From positions 558,001 through 622,000 of the forward strand of contig NZ_JAMXST010000004.1 of the NCBI RefSeq assembly GCF_024124905.1: 64,000 nt of DNA, in the 5' to 3' direction. Below the pieces are notes generated by a model. That model did not search any database. It was given only the letters and a program-made list of their open reading frames with translations, and was not told the DNA's origin. Positions within the stretch are counted from its first letter, which is position 1, and each line of letters begins with the position of its first letter. Position numbers and translations under genes: made by a program. This document shows positions 1 to 64,000 of this stretch, one piece after another. This stretch comes from Cellulosimicrobium cellulans (GTDB lineage Bacteria; Actinomycetota; Actinomycetes; Actinomycetales; Cellulomonadaceae).

Positions 1-2
1 GT

Positions 3-278
3 GCGCCCTGGGTCGCGGGCATCGCGCACTACGGCGTCGGCCGCATCGACTGGTGGCGGCTGTGGTCGGTGTCGATCCGCCCCGCCCGGACGTGGTCCCG
101 CTACGACCTCGTCATCGCGGGCCGCGAGCCGTTCGCCGGCGACGGGCCCGACACCTACCTCGTCCGGTGCCGGTACCACGGTCAGGACTTCGAGCTCACG
201 ATGTCGCGCGCCGCGTACGAGGGGCTGGCCTCCTGGCTGGAGGCCGCGCCGCCCGGCCGCCGCGACGTCGTCGTCTGA
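3..278 (+). CDS. DUF2550 family membrane protein, 3' part
   Basis: The reading frame is open from base 3 and ends at the TGA at 276-278, so the start and the N-terminal membrane helix lie outside the window. The visible 91 residues contain WRLWSVSIRP, RYDLVIAGRE and the end LEAAPPGRRDVVV. This resembles the conserved C-terminal part of DUF2550 proteins, short actinobacterial membrane proteins commonly found just upstream of nucS. The position 64 bases before nucS fits that context. Its function is unknown. The family call rests on recalled family sequence and synteny. Confidence 0.72.
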   Translation, partial: APWVAGIAHYGVGRIDWWRLWSVSIRPARTWSRYDLVIAGREPFAGDGPDTYLVRCRYHGQDFELTMSRAAYEGLASWLEAAPPGRRDVVV

Positions 279-342
279 GGCGTCGCCCGTGGGCTGACGC
301 CGCGACCCGGACCGCCCACCACCGACCCGGAGGACCTGCCTC

Positions 343-1038
343 ATGCGTCTCGTCGTCGCCCGCTGCTCCGCCCGCTACACCGGCCGTCTCTCGGCGCACC
401 TGCCGCTCGCGACACGCGTGCTCATCGTCAAGGCCGACGGGAGCGTGCTGCTGCACTCCGACGGCGGGTCGTACAAGCCGCTCAACTGGATGAGCCCGCC
501 GTGCTCGCTCGCGGTGCGCGAGCCGTCCGAGGAGGCGCGCGAGCGCGGCGTGACCGAGGTCTGGGCCGTGCAGCACGCGAAGAGCGACGACCGCCTCGAG
601 ATCGAGCTCCACGAGGTCCAGCACGACAGCTCTCACGAGCTCGGCATCGACCCGGGGCTGGTCAAGGACGGCGTCGAGGCGCACCTGCAGGAGATGCTCG
701 CCGCGCAGATCGAGCTGCTCGGGTCGGGCCACACGCTCGTCCGCCGGGAGTACCCGACCGCGATCGGCCCGGTGGACATCCTCGCCAAGGACGCGACCGG
801 GGCGACCGTCGCGGTCGAGATCAAGCGCCGGGGCGACATCGACGGCGTCGAGCAGCTCACGCGGTACCTCGAGCTCCTCAACCGCGACCCGCTGCTCGCG
901 CCCGTGCGCGGCGTGTTCGCCGCGCAGGAGATCAAGCCCCAGGCGCGCGTGCTCGCGACGGACCGGGGGATCGGCTGCCTCGTCCTCGACTACGACGCGA
1001 TGCGCGGCGTCGACGACGTGGACTCCCGCCTCTTCTGA
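343..1038 (+). CDS. nucS: Mismatch-specific endonuclease NucS/EndoMS
   Basis: A 231-residue protein of normal length for NucS. In this family the enzyme cuts both strands at mismatched bases and gives actinobacteria without MutS/MutL their mismatch repair. The N-terminal half ([16 protein letters not shown], then [15 protein letters not shown]) is the DNA-binding and dimerisation part. The C-terminal nuclease domain shows the PD-(D/E)XK signature: Asp in VDILAKD (about residue 145) and the Glu and Lys of VEIKRR (about 159 and 161). It ends in DSRLF, which resembles the C-terminal clamp-binding peptide reported for actinobacterial NucS; that is an inference. The ATG follows the preceding gene by 64 bases, and a strong hairpin follows the stop. 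Confidence 0.95.
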
Positions 1039-1054
1039 CGCGCGACTCGCCGAG

Positions 1055-1134
1055 CAGGCGGTCGTGGCTCGTCCCGCAGCGAGGACGAGCCACGACCGCC
1101 TGGTCGACGAGTCAGGGCCGTGGGATCGGCCCTG
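1055..1134. terminator. Two adjacent hairpins between convergent genes
   Basis: A perfect 20-bp stem (1055-1074 with 1083-1102, 8-nt loop) is followed by a second perfect 8-bp stem (CAGGGCCG at 1113-1120 with 1127-1134). They fill the 99 bases between the nucS stop and the stop of the minus-strand glycosidase, so they probably end transcription from both sides. Neither has a U-tract. Confidence 0.85.
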
Positions 1135-1137
1135 CGG

Positions 1138-4100
1138 TCAGCAGGTGACGGCCCCGAACGGCGCCGTGTGCTCGGTGACCGTCCCTGCGGCGTCGGTCAC
1201 GCGGACCGTCGCCGTGCCCGCCGCGAGCGACGCGGCGCGCGCCGAGAACGACTGGTAGGCGTTGGCACCTGGCGCGACGCCCGTGACCGTGCGCGTCCCG
1301 AACGGCGTGACGAGCTCGACGTCCACCGCGTCGCCCGCCCCGGCGCCGCCCGTGCCGACGTACGCCGCCCGGACCGCGACGTAGGCCGTGCCGGCGAGGC
1401 AGCGCGGGACGGCGGTGACGTCGACCTCGGGCGCGGGCGTCGCGGCGGACCGGGAGCGCACCTCGAACGACGCGATGCTCACCGTCCCACGGTCGGCCCG
1501 GAAGCCGATCGTCGGCAGGAGCCCGGCGAGCACGTCGGGGTCGGACGTGTCGAGCGCGCCGCCGGTCGTCGTGCCGCCGTACCAGGCCCACGCGCCGTCC
1601 TCCTCGGCGAACACGTCGACGCGCGCGCCGTTCACCTGGAGCGCGATCCGGTCGCCGGGGCCGTAGCCCCGGATGCCGAAGTACGGCGACGACCCGTCCG
1701 CGCCCCCGACGTAGTCGAGGCCGGACGCGACGTTCGTGTGGTTGAACCAGGCGAGCGCGTAGGTGCGGTCCGCGGCGGCGAGACCGAGGAACAGCGAGTC
1801 CTCCTGCGTCCCCGCGCCGGAGAACGCGCCGATCTCGGCGACCACCACGGACGACGGCGTCGCGCGGGCCGTGCGGTGGCCGTACAGCCCCCAGTAGCGC
1901 GCGTCGCCGGTCGCGGCGAGCACCCCGTCCCCGGCCGCGACGGCGGGCAGCGCCTCGCCGGAGGGCTGCAGGGTCGCGTAGTCCGCCGTGGTGTCGGCGT
2001 CGAAGTCGTCGTGCAGCACGACGTCGCCGTACCAGGCCGGGTCGAACGCGAGCCGGGTGGTCGTGGTCGCGCGCGCCTCCTCGGGAGCGCTCGACCCGCC
2101 CCAGCGCACGACGGCGCCGATCCGCGCCTCGCTGCCGGGGACGGCGTCGGACCCGGGCGTGACGTCCCACGACCGGGTCGCGCGGTCCCACGCCCCGAGG
2201 TCGACCGGGCCCGCCTCGCCCACGGCGACGGCCGTCCAGCCGGCCGGGAGGTCGGGCGCGACCTCGACGTCGGCGACGGCGTCCGCGCGCGTCGACACGG
2301 TCACGTCGACGCGCGCGGCGCGCCCGACGGCGGGCTCCGCGGCCTCGACGCGCGCGGAGACGGCCCGTGACACGGGGCTCCACGACTCGAGCTCGGTCAC
2401 CCCGACGGACTTCCCGGGCGCGGCGTCGAACGTGACGCGGTAGCTCGTCGTCTCGAGCGGCGGGAACGTGATGCGGTTCAGGCCGTTGCCGACGGGCTGC
2501 TCGGGCACGCGTGTCTGGTCGGGGACGACCTGCCAGGCCGCGCCGTCCCAGTACTCGAGCTCGTAGCCGACGGCGGGCTGGACGGCGTCGGCGTCCTGGT
2601 AGCCGTGGAAACGGACGTCGCCGATCGTCGTCGGCTCGGCGAACTCGACGCCCAGCCAGTCGCGGGCGTTCGGCGAGGAGTAGTTGGACCAGCGCGTGTT
2701 CTGCGGCACCTCGTCGTACCAGACCTTGCCGTCGAGGACCCGCCACGCGTCGTCGTACCGCCACGTGTACGACGCGACGGGGCGCGGGTAGGCGTTCCGG
2801 AGCGGGTTCGCCGACGTGTTGACGGCGTGGGGGAGACGCTGCGGCTCGCCGCTCGGCACCGGCACCTCGACCGGGTCGGCGCCCTCGGAGAGCGCGTCGG
2901 CGTCCGCGCGCAGCACCTGCTCGCCGTCCACGTAGACGCGCAGGCCGGAGCCCGCCCCGTAGCGCGAGCCGTCGCGGTCGAACAGGACCGTGACGTTCCG
3001 CCCGTGGTACGGCACGTTCTCCGCGGCGAACCAGTCCCAGTCGGCCGGCACGAGCGGGTCGAGCACGAGCGAGTCGTCGGACTGCGGCTGGAGGCCGAGG
3101 AGGTCCTGGAGCACGAGGTCCACGTAGCTGGAGTGCAGGTAGTCCTCGGAGTGGTTGTTCCCGTCGTAGATCCAGCGGTCCTCGTCGGGGTGGTGCGCCT
3201 CGGCGACGTACGGCTCGCCGTCGCGGAACTGCGTGCGCACGTAGGTGTCGAACAGGTCGAGGTAGTCCGCGCGCGTGAGGTCGCCCGCGGCGTCGTCGCG
3301 CAGCGCGGTCGCGACGCCGTCGAGCGTGAGCGACGTCGAGAACGGCCACGACGGCCCGTCCCACTTGCAGCAGCCCTGGTCGGCCGAGCGCCAGAAGTCG
3401 GGGGAGCGGCGCTCGGTCACCGTCGGGCCGTACGGCGCCGCGAACCCCTGCGGGTCGAGGAGCTGGTCGAGGGCGACGGCCTGCTCGGGCGAGGCGAGGC
3501 CGAACTTCCACGGGACGAACCCGACGTCGAGCCGGTCGCGCAGCCGCTCGTGGTCCGGGTTCTCCCAGTCCACGACGTCGTAGTAGAACGCGCGCTCGTC
3601 GTCCCAGAGGTAGGTGTCCACGGCCTCGCGCAGCGCGGCGGCGCGGTCGCGGTACTCGGTCGCGGTCGCCTCGTCGCCGTTGAGCGTCGCGACCTCGGCG
3701 AGCGCGAGCATGTCGCCGTAGAGGTAGGCGTTGATCGACGGCCGGAACGTGTGGCGGCCCGCGTAGTCGCGGTCGGTCGCGTACGACGCGGGCGAGCTCT
3801 CCTTGGCGTCGTACTCGGGCGTCTGCCAGTAGAGCCCGAGGTCGGCGTCGAACTGGTTCCCCCAGTCCTCGACGAAGGTCTCCAGCTCGGGCTGGAGCGC
3901 GCGCAGGCGGTCGAGGTTCCCGGTGACCTTCGCGCGCTCGACGATCGCGGTCACGGCCCAGAACGAGTACTGGTGCGCCCAGTCGGCGGCCTCGGGGTTC
4001 TGCGCGGGCTCGATCTGGCCGGGGCCGGTGAGCCAGTAGTCCTCGTAGTCGTCCAGGTAGCGCTGGTCGCGCAGCCACCGGCCCTCGGCGAGCTGGTGGC

Positions 4101-4518
4101 CCGCCGCGGCGTTGATGGCCTGGTACGGCGCGGCGTAGCCGCAGCAGTCGAGGAACTCCGTGAGCACCCAGCCCGTGCCGGGCTCGGTGTAGCGCAGGTG
4201 CTCCTTGAGCACGCGCCAGCGGTAGTAGTAGACCGCCTCGGCGTCCGCGTCGGGGAGGTCCACGACGGGGACGTTGGCTGCGTACCAGTCGGGGTCGGCG
4301 TAGCCGTCGAGCTTCTCGCGGACGTCGACGAACGAGGTCCCCGGCCCGACCTCGGGCCGGTCGAGGGGCGTGGTCGGGTCGTCGGTCGTGGCGCCCGGGG
4401 ACGTGGGCGGGGCTGACGCGGGGACCGGCGGCGTCGCCGCGACCGCCGGGGCCGCGAGGGCCAGGGCCAGGAGGCCGGAGGCGAGCGCCAGGGCGCCCGT
4501 CGAGCGTGGTCGTCGCAT
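1138..4518 (-). CDS. Secreted multidomain glycosidase, MGH1/GH63-like
   Basis: 1,126 residues from the ATG at 4518, which has GAAGGA about 8 bases upstream; longer upstream extensions are antisense to tetR. A signal peptide covers roughly residues 1-30 (MRRPRSTG, then a long Ala/Leu core ending AVAATPP). Residues 60-550 resemble the (alpha/alpha)6 domain of MGH1/GH63-type enzymes, with YWLTGPG, SINAYLYGDMLAL, GCCKWDGPSWPF and DGNNHSEDY. After that come an F5/8-type C discoidin-like domain (about 563-711), a NEW3-like domain (about 724-799, DLPAGWTAV), a LamG-like domain (about 826-1026) and a small Ig-like C-terminal domain ending in GAVTC. The role is probably extracellular oligosaccharide hydrolysis. 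The substrate cannot be read from the sequence. The gene is divergent from tetR and may share its operator. Confidence 0.8.
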   Translation of the reverse strand: MRRPRSTGALALASGLLALALAAPAVAATPPVPASAPPTSPGATTDDPTTPLDRPEVGPGTSFVDVREKLDGYADPDWYAANVPVVDLPDADAEAVYYYRWRVLKEHLRYTEPGTGWVLTEFLDCCGYAAPYQAINAAAGHQLAEGRWLRDQRYLDDYEDYWLTGPGQIEPAQNPEAADWAHQYSFWAVTAIVERAKVTGNLDRLRALQPELETFVEDWGNQFDADLGLYWQTPEYDAKESSPASYATDRDYAGRHTFRPSINAYLYGDMLALAEVATLNGDEATATEYRDRAAALREAVDTYLWDDERAFYYDVVDWENPDHERLRDRLDVGFVPWKFGLASPEQAVALDQLLDPQGFAAPYGPTVTERRSPDFWRSADQGCCKWDGPSWPFSTSLTLDGVATALRDDAAGDLTRADYLDLFDTYVRTQFRDGEPYVAEAHHPDEDRWIYDGNNHSEDYLHSSYVDLVLQDLLGLQPQSDDSLVLDPLVPADWDWFAAENVPYHGRNVTVLFDRDGSRYGAGSGLRVYVDGEQVLRADADALSEGADPVEVPVPSGEPQRLPHAVNTSANPLRNAYPRPVASYTWRYDDAWRVLDGKVWYDEVPQNTRWSNYSSPNARDWLGVEFAEPTTIGDVRFHGYQDADAVQPAVGYELEYWDGAAWQVVPDQTRVPEQPVGNGLNRITFPPLETTSYRVTFDAAPGKSVGVTELESWSPVSRAVSARVEAAEPAVGRAARVDVTVSTRADAVADVEVAPDLPAGWTAVAVGEAGPVDLGAWDRATRSWDVTPGSDAVPGSEARIGAVVRWGGSSAPEEARATTTTRLAFDPAWYGDVVLHDDFDADTTADYATLQPSGEALPAVAAGDGVLAATGDARYWGLYGHRTARATPSSVVVAEIGAFSGAGTQEDSLFLGLAAADRTYALAWFNHTNVASGLDYVGGADGSSPYFGIRGYGPGDRIALQVNGARVDVFAEEDGAWAWYGGTTTGGALDTSDPDVLAGLLPTIGFRADRGTVSIASFEVRSRSAATPAPEVDVTAVPRCLAGTAYVAVRAAYVGTGGAGAGDAVDVELVTPFGTRTVTGVAPGANAYQSFSARAASLAAGTATVRVTDAAGTVTEHTAPFGAVTC

Positions 4519-4673
4519 GCGTGTCCTTCGTCGTCGAAGAGCGGGTCCCGCGCGCTCCAGGGCACGGGGACGTGACTGCGCTGTCGGCCACAGATTCCCA
4601 CAAGAGCGAACAGAAAACAACAGCCCCCGCCGGTGCTGACCCCTCGCGCCGACCGGATGTCCCACGTGGTAGT

Positions 4674-4691
4674 TTTTGAACATGTTCAAAA
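4674..4691. promoter_or_regulatory. 18-bp palindrome, probable TetR operator
   Basis: TTTTGAACA at 4674-4682 is followed at once by its exact reverse complement at 4683-4691, giving a perfect 18-bp palindrome. It is AT-rich in a GC-rich genome and lies 14 bases before the tetR start, in the region shared with the divergent glycosidase gene. TetR regulators usually bind such palindromes next to their own gene, so autoregulation is the natural reading. Confidence 0.75.
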
Positions 4692-4704
4692 GTGGCCTCG
4701 TCGC

Positions 4705-5436
4705 ATGAGCGCGACGCCGAAGTCCGAGCGGACGCGCGCCCACCTGCGCGACGTCGCGGTCCGGATGCTGCGCGACGTCGGGTACGAGCGCACGACCATG
4801 CGCGCCGTCGCCGCCGCGGCGGGGGTGAGCACCGGGAACGCCTACTACCACTTCCCGTCCAAGGACGCGCTCGTCCAGGAGCTCTACCTCGAGGTGCAGC
4901 GCGAGCACGCCGAGCGCGCCGCGCCCGTGCTCGCCGCGGGCGGCTCGCTCGCCGAGCGGCTGCGCGGCGTCTGGGGAGCGTCGGTCGACGCGTTCGCCCC
5001 CTTCCACGCGTTCGGCGGCGAGTTCGTGTCCGTCGCGATCCGCCCGGGCTCGGACGCGAGCCCCTTCTCCGCGGCCTCCGCCGCCTCGCGCGACCTCTCG
5101 CGCGACCTGTTCGAGCGGGTCGTCGCCGGGGCGTCGACGCGCGTCCCCGAGCGGCTGCGCGCCCAGCTCCCCGAGCTGCTGTGGTTGGCCCAGCTCGGCA
5201 TCACCCTGTTCTGGGTCCACGACACCTCGCCCGGGTTCGCGCGCACGCGCCGGCTCGTCGACGGCGGGGCGGCGCTCGTCGGCAGCCTCGTCCGGCTCGC
5301 GCGGCTGCCCGTCGCGCGCGGGGTGGTCGACGACGTCCTGCGCCTCGTGCGTGCGGTCCACCCGGGAGCGCCCGGGGCGTCCGCTGCGGCCGATGCGGCC
5401 CGCGAGCGCGCGGACGGGCCGGAGGCGGGCGCGTGA
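4705..5436 (+). CDS. TetR-family transcriptional regulator
   Basis: 243 residues from the ATG at 4705 (MSATPKSERTRAHL). The frame is open further upstream to 4633, but that extension would cross the palindrome and matches nothing. The HTH is clear at residues 10-55: TRAHLRDVAVRMLRDVGYERTT, then AVAAAAGVSTGNAYYHFPSKD, typical of TetR. The C-terminal part is the ligand-binding helical domain; the effector is unknown. No good ribosome binding site precedes this ATG, so the message may be leaderless. The stop overlaps the start of the next gene (GTGA), so tetR, the yndJ-like gene and the DUF1990 gene form one operon. Confidence 0.93.
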   Translation: MSATPKSERTRAHLRDVAVRMLRDVGYERTTMRAVAAAAGVSTGNAYYHFPSKDALVQELYLEVQREHAERAAPVLAAGGSLAERLRGVWGASVDAFAPFHAFGGEFVSVAIRPGSDASPFSAASAASRDLSRDLFERVVAGASTRVPERLRAQLPELLWLAQLGITLFWVHDTSPGFARTRRLVDGGAALVGSLVRLARLPVARGVVDDVLRLVRAVHPGAPGASAAADAARERADGPEAGA

Positions 5437-6482
5437 GCCCCGCCGGCGCAGCCCTCGTCTCGGGCCTGGTGATCCTCGGCATGGTCGTGGTCCTGCCGCT
5501 CGGCCTCCGGCTCCTGGGGCCCGACGTCGTCCCGGCGCCGCGCAGCGTGGCGTGGCCGCTCGCGGGAGTCGCCGGGTCGGTGAGCCTCGTGCTGCCGCAC
5601 GGCACCGCGTCCGTGCTCCTCGCGCTCGTCCTCGCGACGGCGACCGTCGTGCTCGCCGGCGCCGGCGGGCGTCTGGCGGTGCGCACGGCGCGCGACCTGC
5701 GCGACGGGCGGGTCGCCGCGGCAGGTCTCGCCTCGCGCGCGGCGACCGCGACCGCGCTGGTCATGCCGGCGGTCGGCGCGAGCGCGCTGGTCGCCGAGCG
5801 CGCCGGGTGGGGGCTCCTCGGGTTCTCCGGGACGTATCTCGCGCTCACGGTCCCGCACATGCTCTACGCCGGGTTCGGCGCGGCACTCGTCGCGGGCACG
5901 GTCGCGCGTCTCGCGGTCACCGACCGGCTCGCGGTCGTCGGCGCGTGGGGCGTACCGCTCGGGACGGCGCTCGTGCTCGTCGGCTACCTCGTCGGCGACG
6001 CGGCCGAGCTCGTCGGCGCGGGCGTCCTCACGCTCGCCCTGTGGGCGACCGCGGTCGCGGCGGTCCGCTCGCTCGCGCGGACCGCCGGTCCGGCCGGCCA
6101 GGTCGGCGGCGTCGGCCCGGACGACGCGCACCGGACCGTCGGTGCGCGCTCCACCGGCTCCGTGAGCGCGGGGAGCGCCGCGGGCGCCCGCGCGCTGCTC
6201 GGCACGGGTGCGGTCGTCGTCGGGCTGTCGATGCTGCTCGCGCTCTGGTGGGCCGCGGGCGAGGCGCTCGGGTTCGCGCACCCGAGCCTCGACGTCATGG
6301 CGGCGACGCACGGCGTCGCGAACGCGCTCGGGTTCGTGCTCTGCACCCTCCTCGGGCTGCGGGTCCTCGCGGCCCGGCCGGCGCTCCCGCGCGGGGCGGA
6401 GAGCGCGGACGAGGAGCACCGCGACGCAGGGCAGGACACGACACGTGGGCCCGGGCGGGCCCCGGAGGGGAGTGCGGCATGA
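5433..6482 (+). CDS. YndJ-like multi-pass membrane protein
   Basis: 349 residues from the GTG at 5433, which overlaps the tetR stop. The protein is almost entirely hydrophobic helices with short loops (for example LVSGLVILGMVVVLPLGL, LALVLATATVVLAGAGG, LALWATAVAAV). About ten membrane spans are visible, with an Arg/Gly-rich loop near residues 210-245. The conserved end, with a His in DVMAATHGVANALGFVL, resembles the YndJ family, which often sits beside DUF1990 genes as here. Function is not established. It may be the exported-substrate or stress-response partner of the TetR regulator, which is an inference. Confidence 0.7.
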   Translation: MSPAGAALVSGLVILGMVVVLPLGLRLLGPDVVPAPRSVAWPLAGVAGSVSLVLPHGTASVLLALVLATATVVLAGAGGRLAVRTARDLRDGRVAAAGLASRAATATALVMPAVGASALVAERAGWGLLGFSGTYLALTVPHMLYAGFGAALVAGTVARLAVTDRLAVVGAWGVPLGTALVLVGYLVGDAAELVGAGVLTLALWATAVAAVRSLARTAGPAGQVGGVGPDDAHRTVGARSTGSVSAGSAAGARALLGTGAVVVGLSMLLALWWAAGEALGFAHPSLDVMAATHGVANALGFVLCTLLGLRVLAARPALPRGAESADEEHRDAGQDTTRGPGRAPEGSAA

Positions 6483-7000
6483 CGTTCACGTACCCGGAGG
6501 TCGGCGCGACCCGGACCGGCGACCGGCCCGCGGGGTACCGCTACCTGCACGTGCGCCGTCGGCTCACCGACCGGCCGCGCACGCCCGACGACCTCGCGTG
6601 GCTCGGCGAGCAGCTCCTCACGTGGCGCGTGCACGCCGCGGCGCGCGTGCGCCTCGAGACCGCGGCGCCCGTCGCCGAGCCCGGTGCGCGCGTGACGACG
6701 CTGCTCGGCGTCGGGCGGCTGCGGCTGCACGAACCGTGCGAGGTCGTGTGGGTCGAGCGGTCCGCGTGCCGGGTCGCGTTCGGGTACGGCACCCTGCCCG
6801 GGCACGCGTTCGTGGGGGAGGAGCGCTTCGCCGTCGAGCGCGACGACGCGGGCGACCTGTGGTGGAGCATCGACGTGTTCAGCCGCCCGGTGCTGTGGTG
6901 GGTGCGCCCGCTCGCGTTCGCCGTGCCCACGTTCCAGCGGCTCTTCGCCCTGCACCTCGGACGCGGCGCACGGCGGCTGCTCGCCGCGCGCGACCGCTGA
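6479..7000 (+). CDS. DUF1990 family protein
   Basis: 173 residues. The start ATG at 6479 overlaps the TGA of the previous gene (ATGA), so it is translationally coupled. The pattern MTFTYPEVGATR, then GYRYLHVRRRL, FGYGTLPGHAFVGEERF and YPNAT-like WSIDVFSRP matches DUF1990, a small cytoplasmic fold seen in plants and bacteria with no assigned activity. The recurrent pairing with YndJ-like membrane proteins suggests a shared task. It ends 80 bases before nagA. Confidence 0.8.
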   Translation: MTFTYPEVGATRTGDRPAGYRYLHVRRRLTDRPRTPDDLAWLGEQLLTWRVHAAARVRLETAAPVAEPGARVTTLLGVGRLRLHEPCEVVWVERSACRVAFGYGTLPGHAFVGEERFAVERDDAGDLWWSIDVFSRPVLWWVRPLAFAVPTFQRLFALHLGRGARRLLAARDR

Positions 7001-7080
7001 CGTCTCGCCTCACGACCCGTGCGCGTCCACGGCCGCGCGGGTTTGCACGCCGGGTGTACGAAGTGCGCCAGAATGGGGCC

Positions 7081-8358
7081 ATGACCGACGCCCGCAGCCC
7101 TCGTCCCGACCAGCAGACCGGCACCGCACGAGTCCTCGTGGGCCGCGTCGTCACCCCGACGGGGGTGCTCGAGGACGGTGTCGTGGCCCTGGAGGACGGG
7201 CGCGTCGCGTGGGTCGGGACTCGCGCGCAGGCCGCCGACGCCGGGTACGCGAACCTGCCCGCGGGCGACGGCGCGACGCTGCTCCCGGGCCTCGTCGACG
7301 TGCACGACCACGGCGGCGGCGGGTCGAGCTTCCCGGACGCGACGAGCGTCGACGAGGCGCGCGTCGCGGCGCGCGAGCACCTGCGCCACGGCACGACGAG
7401 CCTCGTCGCCTCGCTCGTCACCGCGCCGCGCGACGTGCTGCTCGAGCGCACGGCGAACCTCGCGGACCTCGCCGACGCGGGCGAGATCGTCGGCATCCAC
7501 CTCGAGGGCCCGTTCCTCTCCGAGGTGCGGTGCGGCGCGCAGAACCCGCACGACATGCTCGAGGGCGACCCGGAGCTCGTGCGGGCGATCGCCGCGGCCG
7601 CACGCGGCTACCTGCGCACCATGACGGTCGCGCCCGAGGTGCCGGGCGTCGTCGGCGCCGGGGGCGTGATCGAGACCCTCGTCGAGGTCGGGGCGCTCCC
7701 GTCGATCGGGCACACCGACGCGAGCACCGAGCAGACCGAGGCGGCGATCGCGGCCGGCGTCGCGGCGCTCGCGGCCGCCGGGCGGCCCGGCGCGCGCCTG
7801 ACCGCGACCCACCTGTTCAACGGCATGCGCCCCCTGCACCACCGTGAGCCCGGCCCCATCGCGGCGTGCCTCGCGGCGGCCGCGCGGGGCGAGCTGGTCG
7901 TCGAGCTCGTGGCCGACGGCACGCACCTCGCGCACGGCACGATCCGCAGCGTCGTCGAGCTGGTCGGGTCGCACGTCGGTGCCGACGGCGCCGTCGCGGG
8001 GCCGGACGCCGTCGCGCTCGTCACCGACGCGATGGCCGCGGCGGGCATGGCCGACGGCGCGTACGAGCTCGGACCCATGCGCGTGACCGTCGCGCACGGC
8101 GTCGCGCGGCTCACCGAGGGCGGGTCCATCGCGGGCGGCACGTACCACCTGCTCGACGTCGTGCGCGAGACGGTCGAGGCCGGGGTGCCGCTCGTCGACG
8201 CGGTCCGCGCCGCCTCCTGGACCCCGGCCGGCGTGCTCGGCCTCGACGACCGCGGCGGCCTCGTCGCGGGCCGCCGCGCCGACGTCGTCGTCACGGACGC
8301 CGACCTGCGCGTCCGCGAGGTCCTGCGCGCCGCCGCCCCGGTCGACCTCGCACTCTGA
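7081..8358 (+). CDS. nagA: N-acetylglucosamine-6-phosphate deacetylase
   Basis: 425 residues, slightly longer than the usual 380-400. The enzyme removes acetate from GlcNAc-6-phosphate, feeding amino sugars into glucosamine-6-phosphate. The amidohydrolase pattern is complete: the metal motif DVHDHGGGG with His at about 75 and 77, HLEGPF with the metal-binding Glu, GHTDAS, THLFNGM with the substrate His, LVTDAMAAAGM with the catalytic Asp, and the closing ASWTPAGVLGL. No nagB or GlcNAc kinase is next to it, so it stands alone here, followed by a very strong hairpin. The start ATG lacks a clear ribosome binding site. Confidence 0.95.
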   Translation: MTDARSPRPDQQTGTARVLVGRVVTPTGVLEDGVVALEDGRVAWVGTRAQAADAGYANLPAGDGATLLPGLVDVHDHGGGGSSFPDATSVDEARVAAREHLRHGTTSLVASLVTAPRDVLLERTANLADLADAGEIVGIHLEGPFLSEVRCGAQNPHDMLEGDPELVRAIAAAARGYLRTMTVAPEVPGVVGAGGVIETLVEVGALPSIGHTDASTEQTEAAIAAGVAALAAAGRPGARLTATHLFNGMRPLHHREPGPIAACLAAAARGELVVELVADGTHLAHGTIRSVVELVGSHVGADGAVAGPDAVALVTDAMAAAGMADGAYELGPMRVTVAHGVARLTEGGSIAGGTYHLLDVVRETVEAGVPLVDAVRAASWTPAGVLGLDDRGGLVAGRRADVVVTDADLRVREVLRAAAPVDLAL

Positions 8359-8391
8359 CCCCCTGCGCGGCCGTCGCGCGCCCGACTGCAC

Positions 8392-8453
8392 CGCCGAACC
8401 CGGGGTCGCTCCTCACCCAGCCCGTCCGGTGAGGAGCGACCCCGGGTTCGGCG
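8392..8453 (+). terminator. 26-bp perfect hairpin after nagA
   Basis: Bases 8392-8417 pair perfectly with 8428-8453 around a 10-nt loop. It starts 34 bases after the nagA stop. There is no U-tract, but the stem is strong enough to isolate nagA from the lacI promoter region downstream. Nothing else coding is visible between 8358 and 8656 except the promoter and operators listed separately. Confidence 0.85.
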
Positions 8454-8538
8454 CGTCGTCGGCGTGCAGATCGGGTGCGGCGTCGTCGCAGGTCGGGAGT
8501 GCGTCCGGAATCGGAGAGCGCGTTCTTGCTCCTCGGGC

Positions 8539-8568
8539 TTGACTCTCGTCATTTGTTCATCGAATACT
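8539..8568 (+). promoter_or_regulatory. Promoter of lacI/sugar importer operon
   Basis: TTGACT at 8539-8544 and AATACT at 8563-8568, 18 bases apart, resemble sigma-70 type -35 and -10 elements in an unusually AT-rich patch. Three tandem operator-like repeats begin 9 bases downstream, where a repressor would block initiation. Confidence 0.55.
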
Positions 8569-8576
8569 CGTAACAG

Positions 8577-8615
8577 CGAAGCGCTTCGACGATGCGTTTC
8601 GACGAAGCGCTTCGA
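8577..8615 (+). promoter_or_regulatory. Three tandem 13-nt LacI-type operators
   Basis: CGAAGCGCTTCGA occurs at 8577-8589 and 8603-8615, with a degenerate copy CGATGCGTTTCGA exactly between them at 8590-8602. Each perfect copy holds the palindrome CGAAGCGCTTCG, of the CG-centred class bound by LacI-family sugar repressors. The array lies between the predicted promoter and the lacI gene, which suggests autoregulation. Confidence 0.75.
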
Positions 8616-8655
8616 CGGCCGAGGCGCGGAACCGGACCACAGGGGAGTGGTGACG

Positions 8656-9711
8656 ATGGCGACGATGCAGGACGTGGCGCGACGCGCGCAGGTCTCGCTG
8701 AGCACGGTCTCCTACGCGCTGTCCGGGACCCGTCCCGTCTCCGACGCCACACGGCGCCGCATCGAGGACGCCATGGCCGAGCTCGGCTACCAGCCCAACG
8801 CGATGGCCCGCGGGCTCGCGTCGCGCCGCAGCCACGTGCTCGCGCTCATCTACCCCGCGATGGAGAAGGGGCTGGGCGGCACCGTCGCCGAGTTCGTCTC
8901 GTCCGCCGCGGAGACGGCGCGCGAGAACGGGTACCACCTCGTCCTCTGGCCCTTCCGCACGACCCAGGCCCCGGAGGTCCGCGACCTCGTGCGCCAGGGG
9001 ATGGCAGACGGCGTCCTGCTCATGGAGGTCGCGCTCGACGACGCCCGCGTCGACGTGCTCGACGAGGCCGGGGTGCCGTACACGATGATCGGCCGCACGC
9101 GCGACGTCACGGACCGGCCGTCCGTGGACATCGACTTCGAGCGCACGACGGACGACGCGGTCCAGCACCTCGTGGACCTCGGGCACCGGCACGTCGCCCT
9201 CGTGAACCACTCGCAGGCGACGGCGGACGACGGTTACGCGCCCACGTTCCGGGCCGAGGAGGGCTTCGAGGCGGCGATGCGTCGGCGCGGGCTCGAGCCG
9301 GTCTCGCTGCGCGTCGACGAGTCCCCGCGCGCGGGCCGCGACGCGGTCGCGACGCTCCTGGGGCGCGAGCCCCGCCTGACGGCCTTCGTCACCATGAACG
9401 AGATCGCGACGTTCGGCGTCGTCGCCGAGCTGCAGCAGCGCGGCGTCGCGATCCCCGGCGACATGTCGATCCTGTCGATCGTCACGTCGCCCGGCGTCGG
9501 GGAGATGAGCAACCCGCCGCTGACCACGATGCACGCGCCCGGGGCCGAGCTCGGCCGCCTGGGCGTGCAGAAGCTGCTGTCCCTCGTGGACGGCTCCCGT
9601 CCGAGCACGCCGAACGTGCTCATCCCGTGCGTCCTCGAACCCGGCAGCAGCGTCGCCCCCGCGGCCCGCCGGGCGCCGGACGACGACGACCGCGAGCCCC
9701 AGGCTCGCTGA
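8656..9711 (+). CDS. LacI-family transcriptional regulator (first locus)
   Basis: 351 residues from the ATG at 8656, chosen because AGGGGAG lies 9 bases upstream and it gives MATMQDVARRAQVSLSTV at the N-terminus. The HTH and hinge (VSLSTVSYALSGTRPVSD, then MAELGYQPNAMARGL) are classical LacI. The rest is a periplasmic-binding-protein-like sensor (HVLALIYPAMEKG, GMADGVLLMEVAL, CVLEP). It precedes a sugar importer by 72 bases on the same strand and probably represses that operon and itself through the 8577-8615 array. The inducer is probably an imported oligosaccharide, which is an inference from neighbours. Confidence 0.93.
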   Translation: MATMQDVARRAQVSLSTVSYALSGTRPVSDATRRRIEDAMAELGYQPNAMARGLASRRSHVLALIYPAMEKGLGGTVAEFVSSAAETARENGYHLVLWPFRTTQAPEVRDLVRQGMADGVLLMEVALDDARVDVLDEAGVPYTMIGRTRDVTDRPSVDIDFERTTDDAVQHLVDLGHRHVALVNHSQATADDGYAPTFRAEEGFEAAMRRRGLEPVSLRVDESPRAGRDAVATLLGREPRLTAFVTMNEIATFGVVAELQQRGVAIPGDMSILSIVTSPGVGEMSNPPLTTMHAPGAELGRLGVQKLLSLVDGSRPSTPNVLIPCVLEPGSSVAPAARRAPDDDDREPQAR

Positions 9712-9783
9712 ACCGACCGGCCGGGCCACGGGCCCGGTCACCCTCCGGCTCCAGCGCCGGAACTCGATGAGGAGGACACGCAC

Positions 9784-11085
9784 ATGCTGCGATCCCGGAA
9801 GATCTCGCTCGTCGCTGCCGTGGTAGCGCTCCCACTCGCCCTCGCGGCGTGCGGGGGCTCCGGCGGCAGCGGCGGGTCCGACGACCAGACCCTGACGATC
9901 TGGCACTACGAGAACGAGGACTCGGCCATGGGCCAGGCCTGGGCCAAGGCGATCGAGATCTTCGAGGAGGAGAACCCGGACGTCGACGTCGTCGTCGAGA
10001 AGCAGACGTTCGAGCAGATCCAGAAGAACGCCAAGATCGTCCTCACCGGCGACGACGTGCCCGACGTCATGGAGTACAACAAGGGCAACGCGACCGCCGG
10101 CCAGCTCGCGGCGCAGGGCCTGCTGACCCCGCTCACCGACGCGGCGACCGAGCGCGGCTGGGACGAGAAGCTCAGCGGCTCGCTCCAGACGACCGCGACC
10201 TACGACGACCAGGGCCTCATGGGCTCGGGCGAGTGGTACGGCGTCCCGAACTACGGCGAGTTCGTGCAGGTCTACTACAACAAGGACATGTTCGCCCAGT
10301 ACGGGCTCGAGGTGCCGACGACGCTCGACGAGCTCGAGAGCGTCATGCAGGCCTTCAAGGACCAGGGCGTGACGCCGCTCGCCGAGGCCGGCGCCGAGTA
10401 CCCGATGGGCCAGCTCTGGTACGAGCTCGTGCTCGCGAACTCCGAGCGCGACTTCGTCGACCAGTACCAGCTCTTCGACGGCGACCCCGACTTCCACGGT
10501 CCCGAGATGACGCAGGCCACCGAGAAGCTCGACTCCTGGATCAAGGACGGCTACGTCGCGTCCGACTCCGCCGCGCTGACCGCCGAGGACATGGGCGTGT
10601 CGTTCATCAACGGCACGTACCCGATGATGGTCTCCGGCTCGTGGTGGTTCGGCCGCATCGTCGAGGAGATGGACGCCGACTGGGGCCAGTTCAACTTCCC
10701 CGGCAACACGCTCCAGGTCGGCTCGTCCGGCAACCTGTGGGTCGTCCCCGCGAACGCGGACTCGCCCGACCTCGCCGAGGAGTTCATCGACGTCACGCTG
10801 CGCCCCGAGGTGCAGAACATCCTCGCGGAGAAGGGCGGCCTGCCCGTCGCCGGTGACGCGTCCGTCATCACGGACGAGCGCACGCAGCAGCTCACCGAGA
10901 ACTTCCAGGCGATCCTCGACGACGACGGACTCGCGTTCTACCCCGACTGGCCCGTGCCCGGCTACTACGACGTGATCGTCAGCGAGCTCCAGTCGCTCAT
11001 CAACCAGTCGAAGTCGCCGACCGAGGTGCTCGACGGCCTCGAGTCCGCCTACGTGGACGGCAAGGCGGACCTGCTCGACAGCTGA
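9784..11085 (+). CDS. CUT1 ABC importer, sugar-binding lipoprotein (first locus)
   Basis: 433 residues. A signal peptide with lipobox LALAACGG puts the lipidated Cys near residue 22, so the protein is anchored on the outer face of the membrane. A Gly/Ser linker follows, then a family 1 extracellular solute-binding fold (LTIWHYENEDSAMGQ, VPDVMEYNKGN, WYGVPNYGEFVQVYYNKD). It binds a sugar and delivers it to the permeases at 11187 and 12176. The nearby alpha-xylosidase and beta-glucosidase suggest a xyloglucan-type oligosaccharide. A GAGGAGGACACGCAC leader gives a good ribosome binding site. A 16-bp hairpin separates it from the permease genes. Confidence 0.92.
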   Translation: MLRSRKISLVAAVVALPLALAACGGSGGSGGSDDQTLTIWHYENEDSAMGQAWAKAIEIFEEENPDVDVVVEKQTFEQIQKNAKIVLTGDDVPDVMEYNKGNATAGQLAAQGLLTPLTDAATERGWDEKLSGSLQTTATYDDQGLMGSGEWYGVPNYGEFVQVYYNKDMFAQYGLEVPTTLDELESVMQAFKDQGVTPLAEAGAEYPMGQLWYELVLANSERDFVDQYQLFDGDPDFHGPEMTQATEKLDSWIKDGYVASDSAALTAEDMGVSFINGTYPMMVSGSWWFGRIVEEMDADWGQFNFPGNTLQVGSSGNLWVVPANADSPDLAEEFIDVTLRPEVQNILAEKGGLPVAGDASVITDERTQQLTENFQAILDDDGLAFYPDWPVPGYYDVIVSELQSLINQSKSPTEVLDGLESAYVDGKADLLDS

Positions 11086-11099
11086 GCGGAACCGCCCGT

Positions 11100-11141
11100 C
11101 CCGGGCGGCCGGCCGGCACCTGCGTCGGCCGGCCGCCCGGG
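11100..11141 (+). terminator. Intercistronic hairpin after the binding-protein gene
   Basis: A perfect 16-bp stem (11100-11115 with 11126-11141) and a 10-nt loop lie between the binding-protein gene and the first permease gene. In importer operons such hairpins usually stabilise the upstream message or partly stop transcription, giving more binding protein than permease. A similar element occurs at 47231-47266. Confidence 0.65.
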
Positions 11142-11186
11142 CACCACCCGAGCACCGCCCGAGGACCTCCCGCGAAAGAGACCGTC

Positions 11187-12176
11187 ATGACCACCCGCAC
11201 CGACACCGTGCCCGAGGCCGGGCCCGGACCCGCGCGCGAGGCGTCGCGCGCGACCGCGGCACGCCGCCGTCGTCGCCGGCCCGCCTGGCTCCCGTACCTG
11301 CCCTACCTCCTGCCCGGCGCGGTGGCGTTCGTCGTCGTGATCGGCTACCCGTTCGTGATGAACGTCTACTACAGCCTGTTCAAGTGGCGCGGCGGCATGG
11401 CGCCGATGCGCTGGTACGGGCTGGGCAACTACGCCGACCTCCTGCACGACTCGGCGTTCTGGACCTCGTTCCAGAACTCGATCGCGATGATCCTCGCGAT
11501 GGTCGTCGTGCCGACCCTCATCGGCCTCGTCCTCGCGGCCGTGCTGTTCGACTACCTCGGCCGGCGCTTCGGCCCGCGCGTCGCGGCCTTCCTGCGCGCT
11601 ACGTACTACCTGCCGCAGATCCTGCCCGTCGCCGTCGCCGGCGTGCTGTGGAACTGGATCCTCAACGCCCAGACCGGTGCGCTCAACGTGATCCTGCGCG
11701 GGATCGGCATCGAGAACCCGCCGAACTGGCTCGGCGACACGACGACCGCGCTGCCGAGCGTCATGCTCGTGCTCATCTGGGTGCAGATCGGCTACCCCGT
11801 CGTCATCTTCATGTCCGCGCTCCAGCGCGTGGACCCCGAGCTGTACGAGGCAGCCGAGCTCGACGGCGCGGGCTGGTGGCGCCGCTTCGGGGCCATCACG
11901 ATCCCGCAGATCCGTCCCGAGACGTTCGTCGTCACGCTCACGTGCACGGTCGCCGCGCTCAAGGTGTTCGGTCCCATCTACGTGCTCACGCGCGGCGGGC
12001 CGGAGAGCTCGACGCTCGTCCCGAGCTACTACTCGTACCTCAACTTCTTCGACAAGTCGAAGGTCGGCTACGGCGCCGCGGTGGCGACCGTGCTGACCCT
12101 CGTCATCATCGTCGTCGCCGTCGTGATCCTCGCGCTGCAGAGCCGCGCCGAGCGTCGTGAGCAGGAGGGCCGCTGA
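11187..12176 (+). CDS. CUT1 ABC importer permease, MalF type (first locus)
   Basis: 329 residues with a charged Arg-rich N-terminus ([15 protein letters not shown]) and six membrane helices. The EAA loop that contacts the ATPase reads YEAAELDGAGWWRRFG followed by ITIPQIRP. With the gene at 12176 it forms the translocation channel. The ATG has GCGAAAGAG upstream. Its stop overlaps the next start (TGATG). Confidence 0.93.
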   Translation: MTTRTDTVPEAGPGPAREASRATAARRRRRRPAWLPYLPYLLPGAVAFVVVIGYPFVMNVYYSLFKWRGGMAPMRWYGLGNYADLLHDSAFWTSFQNSIAMILAMVVVPTLIGLVLAAVLFDYLGRRFGPRVAAFLRATYYLPQILPVAVAGVLWNWILNAQTGALNVILRGIGIENPPNWLGDTTTALPSVMLVLIWVQIGYPVVIFMSALQRVDPELYEAAELDGAGWWRRFGAITIPQIRPETFVVTLTCTVAALKVFGPIYVLTRGGPESSTLVPSYYSYLNFFDKSKVGYGAAVATVLTLVIIVVAVVILALQSRAERREQEGR

Positions 12177-13099
12177 TGTCCACCGTCACCACCACCCCCG
12201 CGGACGCCGTGGCGCCGGGCGCCGACGCGTCCAGCCCCCGCCGCGCCCTGCGCGCCACGCGGCAGGACGAGCGCTACCGCCGCGGCGTCGGCCGCTGGTT
12301 CGTGCTCGCCGCCGCGATCCTCGTCGCCCTGCTCATGCTGTCGCCGTTCGTCATCATGGTGCTCAACGCGTTCAAGTCGCCGGCCGAGTACTCCCAGGAC
12401 GGCCCGCTGAGCATCCCGAAGGAGCTCTACCTCGACGGCGTGCAGAACTTCTGGACGCGGACGAACTTCCCGCAGAAGCTCTGGAACTCCGTCTTCATCT
12501 CGGCGCTCGTCGCCGTGTTCGGCACGCTCCTGTCGCTGCTCAGCGCGTACGCGATCGGCGTCGGCCGCATCAAGGGCCGCCTCTGGATCGTCACGCTGTT
12601 CCTCGTGGCGAACATGCTGCCGCAGGAGGCGCTCATCTACCCGCTGTTCGACATGGCTCAGAAGGTCGGCCTGTCGAACTCGCAGTGGTCGATCATCATC
12701 ATCTTCACGGTCATCCAGGCGGCGTTCGGCACGTACCTGCTCGCGTCCGTGCTCGGGACGTTCCCGCCCGCGCTGCTCGAGGCGGCCCAGCTCGACGGCG
12801 CCGGACGCTGGCGCATCCTGTGGCAGGTCGTCTACCCGATCGTCAAGCCCACGCTCGGCGTCCTCATGATCTTCTTCTTCATCTGGACGTGGAACGAGTT
12901 CTTCATCCCGCTGGTCATGCTGACGACCAACGACACCCAGACGATCCCCATCGCGCTCGCGTCGCTCCAGGGCGACCGGATGATGGACGCCCCGACGACC
13001 AACGCGGGCGCGCTCGTGTCGCTGATCCCCGCGCTGGTCTTCTTCCTCATCTTCCAGCGGACCCTCACCCGGGGCGTCACGGCGGGCGCCGTGAAGTGA
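12176..13099 (+). CDS. CUT1 ABC importer permease, MalG type (first locus)
   Basis: 307 residues, six membrane helices, overlapping the previous gene by one base. The EAA loop is [16 protein letters not shown] with PIVKP. The C-terminal [15 protein letters not shown] is typical of MalG-like permeases. No ATPase gene follows, so the importer must use an ATPase encoded elsewhere, as is common for actinobacterial CUT1 systems (MsmK-like). The next gene, a GH31 enzyme, starts 77 bases later after a short palindrome at 13120-13135. Confidence 0.93.
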
Positions 13100-13176
13100 C
13101 GCTCTTCGTGTGATGCCGAGCCGCCCCGGGGCGGCCCCCGAGACACCTGAACGCACCGACGAAGGAAGCACCACCC

Positions 13177-15474
13177 ATGAAGTTCACCGACGGGTACTGG
13201 CAGGTCCGGCCCGGCATGCACCCGCTCTACGCGGTCGAGGTCGACGACGTCCGCGCGGACGAGGCGGCCGGCACGCTCACCGTGTACGCGCCGACGGCGA
13301 AGATCCGCGGCCGCGGCGACACTCTCAACCGCCCGATGCTCACGACGACGTACTCCTCGCCCGCACCCGGCGTGATCCGGGTGCGCGTGGAGCACCACCA
13401 GGGTGCGGTGCGCCGGGGCCCGGCGTTCGAGGTGACCGGCGAGCCCGGGTTCCGGCCCGAGGTCGAGGTGCACGACGACGTCGCGGTCCTGCGGTCCAAG
13501 GACCTCGCGGTGCGCGTGCACCGGGGCGACCGCTGGCGCGTCGACTTCGAGGCGGACGGCGAGGTGCTGACCTCCTCGCTGCCGAAGTCCGTCGGGCACG
13601 TCACGGCCGACGACGGCCGCGCCTGGACGCACGAGCAGCTCGCGCTCGAGCCCGGCGAGCTCGTCTACGGCCTAGGGGAGCGGTTCGGCCCGTTCGTCAA
13701 GAACGGCCAGGTCGTGGACATCTGGAACGAGGACGGCGGGACGTCGAGCGAGCAGGCGTACAAGTCCGTGCCGCTCTACCTCACGACCAAGGGCTACGGG
13801 GTGTTCGTCGAGCACCCGGAGAAGGTGTCGTTCGAGGTCGCCTCCGAGGTGAACACGCGCGTCCAGTTCTCCGTCGAGGGGCAGTCGCTCGAGTACCTGG
13901 TCATCCAGGGCCCGACGCCCAAGGACGTGCTGCGCCGGTACACGGCGCTGACGGGCCGCCCCGCGCGCGTGCCGGCGTGGTCGTTCGGCCTGTGGCTCAC
14001 GACGTCGTTCACGACGAGCTACGACGAGCAGACGGTGAACGGGTTCATCGACGGCATGGCCGAGCGCGACCTGCCGCTGTCGGTGTTCCACTTCGACTGC
14101 TTCTGGATGCGCGAGTACCAGTGGGTCGACTTCGAGTGGGACCCGCGCACGTTCCCCGACCCCGAGGGCATGCTGCGCCGCCTGCACGACCGCGGGCTCA
14201 AGGTGTGCGTGTGGATCAACCCCTACGTCGCGCAGCGCTCGCCGCTCTTCGCGGAGGCCGCGGAGCAGGGCTTCCTCGTGAAGCGCGAGGACGGGTCGGT
14301 CTGGCAGTGGGACCTGTGGCAGGCGGGCATGGGGCTGGTGGACTTCACCAACCCCGACGCGACCGCGTGGTACGTCGGCAAGCTCGAGGGCCTGCTCGAC
14401 CAGGGTGTCGACTGCTTCAAGACCGACTTCGGCGAGCGGATCCCCGTCGACGGGATCGCGTGGCACGACGGCTCCGACCCGCGCAAGATGCACAACTACT
14501 ACGCCCAGCTCTACAACGAGGCGGTCTTCCGGCTGCTCGAGCGCACGCGCGGCGAGGGCGAGGCGGTGCTGTTCGCGCGGTCCGCGACGGCGGGCGGCCA
14601 GCAGTTCCCCGTGCACTGGGGCGGCGACTGCGACTCGACGTACGCGTCGATGGCCGAGTCGCTGCGCGGCGGCCTCTCGATGTCGATGTCGGGGTTCGGC
14701 TACTGGAGCCACGACATGGGCGGCTTCGAGGGCACGCCGGACCCGGGCGTGTTCAAGCGCTGGACGGCGTTCGGCCTCCTCTCGTCGCACTCGCGCCTGC
14801 ACGGCTCGGGCTCGGTGCGGGTCCCGTGGGCGTTCGACGACGAGGCCGTCGACGTCACGCGCAAGTTCACGCACCTCAAGCTTTCGCTCATGCCGTACCT
14901 CGGGCGGGTGGCCGAGGAGGCGCACACCGACGGCGTGCCGATGATGCGGCCGCTCGTGCTCGAGCTCCCGCACGACCGCGCCGGGTACACCGCGGACACG
15001 CAGTACCTGCTGGGCGACGCGCTCCTCGTCGCGCCGGTGTTCCGCGCGGACGGCCGCGTGGAGTACTACGTGCCGGAGGGCACGTGGACGCGTCTCGTGC
15101 AGCCCGACGACGGCCCCGCCCTGAGCGAGACCGTGACGGGCCCGCGCTGGGTCACCGAGACCCACGGGTTCGACTCGCTCCCGGTGCTCGTGCGCCCGGG
15201 CACCGTCCTGCCGGTCGGCGCCCGCACGGACCGGCCGGACTACGCCTGGGCCGACGGCGTCACGCTGCACGCGTTCGAGCTGCCCGACGGGTACGACGAG
15301 CTCGTGGTCGTCCCGCCGTCGGACGGCGCGCCCGGGGCCACGTTCCGCGTCCGCCGGTCGGGCGCGACGCTCACCGTCTCGTCCGACGACGCCCCTGCGG
15401 CCTGGTCCGTCCGGGCCGGCTCCGCGGCGGCCGAGGCGCACGGCGCGACGAGCGTGACGATCGACCTCGGCTGA
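13177..15474 (+). CDS. yicI: GH31 alpha-xylosidase, YicI type
   Basis: 765 residues, close to E. coli YicI, which removes alpha-linked xylose from xyloglucan oligosaccharides and isoprimeverose. The catalytic region matches YicI closely: [11 protein letters not shown] with the nucleophile Asp at about 417, VHWGGDC with the acid/base Asp at about 484, then [20 protein letters not shown] and [13 protein letters not shown]. There is no signal peptide ([18 protein letters not shown]), so it acts in the cytoplasm on imported sugar. GGAAG lies before the ATG. It follows the permeases and is likely the last gene of the lacI-importer operon. A hairpin overlapping an operator lies 11 bases after the stop. 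Confidence 0.9.
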
Positions 15475-15485
15475 GGACGTATCCT

Positions 15486-15527
15486 GGGCGAGCATGTCAT
15501 GGAAGCGCTCCCATGGCATGCTCGCCC
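15486..15527 (+). promoter_or_regulatory. LacI/CebR-type operator inside a 42-bp hairpin
   Basis: The core TGGAAGCGCTCCCA (15500-15513) differs by one base from TGGGAGCGCTCCCA, the site known for CebR/CelR repressors of cellobiose and beta-glucosidase genes. Flanking arms extend it to a 42-base inverted repeat (GGGCGAGCATG at 15486-15496 with 15517-15527) with only two mismatched pairs. It sits 11 bases after the GH31 stop and 106 bases before the GH1 start, so it may act both as terminator of the first operon and operator of the second. Confidence 0.7.
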
Positions 15528-15632
15528 TGCACTTCCCGCGCGTGCCGCGCTCGCACCCACCGAGACGCACGCGCACCCACCGACCACCCGTCGCGGACCG
15601 CGTCGTCCGACGACCGACCAGCGAGGACCCTC

Positions 15633-17123
15633 GTGACCACCGACACCACCGCCCCCGTCGCCGTCGACGCGCAGGCCGCGCCCGCGTCGTCGGGCCGCCG
15701 CACGTTCCCCACCGACTTCCTCTGGGGCTCCGCCACCGCCGCCTACCAGATCGAGGGCGCCGCCGCCGAGGGCGGCCGCACGCCGTCCATCTGGGACACC
15801 TACTCCCACACCCCGGGCCGCACGCTCAACGGCGACACGGGCGACGTCGCGGACGACCACTACCACCGGTGGCAGGAGGACGTGCAGCACATCGCGGACC
15901 TCGGCCTCGGGGCGTACCGGTTCTCCATCTCGTGGTCGCGCGTCCAGCCGGGCGGCACCGGCCCGCTCAACCCCGAGGGCGTCGCGTTCTACTCGCGCCT
16001 CGTCGACGCGCTCCTCGAGAAGGGCGTCAAGCCCGTCGTCACGCTCTACCACTGGGACCTCCCGCAGGAGCTGGAGGACGCCGGGGGCTGGGCCAACCGC
16101 GACACCGCGCACGCGTTCGCCGAGTATGCCCGCCACATGGCGCGCGAGCTCGGCGACCGGGTCGACACCTGGACGACCCTCAACGAGCCGTGGTGCTCCG
16201 CCTACCTCGGCTACGGCTCCGGCGTGCACGCGCCCGGCCGCACCGAGCCCGCCGCGGCGCTCGCGGCCGTGCACCACCTGAACCTCGCGCACGGCCTCGC
16301 CGTCCAGGCGATCCGCGACGAGCTCGGCGAGGACGCGAAGACGTCCGTCACGCTCAACCTGCACGTCATCCGCCCCGACGACCCGTCGTCGGCCGCGGAC
16401 CTCGACGCGGTGCGGAAGATCGACGCGCTCGCCAACCGCGCGTTCCTCGCGCCCATGCTCGACGGCGAGTACCCTGCCGACCTGCTCGCCGACACCGCGC
16501 ACGTGAGCGACTGGTCGTTCGTGCGGGAGGGCGACCTCGAGACGGTGCGCCAGCCGCTGTCGATCCTCGGCGTCAACTACTACTCGACCGTGCGCGTGCG
16601 CCACTTCTCCGGCGAGGGCGAGCGGTCCGAGAACGACGGCCACGGCGCGTCGAGCCACAGCCCGTGGATCGGCGTCGACGACGTGGAGTTCGTCCAGCAG
16701 CCCGGCCCGTACACCGCCATGGGCTGGAACATCGAGCCCGCCGGCATGACCGAGCTGCTCGTGTCGGTGGCGACGACGTACCCGCACCAGCCGATGATGG
16801 TCACCGAGAATGGCGCCGCGTTCGCCGACGAGGTCACGGTCGACGCCGACGGGACCCCCCGCGTGCACGACGACCGCCGCGTCGCCTACCTGCACGACCA
16901 CGTCGACGCCGTGGGCGCCGCGATCGACGCGGGCGCCGACGTGCGCGGGTACTTCGCGTGGTCCCTGCTCGACAACTTCGAGTGGGGCTACGGCTACGAC
17001 CGCCGGTTCGGCATCATCCGCGTCGACTACGACACGCTCGAGCGCACGTGGAAGGACTCCGCGCACTGGTACCGCCGCCTCGTGACGTCGAACGAGCTCC
17101 CCGCGGTCGACGAGACCGCCTGA
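15633..17123 (+). CDS. GH1 beta-glucosidase
   Basis: 496 residues from the GTG at 15633, which has GAGGA five bases upstream; the frame is open far upstream but only as antisense or overlap of the GH31 gene. It hydrolyses terminal beta-glucosides. GH1 marks are complete: [15 protein letters not shown] near the N-terminus, TLNEPW with the acid/base Glu at about 185, VTENGAAF with the nucleophile Glu at about 392, and [16 protein letters not shown]. There is no signal peptide, so it is cytoplasmic. It has its own upstream operator of the cellobiose-repressor type and probably works with the alpha-xylosidase on imported beta-glucan or xyloglucan fragments. Confidence 0.93.
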
Positions 17124-17169
17124 CCGCGGTCGACGGCACCGCCCGTCGCTGAAGCAGACAGTCGCTGGA

Positions 17170-17204
17170 CGAGGGCCCGCCCGGTCGCACCGGGCGGGCC
17201 CTCG
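17170..17204 (+). terminator. Terminator hairpin after GH1 gene
   Basis: A perfect 16-bp GC stem (17170-17185 with 17189-17204) with a 3-nt loop, 46 bases after the GH1 stop. The 750-base gap that follows holds a 21-bp repeat array and the nrd control region; I see no gene in it. Confidence 0.85.
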
Positions 17205-17207
17205 CGT

Positions 17208-17312
17208 GCCCTGGTGGGCCGAGATTGGGCCTTGGTGAACCGAGGTAGAGCCCTGGTGGGCCGAGGTAGAGCCCTGGTGCGCGGAGGTGGAGCCCTGGTC
17301 GGCCGAGGGAGC
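17208..17312. repeat. Five tandem 21-bp repeats
   Basis: Five head-to-tail units of 21 bases start at 17208, 17229, 17250, 17271 and 17292. The consensus begins GCCCTGGTGGGCCGAGG and ends TAGA. Units differ at a few positions. The array begins four bases after the GH1 terminator. A related two-unit array in the opposite orientation occurs at 42375-42416. The role is unknown. Confidence 0.8.
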
Positions 17313-17690
17313 GCGGTGGTCGATGATCGGCGCGAGCGGGGTGACCTTTCTCGCATGCCTCGCACTCGCCGCGCGACACGCCGAAGGAACGCGACACGCC
17401 GACGAGTCGGACGTTCGTCGCGCCCGGATTGGGGTGTTTCGTCGGCCGCCGGCGCGGGACCGCGCGACGGCGGAGGTGGCCCCGCAGGGCAGCCTCACCG
17501 GACCTCACAGGGTGTGGATCGACGTCGTCCCCACCCTGTGGACGATGCCCCGCGGTCCGCGAGAGGACGCCGTTCGTGGTGCTTCCGAGCGGTGGACGAC
17601 GGGCTGTGGACGAGGGGCCTCGGAGGCGTGTCAGAGGGTGGTGGGACCATGGACTCATGGCTCCTAGCACACGCGGAGGGGTGAAGTTCG

Positions 17691-17740
17691 ACCACGACAT
17701 CTAGTGCGGTGGCGCGGTGTCGACCACTAGGTATAGTGGT
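17691..17740 (+). promoter_or_regulatory. Pair of NrdR-type boxes and nrd promoter
   Basis: ACCACTAGGTATAGTGGT (17723-17740) is an inverted repeat with 7-bp arms. A weaker relative, ACCACGACATCTAGTGCG, lies at 17691-17708, exactly 32 bases upstream. Paired boxes about three helical turns apart are the hallmark of NrdR sites before ribonucleotide reductase operons. The second box contains TATAGT (17732-17737), a good -10 element. This leaves a leader of about 130 bases before nrdH. Confidence 0.7.
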
Positions 17741-17875
17741 TGCACACCCAGGGGGCCGGAGGCCTTCTGGCGAATCACACAGACGTAGTTCCACCGGTGT
17801 CCTTCGAGGTCAGAGACGTATCTCCCTCCCCGAGGACCGATCCCGGACAGAGCGCGAGAGACGAGGAGTCACCCC

Positions 17876-18121
17876 ATGAGCGTCACGGTCTACAGCAAGC
17901 CGGCTTGCGTTCAGTGCGACGCGACGTACCGCGCTCTCGACAAGAAGGGCATCGAGTACTCCGTCGTGGACATCAGCCAGGACGCCGAGGCGCTCGAGCT
18001 CGTGCGCGGGCTCGGCTACCTGCAGGCGCCCGTGGTCGTGGCCGGGGACGAGCACTGGTCCGGGTTCCGTCCCGACCAGATCAACGCTCTCGCGCAGAAG
18101 GTCTCGCCGGTCGTCGCCTGA
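17876..18121 (+). CDS. nrdH: Glutaredoxin-like protein NrdH
   Basis: 81 residues. NrdH reduces the class Ib ribonucleotide reductase NrdE. It has the N-terminal redox motif CVQC (MSVTVYSKPACVQC) and the substrate-like segment APVVVAGDEHWSGFRPDQI with the WSGFRPD signature of NrdH proteins. GACGAGGAG gives a good ribosome binding site. It is the first gene of nrdHIEF. Confidence 0.97.
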   Translation: MSVTVYSKPACVQCDATYRALDKKGIEYSVVDISQDAEALELVRGLGYLQAPVVVAGDEHWSGFRPDQINALAQKVSPVVA

Positions 18122-18202
18122 CCGGCCTCCCCGGGGCGCCGTGAGGTGCCCCGGAACTCGTACGGAAGCAGGCGGAGCAGGGCAGGACGGAGGTGCGTCC
18201 CC

Positions 18203-18634
18203 GTGGGGTCGCTCGTGTACTTCTCCAGCGTCAGCGAGAACACGCACCGGTTCGTCCAGCGGCTCGACCTGCCGGCCCTCGGCATGGACGTGCAGCGCAT
18301 CCCGCTGCGTCCCACCGAGGGCTTCCTGCGCGTCGAGGAGCCGTACGTGCTCATGGTCCCGACCTACGGGGGCGGCAACGAGGGCGGTGCCGTCCCGCGT
18401 CAGGTCGTGAAGTTCCTCAACGACGTGCACAACCGGTCGTTGATCCGCGGCGTCATCGCCGCGGGCAACACCAACTTCGGCGACGCCTACTGCATCGCCG
18501 GCGACATCATCTCCGCGAAGTGCCAGGTGCCCTACCTGTACGCCTTCGAACTCCTGGGAACAGCCGAGGACGCCGCGCGCGTCCGCGACGGATTGGGACG
18601 ATTTTGGCAACGACAGTCACGGATTCCGGCGTGA
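18203..18634 (+). CDS. nrdI: Flavodoxin-like NrdI
   Basis: 143 residues from the GTG at 18203, chosen because GGAGGT lies 8 bases upstream and the product then begins [17 protein letters not shown], the normal NrdI N-terminus. NrdI binds FMN and supplies the oxidant needed to assemble the Mn-tyrosyl radical cofactor of NrdF. Motifs seen are FSSVSENT for the phosphate loop and [10 protein letters not shown]. The stop overlaps the likely nrdE start (GTGA). Confidence 0.95.
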
Positions 18635-20790
18635 GCGTGGCAGGCGGTGGCACGGTCACCGAGGTGCCCCTGGCGAGCGCGCAGCTCGACTACCACGCGC
18701 TCAACGCGATGCTGAACCTCTACGGCCCGAACGGCGAGATCCAGTTCGACAAGGACCGCGAGGCGGCGCGCGCGTACTTCCTCCAGCACGTCAACCAGAA
18801 CACGGTCTTCTTCCACGACCTGCAGGAGAAGCTCGACTACCTCGTCGAGAACAAGTACTACGACCCGGCCGTGCTGGCGAAGTACGACCGCGCGTTCGTG
18901 AAGTCGCTGTTCGAGTTCGCGTACGCCAAGAAGTTCCGCTTCGAGACGTTCCTCGGCGCCTTCAAGTACTACACGTCGTACACGCTCAAGACGTTCGACG
19001 GGAAGCGGTACCTCGAGCGCTTCGAGGACCGCGTCTGCATGGTCGCGCTCGGCCTCGCGGACGGGAACGAGCAGGCCGCGCTCGACATCGTCGAGGAGGT
19101 CATCTCGGGCCGCTTCCAGCCCGCGACCCCCACGTTCCTCAACGTCGGCAAGGCGCAGCGCGGCGAGCCCGTGTCCTGCTTCCTGCTGCGCATCGAGGAC
19201 AACATGGAGTCCATCGCGCGCGGCATCAACTCCGCGCTGCAGCTCTCCAAGCGTGGTGGCGGCGTCGCCCTGCTCCTGTCGAACATCCGCGAGCACGGCG
19301 CGCCGATCAAGCACATCGAGAACCAGTCGTCCGGCGTCATCCCCGTGATGAAGCTGCTCGAGGACTCGTTCTCCTACGCGAACCAGCTCGGCGCGCGCCA
19401 GGGCGCCGGTGCGGTGTACCTGCACGCGCACCACCCGGACATCCTGCGGTTCCTCGACACCAAGCGCGAGAACGCGGACGAGAAGATCCGCATCAAGACG
19501 CTGTCGCTCGGCGTCGTGATCCCGGACATCACGTTCGAGCTGGCCAAGAAGAACGAGGACATGTACCTCTTCTCGCCGTACGACGTCGAGCGCGTCTACG
19601 GCAAGCCGTTCGCCGACGTCTCGGTCACCGAGAAGTACGACGAGATGGTGGACGACTCGCGCATCCGCAAGACGAAGATCAAGGCGCGCGACTTCTTCCA
19701 GACGATCGCCGAGCTGCAGTTCGAGTCCGGCTACCCGTACATCATGTTCGAGGACACGGTGAACAAGGCGAACCCGATCAAGGGCCGCATCACCCACTCG
19801 AACCTGTGCTCGGAGATCCTCCAGGTCTCGACGCCCTCGACGTTCAACGAGGACCTCTCGTACGACCACGTCGGCCGCGACATCTCCTGCAACCTCGGCT
19901 CGCTGAACATCGCCAAGACGATGGACTCGCCGGACTTCGCGAAGACGATCGACACCGCGATCCGCGCGCTCACCGCCGTCTCGGACCAGACGAGCATCGA
20001 GTCGGTGCCGTCGGTCAAGCGCGCGAACGAGTCGGGCCACGCGATCGGCCTCGGCCAGATGAACCTCCACGGCTACCTCGCGCGCGAGCGGATCCACTAC
20101 GGGTCCGAGGAGGGCATCGACTTCACGAACATCTACTTCTACACGGTCGCCTACCACGCGATCGCGGCGTCGAACCGCCTCGCGATCGAGCGCGGTCGCG
20201 CGTTCGGCGGCTTCGAGGACTCGAAGTACGCGACGGGGGAGTACTTCGACAAGTACACCGACCAGGTGTGGGAGCCCGCGACCGACCGCGTGCGCCAGCT
20301 CTTCGCGGACGCCGGCGTGCACATCCCGACGCAGGAGGACTGGACGGCGCTCAAGGCCTCGGTCATGGAGCACGGGATCTACAACCAGAACCTCCAGGCC
20401 GTCCCGCCGACCGGCTCGATCTCCTACATCAACAACTCGACGTCCTCGATCCACCCGGTGCCGTCGAAGATCGAGATCCGCAAGGAGGGCAAGATCGGGC
20501 GCGTCTACTACCCGGCGCCCTACCTGACGAACGACAACCTCGAGTACTACGAGGACGCGTACGAGATCGGCTACGAGAAGATCATCGACACGTACGCCGC
20601 CGCGACGCAGCACGTCGACCAGGGCCTGAGCCTCACGCTGTTCTTCAAGGACACGGTCACGACGCGCGACGTCAACCGCGCGCAGATCTACGCGTGGCGC
20701 AAGGGCATCAAGACGCTCTACTACATCCGTCTCCGCCAGATGGCCCTGGAGGGCACGGAGGTCGAGGGTTGCGTCAGCTGCATGCTGTAG
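18631..20790 (+). CDS. nrdE: Class Ib ribonucleotide reductase large subunit
   Basis: 719 residues if it starts at the GTG overlapping the nrdI stop; a TTG at 18604 is an alternative. It reduces ribonucleoside diphosphates. Conserved parts are [13 protein letters not shown] at the N-terminus, [14 protein letters not shown] with a redox Cys, NLCSEI with the radical-site Cys and Glu, [17 protein letters not shown], and the C-terminal CVSCML shuttle pair that NrdH reduces. There is no N-terminal ATP cone, as expected for class Ib. It acts with NrdF, encoded 138 bases downstream after a hairpin. Confidence 0.96.
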
Positions 20791-21909
<1,119 letters not shown>

Positions 21910-21945
21910 GCCGCTCTCAGGAGCAGCAGGCCGGAGCACGTCGAA

Positions 21946-21983
21946 GGGGCCCGGAGTCGCAGGACGCTGCGGCTCCGGGCCCC
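21946..21983. terminator. Hairpin between nrdF and convergent hydrolase
   Basis: GGGGCCCGGAG (21946-21956) pairs with 21973-21983, with a further inner pairing of CGCAG with CTGCG. It ends five bases before the stop of the minus-strand hydrolase, so it can serve both directions. Confidence 0.85.
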
Positions 21984-21987
21984 TCGC

Positions 21988-22827
21988 TCACCGTCCGGCA
22001 CCGGACGGTTCGAGCGCCGACCTCGCCAGGAAGTCCCTCAGCAGACGGACGAACTCCGGAGCGTGCTCCACCGCCGGCACGTGCCCGCATCGCCCGAGCA
22101 CGTGCAGGCGGACGTCGCTCAGGTGATCGAGAAGCGGCAGCGCCGTGGTCCTCAGGGGGGTGACGCGGTCCTGCGCGCCGTGGACGAGCAGGACGGGCGC
22201 GCGGACCGCGGAGAGCTGGCGCGTCGACAGGGTCAGGTCCTCGGACCACCGCGCCCGGGGCGGCGGGAACATCGACGCGAACGCCTCCGCCCCGGCGCGC
22301 ATCGCGGCCGCCCGTGCGTCGACGGCCGACCCGGTGACGTGCGCCGGGTCGAGGAACAGCCGGCTCAGCATCTCCCGCGCCCCGGCTCGGTCGGGGGAGG
22401 CGGCCCAGACGGCGTCGAGGTCCGCCGACAGGGGCGCCCCCGGTGCGCCCATCGCCGAGACACCCACGACGGACGTGACGTTCCGGGGGCGTGCGGCCGC
22501 CAGCGCCAGGGCCACGGCGCCACCCATCGAGTGCCCGACCACGGCGTAGGACTCGAGGCCGAGGGTGTCCATGAGGCCGGCTGCCTGGTCGGTCCACACG
22601 CGCAGCCCGCCCCGCGAGCCCGGTGGGAGGGGGGTCTGCCCGAAGCCCGCGTGGTCCGGGGCCACGACGCGCCAGGAAGGGCTCAGGGCATCGATGATCG
22701 CTGACCAGGCCCCGGAGCCGGTCGTGCCGGGGCCCGAGCCGTGCAGCATCAGCACCGCCGGCCCCTCTCCGCCCTCGAGCACGTGGACGGGGGAGCCCGC
22801 GACCGCGACGGTCCGACGCGTCGTCAC
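21988..22827 (-). CDS. Alpha/beta hydrolase, meta-cleavage-hydrolase-like
   Basis: 279 residues starting at a GTG at 22827, 19 bases after the DJ-1 gene stop. The alpha/beta hydrolase fold shows LHGSGPGTTGSGAW as oxyanion-hole loop, VGHSMGGA with the nucleophile Ser, VHGAQDRVTP with the Asp and GRCGHVPAVEHA with the His. The GSGPG loop is typical of C-C bond hydrolases such as 2-hydroxymuconate-semialdehyde hydrolases, but related esterases and lactonases share it. It is the last gene of the gntR minus arm, so it probably belongs to the same catabolic pathway as the dehydrogenases. The substrate is unknown. Confidence 0.85.
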   Translation of the reverse strand: MTTRRTVAVAGSPVHVLEGGEGPAVLMLHGSGPGTTGSGAWSAIIDALSPSWRVVAPDHAGFGQTPLPPGSRGGLRVWTDQAAGLMDTLGLESYAVVGHSMGGAVALALAAARPRNVTSVVGVSAMGAPGAPLSADLDAVWAASPDRAGAREMLSRLFLDPAHVTGSAVDARAAAMRAGAEAFASMFPPPRARWSEDLTLSTRQLSAVRAPVLLVHGAQDRVTPLRTTALPLLDHLSDVRLHVLGRCGHVPAVEHAPEFVRLLRDFLARSALEPSGAGR

Positions 22828-22846
22828 CGGAACCTGTGACCGCCGG

Positions 22847-23413
22847 TCATGCGTCCGCGCCGACCGACTTGTCGAAGACCTCCATCATCACGCGCCCGAA
22901 CTGCGGCATGTCCGGCCAGCCACGGCACGACACGAGGTTGCCGTCGACGACGTCGGGAGCGTCGACCACCGTCGCGCCGGCGTTCTCCATGTCTCCCGTG
23001 ATGGGAGGGAAGCAGGCCGTCCGTCGGCCCTTGAGGAGCCCGTAGACCGCGGGGACCTGGGCGCCGTGGCACACCAGCGCGATGGGCAGGTCGCGGGCGA
23101 AGAAGTGCTCCGTGATGCGGCGGACGTGGGCGTCGACGCGGATCCACTCCGGTGCGCGGCCGCCGGGGATGATGAGGGCGTCGTACCGCTCGACGTCGAC
23201 CTCGGCCCACGGCACGTCGACCGGCAGCTTGCGCCCGTTCTTCTCGACGTAGGCGTCGGAGCCGGGGTCGAACTCGTGGATGACGAGCTGGACGTCGCGC
23301 GTCGTCCGCGACGACACGTCGACGTCCCAGCCGCCCTCCTGCACGCGGTAGTACGGATACATCGTGTCGAGCTCCTCGGCAGCGTCGCCGGTCAGGAGCA
23401 GAGCTCTGGGCAC
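22847..23413 (-). CDS. DJ-1/PfpI family protein
   Basis: 188 residues from a GTG at 23413 with GAGGAG about 8 bases upstream; the longer frame would run through the operator array at 23447-23466. DJ-1/PfpI proteins include glyoxalases/deglycases, proteases and amidases. The nucleophile elbow is LVCHGAQVP with the Cys, and PRALLLTGDAAEE and ALIIPGGRAPEW are conserved strands. The insert around GRRTACFPPITGDMENAG is typical of the PfpI branch. Its position between gntR and a hydrolase suggests aldehyde or lactone detoxification in the pathway, which is an inference. Confidence 0.88.
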   Translation of the reverse strand: MPRALLLTGDAAEELDTMYPYYRVQEGGWDVDVSSRTTRDVQLVIHEFDPGSDAYVEKNGRKLPVDVPWAEVDVERYDALIIPGGRAPEWIRVDAHVRRITEHFFARDLPIALVCHGAQVPAVYGLLKGRRTACFPPITGDMENAGATVVDAPDVVDGNLVSCRGWPDMPQFGRVMMEVFDKSVGADA

Positions 23414-23446
23414 CTGCTTCTCCTCGCACTCGTCGTCGAATGGGAT

Positions 23447-23466
23447 GATCCGATCCGATCGGATCT
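23447..23466. promoter_or_regulatory. GATCN pentamer array before DJ-1 gene
   Basis: Four consecutive pentamers GATCC GATCC GATCG GATCT contain the perfect palindrome GATCCGATCGGATC (23452-23465). It lies in the 82-base gap between gntR and the DJ-1 gene, 34 bases before the latter's start. A matching larger array lies at 24310-24339. It is probably the binding site of the GntR regulator encoded between the two. Confidence 0.7.
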
Positions 23467-23495
23467 GCACAGGATTCACCGGGCCGCGCGATCCG

Positions 23496-24236
23496 TCAAC
23501 CCCTCGACGCGTCGTCACCACCCGGTTCCTCGTCGAAGAGCCGGCGGATCCGCTCGCCGGACAGCAGGATGTGCCGGCGCATCGCGTAGGCGGCGGCGTC
23601 GGGGTCCCGCGCGGCGACCGCCGCGAGGACCTCCTCGTGCTCGCTCGTGGCGAGGTCGGTGACCTGGGCGTCGTAGACCAGCCGGAAGAGGTGCACGTGC
23701 GCGTGCATCCGGGCGAGGGCCTCGTGGATCACGCGGTTCCCGCCGCTCCTGGCGACGACGTCGTGGAAGGCGGCGTCGAGCAGCCCGAACTCGCCGTAGG
23801 CCGTGTGCCCGTCGGACAGCGTCGCCATCTCGTCCAGCACCGCGCGGAGCCTGGCCAGCTGCTTCGTCGAGGCGCGCTCCGCCGCCATCCGCGCCGCTGC
23901 CGGCTCGAGCAGCAGGCGCGCCTCGAGCATGTCCTCGAACCGGTCGCGCGTGATCTGCGGGGGGATCCGGTAGCCGGCGTTGGGGACGCGGACGACGAGG
24001 TCGTCCGCCTCCAGGCGGTTCAGCGCGTCCCGGATCGGCGTCTGCGAGACCCCCAGCTCGCGCGCCAGGGCGTCGACGGTGACGCGGGAACCGGGCTCGA
24101 TCCGCTGCGACATCAGCTGGGTGAGCAGCGTGTCGTAGACCTGGTCGGCGGGCCGCCTGCGAGCCTTCTTCGCCACCGGCTCGCGCCGGTCCTCGTCGGT
24201 CCGCTCGTCGCGCTCGTCGGTCGCTAGCGTGTCCAC
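23496..24236 (-). CDS. GntR-family regulator, FadR/FCD subfamily
   Basis: 246 residues from a GTG at 24236 with AAAGGAG upstream. The winged helix (PADQVYDTLLTQLMSQRI, LARELGVSQTPIRDALNRLE, DDLVVRVPNAGYRIP) is followed by an all-helical FCD domain (MLEARLLLEPAAARMAAERA, DAAFHDVVARSGGNRVIHEAL, EHEEVLAAVAARD) with the His/Asp pattern that binds a metal and a small organic acid. Such regulators usually repress catabolic operons until an acid intermediate binds. It is divergent from the alcohol dehydrogenase gene and flanked on both sides by GATCN arrays. Confidence 0.93.
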   Translation of the reverse strand: MDTLATDERDERTDEDRREPVAKKARRRPADQVYDTLLTQLMSQRIEPGSRVTVDALARELGVSQTPIRDALNRLEADDLVVRVPNAGYRIPPQITRDRFEDMLEARLLLEPAAARMAAERASTKQLARLRAVLDEMATLSDGHTAYGEFGLLDAAFHDVVARSGGNRVIHEALARMHAHVHLFRLVYDAQVTDLATSEHEEVLAAVAARDPDAAAYAMRRHILLSGERIRRLFDEEPGGDDASRG

Positions 24237-24309
24237 CTCGTGCGGGCTCCTTTCGTGCGCCGGGCAGAAGAACCTGTTGACACCGGCTGTTCGACTGCTC
24301 CATGATCTG

Positions 24310-24339
24310 GATCGGATCGGATCGGATCCGATCGTATCG
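24310..24339. promoter_or_regulatory. GATCN pentamer array in divergent control region
   Basis: Six consecutive pentamers (GATCG three times, GATCC, GATCG, TATCG) include the perfect palindrome GATCGGATCCGATC (24320-24333). The array lies 73 bases from the gntR start and 82 bases from the alcohol dehydrogenase start, so it can control both directions. The 5-bp period puts repeated sites on alternate helix faces. Confidence 0.72.
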
Positions 24340-24421
24340 GAACGAGTGCACCTGTCGTGACCAAGGGCGGTCGCGAATCGACCGCAGTTCTCACTCCACC
24401 CACTATCTCCCGGAGTTTCCC

Positions 24422-25690
24422 ATGGGCATCCTCGGTTTTCTGCGCGGGCCGCGAGAGGTCTTGTTCGGCCCAGGGCAGCGGTACGCCCTCGGGACGGTGA
24501 CCGCGTCCCTCGGGTCCCGCGCCCTCGTCTGCACCGACGCTCGCTTCGGGGGGACGGACGAGTTCGCGGAGCTGGTCCGGCTGATCGAGGGCGCCGGCGT
24601 CCACGTGACCGTGTTCGCGGAGGTGCTGCCCGATGTCCCGGTGCACCAGGTGGCCGAGTGCGCCGCGCTCGCGCGCCGCGTGCGGCCCGACGTCGTCGTC
24701 GGCATGGGTGGAGGCAGCTGCCTCGACCTCGCGAAGGCGGTGGCCGTGGTGATCGCTCATGGCGGGCAGGCCTCCGACTACTACGGCGAACTCCGCGTCC
24801 CGGGCCCGGTGGTCCCCGTGGTCGCCCTGCCCACCACGGCGGGCACCGGGTCGGAGGTGACGCCGGTGGCGGTGCTGACCGACCCCGGGCGCGTCAGCAA
24901 GGTCGGCATCTCCAGCCCGCACCTCGTCCCGCACACGGCCGTGTGCGACCCGGAGCTCACGCTCGGGTGCCCCCCGTCGCTCACCGCGAGCGCGGGGGCC
25001 GACGCGTTCTCGCACGCGGTCGAGTCGTTCACCGCGGTTCGTCGGACGGCGACCCCGGAGCTCGCCACCGAGCGTGTCTTCGTCGGCAAGAACGCGCTCA
25101 CCGACACGTACGCGCTCCTGGGGGTGCGCCTGGTCGCGGAGAACCTGCGGCGCGCCGTGGAGGCTCCGGGCGACGCCGAGGCCCGCGAGGCGATGATGCT
25201 CGGGGCGACCGCGGGAGGCTTCGCCCTCGGCAGCGCCGGCACCGCCGCGGCGCACGCGCTCCAGTACCCGGTCGGGGCGCTCACCCACACCCCGCACGGG
25301 GTCGGCGTCGGCGCCCTCCTGCCGTACGTGATGGAGTACAACCGACCCGCCCGCGTCCCCGAGCTGGCCGCGGTCGCCGTGGCGATGGGTGCGAACCCCG
25401 GCGAGTCTCCCGAGGTCCTGGCCGACGAGGCGATCGAGCGGAGCGCCGCGCTGCTGCGGTCCGTGGGGATCCCGTCGACCCTCGCGGAGATCGGCCTGCC
25501 GTCCGACCGGCTGCGCTGGACCGCCGAGCAGGCGTTCCAGGCCACGAGGCTGGTCGAGAACAACCCCCGCCCGCTCGACGTCGACGCCCTGGAACGCATC
25601 GTGCGTGCCGCGTACTCCGGCGACCGGCGCTCGCTGCGAGAAGAAGCCCGGCCCCAGGCGGCCACGACCACGACGGCAGGTGTGCGATGA
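24422..25690 (+). CDS. Iron-containing alcohol dehydrogenase
   Basis: 422 residues from the ATG at 24422, with CCCGGAG about 8 bases upstream. It belongs to the Fe-ADH superfamily, which includes butanol, propanediol, lactaldehyde and 4-hydroxybutyrate dehydrogenases and maleylacetate reductases. Marks are GMGGGSCLDLAKA for NAD(P) binding, PTTAGTGSEVTPVAVL, GADAFSHAVESF with a metal His, and HALQYPVGALTHTPHGVG with further metal His residues. It probably oxidises an alcohol to an aldehyde that the next, overlapping gene (ATGA) oxidises further. It is the first gene of the plus arm under the GntR array. Confidence 0.92.
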   Translation: MGILGFLRGPREVLFGPGQRYALGTVTASLGSRALVCTDARFGGTDEFAELVRLIEGAGVHVTVFAEVLPDVPVHQVAECAALARRVRPDVVVGMGGGSCLDLAKAVAVVIAHGGQASDYYGELRVPGPVVPVVALPTTAGTGSEVTPVAVLTDPGRVSKVGISSPHLVPHTAVCDPELTLGCPPSLTASAGADAFSHAVESFTAVRRTATPELATERVFVGKNALTDTYALLGVRLVAENLRRAVEAPGDAEAREAMMLGATAGGFALGSAGTAAAHALQYPVGALTHTPHGVGVGALLPYVMEYNRPARVPELAAVAVAMGANPGESPEVLADEAIERSAALLRSVGIPSTLAEIGLPSDRLRWTAEQAFQATRLVENNPRPLDVDALERIVRAAYSGDRRSLREEARPQAATTTTAGVR

Positions 25691-27162
25691 CGGTTCTCCA
25701 CGAGACGATGCGTCCGGTTCTCGACGGGCTCGACGTGCCCACCGACCTGCTGGTGGCGGGGGAGCGGCGCGCGTCGGGCAGCGGGCGGCGCATCGACGTG
25801 CGCGACCCCGCGACGGGCGAGGTCCTCGCGACCGTGGCCGACGCCGACCTCGACGACGCCCGGGCGGCGGTGGGCGCGGCCGCCGACGCGGCCGCCGCGT
25901 GGGCGGCGACCTCTCCCCGCCACCGTGCGGAGATCCTCGTGCGAACGTTCGAGCTGATGACCGAGCGGAGCGAGGACCTCGCCCGCCTGATCGCGCTGGA
26001 GAACGGCAAGGCGCTGCCGGACGCGCGGTCCGAGGTGGCGTACGCCGCCGAGTTCTTCCGTTGGTACGCCGAGGAGGGCGTGCGCCTGCGCGGTCAGCTG
26101 GGCCGCTCCCCGAGCGGCGCGAACCGGATGGTGGTGACGTACCAGCCCGTCGGGGTCAGCGTCCTCGTCACGCCGTGGAACTTCCCCGCGGCGATGGCGA
26201 CCCGCAAGATCGCACCGGCCCTGGCAGCGGGATGCACCGCGGTGCTCAAGCCGGCGACGGAGACGCCCCTGACGGCGTACGCCGTGGCGGCGCTGCTGGA
26301 GCAGGCGGGGATGCCCCCAGGGGTGCTCAACGTCGTCACGACCTCGACCGCGGGCCCCGTCGTCGAGGCGATGCTGTCCGACCCGCGCACGCGCATGCTG
26401 TCGTTCACCGGCTCGACCGAGGTGGGTCGACGGCTGCTGCGCGTCGCCGCGGACCGCGTCCTCAAGTGCGGGATGGAGCTCGGGGGGAACGCCCCGTTCG
26501 TCGTCCTCGACGACGCCGACGTGGACGCGGCGGTCGACGGCGCCATGGTCGCCAAGATGCGCAACAGCGGCCAGGCGTGCACGGCCGCCAACCGGTTCCT
26601 CGTGGCCGACGCCGTGCACGACGTCTTCGTCGACGGACTCGTCGCCCGGATGGCGGACGTCACGGTCGGCCCCGGCGTCGATGAGAGCACCGGGTGCGGA
26701 CCGCTCATCAACGCCGACGCGGTCCGCAAGGTCGACGAGCTCGTCCGCGACGCGATCGACCGCGGGGCGCGTGCCGTGCTGGGCGGGGAGCCCGTCGACG
26801 GGCCCGGCTGCTTCTACCCGCCGACGGTGCTCGTCGACGTCCCCCGGGACGCGCGCCTCCTGCACGAGGAGGTCTTCGGCCCCGTGGCCCCCGTCGTCCG
26901 CGTCGACGACGAGGAGGAGGCGCTCGCCCTGGCGAACGACTCCGAGTTCGGCCTCGTCAGCTACCTGTACACCGGCGACCTGGCCCGCGGCCTGCGGCTC
27001 TCGGAGCGGCTCGAGTCCGGGATGGTCGGGCTCAACCGCGGACTGGTCTCCGACCCGGCCGCGCCGTTCGGCGGCACCAAGCAGAGCGGGCTCGGCCGCG
27101 AGGGGAGCACGGAAGGTCTCCTCGAGTTCATGGAGGCCCACTACGTCGCCACGTCCTGGTGA
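25687..27162 (+). CDS. NAD(P)-dependent aldehyde dehydrogenase, succinate-semialdehyde type
   Basis: 491 residues, overlapping the previous gene by 4 bases. It has the full ALDH pattern: VTPWNFPAAMATRKIAPALA, FTGSTEVGRRLL, MELGGNAPFVVLDDAD with the general base Glu at about 264, and MRNSGQACTAANRF with the catalytic Cys at about 298. The sequence is closest in character to GabD-like succinate semialdehyde dehydrogenases, but this clade has broad substrates. Coupling to the Fe-ADH implies alcohol to aldehyde to acid oxidation. Confidence 0.92.
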   Translation: MTVLHETMRPVLDGLDVPTDLLVAGERRASGSGRRIDVRDPATGEVLATVADADLDDARAAVGAAADAAAAWAATSPRHRAEILVRTFELMTERSEDLARLIALENGKALPDARSEVAYAAEFFRWYAEEGVRLRGQLGRSPSGANRMVVTYQPVGVSVLVTPWNFPAAMATRKIAPALAAGCTAVLKPATETPLTAYAVAALLEQAGMPPGVLNVVTTSTAGPVVEAMLSDPRTRMLSFTGSTEVGRRLLRVAADRVLKCGMELGGNAPFVVLDDADVDAAVDGAMVAKMRNSGQACTAANRFLVADAVHDVFVDGLVARMADVTVGPGVDESTGCGPLINADAVRKVDELVRDAIDRGARAVLGGEPVDGPGCFYPPTVLVDVPRDARLLHEEVFGPVAPVVRVDDEEEALALANDSEFGLVSYLYTGDLARGLRLSERLESGMVGLNRGLVSDPAAPFGGTKQSGLGREGSTEGLLEFMEAHYVATSW

Positions 27163-27222
27163 CGGTGAACGAGCAGTAGCAGCAACAGTCCGGCAACACC
27201 GACCCAGGAAGCAGGAGACTCG

Positions 27223-28656
27223 ATGAGGAGCACGATGCGAGCGGGGCACGGATCACTTCCCCGCCGACGGGGGCGGCTGGCGACGGCCGCGGTCCTGATG
27301 GCCATGAGCACCGCGGCGGCCACGGCAGCGTGCGGTGGAGGGGGCGGCACCGCGGAGGCGGGCGGTGGCGCCCAGGCGCCGGCGACCGTCCCGGAGCTGA
27401 CCGACGAACCGCTGACCCTGAGCTTCATCTGGTTCGAGTGGCCCCCGGCCCAGGCACTCGAGGACTTCGCGAACGCGGAGTACACCAAGGAGCGGCCGAA
27501 CGTGACCGTCGAGGTCAACACCGTGCCGAACGCCAACTGGCACGACGCGATGTTCACGCAGTTCGCGGCACGTCAGACCGACTTCGACATCGCGGTCCTG
27601 GACTCGCAGCACATCGGCGAGGCGGTGACGAACGGCAACATCCTCGACATCACCGACTTCATCGAGGGCAACGTCGAGACCGAGGCCTTCGACCCGTACC
27701 TCCTGGCCGCGTACGGCCAGTACCCCCAGGCCGAGACGGGCCAGCGGGACGAGGACGCGAGCATGTACGGCCTACCGCTGCTCGGCGACACCTGGACGAT
27801 GATCTACCGGAAGGACCTCATCGGCGACGAGCCGCCGGCGACGTGGGACGAGATGATCTCCGTCGCGGCGCAGTGCCAGGCCGAGAACCCGGGCGTGAGC
27901 GGGCTGGCCTTCCACCAGGCCAACGGCTCCGACGCGGCGGCCGTCACCTACAACACGGTCAACGGTCTGTACGGCGGGAACCTGTGGGACGCCGAGGAGC
28001 GCCAGATCGAGGGCGTCATCAACGACGAGGCCGGCCAGAAGGCCATGGACGTCCTGGTCAACGAGATGAAGCCGCTCACCGCGACGGGCTCCGGGAACTG
28101 GTTCATCGACGAGGTCAACGCGGCGGTCGCGCAGGGCAAGGCCTGCATCGCGTTCAACTGGATCGCCGCGAGCGGCGGCCTGCTCGACCCCGCGCAGTCG
28201 ACGCTGGGTTCCACGCGCGAGGAGATCCTCGACAAGCTCGGCTTCGCGACCCTGCCGACCCAGGAGACGGACCTGGTGCCTCTCGGCGGCATGGGGATGC
28301 ACATCTCGGCGTACGCGCCCGAGGACCGGCAGGCGGAGGCTCTGAACTTCATGAAGTGGTTCCTCCAGGCCGACACCCAGCAGAAGTGGGCCGCGGCGGG
28401 CGGCGTGCCGGCCCGCACCGACGCGCTGCAGTCGCCGGAGTTCCTCGAGGCCGGACCGTTCAACCAGGTGTACGCCGACTCCGTGGAGCGCATGCGCGAC
28501 ATGTGGAACGTGCCCGAGTACGCCCGTCTCGTCGACATCGAGAACACGAGCGTGAACGCGGCCCTCAACGGCGCCATGGACCCGCAGGAGGCTCTCGACA
28601 GCATCGCCGTCGAGCAGCAGGAGGTCCTGGACTCCGGCGGCAGCGGCGGGCTGTGA
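27223..28656 (+). CDS. ABC importer substrate-binding lipoprotein (GntR locus)
   Basis: 477 residues. An Arg-rich start and a hydrophobic core lead to the lipobox TAAACGGGG region (AATAAC), placing the lipid Cys at about residue 37. The mature part is a family 1 solute-binding fold (LSFIWFEWPPAQALEDF, YGLPLLGDTWTMIYRKDL, GGMGMHISAYAPED). AGCAGGAGA before the ATG at 27223 is a good ribosome binding site. It feeds the permeases at 28661 and 29599. Unlike the other two importers here, no hairpin separates it from its permease gene (4-base gap). The substrate is presumably the alcohol or its precursor handled by the dehydrogenases. Confidence 0.9.
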   Translation: MRSTMRAGHGSLPRRRGRLATAAVLMAMSTAAATAACGGGGGTAEAGGGAQAPATVPELTDEPLTLSFIWFEWPPAQALEDFANAEYTKERPNVTVEVNTVPNANWHDAMFTQFAARQTDFDIAVLDSQHIGEAVTNGNILDITDFIEGNVETEAFDPYLLAAYGQYPQAETGQRDEDASMYGLPLLGDTWTMIYRKDLIGDEPPATWDEMISVAAQCQAENPGVSGLAFHQANGSDAAAVTYNTVNGLYGGNLWDAEERQIEGVINDEAGQKAMDVLVNEMKPLTATGSGNWFIDEVNAAVAQGKACIAFNWIAASGGLLDPAQSTLGSTREEILDKLGFATLPTQETDLVPLGGMGMHISAYAPEDRQAEALNFMKWFLQADTQQKWAAAGGVPARTDALQSPEFLEAGPFNQVYADSVERMRDMWNVPEYARLVDIENTSVNAALNGAMDPQEALDSIAVEQQEVLDSGGSGGL

Positions 28657-28660
28657 ACCC

Positions 28661-29599
28661 ATGGTCCTGACGAAGAACTCCCCGGTGCGGGACGGGACGT
28701 CGGCGCCGCCCGCACCGGTCCGGCCCCCTCGGCTCGGCGACCGTGGGCTCGCCGTGGCGTTCATCTCCCCGGCGATGCTGCTCCTGCTGGCCATGTCGGT
28801 CTTCCCGCTGCTGTGGGCGCTGTTCCTCTCCTTCACCGACTACTCGGCGACGGGCTCCGCACCCGCGGAGTTCGTCGGGTTCGCGAACTACGTCGACGTC
28901 CTGACCTCGCCGGAGGTCCGGCAGCGGGCCCTGACGACCTTGGTGTACGTCGTGTGTGCCGTCACCCTGCAGACGGTGCTGGGCTTCGGCATCGCCTACC
29001 TCATCTCCCGGCGGACGCGTGGTCGTGGGCTTCTCACCACGCTGTTCCTCGTACCGATGATGCTGTCGCCCGTCGTCGTCGGGCTGTTCTGGCGCTTCAT
29101 GCTCGACGCGCAGTTCGGCGTCGTCAACAGCGTGCTCGGCTCGCTCGGGATCGAGCCGGTGGAGTGGCTCACCCGCCGCCAGACGGCGATGCTCTCCCTG
29201 GTCGTCGTCGACACCTGGCAGTGGACGCCGTTCATCATGCTCATCGCGCTCGCGGGCCTGACCGCGGTCCCCAGGTACCTGTACGAGGCGGCCTCCATCG
29301 ACCGGGCGTCGGAGTGGTTCCGGTTCCGCAACATCACCCTGCCGCTGGTGTGGCCGCTGCTCCTCATCGCCGTGATGTTCCGTGCGATCGAGGCGTTCCG
29401 GATGTTCGACCTCGTCTACATCCTCACCAACGGAGGACCCGGCGTCTCGACCGAGACCTTGTCGTTCCACGTCTACAAGGTCGCGTTCCTCGGGTTCAAC
29501 ACGGGGACCGCGTCGGCCTACGGGATCCTCATGGTGGTCGTCGTCATCGTCCTCGCGCAGCTCTACCTGCGCTACCTGAACAAGCTCAAGGAGGGCTGA
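28661..29599 (+). CDS. ABC importer permease 1 (GntR locus)
   Basis: 312 residues and six membrane helices beginning at VAFISPAMLLLLAMSVF. The EAA loop is YEAASIDRASEWFRFR with ITLPLVWP. It starts 4 bases after the binding-protein stop and overlaps the next permease gene (TGATG). It is part of the five-gene import unit 27223-32632. Confidence 0.92.
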   Translation: MVLTKNSPVRDGTSAPPAPVRPPRLGDRGLAVAFISPAMLLLLAMSVFPLLWALFLSFTDYSATGSAPAEFVGFANYVDVLTSPEVRQRALTTLVYVVCAVTLQTVLGFGIAYLISRRTRGRGLLTTLFLVPMMLSPVVVGLFWRFMLDAQFGVVNSVLGSLGIEPVEWLTRRQTAMLSLVVVDTWQWTPFIMLIALAGLTAVPRYLYEAASIDRASEWFRFRNITLPLVWPLLLIAVMFRAIEAFRMFDLVYILTNGGPGVSTETLSFHVYKVAFLGFNTGTASAYGILMVVVVIVLAQLYLRYLNKLKEG

Positions 29600-30489
29600 T
29601 GGCACGCTCTGCTGACCTGGCCGTTCGCGTACGGCCCGCACGCAGCCCCCGCGGCCGGGTCCGCAAGTCGGTCGAGGTCGCGCTCCTGGCCGTGCTGGCG
29701 GCCGCCATGCTCTTCCCGGTGCTCTGGATGCTCGAGACGTCCGTCAAGGAGAACCGGGACGTCTACGCCGTCCCGGCGAAGTTCTTCGGCTTCGACATGA
29801 CCCTGGACCACTACCGAGATGTGTTCGTCGCCTCGGGCGGCGGTGCGTCGGACCTCTCCACCGCGCTGCTCAACTCCGTCGTGGTCGCCGGGACGTCCAC
29901 GATCCTGGCCACCGTGCTCGGGGTCCCGGCGGCGTGGGCGTACTCGCGCTTCACGCTGAGGGCGAAGAAGGACCAGATGTTCTTCATCCTGTCCACGCGG
30001 TTCATGCCGCCCGTCGTCGTCGTGATCCCGATCTTCCTCATGTACCGCACGCTCGGGCTCATCGACACCCAGCTCGGCCTGATCCTCATCTACACGGCCT
30101 TCAACGTGCCCTTCACGATCTGGATGATGAAGGGCTTCGTCGACGAGGTGCCACCGGAGTACGAGGACGCGGCGATGCTCGACGGTCACACGCGCCTCCA
30201 GGCGTTCCGGCGCATCACCCTGCCGTTGCTCGTGCCCGGGATCGCCGCCACCGCCGTCTTCGCCCTCATCTTCTCCTGGAACGAGTTCGTGTACGCCATC
30301 TTCCTGACCTCCAGCCAAGAGGTGCGCACCGCACCGCCGGCCATCGCCGGCCTCATCGGCGGCACGACCGTGGACTGGGGGCTCGTGGCTGCCTCCGCCT
30401 GCGTGTTCGCGATCCCGGTGCTCGTCTTCGCCTACCTGGTGCGCAAGCACCTCGTCGCCGGCGTCACGCTCGGGGCGGTGCGACGCTGA
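29599..30489 (+). CDS. ABC importer permease 2 (GntR locus)
   Basis: 296 residues with six membrane helices. The EAA loop reads YEDAAMLDGHTRLQAFRR with ITLPLLVP. The C-terminal RKHLVAGVTLGAVRR is typical of MalG-like permeases. The start overlaps the preceding stop and its stop overlaps the next start, so five genes from 27223 are read as one unit. Confidence 0.92.
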   Translation: MARSADLAVRVRPARSPRGRVRKSVEVALLAVLAAAMLFPVLWMLETSVKENRDVYAVPAKFFGFDMTLDHYRDVFVASGGGASDLSTALLNSVVVAGTSTILATVLGVPAAWAYSRFTLRAKKDQMFFILSTRFMPPVVVVIPIFLMYRTLGLIDTQLGLILIYTAFNVPFTIWMMKGFVDEVPPEYEDAAMLDGHTRLQAFRRITLPLLVPGIAATAVFALIFSWNEFVYAIFLTSSQEVRTAPPAIAGLIGGTTVDWGLVAASACVFAIPVLVFAYLVRKHLVAGVTLGAVRR

Positions 30490-31556
30490 TGGCGGGCATC
30501 GAGATCGCGTCCCTGCACAAGCGCTACCCGGACGGGACCGTCGCCGTGGAGGAGGTGGACCTGTCCATCGGCGACGGCGAGCTGTTCGTCATGCTCGGTC
30601 CCTCCGGCTGCGGAAAGACCACCACGCTGCGCGCGGTGGCGGGCCTGGAGCGCCAGACGTCGGGCACCATCCACATCGGCGACACGCGCGTCGACGACCT
30701 GCCTCCCGGCGGTCGCGACATCGCCATGGTGTTCCAGTTCTACGCGCTGTACCCGCACCTGAAGGCCCGTGACAACGTGGCCTTCCCGCTCCGCGCCGAG
30801 GGCGTCCCGGAGCCGGAGGTGCGTCGTCGAGTCGACGAGGCCGCTCGCATGCTGCAGCTCGGTCCGCTGCTGGACCGGCGGCCCACACGGCTGTCGGGCG
30901 GGGAGCAGCAGCGGGTCGCGCTGGCCCGTGCCCTGGTGCGGCGGCCGCGCGCCTTCCTCATGGACGAGCCGCTCACGAACCTCGACGCCGAGCAGCGCGC
31001 GGACATGCGGTCGCAGATCAAGCACCTACAGAGAGAGCTGGGGGCGACGATGGTCTACGTCACCCACGACCAGGTCGAGGCGATGTCGCTCGGCCATCGG
31101 ATCGCGATCCTCAACAAGGGCCGCGTGGAGCAGGTCGGCACGCCCACGGAGGTCTACGACCGGCCCGCGAGCCTGTTCTGCGCCGCGTTCATCGGCTCGC
31201 CGCCGGTGAACCTCGTGGACGTCGAGGTCGCCGACGGGGCCCTGCGGGGCGGGGGCGGGCTCGCGCTGCCGGTGCCGTCCGGGCTGCCGGACGGTCGTCG
31301 GCTGGTCGCCGGCGTGCGGCCCGAGGCGTTGGAGGTCACCGCGCCGGGAGCGGACGGTGCGGTCCGCGGCCGCGTGGTCTCGGCGGAGGCGCTGGGCGAC
31401 GAGACCATCTACGTCGTCGAGTGCGAGGGGGAGCACGACGTCCGGGTCCGGATGCCCCCGACCGCACGGTTCGCCGCGGACACGCCCGTCGGCGTGCGCC
31501 ACGTCGGCGGGCCGCCGCCCGTCTTCGACCGCGACTCGGAGAGGTTGGTGGCCTGA
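30489..31556 (+). CDS. ABC importer ATPase 1 (GntR locus)
   Basis: 355 residues with a complete set of ATPase motifs: Walker A GPSGCGKTTT, Q-loop MVFQFYALYP, signature LSGGEQQRVALAR, Walker B AFLMDEPLTNLD and H-loop VYVTHDQ with His at about residue 193. A C-terminal TOBE/MalK-like regulatory domain follows (from about residue 235, AFIGSPPVNLVDVEV). It is probably one half of an ATPase heterodimer with the next gene, as in the glycerol importer GlpS/GlpT type; that is an inference. Confidence 0.93.
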   Translation: MAGIEIASLHKRYPDGTVAVEEVDLSIGDGELFVMLGPSGCGKTTTLRAVAGLERQTSGTIHIGDTRVDDLPPGGRDIAMVFQFYALYPHLKARDNVAFPLRAEGVPEPEVRRRVDEAARMLQLGPLLDRRPTRLSGGEQQRVALARALVRRPRAFLMDEPLTNLDAEQRADMRSQIKHLQRELGATMVYVTHDQVEAMSLGHRIAILNKGRVEQVGTPTEVYDRPASLFCAAFIGSPPVNLVDVEVADGALRGGGGLALPVPSGLPDGRRLVAGVRPEALEVTAPGADGAVRGRVVSAEALGDETIYVVECEGEHDVRVRMPPTARFAADTPVGVRHVGGPPPVFDRDSERLVA

Positions 31557-32632
31557 TGGGAACCGTCGCGACCTACGGGATCAGGAAGGCGTTCGGGGAG
31601 GTCCAGGCCCTCGACGGGGTCGACCTGCAGGTGCCGGACGGCTCGTTCTTCGTCGTCCTCGGGCCCTCGGGGGCGGGCAAGACGACGACCCTGCGCGCGA
31701 TCGCCGGGCTCGACAGGCTCGACGCCGGGTCGGTGCACCTGGGCGGCCGGGACGTGACCGGGGAGTCCCCCGGCGCACGGGACCTGGCCATGGTCTTCCA
31801 GAGCTACGCGCTCTACCCCCGGTACACGGTGTTCGAGAACATCGCCTCGCCGCTGCGCGCGCGCCGTGCCTCCGCGAGCGAGATCGCCGCCGCCGTGGAC
31901 GACGTCGCGCGCCTCCTGCACATCGAACGCCTCCTGCAGCGTCGACCGGCACAGCTGTCCGGCGGCGAGATGCAGCGCGTCGCGCTGGCCCGTGCGCTGG
32001 TCCGTCGCCCGCACGCGTTCCTCATGGACGAACCGCTCACCAACCTCGACCTCAAGCTGCGCGTCGAGATGCGGACCGAGCTCACCCGCATCCACCGGCG
32101 TCTGGGAGGGACGTTCGTCTACGTGACGAACGACCAGGTCGAGGCGATGTCCATGGCCGACCAGGTCGCCGTGCTCAAGGACGGCGCGGTGCAGCAGGTC
32201 GGGACGCCGGCGGAGGTGTACGAGCAGCCGGTCGACCGGTGGGTCGCGAGCTTCGTCGGGAGCCCGCGGATCAGCCTGCTCGAGTGCCACGTCGACGACG
32301 ACCGGCTGGTCGGGTCTCAGGGCTGGACCCTGCCGCGCCCCCGGGGAGCCGTGGCGGAGCGCGGTCGTCCGCTGCTCCTCGGCCTGCGCGCCGAGGACGT
32401 GTCGGTCGAGCGACGGGGAGAGGCGACGGTCGAGGGCGAGGTCTTCGGGCTCGAGCCGCTGGGCGACCACACGCTGGTCGACGTCAAGGTGGGCACGGAG
32501 ATGCTCACGGTCAAGGCGCGGCCGACGGTCGCGAGCCGACCCGGGGAGCGCCTGTCGGTGACCGTCGACCTGGACCGTGCGCACCTCTTCGACGCGAGCA
32601 CGGGGTTGGCGCTGTCCGGGGCCGGGCGGTAG
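31556..32632 (+). CDS. ABC importer ATPase 2 with altered H-loop (GntR locus)
   Basis: 358 residues, overlapping ATPase 1 (TGATG). It has Walker A GPSGAGKTTT, Q-loop MVFQSYALYP, signature LSGGEMQRVALAR and Walker B AFLMDEPLTNLDLK. The H-loop reads VYVTNDQVEAM, with Asn at about residue 192 where the family has His (THDQ). That His is important for hydrolysis, so this subunit may be weak or inactive alone and work in a heterodimer with ATPase 1. A TOBE-like C-terminal domain is present. A 12-bp hairpin follows. Confidence 0.92.
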   Translation: MGTVATYGIRKAFGEVQALDGVDLQVPDGSFFVVLGPSGAGKTTTLRAIAGLDRLDAGSVHLGGRDVTGESPGARDLAMVFQSYALYPRYTVFENIASPLRARRASASEIAAAVDDVARLLHIERLLQRRPAQLSGGEMQRVALARALVRRPHAFLMDEPLTNLDLKLRVEMRTELTRIHRRLGGTFVYVTNDQVEAMSMADQVAVLKDGAVQQVGTPAEVYEQPVDRWVASFVGSPRISLLECHVDDDRLVGSQGWTLPRPRGAVAERGRPLLLGLRAEDVSVERRGEATVEGEVFGLEPLGDHTLVDVKVGTEMLTVKARPTVASRPGERLSVTVDLDRAHLFDASTGLALSGAGR

Positions 32633-32642
32633 GGCTGGACGA

Positions 32643-32674
32643 GGTCGTGCTCGCTTGCGGTCGCGAGCACGACC
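32643..32674. terminator. Hairpin between importer and phosphoribosyltransferase
   Basis: A perfect 12-bp stem (32643-32654 with 32663-32674) with an 8-nt loop, 11 bases after the ATPase 2 stop and 43 bases before the convergent stop at 32717. Confidence 0.8.
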
Positions 32675-32716
32675 CGTTCGCCTCGCCCGGGCGGCGACGG
32701 TCCGTCGTCTGCGTGC

Positions 32717-33277
32717 TCAGTCGTTCGGTCGCGGCTGCGCGCCCTCGACGGGCGGGTCGGCCGACCACGGGAACGTGATCCAGAGGTCGGTGTCCTTCCA
32801 CGAGTAGTCCGGCTGGATGATCGTGCGCGGCTTGGTGTACAGCACCGCGGACCGCGCCTCCGCCCCGTGGGTGCTCAGCATCTTCATGACCAGGGCGAGC
32901 GTGCGGCCGGAGTCCGCGACGTCGTCGACCACGAGCACGTGCGCGCCCGGCAGGTCGGACGTGTCCATGAGAGGTGGCAGCACGCGCGGGTCGGTGAGGG
33001 TCTGGCCGATGTCGGTGTAGAACTCGACGTTGAGCGTCCCGACGCCCTTGGTCCCGAGCGCGTACGCGACCGCGCCGCCCGGCAGGAGCCCGCCGCGCGC
33101 GACGGCGACGACGACCTCGGGCCGGAACCCGCTCGCCACGACCTGCTCGGCGAGCTCGCGCGCGGCGACGCCGAACGTCTCCCACGTGAGCACCTCGCGC
33201 TCGGGCGGCACGGCGGGGTGCGGCGACGACACGTCGTCGGGCACGGCGGGGACCGGGGTCGTGGAGGCGTCCGTCAT
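32717..33277 (-). CDS. Purine-type phosphoribosyltransferase
   Basis: 186 residues from the ATG at 33277. The type I phosphoribosyltransferase core is present: VVAVARGGLLPGGAVAYALG and the PRPP loop VLVVDDVADSGRTL. The long segment LYTKPRTIIQPDYSWKDTD resembles xanthine/hypoxanthine salvage enzymes and archaeal-type HGPRT-like proteins. It probably salvages a purine base with PRPP; which base is not evident. It is a single gene with no operon partner. Confidence 0.85.
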   Translation of the reverse strand: MTDASTTPVPAVPDDVSSPHPAVPPEREVLTWETFGVAARELAEQVVASGFRPEVVVAVARGGLLPGGAVAYALGTKGVGTLNVEFYTDIGQTLTDPRVLPPLMDTSDLPGAHVLVVDDVADSGRTLALVMKMLSTHGAEARSAVLYTKPRTIIQPDYSWKDTDLWITFPWSADPPVEGAQPRPND

Positions 33278-33374
33278 GCATCGAGAGTACGTCGCGCGAC
33301 GCGCGGGGCCCGCCCGTCCCGGTCCCGACGGGCCGGGACCCTCGATCCGGACCCACGACCCGTCCCGGACGCGG

Positions 33375-33409
33375 CGAGGGCCGCACCCCGTGGCGGGGTG
33401 CGGCCCTCG
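33375..33409 (-). terminator. Terminator after FKBP gene
   Basis: A perfect 15-bp stem (33375-33389 with 33395-33409) and a 5-nt loop, 16 bases beyond the FKBP gene stop on the minus strand. Confidence 0.85.
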
Positions 33410-33425
33410 TCGGGTCAGGCGGGGG

Positions 33426-34397
33426 TCACTGCGCGTCGAGGATGTCCACGACGAAGACGAGCGGGGAGTCGGCGGGGATCGTGCCGCTGCCCTGCGAGCC
33501 GTAGCCCAGCTCCGACGGGATGACGAGCAGCACCTGGCTGCCCACGGTCTGCCCGGCGAGGCCCTGCGTCCAGCCCGGGATCACCTGCTGGAGCGAGAAG
33601 CTCGTGGGGGCGCCGCGGTCCCACGACGAGTCGAAGACGGTGCCGTCGAGCAGCATGCCCGTGTAGTGGGCGGTGACGGTCTGGTCCTCGGTCACGACCG
33701 GGCCGCTGCCCTTGATGAGCGTCTGCGCGACGAGCTCGGTCGGGGCCTCGTAGCCCTCGGGGATCTCGATGGTCGGCTTGCCGGTGTCGTCGAGCGTCAC
33801 GGTCGGCAGGCCCTCGGCGGGCGTGACCGCCTCACCCTCGGCACGCGACGGGATGGTCTTCACGTCGGTGACCTCACCGATGGTGAGGTAGGTGATCGGC
33901 TCGCCGGTCGTCTGGTCCGTCGTCGGGTTGGCGAACAGGAAGCGGGTGCCGACCTTCTTGCCGACGACGACGTCGAGGAGCTGCGGGAAGATCGAGTCGT
34001 CGATGAGGAGCTGCTCGGGGGAGCCCGTCTCCCACGTCGACCCCATCTTGGAGCCGTCCGTACCGGAGAACGCGGCCGTGTGCATGGTGATCTGCTGGCC
34101 CTTGGCGATCTCGTCGCCCTCGCCGTCGTTCAGCGAGATGGCGGCCGCGGCGGAGACCTCGAACGGCTGGTCGAACTCCACGGTGGGCTCGGCGCCCGGG
34201 TCGCCGGTGACCGTCACGGCCTCGAGCGCCGCGACGTCCTCGGGCGACGACGTCGCGGCGTCGCTGGCGCCGTCGGTCGCGGACGGGCTCGACGACGTCT
34301 CGTCGCCGGAGCCGCCGCCCTCCGAGGCGCAGCCGGAGAGGACGAGGGCGGCGCCCAGGGTGAGCGCGGCGACGCCGCGCAGGGTGCGGTGCTTCAC
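33426..34397 (-). CDS. FKBP-type peptidyl-prolyl isomerase lipoprotein, two FKBP-like units
   Basis: 323 residues from a GTG at 34397 with AAGGA upstream. A signal peptide ends in the lipobox VLSGCAS, so it is a membrane-anchored extracytoplasmic protein, followed by a Ser/Asp/Glu-rich linker (about 25-55). The C-terminal half is a recognisable FKBP domain: VTAHYTGMLLDGTVFDSS, FSLQQVIPGWTQGL, GYGSQGSGTIPADSPLVFVV. The middle part (GQQITMHTAAFSGTDGS, FPQLLDVVVGKKVGTRFLF) has the same layout but lacks several conserved residues, so it looks like a degenerate first FKBP unit. It probably helps fold secreted proteins, perhaps including the many glycosidases here. Confidence 0.9.
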   Translation of the reverse strand: MKHRTLRGVAALTLGAALVLSGCASEGGGSGDETSSSPSATDGASDAATSSPEDVAALEAVTVTGDPGAEPTVEFDQPFEVSAAAAISLNDGEGDEIAKGQQITMHTAAFSGTDGSKMGSTWETGSPEQLLIDDSIFPQLLDVVVGKKVGTRFLFANPTTDQTTGEPITYLTIGEVTDVKTIPSRAEGEAVTPAEGLPTVTLDDTGKPTIEIPEGYEAPTELVAQTLIKGSGPVVTEDQTVTAHYTGMLLDGTVFDSSWDRGAPTSFSLQQVIPGWTQGLAGQTVGSQVLLVIPSELGYGSQGSGTIPADSPLVFVVDILDAQ

Positions 34398-34599
34398 GAG
34401 AGGGGGTCCTTCGGTCGGTGGGACGACGCGGGGCCGTCGGGTCTGGGCCGCACCCGCACGACGGCGGTCGTCGGCGTCCCGGGTCGGGGTCGCCTCGCGT
34501 CCGCGTGCCGGGTGCAGCACCGGCGCGGACACTCTAGCGGTCCTGCCTGGACTCCCGCTGGGAGCCGCCCCCGCCGTGTGCCCGGGGGAGAATGGGTGC

Positions 34600-34905
34600 A
34601 TGCCGTCCCGTCGACCGTCCCGCAAGCGACCGTGGGGAGCGGAGCCCGCGCCCCTCGACCTGGACCGTGCCCTCGGCGGCGCGCGTCGCGAGTCCGGGGC
34701 CGACGGCGAGTGGCAGGTCCGCACGGTGCGCGGCGGGTCCAAGACGTACCTGTGCCCGGGGTGCAACCAGGAGATCCCGCCCGGGACGGGGCACGTCGTG
34801 GCCTGGCAGGAGGACTCGTTCTTCGGTGCCGAGACGGCGCTCGACCACCGTCGGCACTGGCACACGTCGTGCTGGCAGGCGCGCGGGCGCCGTCGGCCCC
34901 GGTAG
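34600..34905 (+). CDS. Small zinc-ribbon-like protein
   Basis: 101 residues from the ATG at 34600. The basic N-terminus (MPSRRPSRKRPWG) is followed by TVRGGSKTYLCPGCNQEIPPGTGH and later HWHTSCWQ. The CPGC pair and the downstream His/Cys could bind one zinc. Similar small proteins, conserved in actinobacteria, have been named ATP/GTP-binding without good evidence. I do not assign a function. It lies 33 bases upstream of an alpha/beta hydrolase gene and probably shares its transcript. Confidence 0.75.
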   Translation: MPSRRPSRKRPWGAEPAPLDLDRALGGARRESGADGEWQVRTVRGGSKTYLCPGCNQEIPPGTGHVVAWQEDSFFGAETALDHRRHWHTSCWQARGRRRPR

Positions 34906-34938
34906 AGGTCCGCGGCGGAGGAACTAGGCTCGACCACG

Positions 34939-35790
34939 ATGAGCACCGCACCCGAGCCCACCGGGGCCGACGTCCCGGCCGGTCCTACCCCCATCCGGTC
35001 CCTGACGGTCCTGCCCGCGCGGCGCGAGGACGTGGAGCTGCACACCGCGGACGGGCTGACGCTCGTCGGCGAGCTCGCGCTCCCGGCGGACCGCGACCCG
35101 GTCGCGACCCTGGTCACGCTCCACCCGCTGCCGACGCACGGCGGCTACATGGACTCGCACGTGTACCGGAAGGCCGCGTGGCGCCTGCCCGCGCTCGCCG
35201 ACCTCGCCGTGCTGCGGTTCAACACGCGCGGGACCTCGTCGCCGCGCGGCACGAGCGAGGGCGCGTTCGACGGCGGCGAGGCCGAGCGCTTCGACGTCGC
35301 CGCCGCGATCGAGCTCGCCGAGTTCCGCGACCTGCCGCACCCCTGGCTCGTCGGGTGGTCGTTCGGGACCGAGCTCGCGCTCAAGCACGGGACCGACCCG
35401 GCCGTGGAGGGCGCGATCCTCCTGTCGCCGCCGCTGCACCGCGCGACGGACGAGGACCTCGACCGGTGGGACGCGTTCGGCAAGCCGCTCGTCGTGCTCG
35501 TCCCCGAGCTCGACGACTACCTGCGCCCCGACGAGGCGCGCCGACGGTTCGCGCGCGTGCGCAACGCCGAGGTGATCGGCGTCGACGGCGCCAAGCACCT
35601 GTGGGTGGGGGAGTCGTCCGTGCGGCGCGTGCTCGACGAGATCGTCGGCCACGTCCGCCCCGGGTTCCCGCTGCCCCTGCCGACCGAGTGGTCCGGCGAC
35701 GCGACCGCGGCCGTGACGGCCGACCGTGACACCGCGGACTCCGACCAGGCGAGCTACGACGCGAGCCGGTCGGACGGCGTCGACGACTGA
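34939..35790 (+). CDS. Alpha/beta hydrolase
   Basis: 283 residues. An N-terminal Thr/Pro-rich stretch leads into an alpha/beta hydrolase fold of the small YqiA/dienelactone-like type: LVTLHPLPTHGGYMDS, LAVLRFNTRGTSSPRG, LVGWSFGTELAL with the nucleophile Ser, VVLVPELDDYLRPDEA with the Asp and GVDGAKHLWVGE with the His. The tail (TADRDTADSDQASYDASR) is disordered. The substrate is unknown. The next gene is another alpha/beta hydrolase 77 bases downstream. Confidence 0.85.
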   Translation: MSTAPEPTGADVPAGPTPIRSLTVLPARREDVELHTADGLTLVGELALPADRDPVATLVTLHPLPTHGGYMDSHVYRKAAWRLPALADLAVLRFNTRGTSSPRGTSEGAFDGGEAERFDVAAAIELAEFRDLPHPWLVGWSFGTELALKHGTDPAVEGAILLSPPLHRATDEDLDRWDAFGKPLVVLVPELDDYLRPDEARRRFARVRNAEVIGVDGAKHLWVGESSVRRVLDEIVGHVRPGFPLPLPTEWSGDATAAVTADRDTADSDQASYDASRSDGVDD

Positions 35791-35867
35791 CGCCTCGGCA
35801 GGACGGTCGCGGCCGTGGCACGGTGGGACGAGACCTGACGACGGACGCACGACCTGAGGAGGACGAC

Positions 35868-36656
35868 GTGACGACGGCCCCGCTCGAGACCTTCACGCTG
35901 CGCGAGGGGTACGGCACACCGCTCGTGCTGCTGCACGGCTTCCCGCTGGACCACCGCATGTGGGCCGACGTCGCGGCCGCGCTGCCGGGGGAGCCCACCG
36001 TCGTCGCGGTCGACCTCCCGGGTCTAGGGGCGAGCCCGCTGGCGGACGAGCCGGCGTCGATCGACACCGCGGCCGACGCCACCGCCACCGCGCTCGCCGC
36101 GGCGGGGATCACGCGCGCGGTCGTCGCGGGGCTGTCGATGGGCGGCTACGTCGCGCTCGCGCTCGCGGAGCGGCACCCCGACCTGGTCGCCGGCCTCGGG
36201 CTCGTGGACACCAAGTCGACCGCCGACACCGACGAGGCGCGCGCCAACCGGCTGCGCATCGCGGACGAGGCCGCGCGGTCCCAGACCGTCGACGCCGTCC
36301 TCGGCATGCCGGGGGTGATGCTCGGGGAGACGAGCAAGGCCGCGCGCAAGCACCTCACGGCACGGCTCGAGGAGTGGATCCGCGGGCAGCGGCCCGACGG
36401 CGTCGCGTGGTCGCAGCGGGCCATGGCGGCCCGGCCGGACCGCACCCAGGTCCTCGCGGAGTTCGCCGGACCGGTGGCCGTGGTCGTGGGGGAGGAGGAC
36501 GCGCTCACGCCGACGGCGGAGGCCGAGCACATGGCGGACGCCGCGCCCACGGCGCAGCTGGTCCAGGTTCCGGGCGCCGGGCACATGAGCGCGGTCGAGG
36601 ACCCGGCGGCCGTCGCGGACGCTCTCGCCGACCTGCTGGCCCGCGCCTCGGCGTGA
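35868..36656 (+). CDS. Alpha/beta fold hydrolase
   Basis: 262 residues from the GTG at 35868, preceded by GAGGAGGA; the frame is open to 35823 but that upstream part is not conserved-looking. Typical features are VLLHGFPLDHRMW, VAVDLPGLGASPL, VAGLSMGGYVALAL with the nucleophile Ser, VVVGEEDALTP with the Asp and VPGAGHMSAVEDP with the His. It resembles BioH/RsbQ/3-oxoadipate enol-lactonase-like hydrolases. The precise role is unknown. Confidence 0.87.
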   Translation: MTTAPLETFTLREGYGTPLVLLHGFPLDHRMWADVAAALPGEPTVVAVDLPGLGASPLADEPASIDTAADATATALAAAGITRAVVAGLSMGGYVALALAERHPDLVAGLGLVDTKSTADTDEARANRLRIADEAARSQTVDAVLGMPGVMLGETSKAARKHLTARLEEWIRGQRPDGVAWSQRAMAARPDRTQVLAEFAGPVAVVVGEEDALTPTAEAEHMADAAPTAQLVQVPGAGHMSAVEDPAAVADALADLLARASA

Positions 36657-36702
36657 GCCCGGTCGACCGCGGCACGACGGGTCGGCGGGCCGTCCCGGCC
36701 GA

Positions 36703-37149
36703 TCAGCGGCCGTCGAGCACGAGCGCGAGCGCGTCCGCGAGGTCGATCGACTCGCCGTCCCGTCCGCCCTTGCCGAGCACGAGCGGCGGGTCCGACGGCT
36801 CCACGGTCACGCCGCGCAGGCGCCCCAGCACGCTGCCGGGCACACCGAGCACGTAGAACTCGCCGTCCTCGCCGACGGCGACGCTGCGGTTGCGGCGCAG
36901 GTACCAGCCCTTGAGCGGGGTCCGGTAGGTGGTCGTGCCGTCGAACGAGCGGGCACGCAGCGGCTCGGGCGCGGGGCCGCGCTCACGGGCGCGCACCACG
37001 AACTCGGCGAGGAGCGCCTGTGCCGCGGCGCTCTCCCGCGCGCGCTGGCGGTCGAGCTCGCGCTGCTGGTGCGCCGCGGCCTCGGTCCGCTGCCGACGCC
37101 AGTCGTCGGCAGCGGACCCGGAGCGGCCCGTGGGGTCCGCGGAGGACAC
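36703..37149 (-). CDS. Conserved actinobacterial protein of unknown function
   Basis: 148 residues from a GTG at 37149 lying 3 bases beyond the stop of the upstream gene (TGACCGGTG), so translation is coupled. The N-terminal half is a charged helix (WRRQRTEAAAHQQRELDRQRAR), followed by a conserved core TYRTPLKGWYLRRNRSVAVGEDGEFYVL and VTVEPSDPPLVLGKGGRDGESIDLADAL. I do not recognise a catalytic motif. Coupling to the coiled-coil gene suggests a shared cell-envelope or division role. Confidence 0.72.
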   Translation of the reverse strand: MSSADPTGRSGSAADDWRRQRTEAAAHQQRELDRQRARESAAAQALLAEFVVRARERGPAPEPLRARSFDGTTTYRTPLKGWYLRRNRSVAVGEDGEFYVLGVPGSVLGRLRGVTVEPSDPPLVLGKGGRDGESIDLADALALVLDGR

Positions 37150-37152
37150 CGG

Positions 37153-38577
37153 TCAGGCCGAGGCGGGGGCGTCGGTCTCGGCCTCGGCGTCCACCTGGCC
37201 GGCAGGGCGGCGCTTCGTCGAGGCGGCGGGCCCGCCCTGCTGGTCCGACTCGTCGGCGACGACCGGGAACTCCGCCGTCATGAGCGTCGCCGCGCGCGCC
37301 TGCTGCGCGGGCGTGCCCGCGGGGACCGCCGACTTCTTCGCGGGAGCCTTCGCGGCCTCGGGCTCGCCGCCGAGGAGCCCGCGCAGCTCGTCGAGGTAGG
37401 TGTTGATCGAGTCGTGCTGGCGCGTGAGGTCCTCGAGCTGGCGCTGGGCGACGTTGCGCTGCTGCTCCGCCTCCGCCTTGGCGTCGCTCACGGTCTGGTC
37501 CGCGAACGACCGCGCCTCGGCCACGATCTGGTCGGCGTTGCGACGGGCCGTCGACATGAGGTCCTTGACGTAGGCGTCGGACTCCCGGCGGACCTTCTCG
37601 GCCTGCTCCAGCGCGAGCGCGACGCGCTTCTCCGCCTCGGTCGCGTGCTCCTCCGCGGTCGAGACGAGCTTCTCCGTCTCGGCCTTGGCAGCGGCGTGCC
37701 GCTCGGCGTTCTCGCGCTCCGCCTCCTCGCGGCGGCGCACGACCTCGAGCTCCGCGTCGGCGAGCGCGGTGCGGGCCTTGTCGCGCAGCTCCTCCATCTC
37801 CGACGTGACCGCGTTGGCCGCCTCGGTGGCCTTCCGCTGCGCCTCGTCGACCTGGCGCTGCGCCTCGCGGCGCGCGTTCTCCAGGAGCTCGGCGGCCTCG
37901 CGCTCGGCGGCCTCGCGCTGGGCGGCGGTCTCCGCCGCGACGCGGGCACGGAGCTCGGCGGCCTCGCGCTCGGTCGTCACGCGCAGCTCCGTCGTCTCGC
38001 GCTCCGCCGTCGCGCGCAGCGTGCCGAGCTCGCGCTCGAGCGACGCGCGGCGCTCGCTCTCCTCGGTGGCGATCGCGCTCTGGATGCGGGCCGCCTCGCG
38101 CTCGGCGGAGCCGACGAGCTCCTCGGCGCGGCGCTGGGCGCTGAGGAGCGTGCCCTCGACCTCCGACGCGCTCGTGGCCCGGATCTCCTCCGACTCGAGC
38201 CGCGCGCTGTTGAGGAGCTCGGCGACCTCGTTCTCGGCGCGGGACCGCACCTGGCCGGCCGAGAGCTTCGCGCGCGCCATGATGTCGGCGGCCTGGGCGT
38301 TGGCCTGGGAGAGGATGTCGGCGGACTGCTCCTCCGCCGAGCGCATGAGCTGCTCGATGCGGGAGCCGAGGCCGGCGTACGAGGGGCGCTCCGCCTCGCG
38401 GAGCTGACGCTGCGCGTCGGAGAGCTCGCTCGTGAGCTGCATGGCGCGGGCGTCCGCGGCCTCGACGCGCGAGCGCGCGTCCTCCACGGCCTTCTCCAGC
38501 TTCGCGAGCTGTGCCTCGACCTGGACGCGGTCGTACCCGCGCATCGTGATGGGGAAGAGCGTGCGCTCGTCGGACAC
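37153..38577 (-). CDS. DivIVA/FilP-like coiled-coil protein
   Basis: 474 residues from the GTG at 38577, with GGAGGT 7 bases upstream. The N-terminal TLFPITMRGYDRVQVEAQL matches the RGYD-x-x-QV pattern of DivIVA N-terminal domains, which bind curved membrane. Residues from about 25 to 400 are almost pure heptad-rich coiled coil (AEEQSADILSQANAQAADIM, REAAEREAAELLENARREAQ). The tail is Ala/Pro/Lys-rich and disordered. Such proteins organise polar growth and the cytoskeleton in actinobacteria (DivIVA, Scy, FilP). It could also be one of the FilP relatives misnamed cellulose-binding. Confidence 0.82.
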   Translation of the reverse strand: MSDERTLFPITMRGYDRVQVEAQLAKLEKAVEDARSRVEAADARAMQLTSELSDAQRQLREAERPSYAGLGSRIEQLMRSAEEQSADILSQANAQAADIMARAKLSAGQVRSRAENEVAELLNSARLESEEIRATSASEVEGTLLSAQRRAEELVGSAEREAARIQSAIATEESERRASLERELGTLRATAERETTELRVTTEREAAELRARVAAETAAQREAAEREAAELLENARREAQRQVDEAQRKATEAANAVTSEMEELRDKARTALADAELEVVRRREEAERENAERHAAAKAETEKLVSTAEEHATEAEKRVALALEQAEKVRRESDAYVKDLMSTARRNADQIVAEARSFADQTVSDAKAEAEQQRNVAQRQLEDLTRQHDSINTYLDELRGLLGGEPEAAKAPAKKSAVPAGTPAQQARAATLMTAEFPVVADESDQQGGPAASTKRRPAGQVDAEAETDAPASA

Positions 38578-38893
38578 GTCGATGACCTCCGGTGCTGGTT
38601 CGTCGCGGCGTCCGCCGCCGGGCGGCGTCCCCTCGCGAGGAGGGAGGGCGCGGCGGTCGTGCCACGGCCCCGCCGTGCTCCGACCAGGATACGGGGATCG
38701 GGCTGTCCTGAATACCCGGATTGGAACAGGTGAGACGATGGTCGCAGTGCTGCGGGACGGAGGGCACGGGGGGAGGCCGCAGGTCGTCCGACGGCGTCGC
38801 GCGCACTCTTCCTGAATCCCGGCTGACGAGCGTGGGACCGAGGGGAGAGGGGCTCGTGAACGGATCGTGAGGATCCGCGCACGATTCCCCGAG

Positions 38894-38939
38894 GTCGATC
38901 GACGAGGGGTTTCGCACCTATTCTGGAACGTCGATCGAC
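38894..38939 (+). promoter_or_regulatory. Direct repeat and -10 element upstream of membrane protein gene
   Basis: The palindrome GTCGATCGAC occurs at 38894-38903 and 38930-38939, each followed by GAGG or GAAGG. Between them lies TATTCT (38918-38923), a plausible -10 about 30 bases before the gene start. This is the only structure I see in the 375-base gap between the divergent genes at 38577 and 38953. It may be a repressor site pair around a promoter. Confidence 0.4.
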
Positions 38940-38952
38940 GAAGGGAACCTCG

Positions 38953-40161
38953 GTGCTCCAACGAATCATCGCTGCCCTCCTGCTCGTGGGAGGGCTCGTC
39001 GCCGTCGGCCTCGGCGTCGCGTCCGCCACGGTGTGGCGGGACAGCGACACGGTCGTGGCGACCACGGCGTACACGGGGGACGGCACGATGCTCGTCACCG
39101 AGCCCGGGGTCCTGGACCTCGTCGCCGAGGACGTGACGATCCGTGCCACGGCGCCGGGCGAGCAGCAGGTGACCCTCGCGATCGGCCGCGAGGTCGACGT
39201 GACGGGCTGGGTCGGGGAGGACGCGCACGGCGTGGTCACCGGGCTCAGCGACTGGGACGCGCTCGCGACGCGCGCCGTCGAGCCGTCCGCCGCGGAGGAG
39301 ACGCCCGCCGAGGGCGAGACCCCGGCCGACGGCGAGTCTCCGGCCGAGGGGGAGGAGTCGGCGGAGGAGACGCCCGCCGACGGCGAGGCCCCCGCGGAGG
39401 GCGAGACCCCTGCCGACGGAGAGACCCCTGCCGACGGCGAGACGCCGGCCGTCGGCGTCGACCCCGCCGGGTCGGACATGTGGTTCGAGGAGTCGACGGG
39501 CGCCGGCTCGGCGACCCTGCGCTGGTCCGACCAGCCCGGCCGCTGGCAGCTTCTCGTGGCCGGCGTGGGGGAGGGTGCCGTCGCCCCGACGCTCGAGCTG
39601 TCCTGGCCGCGCCAGGTCGAGACCCCGTTCCTGTGGCCCGGCGTGATCGGCGGTGCGGTCCTCATCCTCCTGGGGCTCGGCATCGGCGCGGCGAGCCTGC
39701 GCCCCCGGCGCCGGGGGCCGTCGGGACGCGGCACCGCGACGTCGGCCACCCCGGCCGTCGCACCGGCGGCAGCGCCGACCGCGCCCTCGGGCGAGGGTGA
39801 CGGCGGCACGTCGGACGGCGAGGCGCCCACCGACACCGCGCAGGTGCGCATGCTCACGCGGCGCGAGCTGCGCGAGCGGGAGGAGGCGGACCGCCTCGCC
39901 CAGCAGCAGGCGCGCGCGCAGAAGCCGCGTCGTGCCTGGCTCACCGGCCAGATCCCGATCGTCGCGCGCGGCGAACGGCGGCCCAAGACCGCGGCGCAGC
40001 CGACCGTCGACGCGACGGACGGGCACCCGACCACGCAGGACAGCGCGGCGACACGTGCCGACGCCTGGCGCCGGGCGTGGGGATTCACCCCCGGCACCGG
40101 GGCGGGCGAAGCCGCCGACCCGCAGCGCGACACGGACGAGACGAAGGACAGCACCCGATGA
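38953..40161 (+). CDS. Membrane protein with acidic repeat stalk
   Basis: 402 residues. Residues 1-28 form an N-terminal membrane helix (IIAALLLVGGLVAVGLGVA). An extracytoplasmic domain follows, interrupted at about 117-172 by a low-complexity stalk of TPADGE/TPAEGE repeats (DNA 39301-39456). A second membrane helix (WPGVIGGAVLILLGLGIG) lies at about 222-245, and a long charged cytoplasmic tail carries RMLTRRELREREEADRLA and WLTGQIPIV. I do not recognise the family. It overlaps the following lipoprotein gene (ATGA), so they probably act together at the membrane. Confidence 0.78.
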   Translation: MLQRIIAALLLVGGLVAVGLGVASATVWRDSDTVVATTAYTGDGTMLVTEPGVLDLVAEDVTIRATAPGEQQVTLAIGREVDVTGWVGEDAHGVVTGLSDWDALATRAVEPSAAEETPAEGETPADGESPAEGEESAEETPADGEAPAEGETPADGETPADGETPAVGVDPAGSDMWFEESTGAGSATLRWSDQPGRWQLLVAGVGEGAVAPTLELSWPRQVETPFLWPGVIGGAVLILLGLGIGAASLRPRRRGPSGRGTATSATPAVAPAAAPTAPSGEGDGGTSDGEAPTDTAQVRMLTRRELREREEADRLAQQQARAQKPRRAWLTGQIPIVARGERRPKTAAQPTVDATDGHPTTQDSAATRADAWRRAWGFTPGTGAGEAADPQRDTDETKDSTR

Positions 40162-41195
40162 CCAGCACCGCCCGCGACACGGCCCGCGCCCACCGCGCCC
40201 GCCGTCACCTCGCCGGGGTGGCCGGCGGTCTGGTCGGCGCGCTCCTCCTCGCCGCCTGCACCGCGCCCCTGCCGACGCCGCAGCCGGACCCCACCCAGGA
40301 CCCGCCGCCTCCCGTCCTCTCCGAGGCGCAGGAGACCGTGGTGCTGGACGCGGTCGCCTCGGCGCTCGCCGCGGCGAGCGAGGCGAACGACCCGGCGCAG
40401 CTCGACGCGCGCGTCACCGGACCGGCGCTCGCGATCCGCACGAGCCAGCTCGCCGTCGCCGCCGCGCGCGGCAACGCGGACCTCGTGACGGAGCTGCCGA
40501 CCGAGGCCCAGCAGGTCGTCATCCCGACGACGCAGACCTGGCCCCGCACGTCCTACGCCGTGAGCGTCCAGCCCGAGAGCCTGCAGACTCCGCGCCTGTC
40601 CGTCCTCGAGCAGGCCGGCGCGCGGGACGCCTACCAGCTGTGGGCCTGGGTCCGGCTCCTGCCCGGCGTGACCATGCCGAGCTTCGCCGACCCGAGCATC
40701 GGGAGCGAGGCCGTCGCACCCGACGACTCGAGCCTCCTCGTCACGCCCACGGACGCCGTCGCGCAGTACGCCGACGTGCTCAACCTCGGGACCGGCTCCG
40801 GCTTCGCCGGGGCGTTCGAGGACGACTCGTTCCGCACGCTGCTCGCCGAGCGCGCCCAGGCCTGGACCACGGCGCTCGAGCCGGCCGCCGGTGCGTACGC
40901 GCTGACCTTCACGCCGAACCCGGACGAGCAGGTCCGCGCGGTCCGCACCGCGGACGGCGGCGCGCTCGTCGTGGGCGCCATGACGTCGCAGGAGTCGATG
41001 ACGGCCGAGGAGGGCGCGCAGGTCCCGCCCGACACGGAGACGATCAAGGCCCTGTACGGGACGACGACCCCGACGAACGTGCTCAAGGTCGGTTACCAGG
41101 ACGTCGTCGCGCTCTACGTGCCGCCGGCCGGGTCAGAGGAGAAGATCCGCGTCGTGGGCAACGAGCACATCGCGACATCGGTTGCGGCGTCCTGA
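40158..41195 (+). CDS. Lipoprotein of unknown function
   Basis: 345 residues. The signal peptide ends in the lipobox LLLAACTAP, then a Pro-rich linker (PTPQPDPTQDPPPP) and a folded extracytoplasmic domain (LDARVTGPALAIRTSQLA, DAYQLWAWVRLLPGVTMP, LTFTPNPDEQVRAVRTADGG). It looks like the uncharacterised actinobacterial domain that pairs with the preceding membrane protein, with which it overlaps by 4 bases. No enzyme motif is evident. Confidence 0.82.
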   Translation: MTSTARDTARAHRARRHLAGVAGGLVGALLLAACTAPLPTPQPDPTQDPPPPVLSEAQETVVLDAVASALAAASEANDPAQLDARVTGPALAIRTSQLAVAAARGNADLVTELPTEAQQVVIPTTQTWPRTSYAVSVQPESLQTPRLSVLEQAGARDAYQLWAWVRLLPGVTMPSFADPSIGSEAVAPDDSSLLVTPTDAVAQYADVLNLGTGSGFAGAFEDDSFRTLLAERAQAWTTALEPAAGAYALTFTPNPDEQVRAVRTADGGALVVGAMTSQESMTAEEGAQVPPDTETIKALYGTTTPTNVLKVGYQDVVALYVPPAGSEEKIRVVGNEHIATSVAAS

Positions 41196-41215
41196 CGCTC
41201 CGTAGGATTGCGACC

Positions 41216-42163
41216 ATGAGCGAACCTACCCAGCCCGCGTTCGACGTGCGCGGAGCGGTCGACCTGTCCGCGCTGACCCGCCCGCAGTCCCCGCCGCCGG
41301 GGCAGGAGGGCGGCGCGCCCGCAGCCGGTGGCTACGTCGTCGACGTCACGGACGAGACGTTCGGCCAGCTCGTCCAGGACTCGACGCAGTACCCGGTCGT
41401 CGTCCTGCTCTGGATCCCGACCGACCAGGCGAACGCCCAGCTCGGCACCGACCTCGGCGCGCTCGCCGACGAGTACGCGGGCCGCTTCCTCCTGGCCCGC
41501 GTCGACGCCCAGGCGTACCCGCAGATCACGGCGGCGTTCCAGGTGCAGGGCGTCCCGACCGTCGTCGCCGTCCTCCAGGGCCAGCCGGTGCCGCTGTTCC
41601 AGGGCGCCGCGCCCGCCGAGCAGGTGCGCTCGGTGATCGAGCAGGTGCTCCAGGCCGCCGAGGCGAACGGCGTCACCGGCCGGGCGCCGTCCCAGGGCGG
41701 CGACGGCGAGCCGGTGCCCGCCGAGCCGGCCCCCGAGCCGGAGCCCGAGCTCCCGCCGCTGCACCAGGAGGCGTACGACGCGATCGAGCGCGACGACCTC
41801 GACGCCGCCGTCGCGGCCTATGAGAAGGCGATCAAGCAGGACCCGCGCGACGCGCTCGCCGTCGCCGGCCTCGCGCAGGTCCGCCTCCTCCAGCGCACGC
41901 GCGACGCCGACCTCGCGACGGTCCGCGCCGCCGCGGCCGCCGCCCCGCAGGACGTCGACGCCCAGCTCGCCATCGCCGACCTCGACCTCCTCGGCGGTCA
42001 CGTCGACGACGCGCTCGGTCGCCTGCTCGACCTCCTCCCCGGCGCGGACGCCGACGCCAAGGAGAAGCTCCGCGTCCGCCTCCTCGACTACTTCGAGGTC
42101 GTCGGCCCCACCGACCCCCGCGTCGGCAAGGCACGCCAGCGCCTCGCGATCAGCCTCTACTGA
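41216..42163 (+). CDS. Thioredoxin-like TPR protein lacking the redox cysteines
   Basis: 315 residues. Residues about 40-150 have a thioredoxin fold (VDVTDETFGQLVQDSTQYPV, then ARVDAQAYPQITAAFQVQGV with the cis-Pro in GVPTVVAVLQGQPV). The usual WCxxC is replaced by LWIPTDQAN, so it cannot act as a thiol reductase. After an Glu/Pro linker (about 160-180) the C-terminal part is TPR-like helices (AYEKAIKQDPRDALAVAGLAQ). The architecture matches YbbN/CnoX co-chaperones, which hold unfolding proteins. It starts 20 bases after the lipoprotein gene and ends before glgB. Confidence 0.88.
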   Translation: MSEPTQPAFDVRGAVDLSALTRPQSPPPGQEGGAPAAGGYVVDVTDETFGQLVQDSTQYPVVVLLWIPTDQANAQLGTDLGALADEYAGRFLLARVDAQAYPQITAAFQVQGVPTVVAVLQGQPVPLFQGAAPAEQVRSVIEQVLQAAEANGVTGRAPSQGGDGEPVPAEPAPEPEPELPPLHQEAYDAIERDDLDAAVAAYEKAIKQDPRDALAVAGLAQVRLLQRTRDADLATVRAAAAAAPQDVDAQLAIADLDLLGGHVDDALGRLLDLLPGADADAKEKLRVRLLDYFEVVGPTDPRVGKARQRLAISLY

Positions 42164-42190
42164 GACACGAGCGCGGCGTACGCACCCTTC

Positions 42191-42228
42191 TCGACGGCGG
42201 CCGGTCACCCTACGGTGATCGGCCGCCG
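42191..42228 (+). terminator. Terminator after thioredoxin-like gene
   Basis: A 17-bp stem (42191-42207 with 42212-42228) with one G-T pair and a 4-nt loop, 28 bases after the stop. Confidence 0.8.
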
Positions 42229-42267
42229 TCGTGCTGGCGAGACCGTGCTCCAGGTGAGACGAAGCCG

Positions 42268-42364
42268 GGTGGGTGGGGTGGTGGCACCGGGTCGTGGCGG
42301 GCCTGGCGGGAGCCGCGAGGAACGAGCGGCGGATGGTAGACCCGGCGCCACCACCCCACCCACC
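42268..42364. repeat. Long inverted repeat in the gap before glgB end
   Basis: An 18-bp perfect inverted repeat (42268-42285 with 42347-42364, left arm GGTGGGTGGGGTGGTGGC) continues after one mismatch into 7 more pairs (42287-42293 with 42339-42345). The 45-base apex holds a further AGCCGC/GCGGC pairing. The purine-rich arm is unlike the terminators nearby. Role unknown: terminator for glgB on the minus strand or structured RNA. Confidence 0.65.
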
Positions 42365-42374
42365 ACCCAGGGTG

Positions 42375-42416
42375 ACCAGACCTCTACGTCAGCAGACCAG
42401 ATCTCTACCTCGGCGC
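42375..42416. repeat. Two units of the 21-bp repeat family, overlapping glgB 3' end
   Basis: ACCAGACCTCTACGTCAGCAG (42375-42395) and ACCAGATCTCTACCTCGGCGC (42396-42416) are successive 21-base units. They match the reverse complement of the 17208-17312 repeats (ACCAGGGCTCTACCTCGGC). The second unit runs into the last codons of glgB and supplies its TAG stop. Confidence 0.65.
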
Positions 42417-44636
42417 CGGGACGAGGTACAGCGCGCCGAGCGGGGGCAGGCGCAGGGTCGCGGAGTGCGCGCGACCCTTCCACGGGACGGCCTCCGCCTC
42501 CACCTCGCCGAGGTTGCCGACGCCGGACCCGCCGTAGACCTCGGCGTCGGTGTTGAGCACCTCGCGCCACGCGCCGCCCGACGGCAGCGCGACGCGGTAG
42601 CCCTCGTGCGGCGTGCCGGCGAAGTTCACGACGACGGCGACCTCGCTGCCGTCGCGGCCGCGGCGGACGTAGGCGAGGACGTTGTGGTCGGCGTCGTCGG
42701 CGTCGAGCCACTCGAAGCCGGCGGGGTCGTGGTCGAGCTCCCACAGGGCCGGGGTCGCGCGGTACAGCGCGTTGAGGTCGCGCACGGCGCGCTGCACGCC
42801 CTGTCGGCCCGGGTCGGCCGCGAGGCCGTCCCAGTCGAGGGAGCGGCCCTCGTTCCACTCGGAGTGCTGGCCGATCTCGCTGCCCATGAAGAGGAGCTGC
42901 TTGCCGGGGTGCGACCACTGGTAGGCGAGGAACGCGCGCACGCCGGCGCGCTTCTGCCAGTCGTCGCCGGGCATCTTCCCGTAGAGCGAGCCCTTGCCGT
43001 GCACGACCTCGTCGTGGCTGATCGGCAGCACGAACTGCTCGGAGTAGGCGTAGACCATCGAGAACGTGATCTCGTGGTGGTGGTAGTGCCGGTTGATGGG
43101 CTCCTCGGCGACGTAGCGCAGGGAGTCGTTCATCCAGCCCATGTTCCACTTGAGCCCGAACCCGAGGCCGCCGGACGACGTCGGGCGGGTGACGCCAGGC
43201 CAGGCGGTGGACTCCTCGGCGATCATCATGACGCCGGGCGTGCGCCGGTAGGCGGTCGCGTTGGCCTCCTGGAGGAACGCGATGGCCTCGAGGTTCTCGC
43301 GCCCGCCGTGCACGTTGGGGTGCCACTGGCCGGGGCCGCGCGAGTAGTCGAGGTAGAGCATCGACGCGACGGCGTCGACACGGAGCGCGTCGACGTGGAA
43401 CTCCTCGAGCCAGTACGTCGCGTTGGCGACGAGGAAGTTGCGGACCTCGTTGCGCCCGAAGTCGAAGACGAACGTGCCCCAGTCGGGCTGCTCGCCGCGC
43501 AGCGGGTCGGCGTGCTCGTAGCAGGGCGTGCCGTCGAACCGGGCCAGCGCCCACTCGTCGCGCGGGAAGTGCGCGGGGACCCAGTCGACGACGACCCCGA
43601 CGCCGGCCGCGTGCAGGCGGTCGACGAGGTACCGGAAGTCGTCGGGGTGGCCGAACCGTGAGGTGGGCGCGTAGTAGCCCGTGACCTGGTAGCCCCACGA
43701 CCCGCCGAACGGGTGCTCGGCGACGGGCAGGAGCTCGACGTGCGTGAAGCCCTGCTCCACGACGTACGCGGTGAGCTGCTCGGCGAGGTCCCGGTACGAT
43801 AGCCCCTGGCGCCACGACCCGAGGTGGACCTCGTAGATGCTGAGGGGTTGCGTGTGCGGGTCGCGGGCGGCGCGCTCGGCGAGCCACGCGTCGTCGGTCC
43901 ACGCGAACTGCGAGTCGACCACGATGCTCGCCGTCGCGGGCGGCACCTCCGCGCCCTTGGCGAGGGGGTCGGCCTTCTGCCGCCACGAGCCGTCGGGACC
44001 GAGGATCTCGTACTTGTACCGCGCGCCCGCGCCGACGCCCGGGACGAACAGCTCCCAGACGCCGCTCGAGCCGAGCGAGCGCATCGGGTGCGTCGCGCCC
44101 CAGCCGTTGAAGTCGCCGATGACGCGGACCGCGCGCGCGTTGGGCGCCCACACGGCGAACGCGGTGCCGGTCGTGTCGCCGAGCGCGCTGGGGTACGTGC
44201 GCAGGTTGGCCCCCAGCACGCGCCACAGCTCCTCGTGCCGCCCCTCCCGGAGGAGGTGCAGGTCCACCTCGCCGAGCGTGGGCAGGAACCGGTAGGGGTC
44301 GTCGGCGGTCGTGGCCTCGTGGCCGTAGCGCGCCCGGACGCGGTAGTCGGGGGCGTGCCGGGTGCCGTCGGCGTCCTGGTGCACCGGGACGACGGCGGCC
44401 CACACGCCGTCCTGCTCGTGCGCCGCCGCGTGCTCGCCGTCGGTCGTGACGACGACGACCTCGTCGGCGAGCGGACGCAGGACCCGGACGACGGCGCGCG
44501 CGTCGTCGGCGTCGGGCGCGAGGTGCGGGCCGAGCACGGCGTGCGGGTCGAACGTGCGGCCCGCGGCCGCGGCGGCGAGCTCCTCCGCGGGCACGACGAC
44601 GGGCTGCGGGGCGGGGGATGCGGCGGACCCGGTCAT
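42405..44636 (-). CDS. glgB: 1,4-alpha-glucan branching enzyme
   Basis: 743 residues from the ATG at 44636 with AAAGG about 9 bases upstream. GlgB makes alpha-1,6 branches in glycogen. An N-terminal extension and N1 domain, a CBM48 domain ([20 protein letters not shown]) and a GH13 catalytic domain are visible: [24 protein letters not shown] with the nucleophile Asp at about 421, [14 protein letters not shown] with the acid/base Glu, and [14 protein letters not shown]. It lies 13 kb from its usual partners mak-treS-glgE, with a mannan locus between them, on the same strand as they are. It is divergent from the lacI gene at 44725. Confidence 0.96.
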
Positions 44637-44724
44637 GGGCCAACCTTTCCACGTCTGCGGCACCGGGACGCGACGGGCTCGCCGGGTGGTCGCAGTAGGC
44701 TCGCGACCTGGAGGAAGGAGGGCC

Positions 44725-45741
44725 GTGGCAAGGATCACCATCGCGGACATCGCGCGGGAGGCCGGGGTCTCGACGGGCGCGGTGTCGTACGCGCTGAACA
44801 ACCGGCCCGGCGTGTCGGAGGCGACCCGAGCCCGGATCCTGGGGATCGCGGCCGACCTGGGCTGGGCGCCGAGCTCGGCCGCGCGTTCTCTCTCCGGGGC
44901 ACGGACCGAGACTGTCGGACTGGTCCTGGCGCGCGACCCCGGGATGCTCGGGGTCGAGTCGTTCTACATGCAGTTCCTCGCGGGCATCGAGTCCGAACTG
45001 TCGAAGCGGTCGTACGCGCTGCTCCTCCAGGTGGTCCCGGACCAGGAGACCGAGCTGCGGGCCTACCGCGCGTGGCGCGCGGCACGTCGGGTCGACGGGG
45101 TGATCCTCGTCGACCCGAGCATCGACGACCCCCGGATCGCGATGTTCTCCGAGCCCGAGGCGCTCCCAGCCGTGGTGGTGGGGGACCCGGCGCTCGCGGG
45201 TGGTCTGCCGAGCGTGTGGACGGACGACGCTGCGGCGATGCGTGAGTCGGTGCGCTACCTGCACGCCGTCGGGCACCGCCGGATAGCCCGAGTCGCGGGC
45301 CTGGAGGGTTTCGGGCACACGGGGATCCGCGACGCGGCGTTCCGCGACGAGATCGCGGCGCTGGGCGCGGAGGGAGTGGTCGTGCGGACGGACTATTCGG
45401 CCGTCCAAGGGGCTGCGGTGACGCGGACGCTCCTCACGAGCGTGGACCGGCCGACGGGGATCATCTACGACAACGACGTCATGGCGGTCGCGGGACTGGG
45501 GGTCGCGAGCGAGATCGGTGTCCGCGTGCCGCAGGAGGTGTCGATGATCGCGTGGGACGACTCGCCGCTGTGCGAGGCGACGTTCCCGCGTCTCTCGGCG
45601 CTGAGCCACGACGTCACGCGCTACGGCGCACACGTCGCTCGCCGTCTGTTCGACCGGATCGCAGGTGAGGTCGGGGGGAGCTTCCTCGACTCGACTCCGA
45701 CGCTGCGCCCGCGGGGGACGACCGGACGTCCAGCGTCCTGA
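44725..45741 (+). CDS. LacI-family regulator of the mannan locus
   Basis: 338 residues from the GTG at 44725, with GGAGGAAGGAG just upstream. The HTH and hinge are [30 protein letters not shown] and [14 protein letters not shown]. The sensor domain contains [18 protein letters not shown] and [16 protein letters not shown]. It is followed by the importer operon, whose promoter region carries the operator at 45818-45830. It probably represses the importer operon and the secreted GH5 genes until a manno-oligosaccharide or mannose derivative binds, which is an inference from context. Confidence 0.93.
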
Positions 45742-45817
45742 TGCGCTTCAGAGCCTCGTCGCGCGAGGCTGTGTCTTGATATCGGTTCGTTACACACCGG
45801 GGTTGGACTTACGGAAA

Positions 45818-45830
45818 CTTAAGCGCTTCA
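45818..45830. promoter_or_regulatory. LacI-type operator before mannan importer operon
   Basis: CTTAAGCGCTTCA, whose reverse complement TGAAGCGCTTAAG is repeated exactly at 54976-54988 before the first secreted GH5 gene. It lies 81 bases before the binding-protein start and about 10 bases after TTGGAC (45803-45808), a possible -35 element. Confidence 0.75.
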
Positions 45831-45910
45831 CTAGTCGTGTCGCCAGTGATCGCCCGGGCAAGAGGAGCCCGTAGCGGGCGACGTCAACGACGACCAAGGA
45901 GTGGAACCCC

Positions 45911-47212
45911 ATGGCAAGGAAGCAGATCGCGGCCGTGCTGACTGTGACAGCGCTGACGCTGACGCTCGGTGCGTGCTCGAGCTCGAACGAGGGCGGCAGC
46001 GAGGATGGCGAGCTGTCGGGCACCATCACCGTCCTGACGAACCGCACGGACATCGTCGACACCGCGCTGCAGGACTACGCGGACCTGTTCCAGGCGAAGA
46101 ACCCGGGCGTGACGGTCGAGTTCGAGGCGATCACCGACTACGAGGGCGACGTCTCGATCCGTCTCAACACGCAGGACTACGGCGACGTGCTCCTCGTCCC
46201 GAACTCGGTGAGCAAGGACCAGCTCCCGCAGTTCTTCGAGCCCCTCGGCACGGTGGAGGAGCTCGGGCAGGAGTATCGCTTCATCAACGAGCAGGCCTAC
46301 GACGGCGACGTCTACGGGATCGCGACGTTCGGCACCGCGATGGGGTACGTCGTGAACACGAAGGTCTGGGAGGCGGCCGGGATCACGGAGCCGCCGACGA
46401 CGCCCGAGGCGTTCGTCGACGCGCTCGAGCAGATCGGCGAGAAGACCGACGCCGTCCCGTACTACACGAACTACACCGACGGCTGGCCCCTCACCCAGTG
46501 GCAGAACAACCAGGGGACGATCGCGGGGACCGACGCCGTGAGCATCCGTACGTCGCAGGACGCTCCGTGGTCCGACGGCAACGAGCAGTACGCGATCGAC
46601 GGCCTGCTGTACGACGTCGTCGCCGCAGGCGTCACGGAGGAGGACCCTACGACGACCAACTGGGAGGAGTCCAAGACCCTCCTCGGCACCGGCAAGATCG
46701 GCGCCATGGTGCTCGGCTCGTGGGCCGTGCCGCAGATGAAGGACGCGGCCGAGGCCGCCGGGGGGTCCGCGGACGACATCGACTTCTGGCCGATGCCGTG
46801 GCAGACCGAAGGCACGTTCTCCTCGACCGTCTCGGGCGACTACAAGCTCGCGATCTCGAAGCACTCCGAGAACAAGGAGGCTGCACGCGCCTGGGTCGAC
46901 TGGTTCCTGAACGAGTCGACGTTCGCCGCCGAGCAGGGCGGCATCTCGCCGGTCGTCGGTGCGGCGGCACCGGACAGCCTGGCCACGTTCGACGCCCTGG
47001 GCGTCAACCAGATCGAGCTCTCCCCGGCCCCTGCCGGTGAGGAGACGTGGGACAACGACATCAGCAACGGGGCGGAGATCGACCTCTGGGGCGACAAGTA
47101 CCGCAAGCAGCTGGTCGACGTCGCCCGCGGCGCCGCCGACGGCGACAAGGAGTCCTTCTTCGCCGACCTCAACTCCCGCTGGGCGGCCGCGCGCGCGAAC
47201 GTCGTCGGCTGA
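45911..47212 (+). CDS. CUT1 ABC importer, sugar-binding lipoprotein (mannan locus)
   Basis: 433 residues. The signal peptide ends in the lipobox LTLGACSSS (lipid Cys at about 22), then an acidic linker and a family 1 solute-binding fold (GTITVLTNRTDIVDTALQDY, YGIATFGTAMGYVVNTKVWE, SGDYKLAISKHSENKEAARA). AAGGAG precedes the ATG. From the neighbouring beta-mannosidase and mannanases the ligand is probably a beta-manno-oligosaccharide. A 15-bp hairpin follows before the permease genes. Confidence 0.92.
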   Translation: MARKQIAAVLTVTALTLTLGACSSSNEGGSEDGELSGTITVLTNRTDIVDTALQDYADLFQAKNPGVTVEFEAITDYEGDVSIRLNTQDYGDVLLVPNSVSKDQLPQFFEPLGTVEELGQEYRFINEQAYDGDVYGIATFGTAMGYVVNTKVWEAAGITEPPTTPEAFVDALEQIGEKTDAVPYYTNYTDGWPLTQWQNNQGTIAGTDAVSIRTSQDAPWSDGNEQYAIDGLLYDVVAAGVTEEDPTTTNWEESKTLLGTGKIGAMVLGSWAVPQMKDAAEAAGGSADDIDFWPMPWQTEGTFSSTVSGDYKLAISKHSENKEAARAWVDWFLNESTFAAEQGGISPVVGAAAPDSLATFDALGVNQIELSPAPAGEETWDNDISNGAEIDLWGDKYRKQLVDVARGAADGDKESFFADLNSRWAAARANVVG

Positions 47213-47230
47213 CGCAGGAGCCCTGGTTCG

Positions 47231-47266
47231 CGTGAGGCCCCCGGCCGCCCCGCCGGGGGCCTCACG
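47231..47266 (+). terminator. Intercistronic hairpin after mannan binding-protein gene
   Basis: A perfect 15-bp stem (47231-47245 with 47252-47266), 6-nt loop, between binding-protein and permease genes. It probably sets a higher level of binding protein than permease, like 11100-11141. Confidence 0.7.
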
Positions 47267-47291
47267 CCCGTCCGACCGAAATGAGCATGAC

Positions 47292-48230
47292 ATGGCTGTG
47301 ACCAGTCCGACCGTGGCGACTCCGACCGAGCCGCGCAAGCGGAGTGCTACGTCCCGACCGCCGAGGCGACGGTCCGGGTCGCTCACCCCGTGGCTGTTCC
47401 TCGTCGTCCCGCTCGGGCTGCTGCTCGTGTTCACCTACCTGCCGGTGGCGAACATGATCTGGTACAGCTTCACGTCGTGGGACGGCCTCGATGCGGTGAA
47501 GGAAGGCGTCGGGTTCACGAACTACGTCGACATCTTCACGCGACCCGAGCTGTTCCGGGTCTTCTTCGTCAGCCTCTACTACCTGGTCGGCGCTCTCGTC
47601 CAGCTCGCGCTGGCGCTCTACTTCGCGACGATCCTCAGCTTCAGCACGCGGTTCCGTAACTTCTTCAAGGGCGTCATCTTCTTCCCCTACCTCCTGAACG
47701 GCGTGGCGATCGGCCTCGTCTTCCTCTACTTCTTCCGCCCGGACGGGACGTTGGACGCTCTGCTGGGGATCGTGGGCGTGCAGGAGACGCCGCACTGGCT
47801 CGGAGACCCGTCGATCGTCAACTACTCGCTCGCGGGCACGTCCGTATGGCGCTACATGGGCCTGAACTTCGTGCTGTTCCTCGGCGCCATCCAGGCGATC
47901 CCGGGCGACGTGTACGAGGCCGCGGACCTCGACGGCGCGACGTCGTGGCAGAAGTTCCGCTACATCATCTTTCCGGGTATCAAGCAGATCGTCGGTCTGT
48001 CCCTGATCCTCGCCGTCTCGGGTGCGCTCTCGGTCTTCGAGATCCCCTTCATCATGACGAAGGGCGCGAACGGTTCCGAGACGTTCGTCATCCAGACCGT
48101 CGACACGGCGTTCCGGTACTCCAAGGTCGGTCTCGCCTCCGCGATGGCCGTCGTGCTGCTGATCATCGTCCTCGTGATCAGCGCGATCCAACGAAAGTTC
48201 TTCCCGGACGAGAAGGGAGACCTGGTATGA
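47292..48230 (+). CDS. CUT1 ABC importer permease, MalF type (mannan locus)
   Basis: 312 residues from the ATG at 47292; the ribosome binding site is poor. A basic N-terminus (RKRSATSRPPRRRSG) precedes six membrane helices. The EAA loop reads YEAADLDGATSWQKFR with IIFPGIKQ. It overlaps the next permease gene by 4 bases (ATGA). Confidence 0.92.
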   Translation: MAVTSPTVATPTEPRKRSATSRPPRRRSGSLTPWLFLVVPLGLLLVFTYLPVANMIWYSFTSWDGLDAVKEGVGFTNYVDIFTRPELFRVFFVSLYYLVGALVQLALALYFATILSFSTRFRNFFKGVIFFPYLLNGVAIGLVFLYFFRPDGTLDALLGIVGVQETPHWLGDPSIVNYSLAGTSVWRYMGLNFVLFLGAIQAIPGDVYEAADLDGATSWQKFRYIIFPGIKQIVGLSLILAVSGALSVFEIPFIMTKGANGSETFVIQTVDTAFRYSKVGLASAMAVVLLIIVLVISAIQRKFFPDEKGDLV

Positions 48231-49144
48231 GCGCCCCCACCGCACCTGCGCCGACCCGGATCACCGCAGCGGACAAGATGCGCGGGGCAGCCGCTCGGTT
48301 CTCGAGGGGCGTCGCGCCCGTCGCGGGGCCGCTGGCCACGACGGCGAAGTACATCAGTCTCGTCGTCGCGTGCGCGGCAGCCGTCGTCCCGATCCTCACG
48401 ATCTTCTTCGCGGCCTTCAAGTCCCGCGAGGAGTACGTGACGACAGGTCCGCTCGACCTTCCCCAGAACTGGTTCAACTTCTCGAACTTCACGAGGGCCT
48501 TCACCGACAGCGACATGCTCGCGGGCTTCGTGAACACCATGATCATCCTTGTCGTCGCACTCGCCGGGACGATCCTCATCGGCACCATGACCGCGTACGC
48601 CGTCGACCGGTTCGACTTCCGTGGCAAGAAGGTCGTCATGGCAGGGTTCCTGCTGGCGACGCTCGTCCCGGCGGTCACCACGCAGGTCGCGACGTTCCAG
48701 ATCATCAACGGGTTGGGGCTCTTCAACACCCGCTGGGCCGCGATCGTGCTCTTCATGGGCACGGACATCATCGCGATCTACATCTTCCTGCAGTTCATGC
48801 GTTCGATCCCGCGCTCGCTCGACGAGGCCGCGATGCTCGACGGCGCCAACCGCGTCACCATCTACGCCCGGATCATCTTCCCGCTGCTCAAGCCGGCGAT
48901 CGCGACCGTCGTCATCATCAAGGGCATCGCGATCTACAACGAGTTCTACATCCCCTTCCTCTACATGCCGTCGAGCAAGCTCGGCGTGATCTCGACGACC
49001 CTGTTCCGGTTCAAGGGGCCGACGGGGTCGGAGTGGGAGGTCATCGCGGCCGGCACGATCCTCGTGATCGTCCCGACCCTGATCGCCTTCCTCCTCCTCC
49101 AGCGACACATCTACAACGGCCTGACCGCAGGAGCCACCAAGTGA
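48227..49144 (+). CDS. CUT1 ABC importer permease, MalG type (mannan locus)
   Basis: 305 residues with six membrane helices. The EAA loop is DEAAMLDGANRVTIYAR with IIFPLLKP, and the end is RHIYNGLTAGATK. No ATPase gene is present in the locus, so a shared ATPase must serve. The stop overlaps the beta-mannosidase GTG (GTGA). Confidence 0.92.
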   Translation: MSAPTAPAPTRITAADKMRGAAARFSRGVAPVAGPLATTAKYISLVVACAAAVVPILTIFFAAFKSREEYVTTGPLDLPQNWFNFSNFTRAFTDSDMLAGFVNTMIILVVALAGTILIGTMTAYAVDRFDFRGKKVVMAGFLLATLVPAVTTQVATFQIINGLGLFNTRWAAIVLFMGTDIIAIYIFLQFMRSIPRSLDEAAMLDGANRVTIYARIIFPLLKPAIATVVIIKGIAIYNEFYIPFLYMPSSKLGVISTTLFRFKGPTGSEWEVIAAGTILVIVPTLIAFLLLQRHIYNGLTAGATK

Positions 49145-51660
49145 CACGTACCGCCACTCCCGTCCCCACGACGACCCGTCGCGAGCTGCACGACGGCTGG
49201 ACGGTGAGCGCCGTCGCGGGGCCCGTCCCCGCGGGGACGGTCGTGTTCGACGTCCCGGCGACGGTCCCGGGGAGCGTGCACACCGACCTGCTCGCCGCGG
49301 GCCTGATCGTCGACCCGTACCTCGACGACCACGAGCGGCTGCTCGCGTGGATCGGCCGGACCGACTGGGTGTACACCACCCGCTTCGCGTGGGCGCCGGA
49401 CGGGCACGAGCGGCACGACCTCGTCTTCGACGGCCTCGACACCGTCGCGGAGGTCCGGCTCAACGGGACGGTGGTGGGCTCGACGGCGAACATGCACCGC
49501 ACCTACCGGTTCGACGTCGGTCCGCTGCTCGTCGAGGGCGAGAACGAGCTCGTGGTGCGGTTCGCCGCGCCCGTCCCGTACGCGGACCGGCAGAGCCTTC
49601 TCCTCGGCTACCGTCCCCAGGTCAACCAGCACCCCTTCAACGCGATGCGCAAGATGGCGTGCAGCTTCGGGTGGGACTGGGGTCCCGACACCGCGACGTC
49701 CGGAATCTGGCGTCCCGTCCGACTCGAGTCGTGGTCCGTCGCGCGGCTCGCACAGGTGCGCGTGCACGCCTCCGTCGCCGAGCCCGCCTCGACGAACGGT
49801 GCCGAGGCCGCCGCTGGCCGGGTGCGCGTCGTGGCCGAGGTCGAGCGCTCCGGCTCGGGAGGCACGGGGCTGACGCTGGCGGCGACCGTCGCGGGCGTCC
49901 GGGCCCAGGTCCCGACGGACGGCGACCGGGCGGAGGTCGACGTCGTCGTGCCCGAGGTCGATCTGTGGTGGCCCCGGACCCACGGGGACCAGCCGCTGTA
50001 CGCCGTCGACGTCGAGCTGCGTGCGGGTGCGGACGTGCTCGACACCTCGGCGCGCCGTGTCGGCTTCCGGACGGCCGCGCTCGAGATCGAGCCCGACGAC
50101 GACGGGACCTCGTTCCGCTTCGTGGTCAACGGCGTCCCCGTCTGGGTGCGTGGCGCGAACTGGATCCCGGACGACGCCTTCCCGCACCGCGTGACACGCG
50201 AGAGGTACGCGGCGCGCATCGACCAGGCAGTCTCGGCGAACCTGAACCTGTTGCGCGTGTGGGGCGGCGGGATCTACGAGTCGGACGACTTCTACGATCT
50301 GTGCGACGAGCGTGGCGTCCTCACGTGGCAGGACTTCCTCTTCGCCTGCGCGGCCTACGCCGAGGAGGACCCGCTACGGTCGGAGGTCGAGGCGGAGGTG
50401 CGTGACAACGTCGCCCGTCTCGGGCACCACGCGTCGCTCGTGCTCTGGAACGGCAGCAACGAGAACATCTGGGGCTTCCACGACTGGAGCTGGCGACAGC
50501 GCCTCGACGGGCGCACGTGGGGGCTGGGGTACTACACGGAGCTGCTCCCGCGCGTCGTCGCGGAGCTCGATCCCGACTGCGCGTACACGCCGTCGAGCCC
50601 GTGGTCCGGCAGCCTGGAGGTGCACCCGAACGACCCGCGACACGGCTCGATGCACGAGTGGGAGCTGTGGAACCGGCAGGACTGGCCGCACTACCGGGAC
50701 ACGGTGCCACGCTTCATGGCGGAGTTCGGGTGGCAGGGTCCGCCGGCGTGGTCGACCCTCACCCGGGCGATCAGCGACGACCCGCTCACCCCTGAGTCAC
50801 CCGGGATGCTCGTCCACCAGAAGGCGATGCAGGGCAACGACAAGCTCACCGACGGGCTCGTCGCGCACGTCCCGCTGCCCGACGCGATGGAGGACTGGCA
50901 CTGGGCGATGTCCTGGAACCAGGCGATCGCGGTCCGGACCGCGATCGAGCACTACCGCTCGTGGTCCCCGCGGTGCATGGGGGCGGTCGTGTGGCAGCTC
51001 AACGACTGCTGGCCGGTGACCTCGTGGGCCGCGGTCGACGGTGACGGCCGCGAGAAGCCGCTCCTGGTCGCGCTGCGGCACGCCTTCGCCGACCGGCTGC
51101 TCACCGTGCAGCCGCGGGGCGAGGCGGGCGAGCTCGTGGTCGCCCTCGTGAACGACAGTGCGGAGGGCTGGCGGGGCGACCTCGTCCTGCGGCGGATCCG
51201 GTACGACGGCGTCGAGATCGAGGCGGTCAAGGTCCCGGTCGACCTCGCGCCGCGCACCACGACGACGATCCCCGTGCCGGCGGACGTCGCCCGGGCGCAG
51301 GACGCGGCGGGCGAGCTCCTGGTGGCCTCCCTCGGGCACGAGAGCGCGACGTGGTTCTACACCGAGCCTCGCGACAGCGCGCTGAGCAGCCCCGCGCTCC
51401 ACGTCGAGGTGACCTCGACGGAGGACGGGGCGCGGGTACGCGTCACGACCGACACCGTCGTGCGGGGGCTGTCGCTGCTCGCTGACAAGGTCCACCCGGA
51501 CGCCGTGGTCGACGACGCGCTCGTCGACCTGCTGGCGGGCGAGAGCGTGACCTTCCACGTGACGGCCCCGACCACGCTGGACAGGTCCGCGCTCGCCGAC
51601 CCGCGGGTGCTGCGCAGCGTCAACCAGCTCGTGTCGCGCCGGCCGGCGGTGTCGGCATGA
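49141..51660 (+). CDS. GH2 beta-mannosidase
   Basis: 839 residues from the GTG at 49141 overlapping the permease stop. It removes beta-linked mannose from manno-oligosaccharides. The GH2 sugar-binding domain comes first (WTVSAVAGPVPAGTVVF, DGLDTVAEVRLNGTVVG). NQHPFNAMRKMACSFGWDWG is typical of beta-mannosidases rather than beta-galactosidases. The acid/base Glu lies in WNGSNENIWG (about 441) and the nucleophile Glu in MAEFGWQGPP (about 528). There is no signal peptide, so it is cytoplasmic and acts on imported sugars. It overlaps the AGE gene (ATGA). Confidence 0.93.
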   Translation: MTRTATPVPTTTRRELHDGWTVSAVAGPVPAGTVVFDVPATVPGSVHTDLLAAGLIVDPYLDDHERLLAWIGRTDWVYTTRFAWAPDGHERHDLVFDGLDTVAEVRLNGTVVGSTANMHRTYRFDVGPLLVEGENELVVRFAAPVPYADRQSLLLGYRPQVNQHPFNAMRKMACSFGWDWGPDTATSGIWRPVRLESWSVARLAQVRVHASVAEPASTNGAEAAAGRVRVVAEVERSGSGGTGLTLAATVAGVRAQVPTDGDRAEVDVVVPEVDLWWPRTHGDQPLYAVDVELRAGADVLDTSARRVGFRTAALEIEPDDDGTSFRFVVNGVPVWVRGANWIPDDAFPHRVTRERYAARIDQAVSANLNLLRVWGGGIYESDDFYDLCDERGVLTWQDFLFACAAYAEEDPLRSEVEAEVRDNVARLGHHASLVLWNGSNENIWGFHDWSWRQRLDGRTWGLGYYTELLPRVVAELDPDCAYTPSSPWSGSLEVHPNDPRHGSMHEWELWNRQDWPHYRDTVPRFMAEFGWQGPPAWSTLTRAISDDPLTPESPGMLVHQKAMQGNDKLTDGLVAHVPLPDAMEDWHWAMSWNQAIAVRTAIEHYRSWSPRCMGAVVWQLNDCWPVTSWAAVDGDGREKPLLVALRHAFADRLLTVQPRGEAGELVVALVNDSAEGWRGDLVLRRIRYDGVEIEAVKVPVDLAPRTTTTIPVPADVARAQDAAGELLVASLGHESATWFYTEPRDSALSSPALHVEVTSTEDGARVRVTTDTVVRGLSLLADKVHPDAVVDDALVDLLAGESVTFHVTAPTTLDRSALADPRVLRSVNQLVSRRPAVSA

Positions 51661-52937
51661 CGGCGCCGACGATCGACCGCCGACCGCGTGGCGGTGTGCG
51701 CGACGAGCTCGCCTGGACCGAGCGCGAGACGCACCTGGCGTGGCTCGACGCGCACACGCGGTCGCTGCTCGGGTTCGGGCGTCGCGTCGTCGCCCCGGGC
51801 GGAGGAGCGGCCTACCTCGACGGGTCCGGGACCCCCGACCCGGAGGCAGGCGTCCAGACGTGGATCACGTGCCGGACCGTCCACGTCTACGCGCTCGGTG
51901 CGATGCTGGGCGTGCCCGGGTGCGAGCCGGTCGCGCGCGGGGCGCTCGACGGCCTGCTGGGACCGCTGCATGACGCCGAGCACGGCGGGTGGTTCCACGC
52001 CCTCGACGCGCAGGGCGCGCCCGACCTCGGCGCAGGCAAGTCCGCCTACGACCACGCGTTCGTCCTGCTCGCCGCGTCGAGCGCGACCCTGGCCGGCCTG
52101 CCGGGTGCGCTGGCCCTGCTCACCGACGCGTGCTCGGTGTTCCTCGAGCGCTTCTGGGACGACGCGACCGGGCTCGTGGTCGACACGTGGGACGCGTCGT
52201 TCACCGTCCTCGACCCGTACCGGGGCCTCAACGCAAACATGCACGCGGTCGAGGCGATGCTCGCCGTCGCCGACGCCACCGGGGACGTCGCGTGGCGCGA
52301 CCGCGCCGCGCGCGTCTCCCGGCTCGTCGTGCGGCTCGCCGGGGACCACGACGGGCGGCTGCCCGAGCACTTCGACGTCACGTGGACGCCGGACCTGGAG
52401 CTCAACGCCGACCGGCCCGCCGACCCGTTCAAGCCCTACGGGGCGACCGTCGGGCACGGCCTCGAGTGGTCCCGGCTGCTCCTGCACCTCGAGGTCGCGC
52501 TGGGCACGCTCGCGCCGTCCGACCTAAGCCCGACTGCGAGCGTGCTGTTCGACCGCGCGGTGGCCGACGGCTGGGCCGTGGACGGCGCGGACGGGTTCGT
52601 CTACACGACCGACTGGTCCGGCGCGCCCGTCGTGCGCGAGCGCATGCACTGGGTCGTCGCCGAGGCGATCGCCGCCGCGGACGCCTTGCACCGACGGACG
52701 GGTGACGCCCGCTACGCCGACCTGTACGCGACCTGGTGGGACTACGCGGTGACCTTCGTGGTGGACCACGACGGGGGATCGTGGCACCACGAGCTCGACC
52801 CGTCGAACCGCCCTGCGGGGATCACCTGGCCCGGCAAGCCCGACCTCTACCATGCGGTCCAGGCGACGCTCCTGCCGCGGCTCCCGCTCGGCCCGTCGAT
52901 CGCGCGCGCCGTCCACGACGGGCAGGTGGCCTCGTGA
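51657..52937 (+). CDS. AGE-family sugar isomerase, probably D-mannose isomerase
   Basis: 426 residues, starting within the beta-mannosidase stop. The (alpha/alpha)6 fold of the N-acylglucosamine 2-epimerase family shows the conserved His-rich helices CRTVHVYALGAML, KSAYDHAFVLLAAS, LNANMHAVEAMLAV, GHGLEWSRLLLHLE and MHWVVAEAIAAAD. Family members include mannose isomerase (mannose to fructose), cellobiose 2-epimerase and the GlcNAc epimerase. Here a mannose-to-fructose isomerase fits best, because the beta-mannosidase precedes it and a fructokinase-like domain follows at once. Cellobiose/mannobiose epimerase is the main alternative. Confidence 0.88.
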   Translation: MTAPTIDRRPRGGVRDELAWTERETHLAWLDAHTRSLLGFGRRVVAPGGGAAYLDGSGTPDPEAGVQTWITCRTVHVYALGAMLGVPGCEPVARGALDGLLGPLHDAEHGGWFHALDAQGAPDLGAGKSAYDHAFVLLAASSATLAGLPGALALLTDACSVFLERFWDDATGLVVDTWDASFTVLDPYRGLNANMHAVEAMLAVADATGDVAWRDRAARVSRLVVRLAGDHDGRLPEHFDVTWTPDLELNADRPADPFKPYGATVGHGLEWSRLLLHLEVALGTLAPSDLSPTASVLFDRAVADGWAVDGADGFVYTTDWSGAPVVRERMHWVVAEAIAAADALHRRTGDARYADLYATWWDYAVTFVVDHDGGSWHHELDPSNRPAGITWPGKPDLYHAVQATLLPRLPLGPSIARAVHDGQVAS

Positions 52938-54820
52938 CGCGCTTCCTCGTGGTCGGCGAGGCTCTCGTCGACATCGTCTCCGACGGTCCGGGAGCCACCC
53001 GAGACCTGCCCGGCGGAAGCCCCGCGAACGTCGCGCTCACGCTCGGCCGGCTCGGTCGTGAGGTGGTGCTCGCCACGGCGCTCGCCCCCGACGAGCGCGG
53101 CGCCCTGGTCCGTGACTGGCTCGCCGCGAGCGACGTGGAGGTGGACGCGCACGTGCCGTCGACGGGCCGGACGTCGGCGGCGACGGTGTCCCTGGACGCC
53201 CAGGGGCAGGCGACGTACGCCTTCGACCTCGCGTGGGACCTCGGGCAGGTGGAGCTCGGCGACGCGGAGGTCGTTCACGTCGGGTCCGTCGCGGCGGTGC
53301 TGTCTCCGGGCGCCGACGTGGTCCGGGACGTCGTCCGCCGGGCGCGTTCCTCCGCCGTCGTCTCGTACGACCCCAACGTGCGCCCCGCTCTCGTCGACGA
53401 CCCCGCGGCGGTCCGGGCCCGCGTCGAGGAGCTCGTCGCGCTCGCCGACGTCGTCAAGGTGAGCGACGAGGACCTCGCGTGGTTCGCCCCGGGGGCCGAC
53501 CCGCTCGACGTCGCGCGCGGCTGGTCGGCGTGGGGCGCGGCCCTCGTCGTCGTGACGCGTGGGGGCGACGGCGCGACGATCGTCCGCCATGACGGCCGTC
53601 TCGTCGAGGTCCCGGGCCGTGCGGTCGACGTCGTCGACACCGTCGGCGCGGGCGACACGTTCACGGGGGCGCTGCTCGACGCGCTCGCGGCGCGCGGGGT
53701 GCGCGGCCCGGGAGGCGCGGACGTCCTGCGCCGACTGTCGGACGCGGCGGTGCGGACCGCGGCACGGTCCGCGGCGGTCGCCGCGTCGGTCACGGTGTCC
53801 CGTGCAGGCGCGAACCCGCCGACGCGGGCCGAGCTGCGCGCGGTCGAGGGCCCGGTGCGGCCCGCGCCGTTCGCCGGGGCGCCCGTGACCGGCATGACCT
53901 GGGGATGGACGGGCGTGCGCGGGGCCTGGACCGGTCCGGGCGCCGAGCGTTCCATGGACGAGCTCCGAGACCTGGGCGTGGACTGGGTCGCCGTGACGTT
54001 CTCGGCGAAGCAGGACACGCCGCAGTCGACCACGGTCCGCTACGGCGACGAGCCGACGGTGACCGACGACGAGGTGCGTGCCGCGATCCGGGCGGCGAAG
54101 GCTCGGGGCTGGAAGGTGTGCCTCAAGCCGGTGGTCGACTCCGCGGACGGGACATGGCGAGCGTTCATCGGCTTCTTCGACGAGGACGTGCCGGGCGAGC
54201 CGTCGTGGGACGAGTGGTTCGCGTCGTACACGGAGTTCGTCGTGCACCACGCGCGCATCGCGGCGGAGGAGGGCGCGGAGATGTTCTGCGTCGGGTGCGA
54301 GATGGTGCGGGCCGACGGGCGCGACGCACAGTGGCGGGCCGTCGTCGCGGCCGTGCGCGAGGTCTACGGCGGCCTGGTGACCTACAACTGCGACAAGTAC
54401 CAGGAGGACCGCGTCACCTGGTGGGACGCGGTCGACGTGATCGGGAGCTCGGGCTACTACCCGGCCGGGACGTGGGAGCACCACCTCGACCGGATCGAGG
54501 CCGTCGTCGCGCGCGAGGACAAGCCGTTCGTCTTCCTGGAGGCGGGCTGCCCGAGCCGCGAGGGCTCCCCGGCGCGCCCGAACGACTGGAACCTCGCGGG
54601 GTCGCCGTCGGGTGCGGCGCAGGCGGACTGGCTCGCCGAGATGTTCGCCGCCTGCGCCCGTCGGCCCTGGGTCTCCGGGTACTTCCTCTGGGACTGGCCG
54701 TCGCCGCTGTACGCGGAGTCCGAGGCCGCGGCGAACGACGACTACTGCATGTACGGCAAGCCGGGCGCGGAGGTCGTCCGGCGCGCCTACGAGGAGCTGC
54801 GGACGCGCTCGCGCGACTGA
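52934..54820 (+). CDS. Fusion of PfkB-family sugar kinase and GH113-type beta-mannanase
   Basis: 628 residues in one uninterrupted frame from the GTG at 52934, which overlaps the isomerase stop (GTGA). Residues 1 to about 300 form a complete PfkB kinase of fructokinase type: FLVVGEALVDIVSD, GGSPANVALTLGRLG, VVSYDPNVRPAL and the catalytic loop DTVGAGDTFTGALLDAL (about 235). After a short linker, residues about 321-628 match GH113 mannanases: WGWTGVRGAWTGPG, RGWKVCLKPVVDSADGTWRA, EMFCVGCEMVRADGRDAQWR, and the end KPFVFLEAGCPSREGS with SGYFLWDWPSP. There is no signal peptide, so it is cytoplasmic. It would cut imported manno-oligosaccharides and phosphorylate the fructose made from mannose by the isomerase. 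It is the last gene of the importer operon, followed by a 23-bp hairpin. Confidence 0.83.
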   Translation: MTRFLVVGEALVDIVSDGPGATRDLPGGSPANVALTLGRLGREVVLATALAPDERGALVRDWLAASDVEVDAHVPSTGRTSAATVSLDAQGQATYAFDLAWDLGQVELGDAEVVHVGSVAAVLSPGADVVRDVVRRARSSAVVSYDPNVRPALVDDPAAVRARVEELVALADVVKVSDEDLAWFAPGADPLDVARGWSAWGAALVVVTRGGDGATIVRHDGRLVEVPGRAVDVVDTVGAGDTFTGALLDALAARGVRGPGGADVLRRLSDAAVRTAARSAAVAASVTVSRAGANPPTRAELRAVEGPVRPAPFAGAPVTGMTWGWTGVRGAWTGPGAERSMDELRDLGVDWVAVTFSAKQDTPQSTTVRYGDEPTVTDDEVRAAIRAAKARGWKVCLKPVVDSADGTWRAFIGFFDEDVPGEPSWDEWFASYTEFVVHHARIAAEEGAEMFCVGCEMVRADGRDAQWRAVVAAVREVYGGLVTYNCDKYQEDRVTWWDAVDVIGSSGYYPAGTWEHHLDRIEAVVAREDKPFVFLEAGCPSREGSPARPNDWNLAGSPSGAAQADWLAEMFAACARRPWVSGYFLWDWPSPLYAESEAAANDDYCMYGKPGAEVVRRAYEELRTRSRD

Positions 54821-54834
54821 GCTCCCCGACTCCG

Positions 54835-54885
54835 GCGGGAGAGCGGGGCGGGGCGTCCTTCCGACGCCCCGCCCCGCTCTCCCGC
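54835..54885 (+). terminator. 23-bp perfect terminator hairpin of the mannan operon
   Basis: Bases 54835-54857 pair perfectly with 54863-54885 around a 5-nt loop, 14 bases after the fusion-gene stop. The rest of the 280-base gap holds the GH5 promoter and operator. Confidence 0.88.
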
Positions 54886-54964
54886 AGGCCACGGGCGGGG
54901 CAGTGCGTCGTGGAGGGCGCCGATACGGCCGCAAGACACCCTGGAATTCTCTTCGGGGATGCGC

Positions 54965-54988
54965 TACCTTCGACATGAAGCGCTTAAG
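54965..54988 (+). promoter_or_regulatory. -10 element and LacI-type operator of secreted GH5 gene
   Basis: TACCTT (54965-54970) is a plausible -10. The operator TGAAGCGCTTAAG (54976-54988) follows at the expected start of transcription, and CGCT just after it makes a second overlapping AGCGCT core (54987-54992). The 13-base operator is identical to the reverse complement of 45818-45830. Confidence 0.7.
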
Positions 54989-55100
54989 CGCTGACGGTGT
55001 CATCGGGCCACGACGGGCCGGATGAGGGTTCGCGGACGAACCCGACGACGACGTCCACCGAGCAGGCCGGGCGACGACGCCCGGTTCGGGAGGAAGATCG

Positions 55101-56372
55101 ATGAGACGACTGTTCGCCATCGCCCTGGGCGCGGTGCTCGCCCTGCTCGCCGTGCCGGCGCTCGCGCAGGGGGCGAGCGTCGCGAGCGACGGGTTCTCCG
55201 TCCAGGACGGGAGGATCTACGACGCGAACGGCAACCGCTTCGTGCCGGTCGGCGTCAACCACGCGCACGCCTGGTACCCGTCGCAGACGCAGTCCTTCGC
55301 CGACATCCGCGCCGCCGGCGCGAACACCGTCCGCGTCGTGCTGTCGGGCGGCCGGTACGGGACGAGCTCGGCGGCCGACGTGAGCGCCGTGGTCGAGCGC
55401 TGCAAGCAGAACCAGCTCGTGTGCATCCTCGAGAACCACGACACGACGGGCTACGGCGAGGACGGCAGCGCCCGGTCGCTCGCGAGCGCGGCGCAGTACT
55501 GGACCAGCATCGCGTCGGTCCTGCGCGGCCAGGAGCGGTACGTGATGATCAACATCGGCAACGAGCCCTTCGGCAACTCCGGCTTCCAGAGCTGGACGAC
55601 GGACACGATCGCGGCGATCCGGACCCTGCGCGCGGCGGGCCTCGACCACACGCTCGTCGTGGACGCCCCGAACTGGGGACAGGACTGGTCGTTCACCATG
55701 CGCGACAACGCCCCGACGGTCGCGGCCGCGGACGGGAACGTGGTCTTCTCCGTCCACATGTACGGCGTCTTCGACACCGGGGCGGAGGTGCGCGCGTACC
55801 TCGACTCCTTCACGAGCCGAGGGCTGCCGATCATGGTCGGCGAGTTCGGTGACAACCACTCGGACGGGAACCCGGACGAGGCCACGATCATGAGCTACAC
55901 GCGGTCGCAGGGGATCGGGATGCTCGGCTGGTCGTGGTCCGGCAACGGGGGCGGCGTCGAGTACCTGGACATGGTGAACGGGTTCTCCGCGAGCTCGCTC
56001 ACGCCGTGGGGGCAGCGGTTCGTCCACGGCGCCGACGGGCTCAGGGCCCGCAACGCGCCCGTGGCCTCGGTGTACGGGGGCGACGGCGGCGATGGAGACG
56101 GCGGAGCCGGTACGGCACCCAACGGGTACCCGTACTGCGCGAGCGCGTCGTCGGACCCGGACGGGGACGGGTGGGGCTGGGAGAGCAGCGCGTCGTGCGT
56201 GGTGCGCGGCTCCTCCGCGGACACGGGTTCCGGCGGTGGCTCCGGGAGCGGGAGCACGGCACCGAACGGGTACCCGTACTGCGCGAGCGCGTCGTCGGAC
56301 CCGGACGGGGACGGGTGGGGCTGGGAGAACAGCGCCTCGTGCGTCGTGCGCGGCTCGTCCGCCGACCGCTAG
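55101..56372 (+). CDS. Secreted GH5 beta-mannanase with two CBM10-like modules
   Basis: 423 residues; GAGGAAGAT lies before the ATG. Signal peptide 1-24 (LFAIALGAVLALLAVPALAQG). The GH5 domain, probably subfamily 8 mannanase, covers about 25-320: GVNHAHAWYPSQTQSF, LENHDTTGYGE, MINIGNEPFGN with the acid/base Glu at about 155, VFSVHMYGVFD, and MVGEFGDN with the nucleophile Glu at about 248. After a Gly/Asp linker come two nearly identical CBM10-like modules (NGYPYCASASSDPDGDGWGW, then CVV), joined by a Gly/Ser linker. It should cut mannan outside the cell to supply the importer. It has its own promoter with the mannan operator. Confidence 0.88.
   Translation: MRRLFAIALGAVLALLAVPALAQGASVASDGFSVQDGRIYDANGNRFVPVGVNHAHAWYPSQTQSFADIRAAGANTVRVVLSGGRYGTSSAADVSAVVERCKQNQLVCILENHDTTGYGEDGSARSLASAAQYWTSIASVLRGQERYVMINIGNEPFGNSGFQSWTTDTIAAIRTLRAAGLDHTLVVDAPNWGQDWSFTMRDNAPTVAAADGNVVFSVHMYGVFDTGAEVRAYLDSFTSRGLPIMVGEFGDNHSDGNPDEATIMSYTRSQGIGMLGWSWSGNGGGVEYLDMVNGFSASSLTPWGQRFVHGADGLRARNAPVASVYGGDGGDGDGGAGTAPNGYPYCASASSDPDGDGWGWESSASCVVRGSSADTGSGGGSGSGSTAPNGYPYCASASSDPDGDGWGWENSASCVVRGSSADR
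56121..56358 (+). repeat. Near-identical tandem CBM10 coding repeats
   Basis: The module at 56121-56214 is repeated at 56265-56358 (offset 144 bases) with very few base differences, such as AGAGCAGC against AGAACAGC. The near identity at silent sites suggests a recent duplication or gene conversion. Confidence 0.85.
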
Positions 56373-56400
56373 ACCGGTCCGCCGCAGCGTGTCACGCGCA

Positions 56401-56412
56401 TGAAGCGGTTCA
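56401..56412 (+). promoter_or_regulatory. Variant LacI-type operator before second GH5 gene
   Basis: TGAAGCGGTTCA is an imperfect palindrome related to TGAAGCGCTTAAG, 67 bases before the second GH5 start. A weaker member of the same regulon is likely. Confidence 0.5.
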
Positions 56413-56478
56413 TCTTGGAGTCCATCCGATAGCGGATGGTGAGCGCGCTCGTGCGCGAGCGCAGGACGAAGGAGTTCG

Positions 56479-57825
56479 ATGAGTAGGAACAGCACACGAC
56501 AGCTCCGTACCCGGGCGACGTCGGTCCCGGCGTACGTCGCTGCGCTCGCCCTCGCCGGGTCGGGAGCGCTTGCGCTCGCCGGTCCGGCAGCCGCCGACGA
56601 GGCGACCACGGACGGTCTGCACGTCGTCGACGGTCGGCTCGTCGAGGCGGACGGGAGCGACCTCGTCCTCCGCGGGATCAACCACGCGCACACCTGGTAC
56701 ACCCACGAGTTCCAGGCGTTCGAGGACATCAAGGGCACGGGCGCCAACGCGGTGCGCGTCGTCCTGTCCAGCGGCGACCAATGGACCCGCAACGACCCGG
56801 CGGACGTTGCGCGCGTCGTCCGCGAGTGCGACGCGAACCGGCTCGTGTGCGCCCTGGAGGTGCACGACACGACGGGCTACGGGGACGAGTACGCGCCCGC
56901 CGCGGTGTCGCTCGACCGCGCTGTCGACTACTGGGAGGACCTGTACCCGACGCTCGCCGGAACGGAGGACAGGGTCCTCGTCAACATCGGCAACGAGCCG
57001 ATCGGCAACGGTCCGGTCGCCGACGAGTGGGCGGCGCGGACGTCGGCCGCGGTCCAGCGCCTGCGGGACATCGGGTACGAGCACACGATCGTCGTCGACG
57101 CCCCGAACTGGGGCCAGGACTGGTCGCGGACGATGTACTCCCAGGCGCGGCAGGTGTTCGACGCCGACCCCGACGCGAACGTCGTGTTCTCCGTCCACAT
57201 GTACGAGGTGTACGGCGACGGCGCGGTGGTCACGGACTACCTGGAGCACTTCGTCGACGCCGGACTGCCGCTGATCGTCGGCGAGTTCGGCCCGGCGCAC
57301 TACGGTAACGACGTCGACGAGGACACCATCCTCGCCGAGTCGCGGCGCCTCGGCCTCGGCTGGTTCGGGTGGTCCTGGAGCGGCAACAGCGGTGGCGTGG
57401 AGGACCTGGACCTCGTCCAGGGCTTCGACCCGGCCGCTCCGTCCCCCTGGGGCGAGCGCCTGATCTCCGGCCCGGACGGCATCGCCGAGACGTCGCACGA
57501 GGCATCGGTCTTCGCGAGCCGCGCGGACGGATGCTCGGCCGAGCTGGAGATCCAGTACCTGTGGCCGGGTGGCTACCAGGGTCAGGTGCGGGTGGAGTTC
57601 GACGGCGAGCCCGTCTCGACGTGGTCCACCTCGTGGCGCGTGCCCGCGGGCAGCGAGCTCGTGCAGACCTGGCACGGTGCGCTCTCCGTGGACGACGGGA
57701 TCGCGACGGTCACCGCCGAGTCGTGGAACGCGCGCGTGCCGGCCGGCGGGACCATCACCTACGGTTTCTCGGGCCGAGGCGACGCTCCGGTGCTGGCACC
57801 GGTCGTCGACTGCTCGGCAGGCTAG
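56479..57825 (+). CDS. Secreted GH5 beta-mannanase with CBM2 module
   Basis: 448 residues. Signal peptide about 1-40 (Arg-rich start, ALALAGSGALALAGPAAADE). The GH5 domain is a clear paralogue of the preceding enzyme: GINHAHTWYTHEFQAF, LEVHDTTGYGDE, VNIGNEPIGNG with the acid/base Glu at about 173, VVDAPNWGQDW, IVGEFGPAHYG with the nucleophile Glu at about 269. The C-terminal 100 residues are a CBM2-type binding module (CSAELEIQYLWPGGYQGQVR, then WNARVPAGGTITYGFSGRG, closing Cys) that binds cellulose or related polysaccharide. It differs from its neighbour in the type of binding module. Confidence 0.88.
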   Translation: MSRNSTRQLRTRATSVPAYVAALALAGSGALALAGPAAADEATTDGLHVVDGRLVEADGSDLVLRGINHAHTWYTHEFQAFEDIKGTGANAVRVVLSSGDQWTRNDPADVARVVRECDANRLVCALEVHDTTGYGDEYAPAAVSLDRAVDYWEDLYPTLAGTEDRVLVNIGNEPIGNGPVADEWAARTSAAVQRLRDIGYEHTIVVDAPNWGQDWSRTMYSQARQVFDADPDANVVFSVHMYEVYGDGAVVTDYLEHFVDAGLPLIVGEFGPAHYGNDVDEDTILAESRRLGLGWFGWSWSGNSGGVEDLDLVQGFDPAAPSPWGERLISGPDGIAETSHEASVFASRADGCSAELEIQYLWPGGYQGQVRVEFDGEPVSTWSTSWRVPAGSELVQTWHGALSVDDGIATVTAESWNARVPAGGTITYGFSGRGDAPVLAPVVDCSAG

Positions 57826-57840
57826 GAGACCGGCTCGGTG

Positions 57841-57874
57841 AGGTGGAGGCGCGGTCTCGGCCGCGCCTCCACCT
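57841..57874. terminator. Hairpin between second GH5 gene and mak
   Basis: A perfect 14-bp stem (57841-57854 with 57861-57874), 6-nt loop, between convergent genes. Confidence 0.82.
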
Positions 57875-57924
57875 TGCCGTACCCGCCGTCGACCTCACGG
57901 GGCGGTGCCGTCCTCGTGGACGGG

Positions 57925-59490
57925 TCAGGCGTTCCCCGCCAGCAGGCGGTCCACCGCGGCGAGGGGGATGGGCTCCCAGTCGGGGCGGTTGCGCGACTCG
58001 TAGACGACCTCGTAGAGCGCCTTGTCGAGCGTGAGCGCCCGGACGAGCGCCTCGGACGTCGCGCGGTCGACGCCGGCCGTGTCGGCCCGGTCGTAGGCGT
58101 CGAGGAACGCGGTGCGCGCCTGGACGGCCCACGCGGCGTCGGGCGCGCGTCCGACGGCGGCGGCGTAGTCGAACGAGCGCACGATCCCGGCGACGTCGCG
58201 CAGCGCGAGGTCGGGGCGCGTGCGCTCGGCGACCGGGCGCAGGGGCTCGCCCTCGAAGTCGAGCACCTTCCAGCCGAAGCGGCGCGCGTGCAGCACCTGG
58301 CCGAGGTGCAGGTCGCCGTGGACGGTCTGCAGCCGGGGGAGCGCGTCGGGGACGCGCGTCACGTTCGCGAGGCGCGCGGACGTGCGGTCCCAGAAGGCGG
58401 CGACGTCGTCCGCGCGCCGCCCCAGCGCGCGCGACGACGCGACGGCCTCGTCCGCGCGCCGCCGCAGGTCGGCGACGAGCCAGCGCGCGTCGACCGGCGA
58501 CCCGACGCCGAACGCCCGCCGGAGCGCGGCGTGGAGGTCGGCGAGCACGCGCCCCAGGTCGGCCGCCAGGTCGGCGAACGACGCGCCCTGCCCGGCGTAG
58601 GAGCACGCGAGGTCGAACCCGTCGCGCGCGCCCTCGACGAACTCGCTGAGGATGGCCAGGTGCGCGGAGCGGGGAGCCTCCTGGCCCGGAGCGGTGCCCG
58701 ACGCCGGTGCCCCGCCTCCCGCGGTCGGCTCGCCCGGTCGGTGGTCCACGCCCGGGTCGACGGCGGCCGGGTCGTCCTCCGCGTCCCACGTCACCTCGAG
58801 CCATGCGAGCGGCCGGGGAACCCCGGCCCAGCCCTGGGCCGCCAGCGCGCGGGGGATGGTGACGTCGGGGTTGGGGCCGATCGCGATGGCGCGCAGGACC
58901 TTGAGCATGCTCCCGCCGGCGACCCGCGGCAGCAGCACCGAGCTGTTCGACTGCTCGACGCTCAGCGCGCGTCCACCGGTGAGGTCGGTGTCGGCGTCGC
59001 GGCCCCCGTCGCGGGGACTCGCCCCGTCCGGTGCTGTGCCTGGGTCCTCCCACTGCGCCACGGCCAGGAGGGCCGCCCAGCACGCGGGGTGCGCGGCGCC
59101 GTCGTGCACGACCCACGCGGCGTCGTCGGTGCCGCCCGGGGCGAGCGTCCCGATCGGCGCCGCCCCGCCCGGCGTGTCGCTGCTCTGGCTCTCGACGCCA
59201 GGCGTCGCGCCGGTCGGCCGAGACACCGGCTCGAGCACGAGGGGCACCTGCACGACGAGGTCCACGCCGTCCCCGACGAGCCGCAGCAGGTGGAGCTCGA
59301 CCCGCACGGCCCTCCCGGTGTCGGGTCGACCGGGCGTCGCGGCGGGCGGCGGGGCGTCGAGCGCGAAGGACAGCCAGGGCACGTGGCGCACGGCGACCCC
59401 CTTCACGGGGTACCAGCGGCGCGCCGGCAGCCAGGCGTCCAGGAGCCCCATGAGCTCCGTCGAGGGCGGGTCCGTCCGCCGTACCGTCAC
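57925..59490 (-). CDS. mak: Maltokinase
   Basis: 521 residues, somewhat longer than typical maltokinases because of Gly/Pro/Ala-rich inserts around residues 95-165 and 255-280. It makes maltose-1-phosphate from maltose and ATP for GlgE. Marks are LPARRWYPVKG in the N-terminal cap, LSVEQSNSSVLLP, LPRLQTVHGDLHLGQVLH with the catalytic Asp, and VLDFEGEPLRPVAER. It lies downstream of treS on the same strand, 81 bases after it. glgB, which usually follows, is 13 kb away. Confidence 0.93.
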   Translation of the reverse strand: MTVRRTDPPSTELMGLLDAWLPARRWYPVKGVAVRHVPWLSFALDAPPPAATPGRPDTGRAVRVELHLLRLVGDGVDLVVQVPLVLEPVSRPTGATPGVESQSSDTPGGAAPIGTLAPGGTDDAAWVVHDGAAHPACWAALLAVAQWEDPGTAPDGASPRDGGRDADTDLTGGRALSVEQSNSSVLLPRVAGGSMLKVLRAIAIGPNPDVTIPRALAAQGWAGVPRPLAWLEVTWDAEDDPAAVDPGVDHRPGEPTAGGGAPASGTAPGQEAPRSAHLAILSEFVEGARDGFDLACSYAGQGASFADLAADLGRVLADLHAALRRAFGVGSPVDARWLVADLRRRADEAVASSRALGRRADDVAAFWDRTSARLANVTRVPDALPRLQTVHGDLHLGQVLHARRFGWKVLDFEGEPLRPVAERTRPDLALRDVAGIVRSFDYAAAVGRAPDAAWAVQARTAFLDAYDRADTAGVDRATSEALVRALTLDKALYEVVYESRNRPDWEPIPLAAVDRLLAGNA

Positions 59491-59571
59491 GCGTGCCTCC
59501 TCCGGTCAGGTCGCCTTCATGCCATCACGCGCGCGACGACCCCGCCGCACGAGGACCGGGAGGAGCCGTGC

Positions 59572-61365
59572 TCACGCCGGGTCGTGCACCACGAGCCAGT
59601 AGAAGTCGCGCGACCCCCACGTCATGACGACGCGCCCGTCGTCGTCGACGGCCGGGAAGTGCGCCCCGCCGAACACGTCGGTGAGCGTCGCCCCGGGGTG
59701 GTCGGGCAGGTGCACCGCGGCCGAGCGCGCGGTCGCGGAGAGGTTCGCGACGCACAGGATCGTCTCGGCGTCGGTCCGGCGCAGGAACGCGAGGATCGAC
59801 TCGTTGTCGCACTCGAGCGCGACGAAGTCGCCCGTGCCGAACGCCTTGTGGCGGCGCCGGACCTTGAGCATGCCGTGCACCCAGTGCAGCAGGGACGTCG
59901 ACTGCTCGAGCTGCGCCTCGACGTTGACGTAGCCGTAGTGGTGCACGAGCGACTGCACGAGCGGCAGGTACACCTTGCCGGGGTCGGCGGTCGAGAACCC
60001 GGCGTTGCGGTCGGGCGTCCACTGCATGGGGGTGCGCACCGCGTCGCGGTCGGGCAGCCAGATGTTGTCTCCCATCCCGATCTCGTCGCCGTAGTAGAGG
60101 CACGGGCTGCCCGGCAGGGAGAGCAGGAGCGCGTGGGCGAGCTCGACCTCCTTGCGCGAGTTGTCGAGCAGGGGAGCGAGCCGACGGCGGATGCCGACGT
60201 TCGCGCGCATGCGCGGGTCGGGCGCGTACCACCCGTACATCGACGCGCGCTCCTCGGTGGACACCATCTCCAGGGTGAGCTCGTCGTGGTTGCGCAGGAA
60301 CGTGCTCCACTGCGCGCCGGGCGGGATGTCGGGCGTGTCGGCGAGGATCTCCAGGACCTGGTTCGCGCGCTGGTCGCGGATCGCGTAGTAGATGCGGGGC
60401 ATCACGGGGAAGTGGAAGCACATGTGGCACTCGGGCTCGTCCTCGGTGCCGAAGTAGTCCACGACCTCGCGCGGCCACTGGTTCGCCTCGGCGAGCAGGA
60501 TGCGTCCCGGGAACTCGGCGTCGACCATGCGCCGCACGCGCCGCAGGAACTCGTGCGTCTGGGGCAGGTTCTCGCAGTTGGTGCCCTCGGCCTCGTAGAG
60601 GTACGGCACGGCGTCGAGGCGGAACCCGTCGACGCCCATCTGCAGCCAGAACCGCGCGACGTCGAGCATCGCGTCGGCGACGCGCGGGTTCTCGAAGTTG
60701 AGGTCGGGCTGGTGGGAGAAGAACCGGTGCCAGAAGAACTGGCGGCGCACGGGGTCGAACGTCCAGTTGGACGTCTCGGTGTCGACGAAGATGATGCGCG
60801 CGTCCTGGTAGCGCGTGTCGTCGTCGCTCCACACGTAGAAGTCGCCGTACGGGCCCTCGGGGTCGGCGCGCGACGCCTGGAACCAGGGGTGCTGGTCGCT
60901 CGTGTGGTTCATGACGAGGTCGATGACGACGCGCATCCCGCGGGCGTGCGCCTCGCTGACGAGCTCGGCGAAGTCCGACGTCGAGCCGTACTGCGGCGCG
61001 ATCGCGGTGTAGTCGGACACGTCGTAGCCGCCGTCGCGCAGGGGCGACGGGTAGAACGGCGGCAGCCACAGCGCGTCGATGCCGAGCCACTGGAGGTAGT
61101 CGAGGCGGTCGATGAGGCCCCGCAGGTCGCCCGTCCCGCTGCCGTCGGAGTCGGAGAACGCGCGGACGATCACCTCGTAGAACACCGCCGTGCGGTACCA
61201 GTCCGGGTCGTCGGACAGCCCGGGGCGCGCGTCGACGGGCGCCGTCGGCTGGCGCCGGGGCGGGAGCGCCGCGACGGGGACCGGCGCGGTGATGGGCGGC
61301 ACGGGGGCGGGGCCGGCAGCGGGACCGCGCACGGGGACCGGTGCAGCGTCGCGAGGGAACGTCAT
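59572..61365 (-). CDS. treS: Trehalose synthase
   Basis: 597 residues from the ATG at 61365, which overlaps the glgE stop; the frame stays open upstream only as antisense of glgE. TreS interconverts maltose and trehalose. The GH13 pattern is typical: [51 protein letters not shown] with the nucleophile Asp, [11 protein letters not shown] with the acid/base Glu, and [13 protein letters not shown]. The first 45 residues are Pro/Ala-rich and probably unstructured. It feeds maltose to Mak. Confidence 0.95.
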
Positions 61366-63467
61366 GCAGGCCTCACGTGCACGACGTGCGCGACCTGGCG
61401 CATCGGCTCGAGCCGCACGTAGACGTCCTGGCCCCAGCCGTAGCTCTCGCCGGACAGCTCGTCGTGCGCGACGAAGGACGGCGCCCACGGGTCCTGGCCG
61501 TCCGCGAGGGGAGGCAGCCCGAGGGCCGCGAGGTCGAGGTGCACGTTCGACTCCTGCGGGGAGTGGGGGTCGAGGTTCACGACGACGACGACCGTGTCGG
61601 CCTCGCCGGTCGGCGAGTGCTCGGCGGGCAGGTGCCGGGAGAACGCGAGCACCTGGTCGTTCGTCGTCGGGTGGACGGTGAGGTTGCGGAGCTGGCGCAG
61701 CGCGGGGTGGTCGCGCCGGACCTCGTTGAGCCGCGTGAGCAGCGTCGAGATCCCGATCTCCTCCGCGAGCGCCCAGTCGCGCGGCTTGTACTCGTACTTC
61801 TCGTTGTCGATCTGCTCCTCGACTCCTGGCCGCGGCACGTTCTCCACGAGCTCGTACCCGGAGTAGATCCCCCACGTGGGCGACCCGGTCGCGGCGAGCA
61901 CCGCGCGCACCGCGAACCCGGCCACCCCGCCGTGCTGGAGGTAGGGCGGGAGGATGTCGTGCGTCGTCGGCCAGAAGCTGGGCCGCATGTACGCGCCGGC
62001 CTCGCCCGACACCTCGGTGAGGTACTCGGCGAGCTCGTCGCGGGTGTTGCGCCACGTGAAGTACGTGTACGACTGGTGGAACCCGATCCGCGCGAGCGTG
62101 TGCATCATCGCGGGCTTGGTGAACGCCTCGGAGAGGAACACGACCTCGGGGTTCGTCGCGCGCACCTCGGCCAGGAGCCACTCCCAGAAGTCGAGCGGCT
62201 TGGTGTGCGGGTTGTCGACGCGGAACGCGGTGACGCCCCGGTCGATCCACACGCGGACCACGCGGAGCACCTCGGCGTAGATGCCCGCGGGGTCGTTGTC
62301 GAAGTTCAGGGGATAGATGTCCTGGTACTTCTTGGGCGGGTTCTCGGCGTACGCGATCGAGCCGTCGACGCGGGTCGTGAACCACTCGGGGTGCTCGGTC
62401 ACCCACGGGTGGTCGGGCGAGCACTGCAGCGCGAGGTCGATCGCGACCTCGAGCCCGTTGCGCCGCGCCTCCTTGACGAACGCGCGGAACGTGCGGTCGC
62501 TCCCGAGCTCGGGGTGGATCGCGTCGTGGCCGCCGTCCTTCGAGCCGATCGCGTACGGGCTGCCCGGGTCGCCGGGGAGCGCCGTGAGGGAGTTGTTGCG
62601 GCCCTTGCGGTGGGTCGTGCCGATGGGGTGGACGGGCGTGAGGTAGACGACGTCGAACCCCATCGCGGCGATCGCCGGCAGGCGCCGGGCCGCCGCGGTG
62701 AACGTCCCGGAGCGCCAGCGGCCGTCCTTCATCCGGCGCGCACCCTCGGAGCGCGGGAACATCTCGTACCACGCACCCGCGAGCGCCAGCGGTCGTTCGA
62801 CGCGCAGGTCGTAGGTGGCCGACGCCGTCACGTGGTCGCGCAGGGGCGCGCGGTCCAGGACGTCGCGCACCTCGGGCGACGTCGCCGCGGCGAGGCGGGC
62901 CTCGGCGGGGCGGCTCGCGTCGGCGAGGGCGGCTGCCGCGTCGGCGAGCGTGCGCGCGTCCTGCGGCGACCGGGTGCCCGGGGTGCCGTCGGCGCCCGGG
63001 AGGGGGACCGCGTCGGCCAGGACGCGCTCGAAGAGCCGGACCCCCTCGGCGAGCATGAGGTCGACGTCGACGCCCGCGGCGATCTTCACGGTCGCGTCGT
63101 GCGCCCACGTGCCGTAGGGGTCGCTCCACGCCTCGACCCGCAACGACCAGTCGCCGATCGCGTCGGGGTGCAGCGTGGCGCGGAACCGGTCGAGGCCGGG
63201 CGCCACGTCCACCATGCGCGCGGTGCGCTCGGCGCCGTCGGGGGCGACGAGGACGGCGGTCGCGGCGACGGCGTCGTGCCCCTCGCGGAACACGGTCGCC
63301 TCGACCGGCACCATCTCGCCCACGACGGCCTTCGCGGGCCACCGCCCGCCCTCGACGACGGGCGAGACGTCCAGCACGGGGATGCGGCCGATCGGGGCGG
63401 GCGGGGCAGGACGGGGGGCGGTCGCGGGGGTGCGGTGCGGCGCGGGGGCCGGAGAGGTCGACGTCAC
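61362..63467 (-). CDS. glgE: Maltosyltransferase GlgE
   Basis: 701 residues from the GTG at 63467; GTG codons at 63473 and 63503 are alternatives and none has a clear ribosome binding site. GlgE adds maltose from maltose-1-phosphate to alpha-1,4-glucan. An N-terminal immunoglobulin-like domain ([17 protein letters not shown]) and helical insert precede the GH13_3 domain: [51 protein letters not shown] with the nucleophile Asp, [13 protein letters not shown] with the Glu, and KYEYKPRDW. It overlaps treS (ATGA) and is divergent from glgP. Confidence 0.94.
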
Positions 63468-63637
63468 ACGCACAACGTATCGAGGCCCGCGGGGGGCAGG
63501 CACCTGGGAGCGGGCTCGGCAGGCGTCGACGAGGTGCGGTGTCGGGCGTGGCGCCGGGGTGAGAGTTCACGCAAGCGTGACGTGCGTGTGACACCGCGAG
63601 GGTGTGCACCGGCCTCGGCCTGCGTAGTCTCGTCCCC

Positions 63638-64000
63638 GTGAGAGCGATCCGACGGTTCACCGTCCGCACCCTGCTGCCCGCCGAGCTGCGCGACCTGGAC
63701 GAGCTGGCCCACAACCTGCGCTGGTCCTGGCACGCCCCGACGCGCGACCTGTTCGCCGGTATCGACCCCGAGGCGTGGGCGTCCGTGCACGGCGACCCCG
63801 TCGCGCTGCTGGGCGCGCTCGGCCCGGAACGGCTCGCGGAGCTCGCCGCGGACGGCGCGTTCGTCGAGCGCGTGCGCGCGGCGGCGGCCGACCTGCGCCA
63901 CTACCTCGACGACGCGCTGTGGTACCAGCAGCGGGCCGCCTCCGACGAGGACGGCTCGCTCCCGGCCGCGATCGCCTACTTCTCGCCCGAGTTCGGCATC
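63638..64000 (+). CDS. glgP: Alpha-glucan phosphorylase, 5' part
   Basis: The first 121 residues are visible; the gene runs out of the window. [17 protein letters not shown] and [20 protein letters not shown] are the DUF3417 N-terminal domain of actinobacterial GlgP, and [11 protein letters not shown] begins the phosphorylase core. The enzyme releases glucose-1-phosphate from glycogen. The GTG lies 8 bases after TAGTCT (63625-63630), a possible -10, so the message may be leaderless. Its divergent position to glgE is common in actinobacteria. Confidence 0.9.

Follow-up and report, generated by a model that had tools for sequence, protein, structure and literature searches.

A PfkB-type sugar kinase fused in frame to a GH113 hydrolase in a mannan-type gene cluster of Cellulosimicrobium cellulans and related actinobacteria

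According to the accessible part of the 2022 GH113 survey (PMC9032380), the vast majority of GH113 proteins are single-domain, the one exception being a CBM8 in Ardenticatena; most "Clade 1" enzymes lack a signal peptide and, in the survey's view, act on oligomers after import, and endo or exo action cannot be predicted from sequence. The solved Clade 1 enzymes, 7dv7 (BaMan113A), 5ylh (Amphibacillus) and 4cd6/3civ (AaManA), are single-domain, and the PfkB fructokinase chains of M. marinum (7cf8/7fca) and Brucella (4u7x/4wjm) are single kinases of 303-316 residues. Ribokinase-family kinases joined to other enzymes are known, going by their names, from the NCBIfam kinase/aldolase models NF047869 and NF041633 and the kinase/adenylyltransferase HldE, NF008454, but the partner there is an aldolase or an adenylyltransferase and not a glycoside hydrolase. 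GH32/fructokinase fusions may exist, in which case joining a kinase to a hydrolase is not entirely without precedent. The protein described here departs from the GH113 architectures above in carrying a kinase domain in front of the hydrolase, and it does so in 11 genomes. Its glycoside-hydrolase partner appears to be new for a PfkB kinase: as the first-pass annotation of this DNA had supposed, no such fusion turned up in the open-access literature among the matches listed, and the accessible part of the GH113 survey (PMC9032380) does not mention it.

The window, that is the whole stretch of DNA that was analysed, comprises 64,000 nucleotides of C. cellulans (contig NZ_JAMXST010000004.1, positions 558,001 to 622,000). 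In it the fused gene comes last in a cluster of ABC importer, GH2, isomerase and fusion, and two mannanase-like GH5 genes lie downstream. The features are, in window coordinates:

44362..45741, + strand: LacI-family regulator (Pfam LacI and Peripla_BP_3; extent of the ORF, HTH from residue 126, true start further in)
45817..45832, no strand: LacI-type operator-like site upstream of the importer genes (exact AAGCGCTT at 45821)
45911..47212, + strand: extracellular sugar-binding protein of the ABC importer (Pfam SBP_bac_1)
47292..48230, + strand: ABC permease 1 (Pfam BPD_transp_1; probable start inside ORF 46959-48230)
47846..49144, + strand: ABC permease 2 (Pfam BPD_transp_1 at residues 243-419; extent of the ORF, true start probably near 48230)
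49141..51660, + strand: GH2 beta-mannosidase-like protein, 839 aa (PDB beta-mannosidase 5n6u, E 1.6e-135)
51657..52937, + strand: AGE/YihS-type sugar isomerase, D-mannose isomerase-like (Pfam GlcNAc_2-epim; PDB NAG isomerase, sulfoquinovose isomerase, YihS)
52934..54820, + strand: fused gene, PfkB-type kinase (probable fructokinase) and GH113 hydrolase, 628 aa (single open frame; Pfam PfkB and GH113; 11 genomes)
52934..53839, + strand: kinase half, residues 1-302 (Pfam; PDB 7cf8, E 4.1e-60; catalytic Asp assigned by motif)
53840..53887, + strand: linker, residues 303-318, about 16 aa (alignment of 11 fusions)
53888..54817, + strand: GH113 half, residues 319-628 (Pfam; E456 and E536 aligned with solved variants)
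54978..54992, no strand: second operator-like site, before the GH5 genes (exact AAGCGCTT at 54978)
55101..56372, + strand: GH5 beta-mannanase-like protein with CBM10 matches (Pfam; PDB beta-mannanase 1bqc, E 1e-112)
56479..57825, + strand: GH5 beta-mannanase-like protein with CBM2 (Pfam; PDB 1bqc, E 1.3e-119)

This is a true fusion of a complete PfkB kinase with a complete GH113 hydrolase in one frame. The 628 codons that the first-pass annotation had read as a single frame are open throughout, from a GTG start that overlaps the 3' end of the upstream isomerase gene by 4 bases to a TGA stop at 54818-54820. The kinase that it had called complete is covered by the PfkB domain (Pfam PF00294) at residues 6-296 (E 1.4e-36, 126.8 bits against a curated cut-off of 25.8, profile positions 6-298 of 302) and contains the motifs it had named, GGSPANVA at 27-34 and DTVGAGDTF (GAGD motif) at 235-243. 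D241 of the latter, which we take to be the catalytic Asp of PfkB kinases, is present in all 10 complete fusions and in all 17 unfused kinase rows of our alignment. The kinases of unfused relatives (nine were read) stop 2-14 residues past the same 'PPTRAEL'-like end, and the kinase half is thus complete. The entire GH113 profile (Pfam PF22612, 1-289 of 289) is matched at residues 321-609 with an E of 1.3e-134 and 448.5 bits against a curated cut-off of 27, which bears out the reading of a full hydrolase. E456 and E536 fall, in the alignment, on the sites at which the 7dvj and 5yli sequences have Ala in place of Glu, and both are kept in 10/10 complete fusions; presumably they are the acid/base and nucleophile of the retaining GH113 mechanism. 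The spacer is somewhat shorter than the 20 or so residues first given. Judged from pooled pN/pS (45 pairs of 10 fusions; kinase 0.41, GH113 0.28, linker 0.51), both halves are under purifying selection.

The GH113 half is about 50% identical to 7dv7 and 5ylh and 43% to 4cd6, and its predicted model superimposes on 7dv7 with a VIA-align Z of 44.8 (rmsd 1.5, 312 aligned). It shares the fold and the Glu positions altered in the solved variants with the Clade 1 beta-mannanases and exo-mannosidases, a placement made by likeness and not by tree. The nearest solved relatives of the kinase half are fructokinases, those of M. marinum with about 40% and of Brucella with 35-37% identity, alike in their entire fold and motifs; in the fusion, however, GH113 follows the C-terminal helix. 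A fructokinase specificity is predicted from 7cf8 (Z 40.0), 4wjm (Z 42.6) and the isomerase neighbour, while the score against the NCBIfam fructokinase NF006957 is 130.9 bits, under the equivalog cut-off of 450, and the fused NCBIfam families named above are matched weakly. No solved chain aligned to both halves among the best 50 matches listed per structure search.

The neighbouring genes fit beta-mannan use, and the importer, GH2, isomerase and GH5 genes support the earlier placement of the fusion in a mannan-type cluster. The GH113 half would trim imported manno-oligosaccharides and, together with GH2, release mannose, which the isomerase would turn into fructose, and the kinase half would then phosphorylate fructose to fructose-6-phosphate. 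That the two halves would catalyse the first and last cytoplasmic steps, as had been proposed, fits the homology, but the kinase lies under its NCBIfam cut-off and so does the isomerase (ManIsomPseudo, D-mannose isomerase, 442.4 bits against 600). The order importer–GH2–isomerase–kinase::GH113 is found in 10 of the 11 fusion loci. In the remaining genome, G232, the fusion has no adjoining GH2 or isomerase, and these are therefore not obligatory neighbours.

When relatives were surveyed for the same fusion, as had been suggested, it was found in frame in 11 genomes of 5 genera, all of one actinobacterial family. These are 11 of the 54 family genomes with a full GH113 (55 with a PF22612 match minus G028, whose sole match is partial, 27.6 bits); the other 43 carry GH113 without the fusion. 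Forty of the 54 loci were mapped with wide flanks and 14 with 1.5-kb flanks (less than 1 kb upstream in L041 and L050), and each of these 14 shows an in-frame stop a short way ahead of GH113. The fusion recurs at 98% in another genome of the same species, and across the fusions the identity of the kinase half falls to 67% with the frame intact. Searched with the fusion protein (E 1e-90 or better, three candidates scored per genome), overlapping samples of the order, class and phylum, covering one phylum, showed no fusion outside the family: the order sample (396 genomes) had 27 matching genomes, 4 of them fused and belonging to the fusion's own family and 23 with GH113 only; the class sample (394) had 13, namely 1 fused (G000), 11 with GH113 only and 1 with the kinase only; and the phylum sample (396) had 4, 1 fused (G000) and 3 with GH113 only. 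Among plasmid records there were 11 with a match, none spanning 80% of the query, and the ten listed match the GH113 half only.

The fusion probably arose once, inside this family. In the kinase tree the fused kinases group together as a single clade (SH-aLRT 98; 89 for the join to the sister group), and four of the five members of that sister group adjoin an isomerase gene. In the GH113 tree a single clade for the fused sequences was not rejected (AU p 0.348), and in the unconstrained tree one unfused sequence, G089, lies among the fused ones and may represent a later split or loss of the fusion. A single fusion event is consistent with both trees, which come from quick searches supported by SH-aLRT alone and cover 53 GH113 and 37 kinase loci, hand-picked and possibly including a few duplicates. 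We hypothesize that an isomerase–kinase gene pair ended up in a beta-mannan operon, between adjacent GH2 and GH113 genes, and that the kinase reading frame then ran on into GH113. Of the 29 family loci with wide flanks that lack the fusion, 6 (G035, G089, G171, G177, G182 and G205) have a separate GH113 gene immediately behind GH2, and of 20 hand-chosen isomerase loci 8 have a free-standing kinase gene next to the isomerase. The unfused clusters of G205 (L179), G171 (L180) and G089 (L103) have importer, GH2 and GH113 in common with the fusion cluster, and the first two also have the isomerase–kinase pair, as at the fusion locus; unlike there, the kinase and GH113 are separate genes in G205 and G171, and the kinase is absent in G089.

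The most rational explanation, and one we consider likely from the sequences compared, is a fusion of one origin inside this family that would yield a bifunctional cytoplasmic enzyme, with independent halves acting on manno-oligosaccharides and fructose. The gain, if any, would be a fixed one-to-one expression and co-location rather than the passing of a shared intermediate from one half to the other; such direct transfer is unlikely, since GH113 does not make the kinase's expected substrate. A selectively neutral fusion, in which the stop codon separating two co-transcribed genes disappeared and the cell simply tolerates the resulting long bifunctional protein, overlaps with this explanation and differs solely in whether any benefit exists. 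We regard it as possible, although a good deal less probable: gene fusions are frequent (some 6% of prokaryotic genes, by a figure cited in the accessible part of PMC5702140), the 4-base overlaps between neighbouring genes mean that expression was probably coupled already, and most GH113 carriers of the family manage without the fusion. Against it, the fusion has persisted with its frame intact across the divergence of 5 genera, although it may have been lost in G089. The event was probably an ordinary union of adjacent genes. That two genes were joined by a sequencing or assembly error can practically be dismissed; the stop or frameshift near 53,840-53,900 that had been named as a check is not there, the junction is open in 11 of 11 assemblies (ten loci read to the stop, one ended by the contig end), and nothing was found in favour of an artefact.

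A physical coupling of the halves through a fixed interface, by which kinase ligands (ATP, fructose) or the kinase's oligomeric state would alter GH113 activity or the reverse, or by which the protein would seed an assembly with GH2 and the isomerase, is doubtful. It would agree with the AlphaFold prediction, which shows two domains with confidence (pTM 0.87) and an ordered linker (pLDDT 88 at 301-310 and 91 at 311-320), with the distance between kinase and GH113, which stays within 42-48 bases at all 11 fusion loci, and with the kinase half holding 9 of the 11 fusion-specific invariant positions. Against this, only 10 of the 47 rows of the model alignment span both halves (17 are unfused kinases and 20 unfused GH113; the truncated G197 fusion was left out), the linker is the least constrained part, with 5 of 16 columns invariant among the 10 complete fusions and the highest pN/pS, the fusion-specific positions may reflect shared ancestry alone, and the fusion of G232 sits away from GH2 and the isomerase. 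Slightly more doubtful still is a rigid enzyme in which fructose or ATP at the kinase would control the cleavage of imported manno-oligosaccharides by GH113, as a feedback from phosphorylation capacity within one polypeptide; we know of no other kinase–glycoside hydrolase enzyme with inter-domain control. We find it improbable that an internal translation start or proteolysis separates the halves in the cell and that the fusion exists at the gene level alone. By crude estimates of ribosome-site energy, an in-frame linker GTG in 3 of the 11 fusions (G000, G164 and G006) has a moderate -6.4 kcal/mol and another in G232 has -6.6, but the sole linker start common to all 11, the ATG of GMTWGW, has -1.7 to -6.5 compared with -10.1 for the unfused G089 gene, and no conserved internal start with a strong ribosome site was found among them.

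The gene fusion supports the idea that, in actinobacteria, the breakdown of beta-mannan inside the cell is linked to a route for mannose through isomerase and fructokinase, and it adds an architecture that the accessible part of the GH113 survey (PMC9032380) did not report. Related genera carry the genes in both fused and separate form, which makes them a natural test of what the fusing of pathway enzymes buys, and if both activities are true the protein would be a ready-made two-enzyme protein for mannan conversion.

An extra N-terminal domain of about 257 residues in the GH2 protein (ORF 48370-51660), with matches beside GH113 in L097 and L098, was considered and rejected as a translation of out-of-frame permease DNA, within which the longer ORF begins; the GH2 start was accordingly set at 49141. 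The exact AAGCGCTT occurs at 8579, 8605, 45821 and 54978 of the window, given here as raw occurrences, and the operator-like sites resemble what we take to be LacI operators.

The gene at 52934-54820 of the window (forward strand) encodes 628 residues with no stop inside the frame. Pfam assigns residues 6-296 to PfkB and residues 321-609 to GH113, the whole of the latter profile being covered, and the first-pass annotation was right to propose a single protein joining a PfkB kinase to a GH113 enzyme. The nearest solved proteins are the M. marinum fructokinase 7cf8 for the kinase half (E 4.1e-60) and the Bacillus enzyme BaMan113A, 7dv7, for the GH113 half (E 2e-111). An AlphaFold model from a 47-row alignment has a mean pLDDT of 91.8 and a pTM of 0.87, and its halves match fructokinase structures (4wjm, Z 42.6; 7fca, Z 40.2) and GH113 structures (7dv7, Z 44.8), respectively.

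Both halves look functional, judging from the sequences. In the GH113 half, E456 and E536 occupy alignment positions at which solved GH113 variants have alanine in place of glutamate, and these two and D241 of the kinase are present in all ten complete fusions. Across 45 fusion pairs, pN/pS was 0.41 for the kinase, 0.28 for GH113 and 0.51 for the linker. Unfused kinases of relatives (n=9) stop 2-14 residues past the point where the fused linker starts, and the kinase half is thus not missing any parts.

The features of the cluster are:
Upstream of the fusion: a LacI-type regulator gene
Upstream: an operator-like site
Upstream: a sugar-binding protein gene and two permease genes (Pfam)
49141-51660, forward, upstream: a GH2 beta-mannosidase-like gene
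51657-52937, forward, upstream: a YihS/mannose-isomerase-like gene
52934-54820, forward: the kinase-GH113 fusion gene
Downstream, before the GH5 genes: a second operator-like site
Downstream of that site: two GH5 genes, nearest solved relatives beta-mannanases

The isomerase gene overlaps both the GH2 and the fusion gene by 4 bases, and the GH5 pair has CBM10 matches in one member and CBM2 matches in the other. The cluster reads as a beta-mannan regulon, and homology suggests a pathway from mannan to fructose-6-phosphate. Putative extracellular GH5 mannanases would cut mannan, and GH113 and GH2 would turn the imported oligosaccharides into mannose, which the isomerase would convert to fructose for phosphorylation by the kinase half. 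Kinase and isomerase score below the NCBIfam cut-offs for their equivalogs. The interval from the binding-protein gene to the permeases (47213-47290) contains a G+C-rich inverted repeat, GGCCCCCGGC...GCCGGGGGCC, of a kind that could raise the level of the binding protein above that of the permeases. Far from the cluster, two more AAGCGCTT palindromes, at 8579 and 8605 (26 bases apart), have the core of both operator-like sites (as raw sequence matches), and are possibly another target of a LacI-type regulator. A GlgE-type maltosyltransferase-like gene (Pfam) is found downstream at 61362-63503, on the strand opposite to the fusion.

Clade 1 GH113 enzymes are endo- or exo-acting and sequence does not discriminate between them, according to a GH113 survey (PMC9032380). 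The GH113 half would release mannose or short manno-oligosaccharides, and the most likely substrate of the kinase half is fructose, so that the halves would share no intermediate; we therefore favour independent halves, held in a one-to-one ratio. A fixed interface between them is possible, as the modelled linker is ordered and the pTM high, but only 10 rows of the model alignment span both halves. By a crude energy estimate, no internal start able to free GH113 on its own is conserved among the fusions.

A PF22612 (GH113) match was found in 55 of 221 genomes of the family Cellulomonadaceae, full or nearly full length in 54, and 11 of these 54 have the in-frame junction: four in the window's genus (two being one species), one each in genera g11 and g19, three in g44 and two in g45. 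One of the 11 is cut by a contig end within GH113. The sampled genomes of the order, class and phylum outside the family had separate GH113 only and no fusion.

The simplest history of the fusion is that an isomerase-kinase pair was inserted once between GH2 and GH113, and that the kinase stop was then lost. Wide flanks were mapped for 29 unfused loci of the family, and in six of them (G035, G089, G171, G177, G182, G205) GH113 comes directly after GH2, with a 4-base overlap in G089; the isomerase adjoins an unfused kinase in 8 of 20 hand-chosen isomerase loci; G205 and G171 have this pair within the same cluster as GH2-GH113. The fused kinases form one clade (SH-aLRT 98), joined (89) to a group of five in which the four members examined (G018, G023, G239, G235) adjoin an isomerase gene, the fifth being G032. 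In the tree of GH113, a single clade (99) unites the fused sequences with G089, and the nesting of unfused G089 among them (81) would also fit a later split or loss of the fusion there; constraining the fused sequences together was not rejected (p 0.348).

In G165 (g44; L166, C1:1299521-1300747) the isomerase is kept, 77% identical, and the 17 kb examined holds no GH113, GH2 or kinase match, unlike its three fused g44 relatives. The G232 fusion (L105, 7495-9375) has a pair of LacI-type regulator genes beside it and neither GH2 nor isomerase; a GH43 gene is close by on the opposite strand, and matches to GH2 and isomerase are on a different contig (L184).

The GH113 survey describes 511 enzymes as mostly single-domain, with one exception carrying CBM8, and the words kinase and fusion are absent from its main text (PMC9032380). 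Among the open-access literature matches listed no kinase-GH113 fusion was found. NCBIfam has named families of same-family kinases fused to aldolases or to an adenylyltransferase, and PMC5702140 cites a share of fusions of about 6% among prokaryotic genes. Separate GH113-like stretches also occur on plasmids: ten records are from Enterococcus, where the rows listed annotate them as hypothetical proteins, and one is a 2.7-Mb plasmid of Paenibacillus cellulosilyticus; 10 of these 11 records are predicted to be conjugative.
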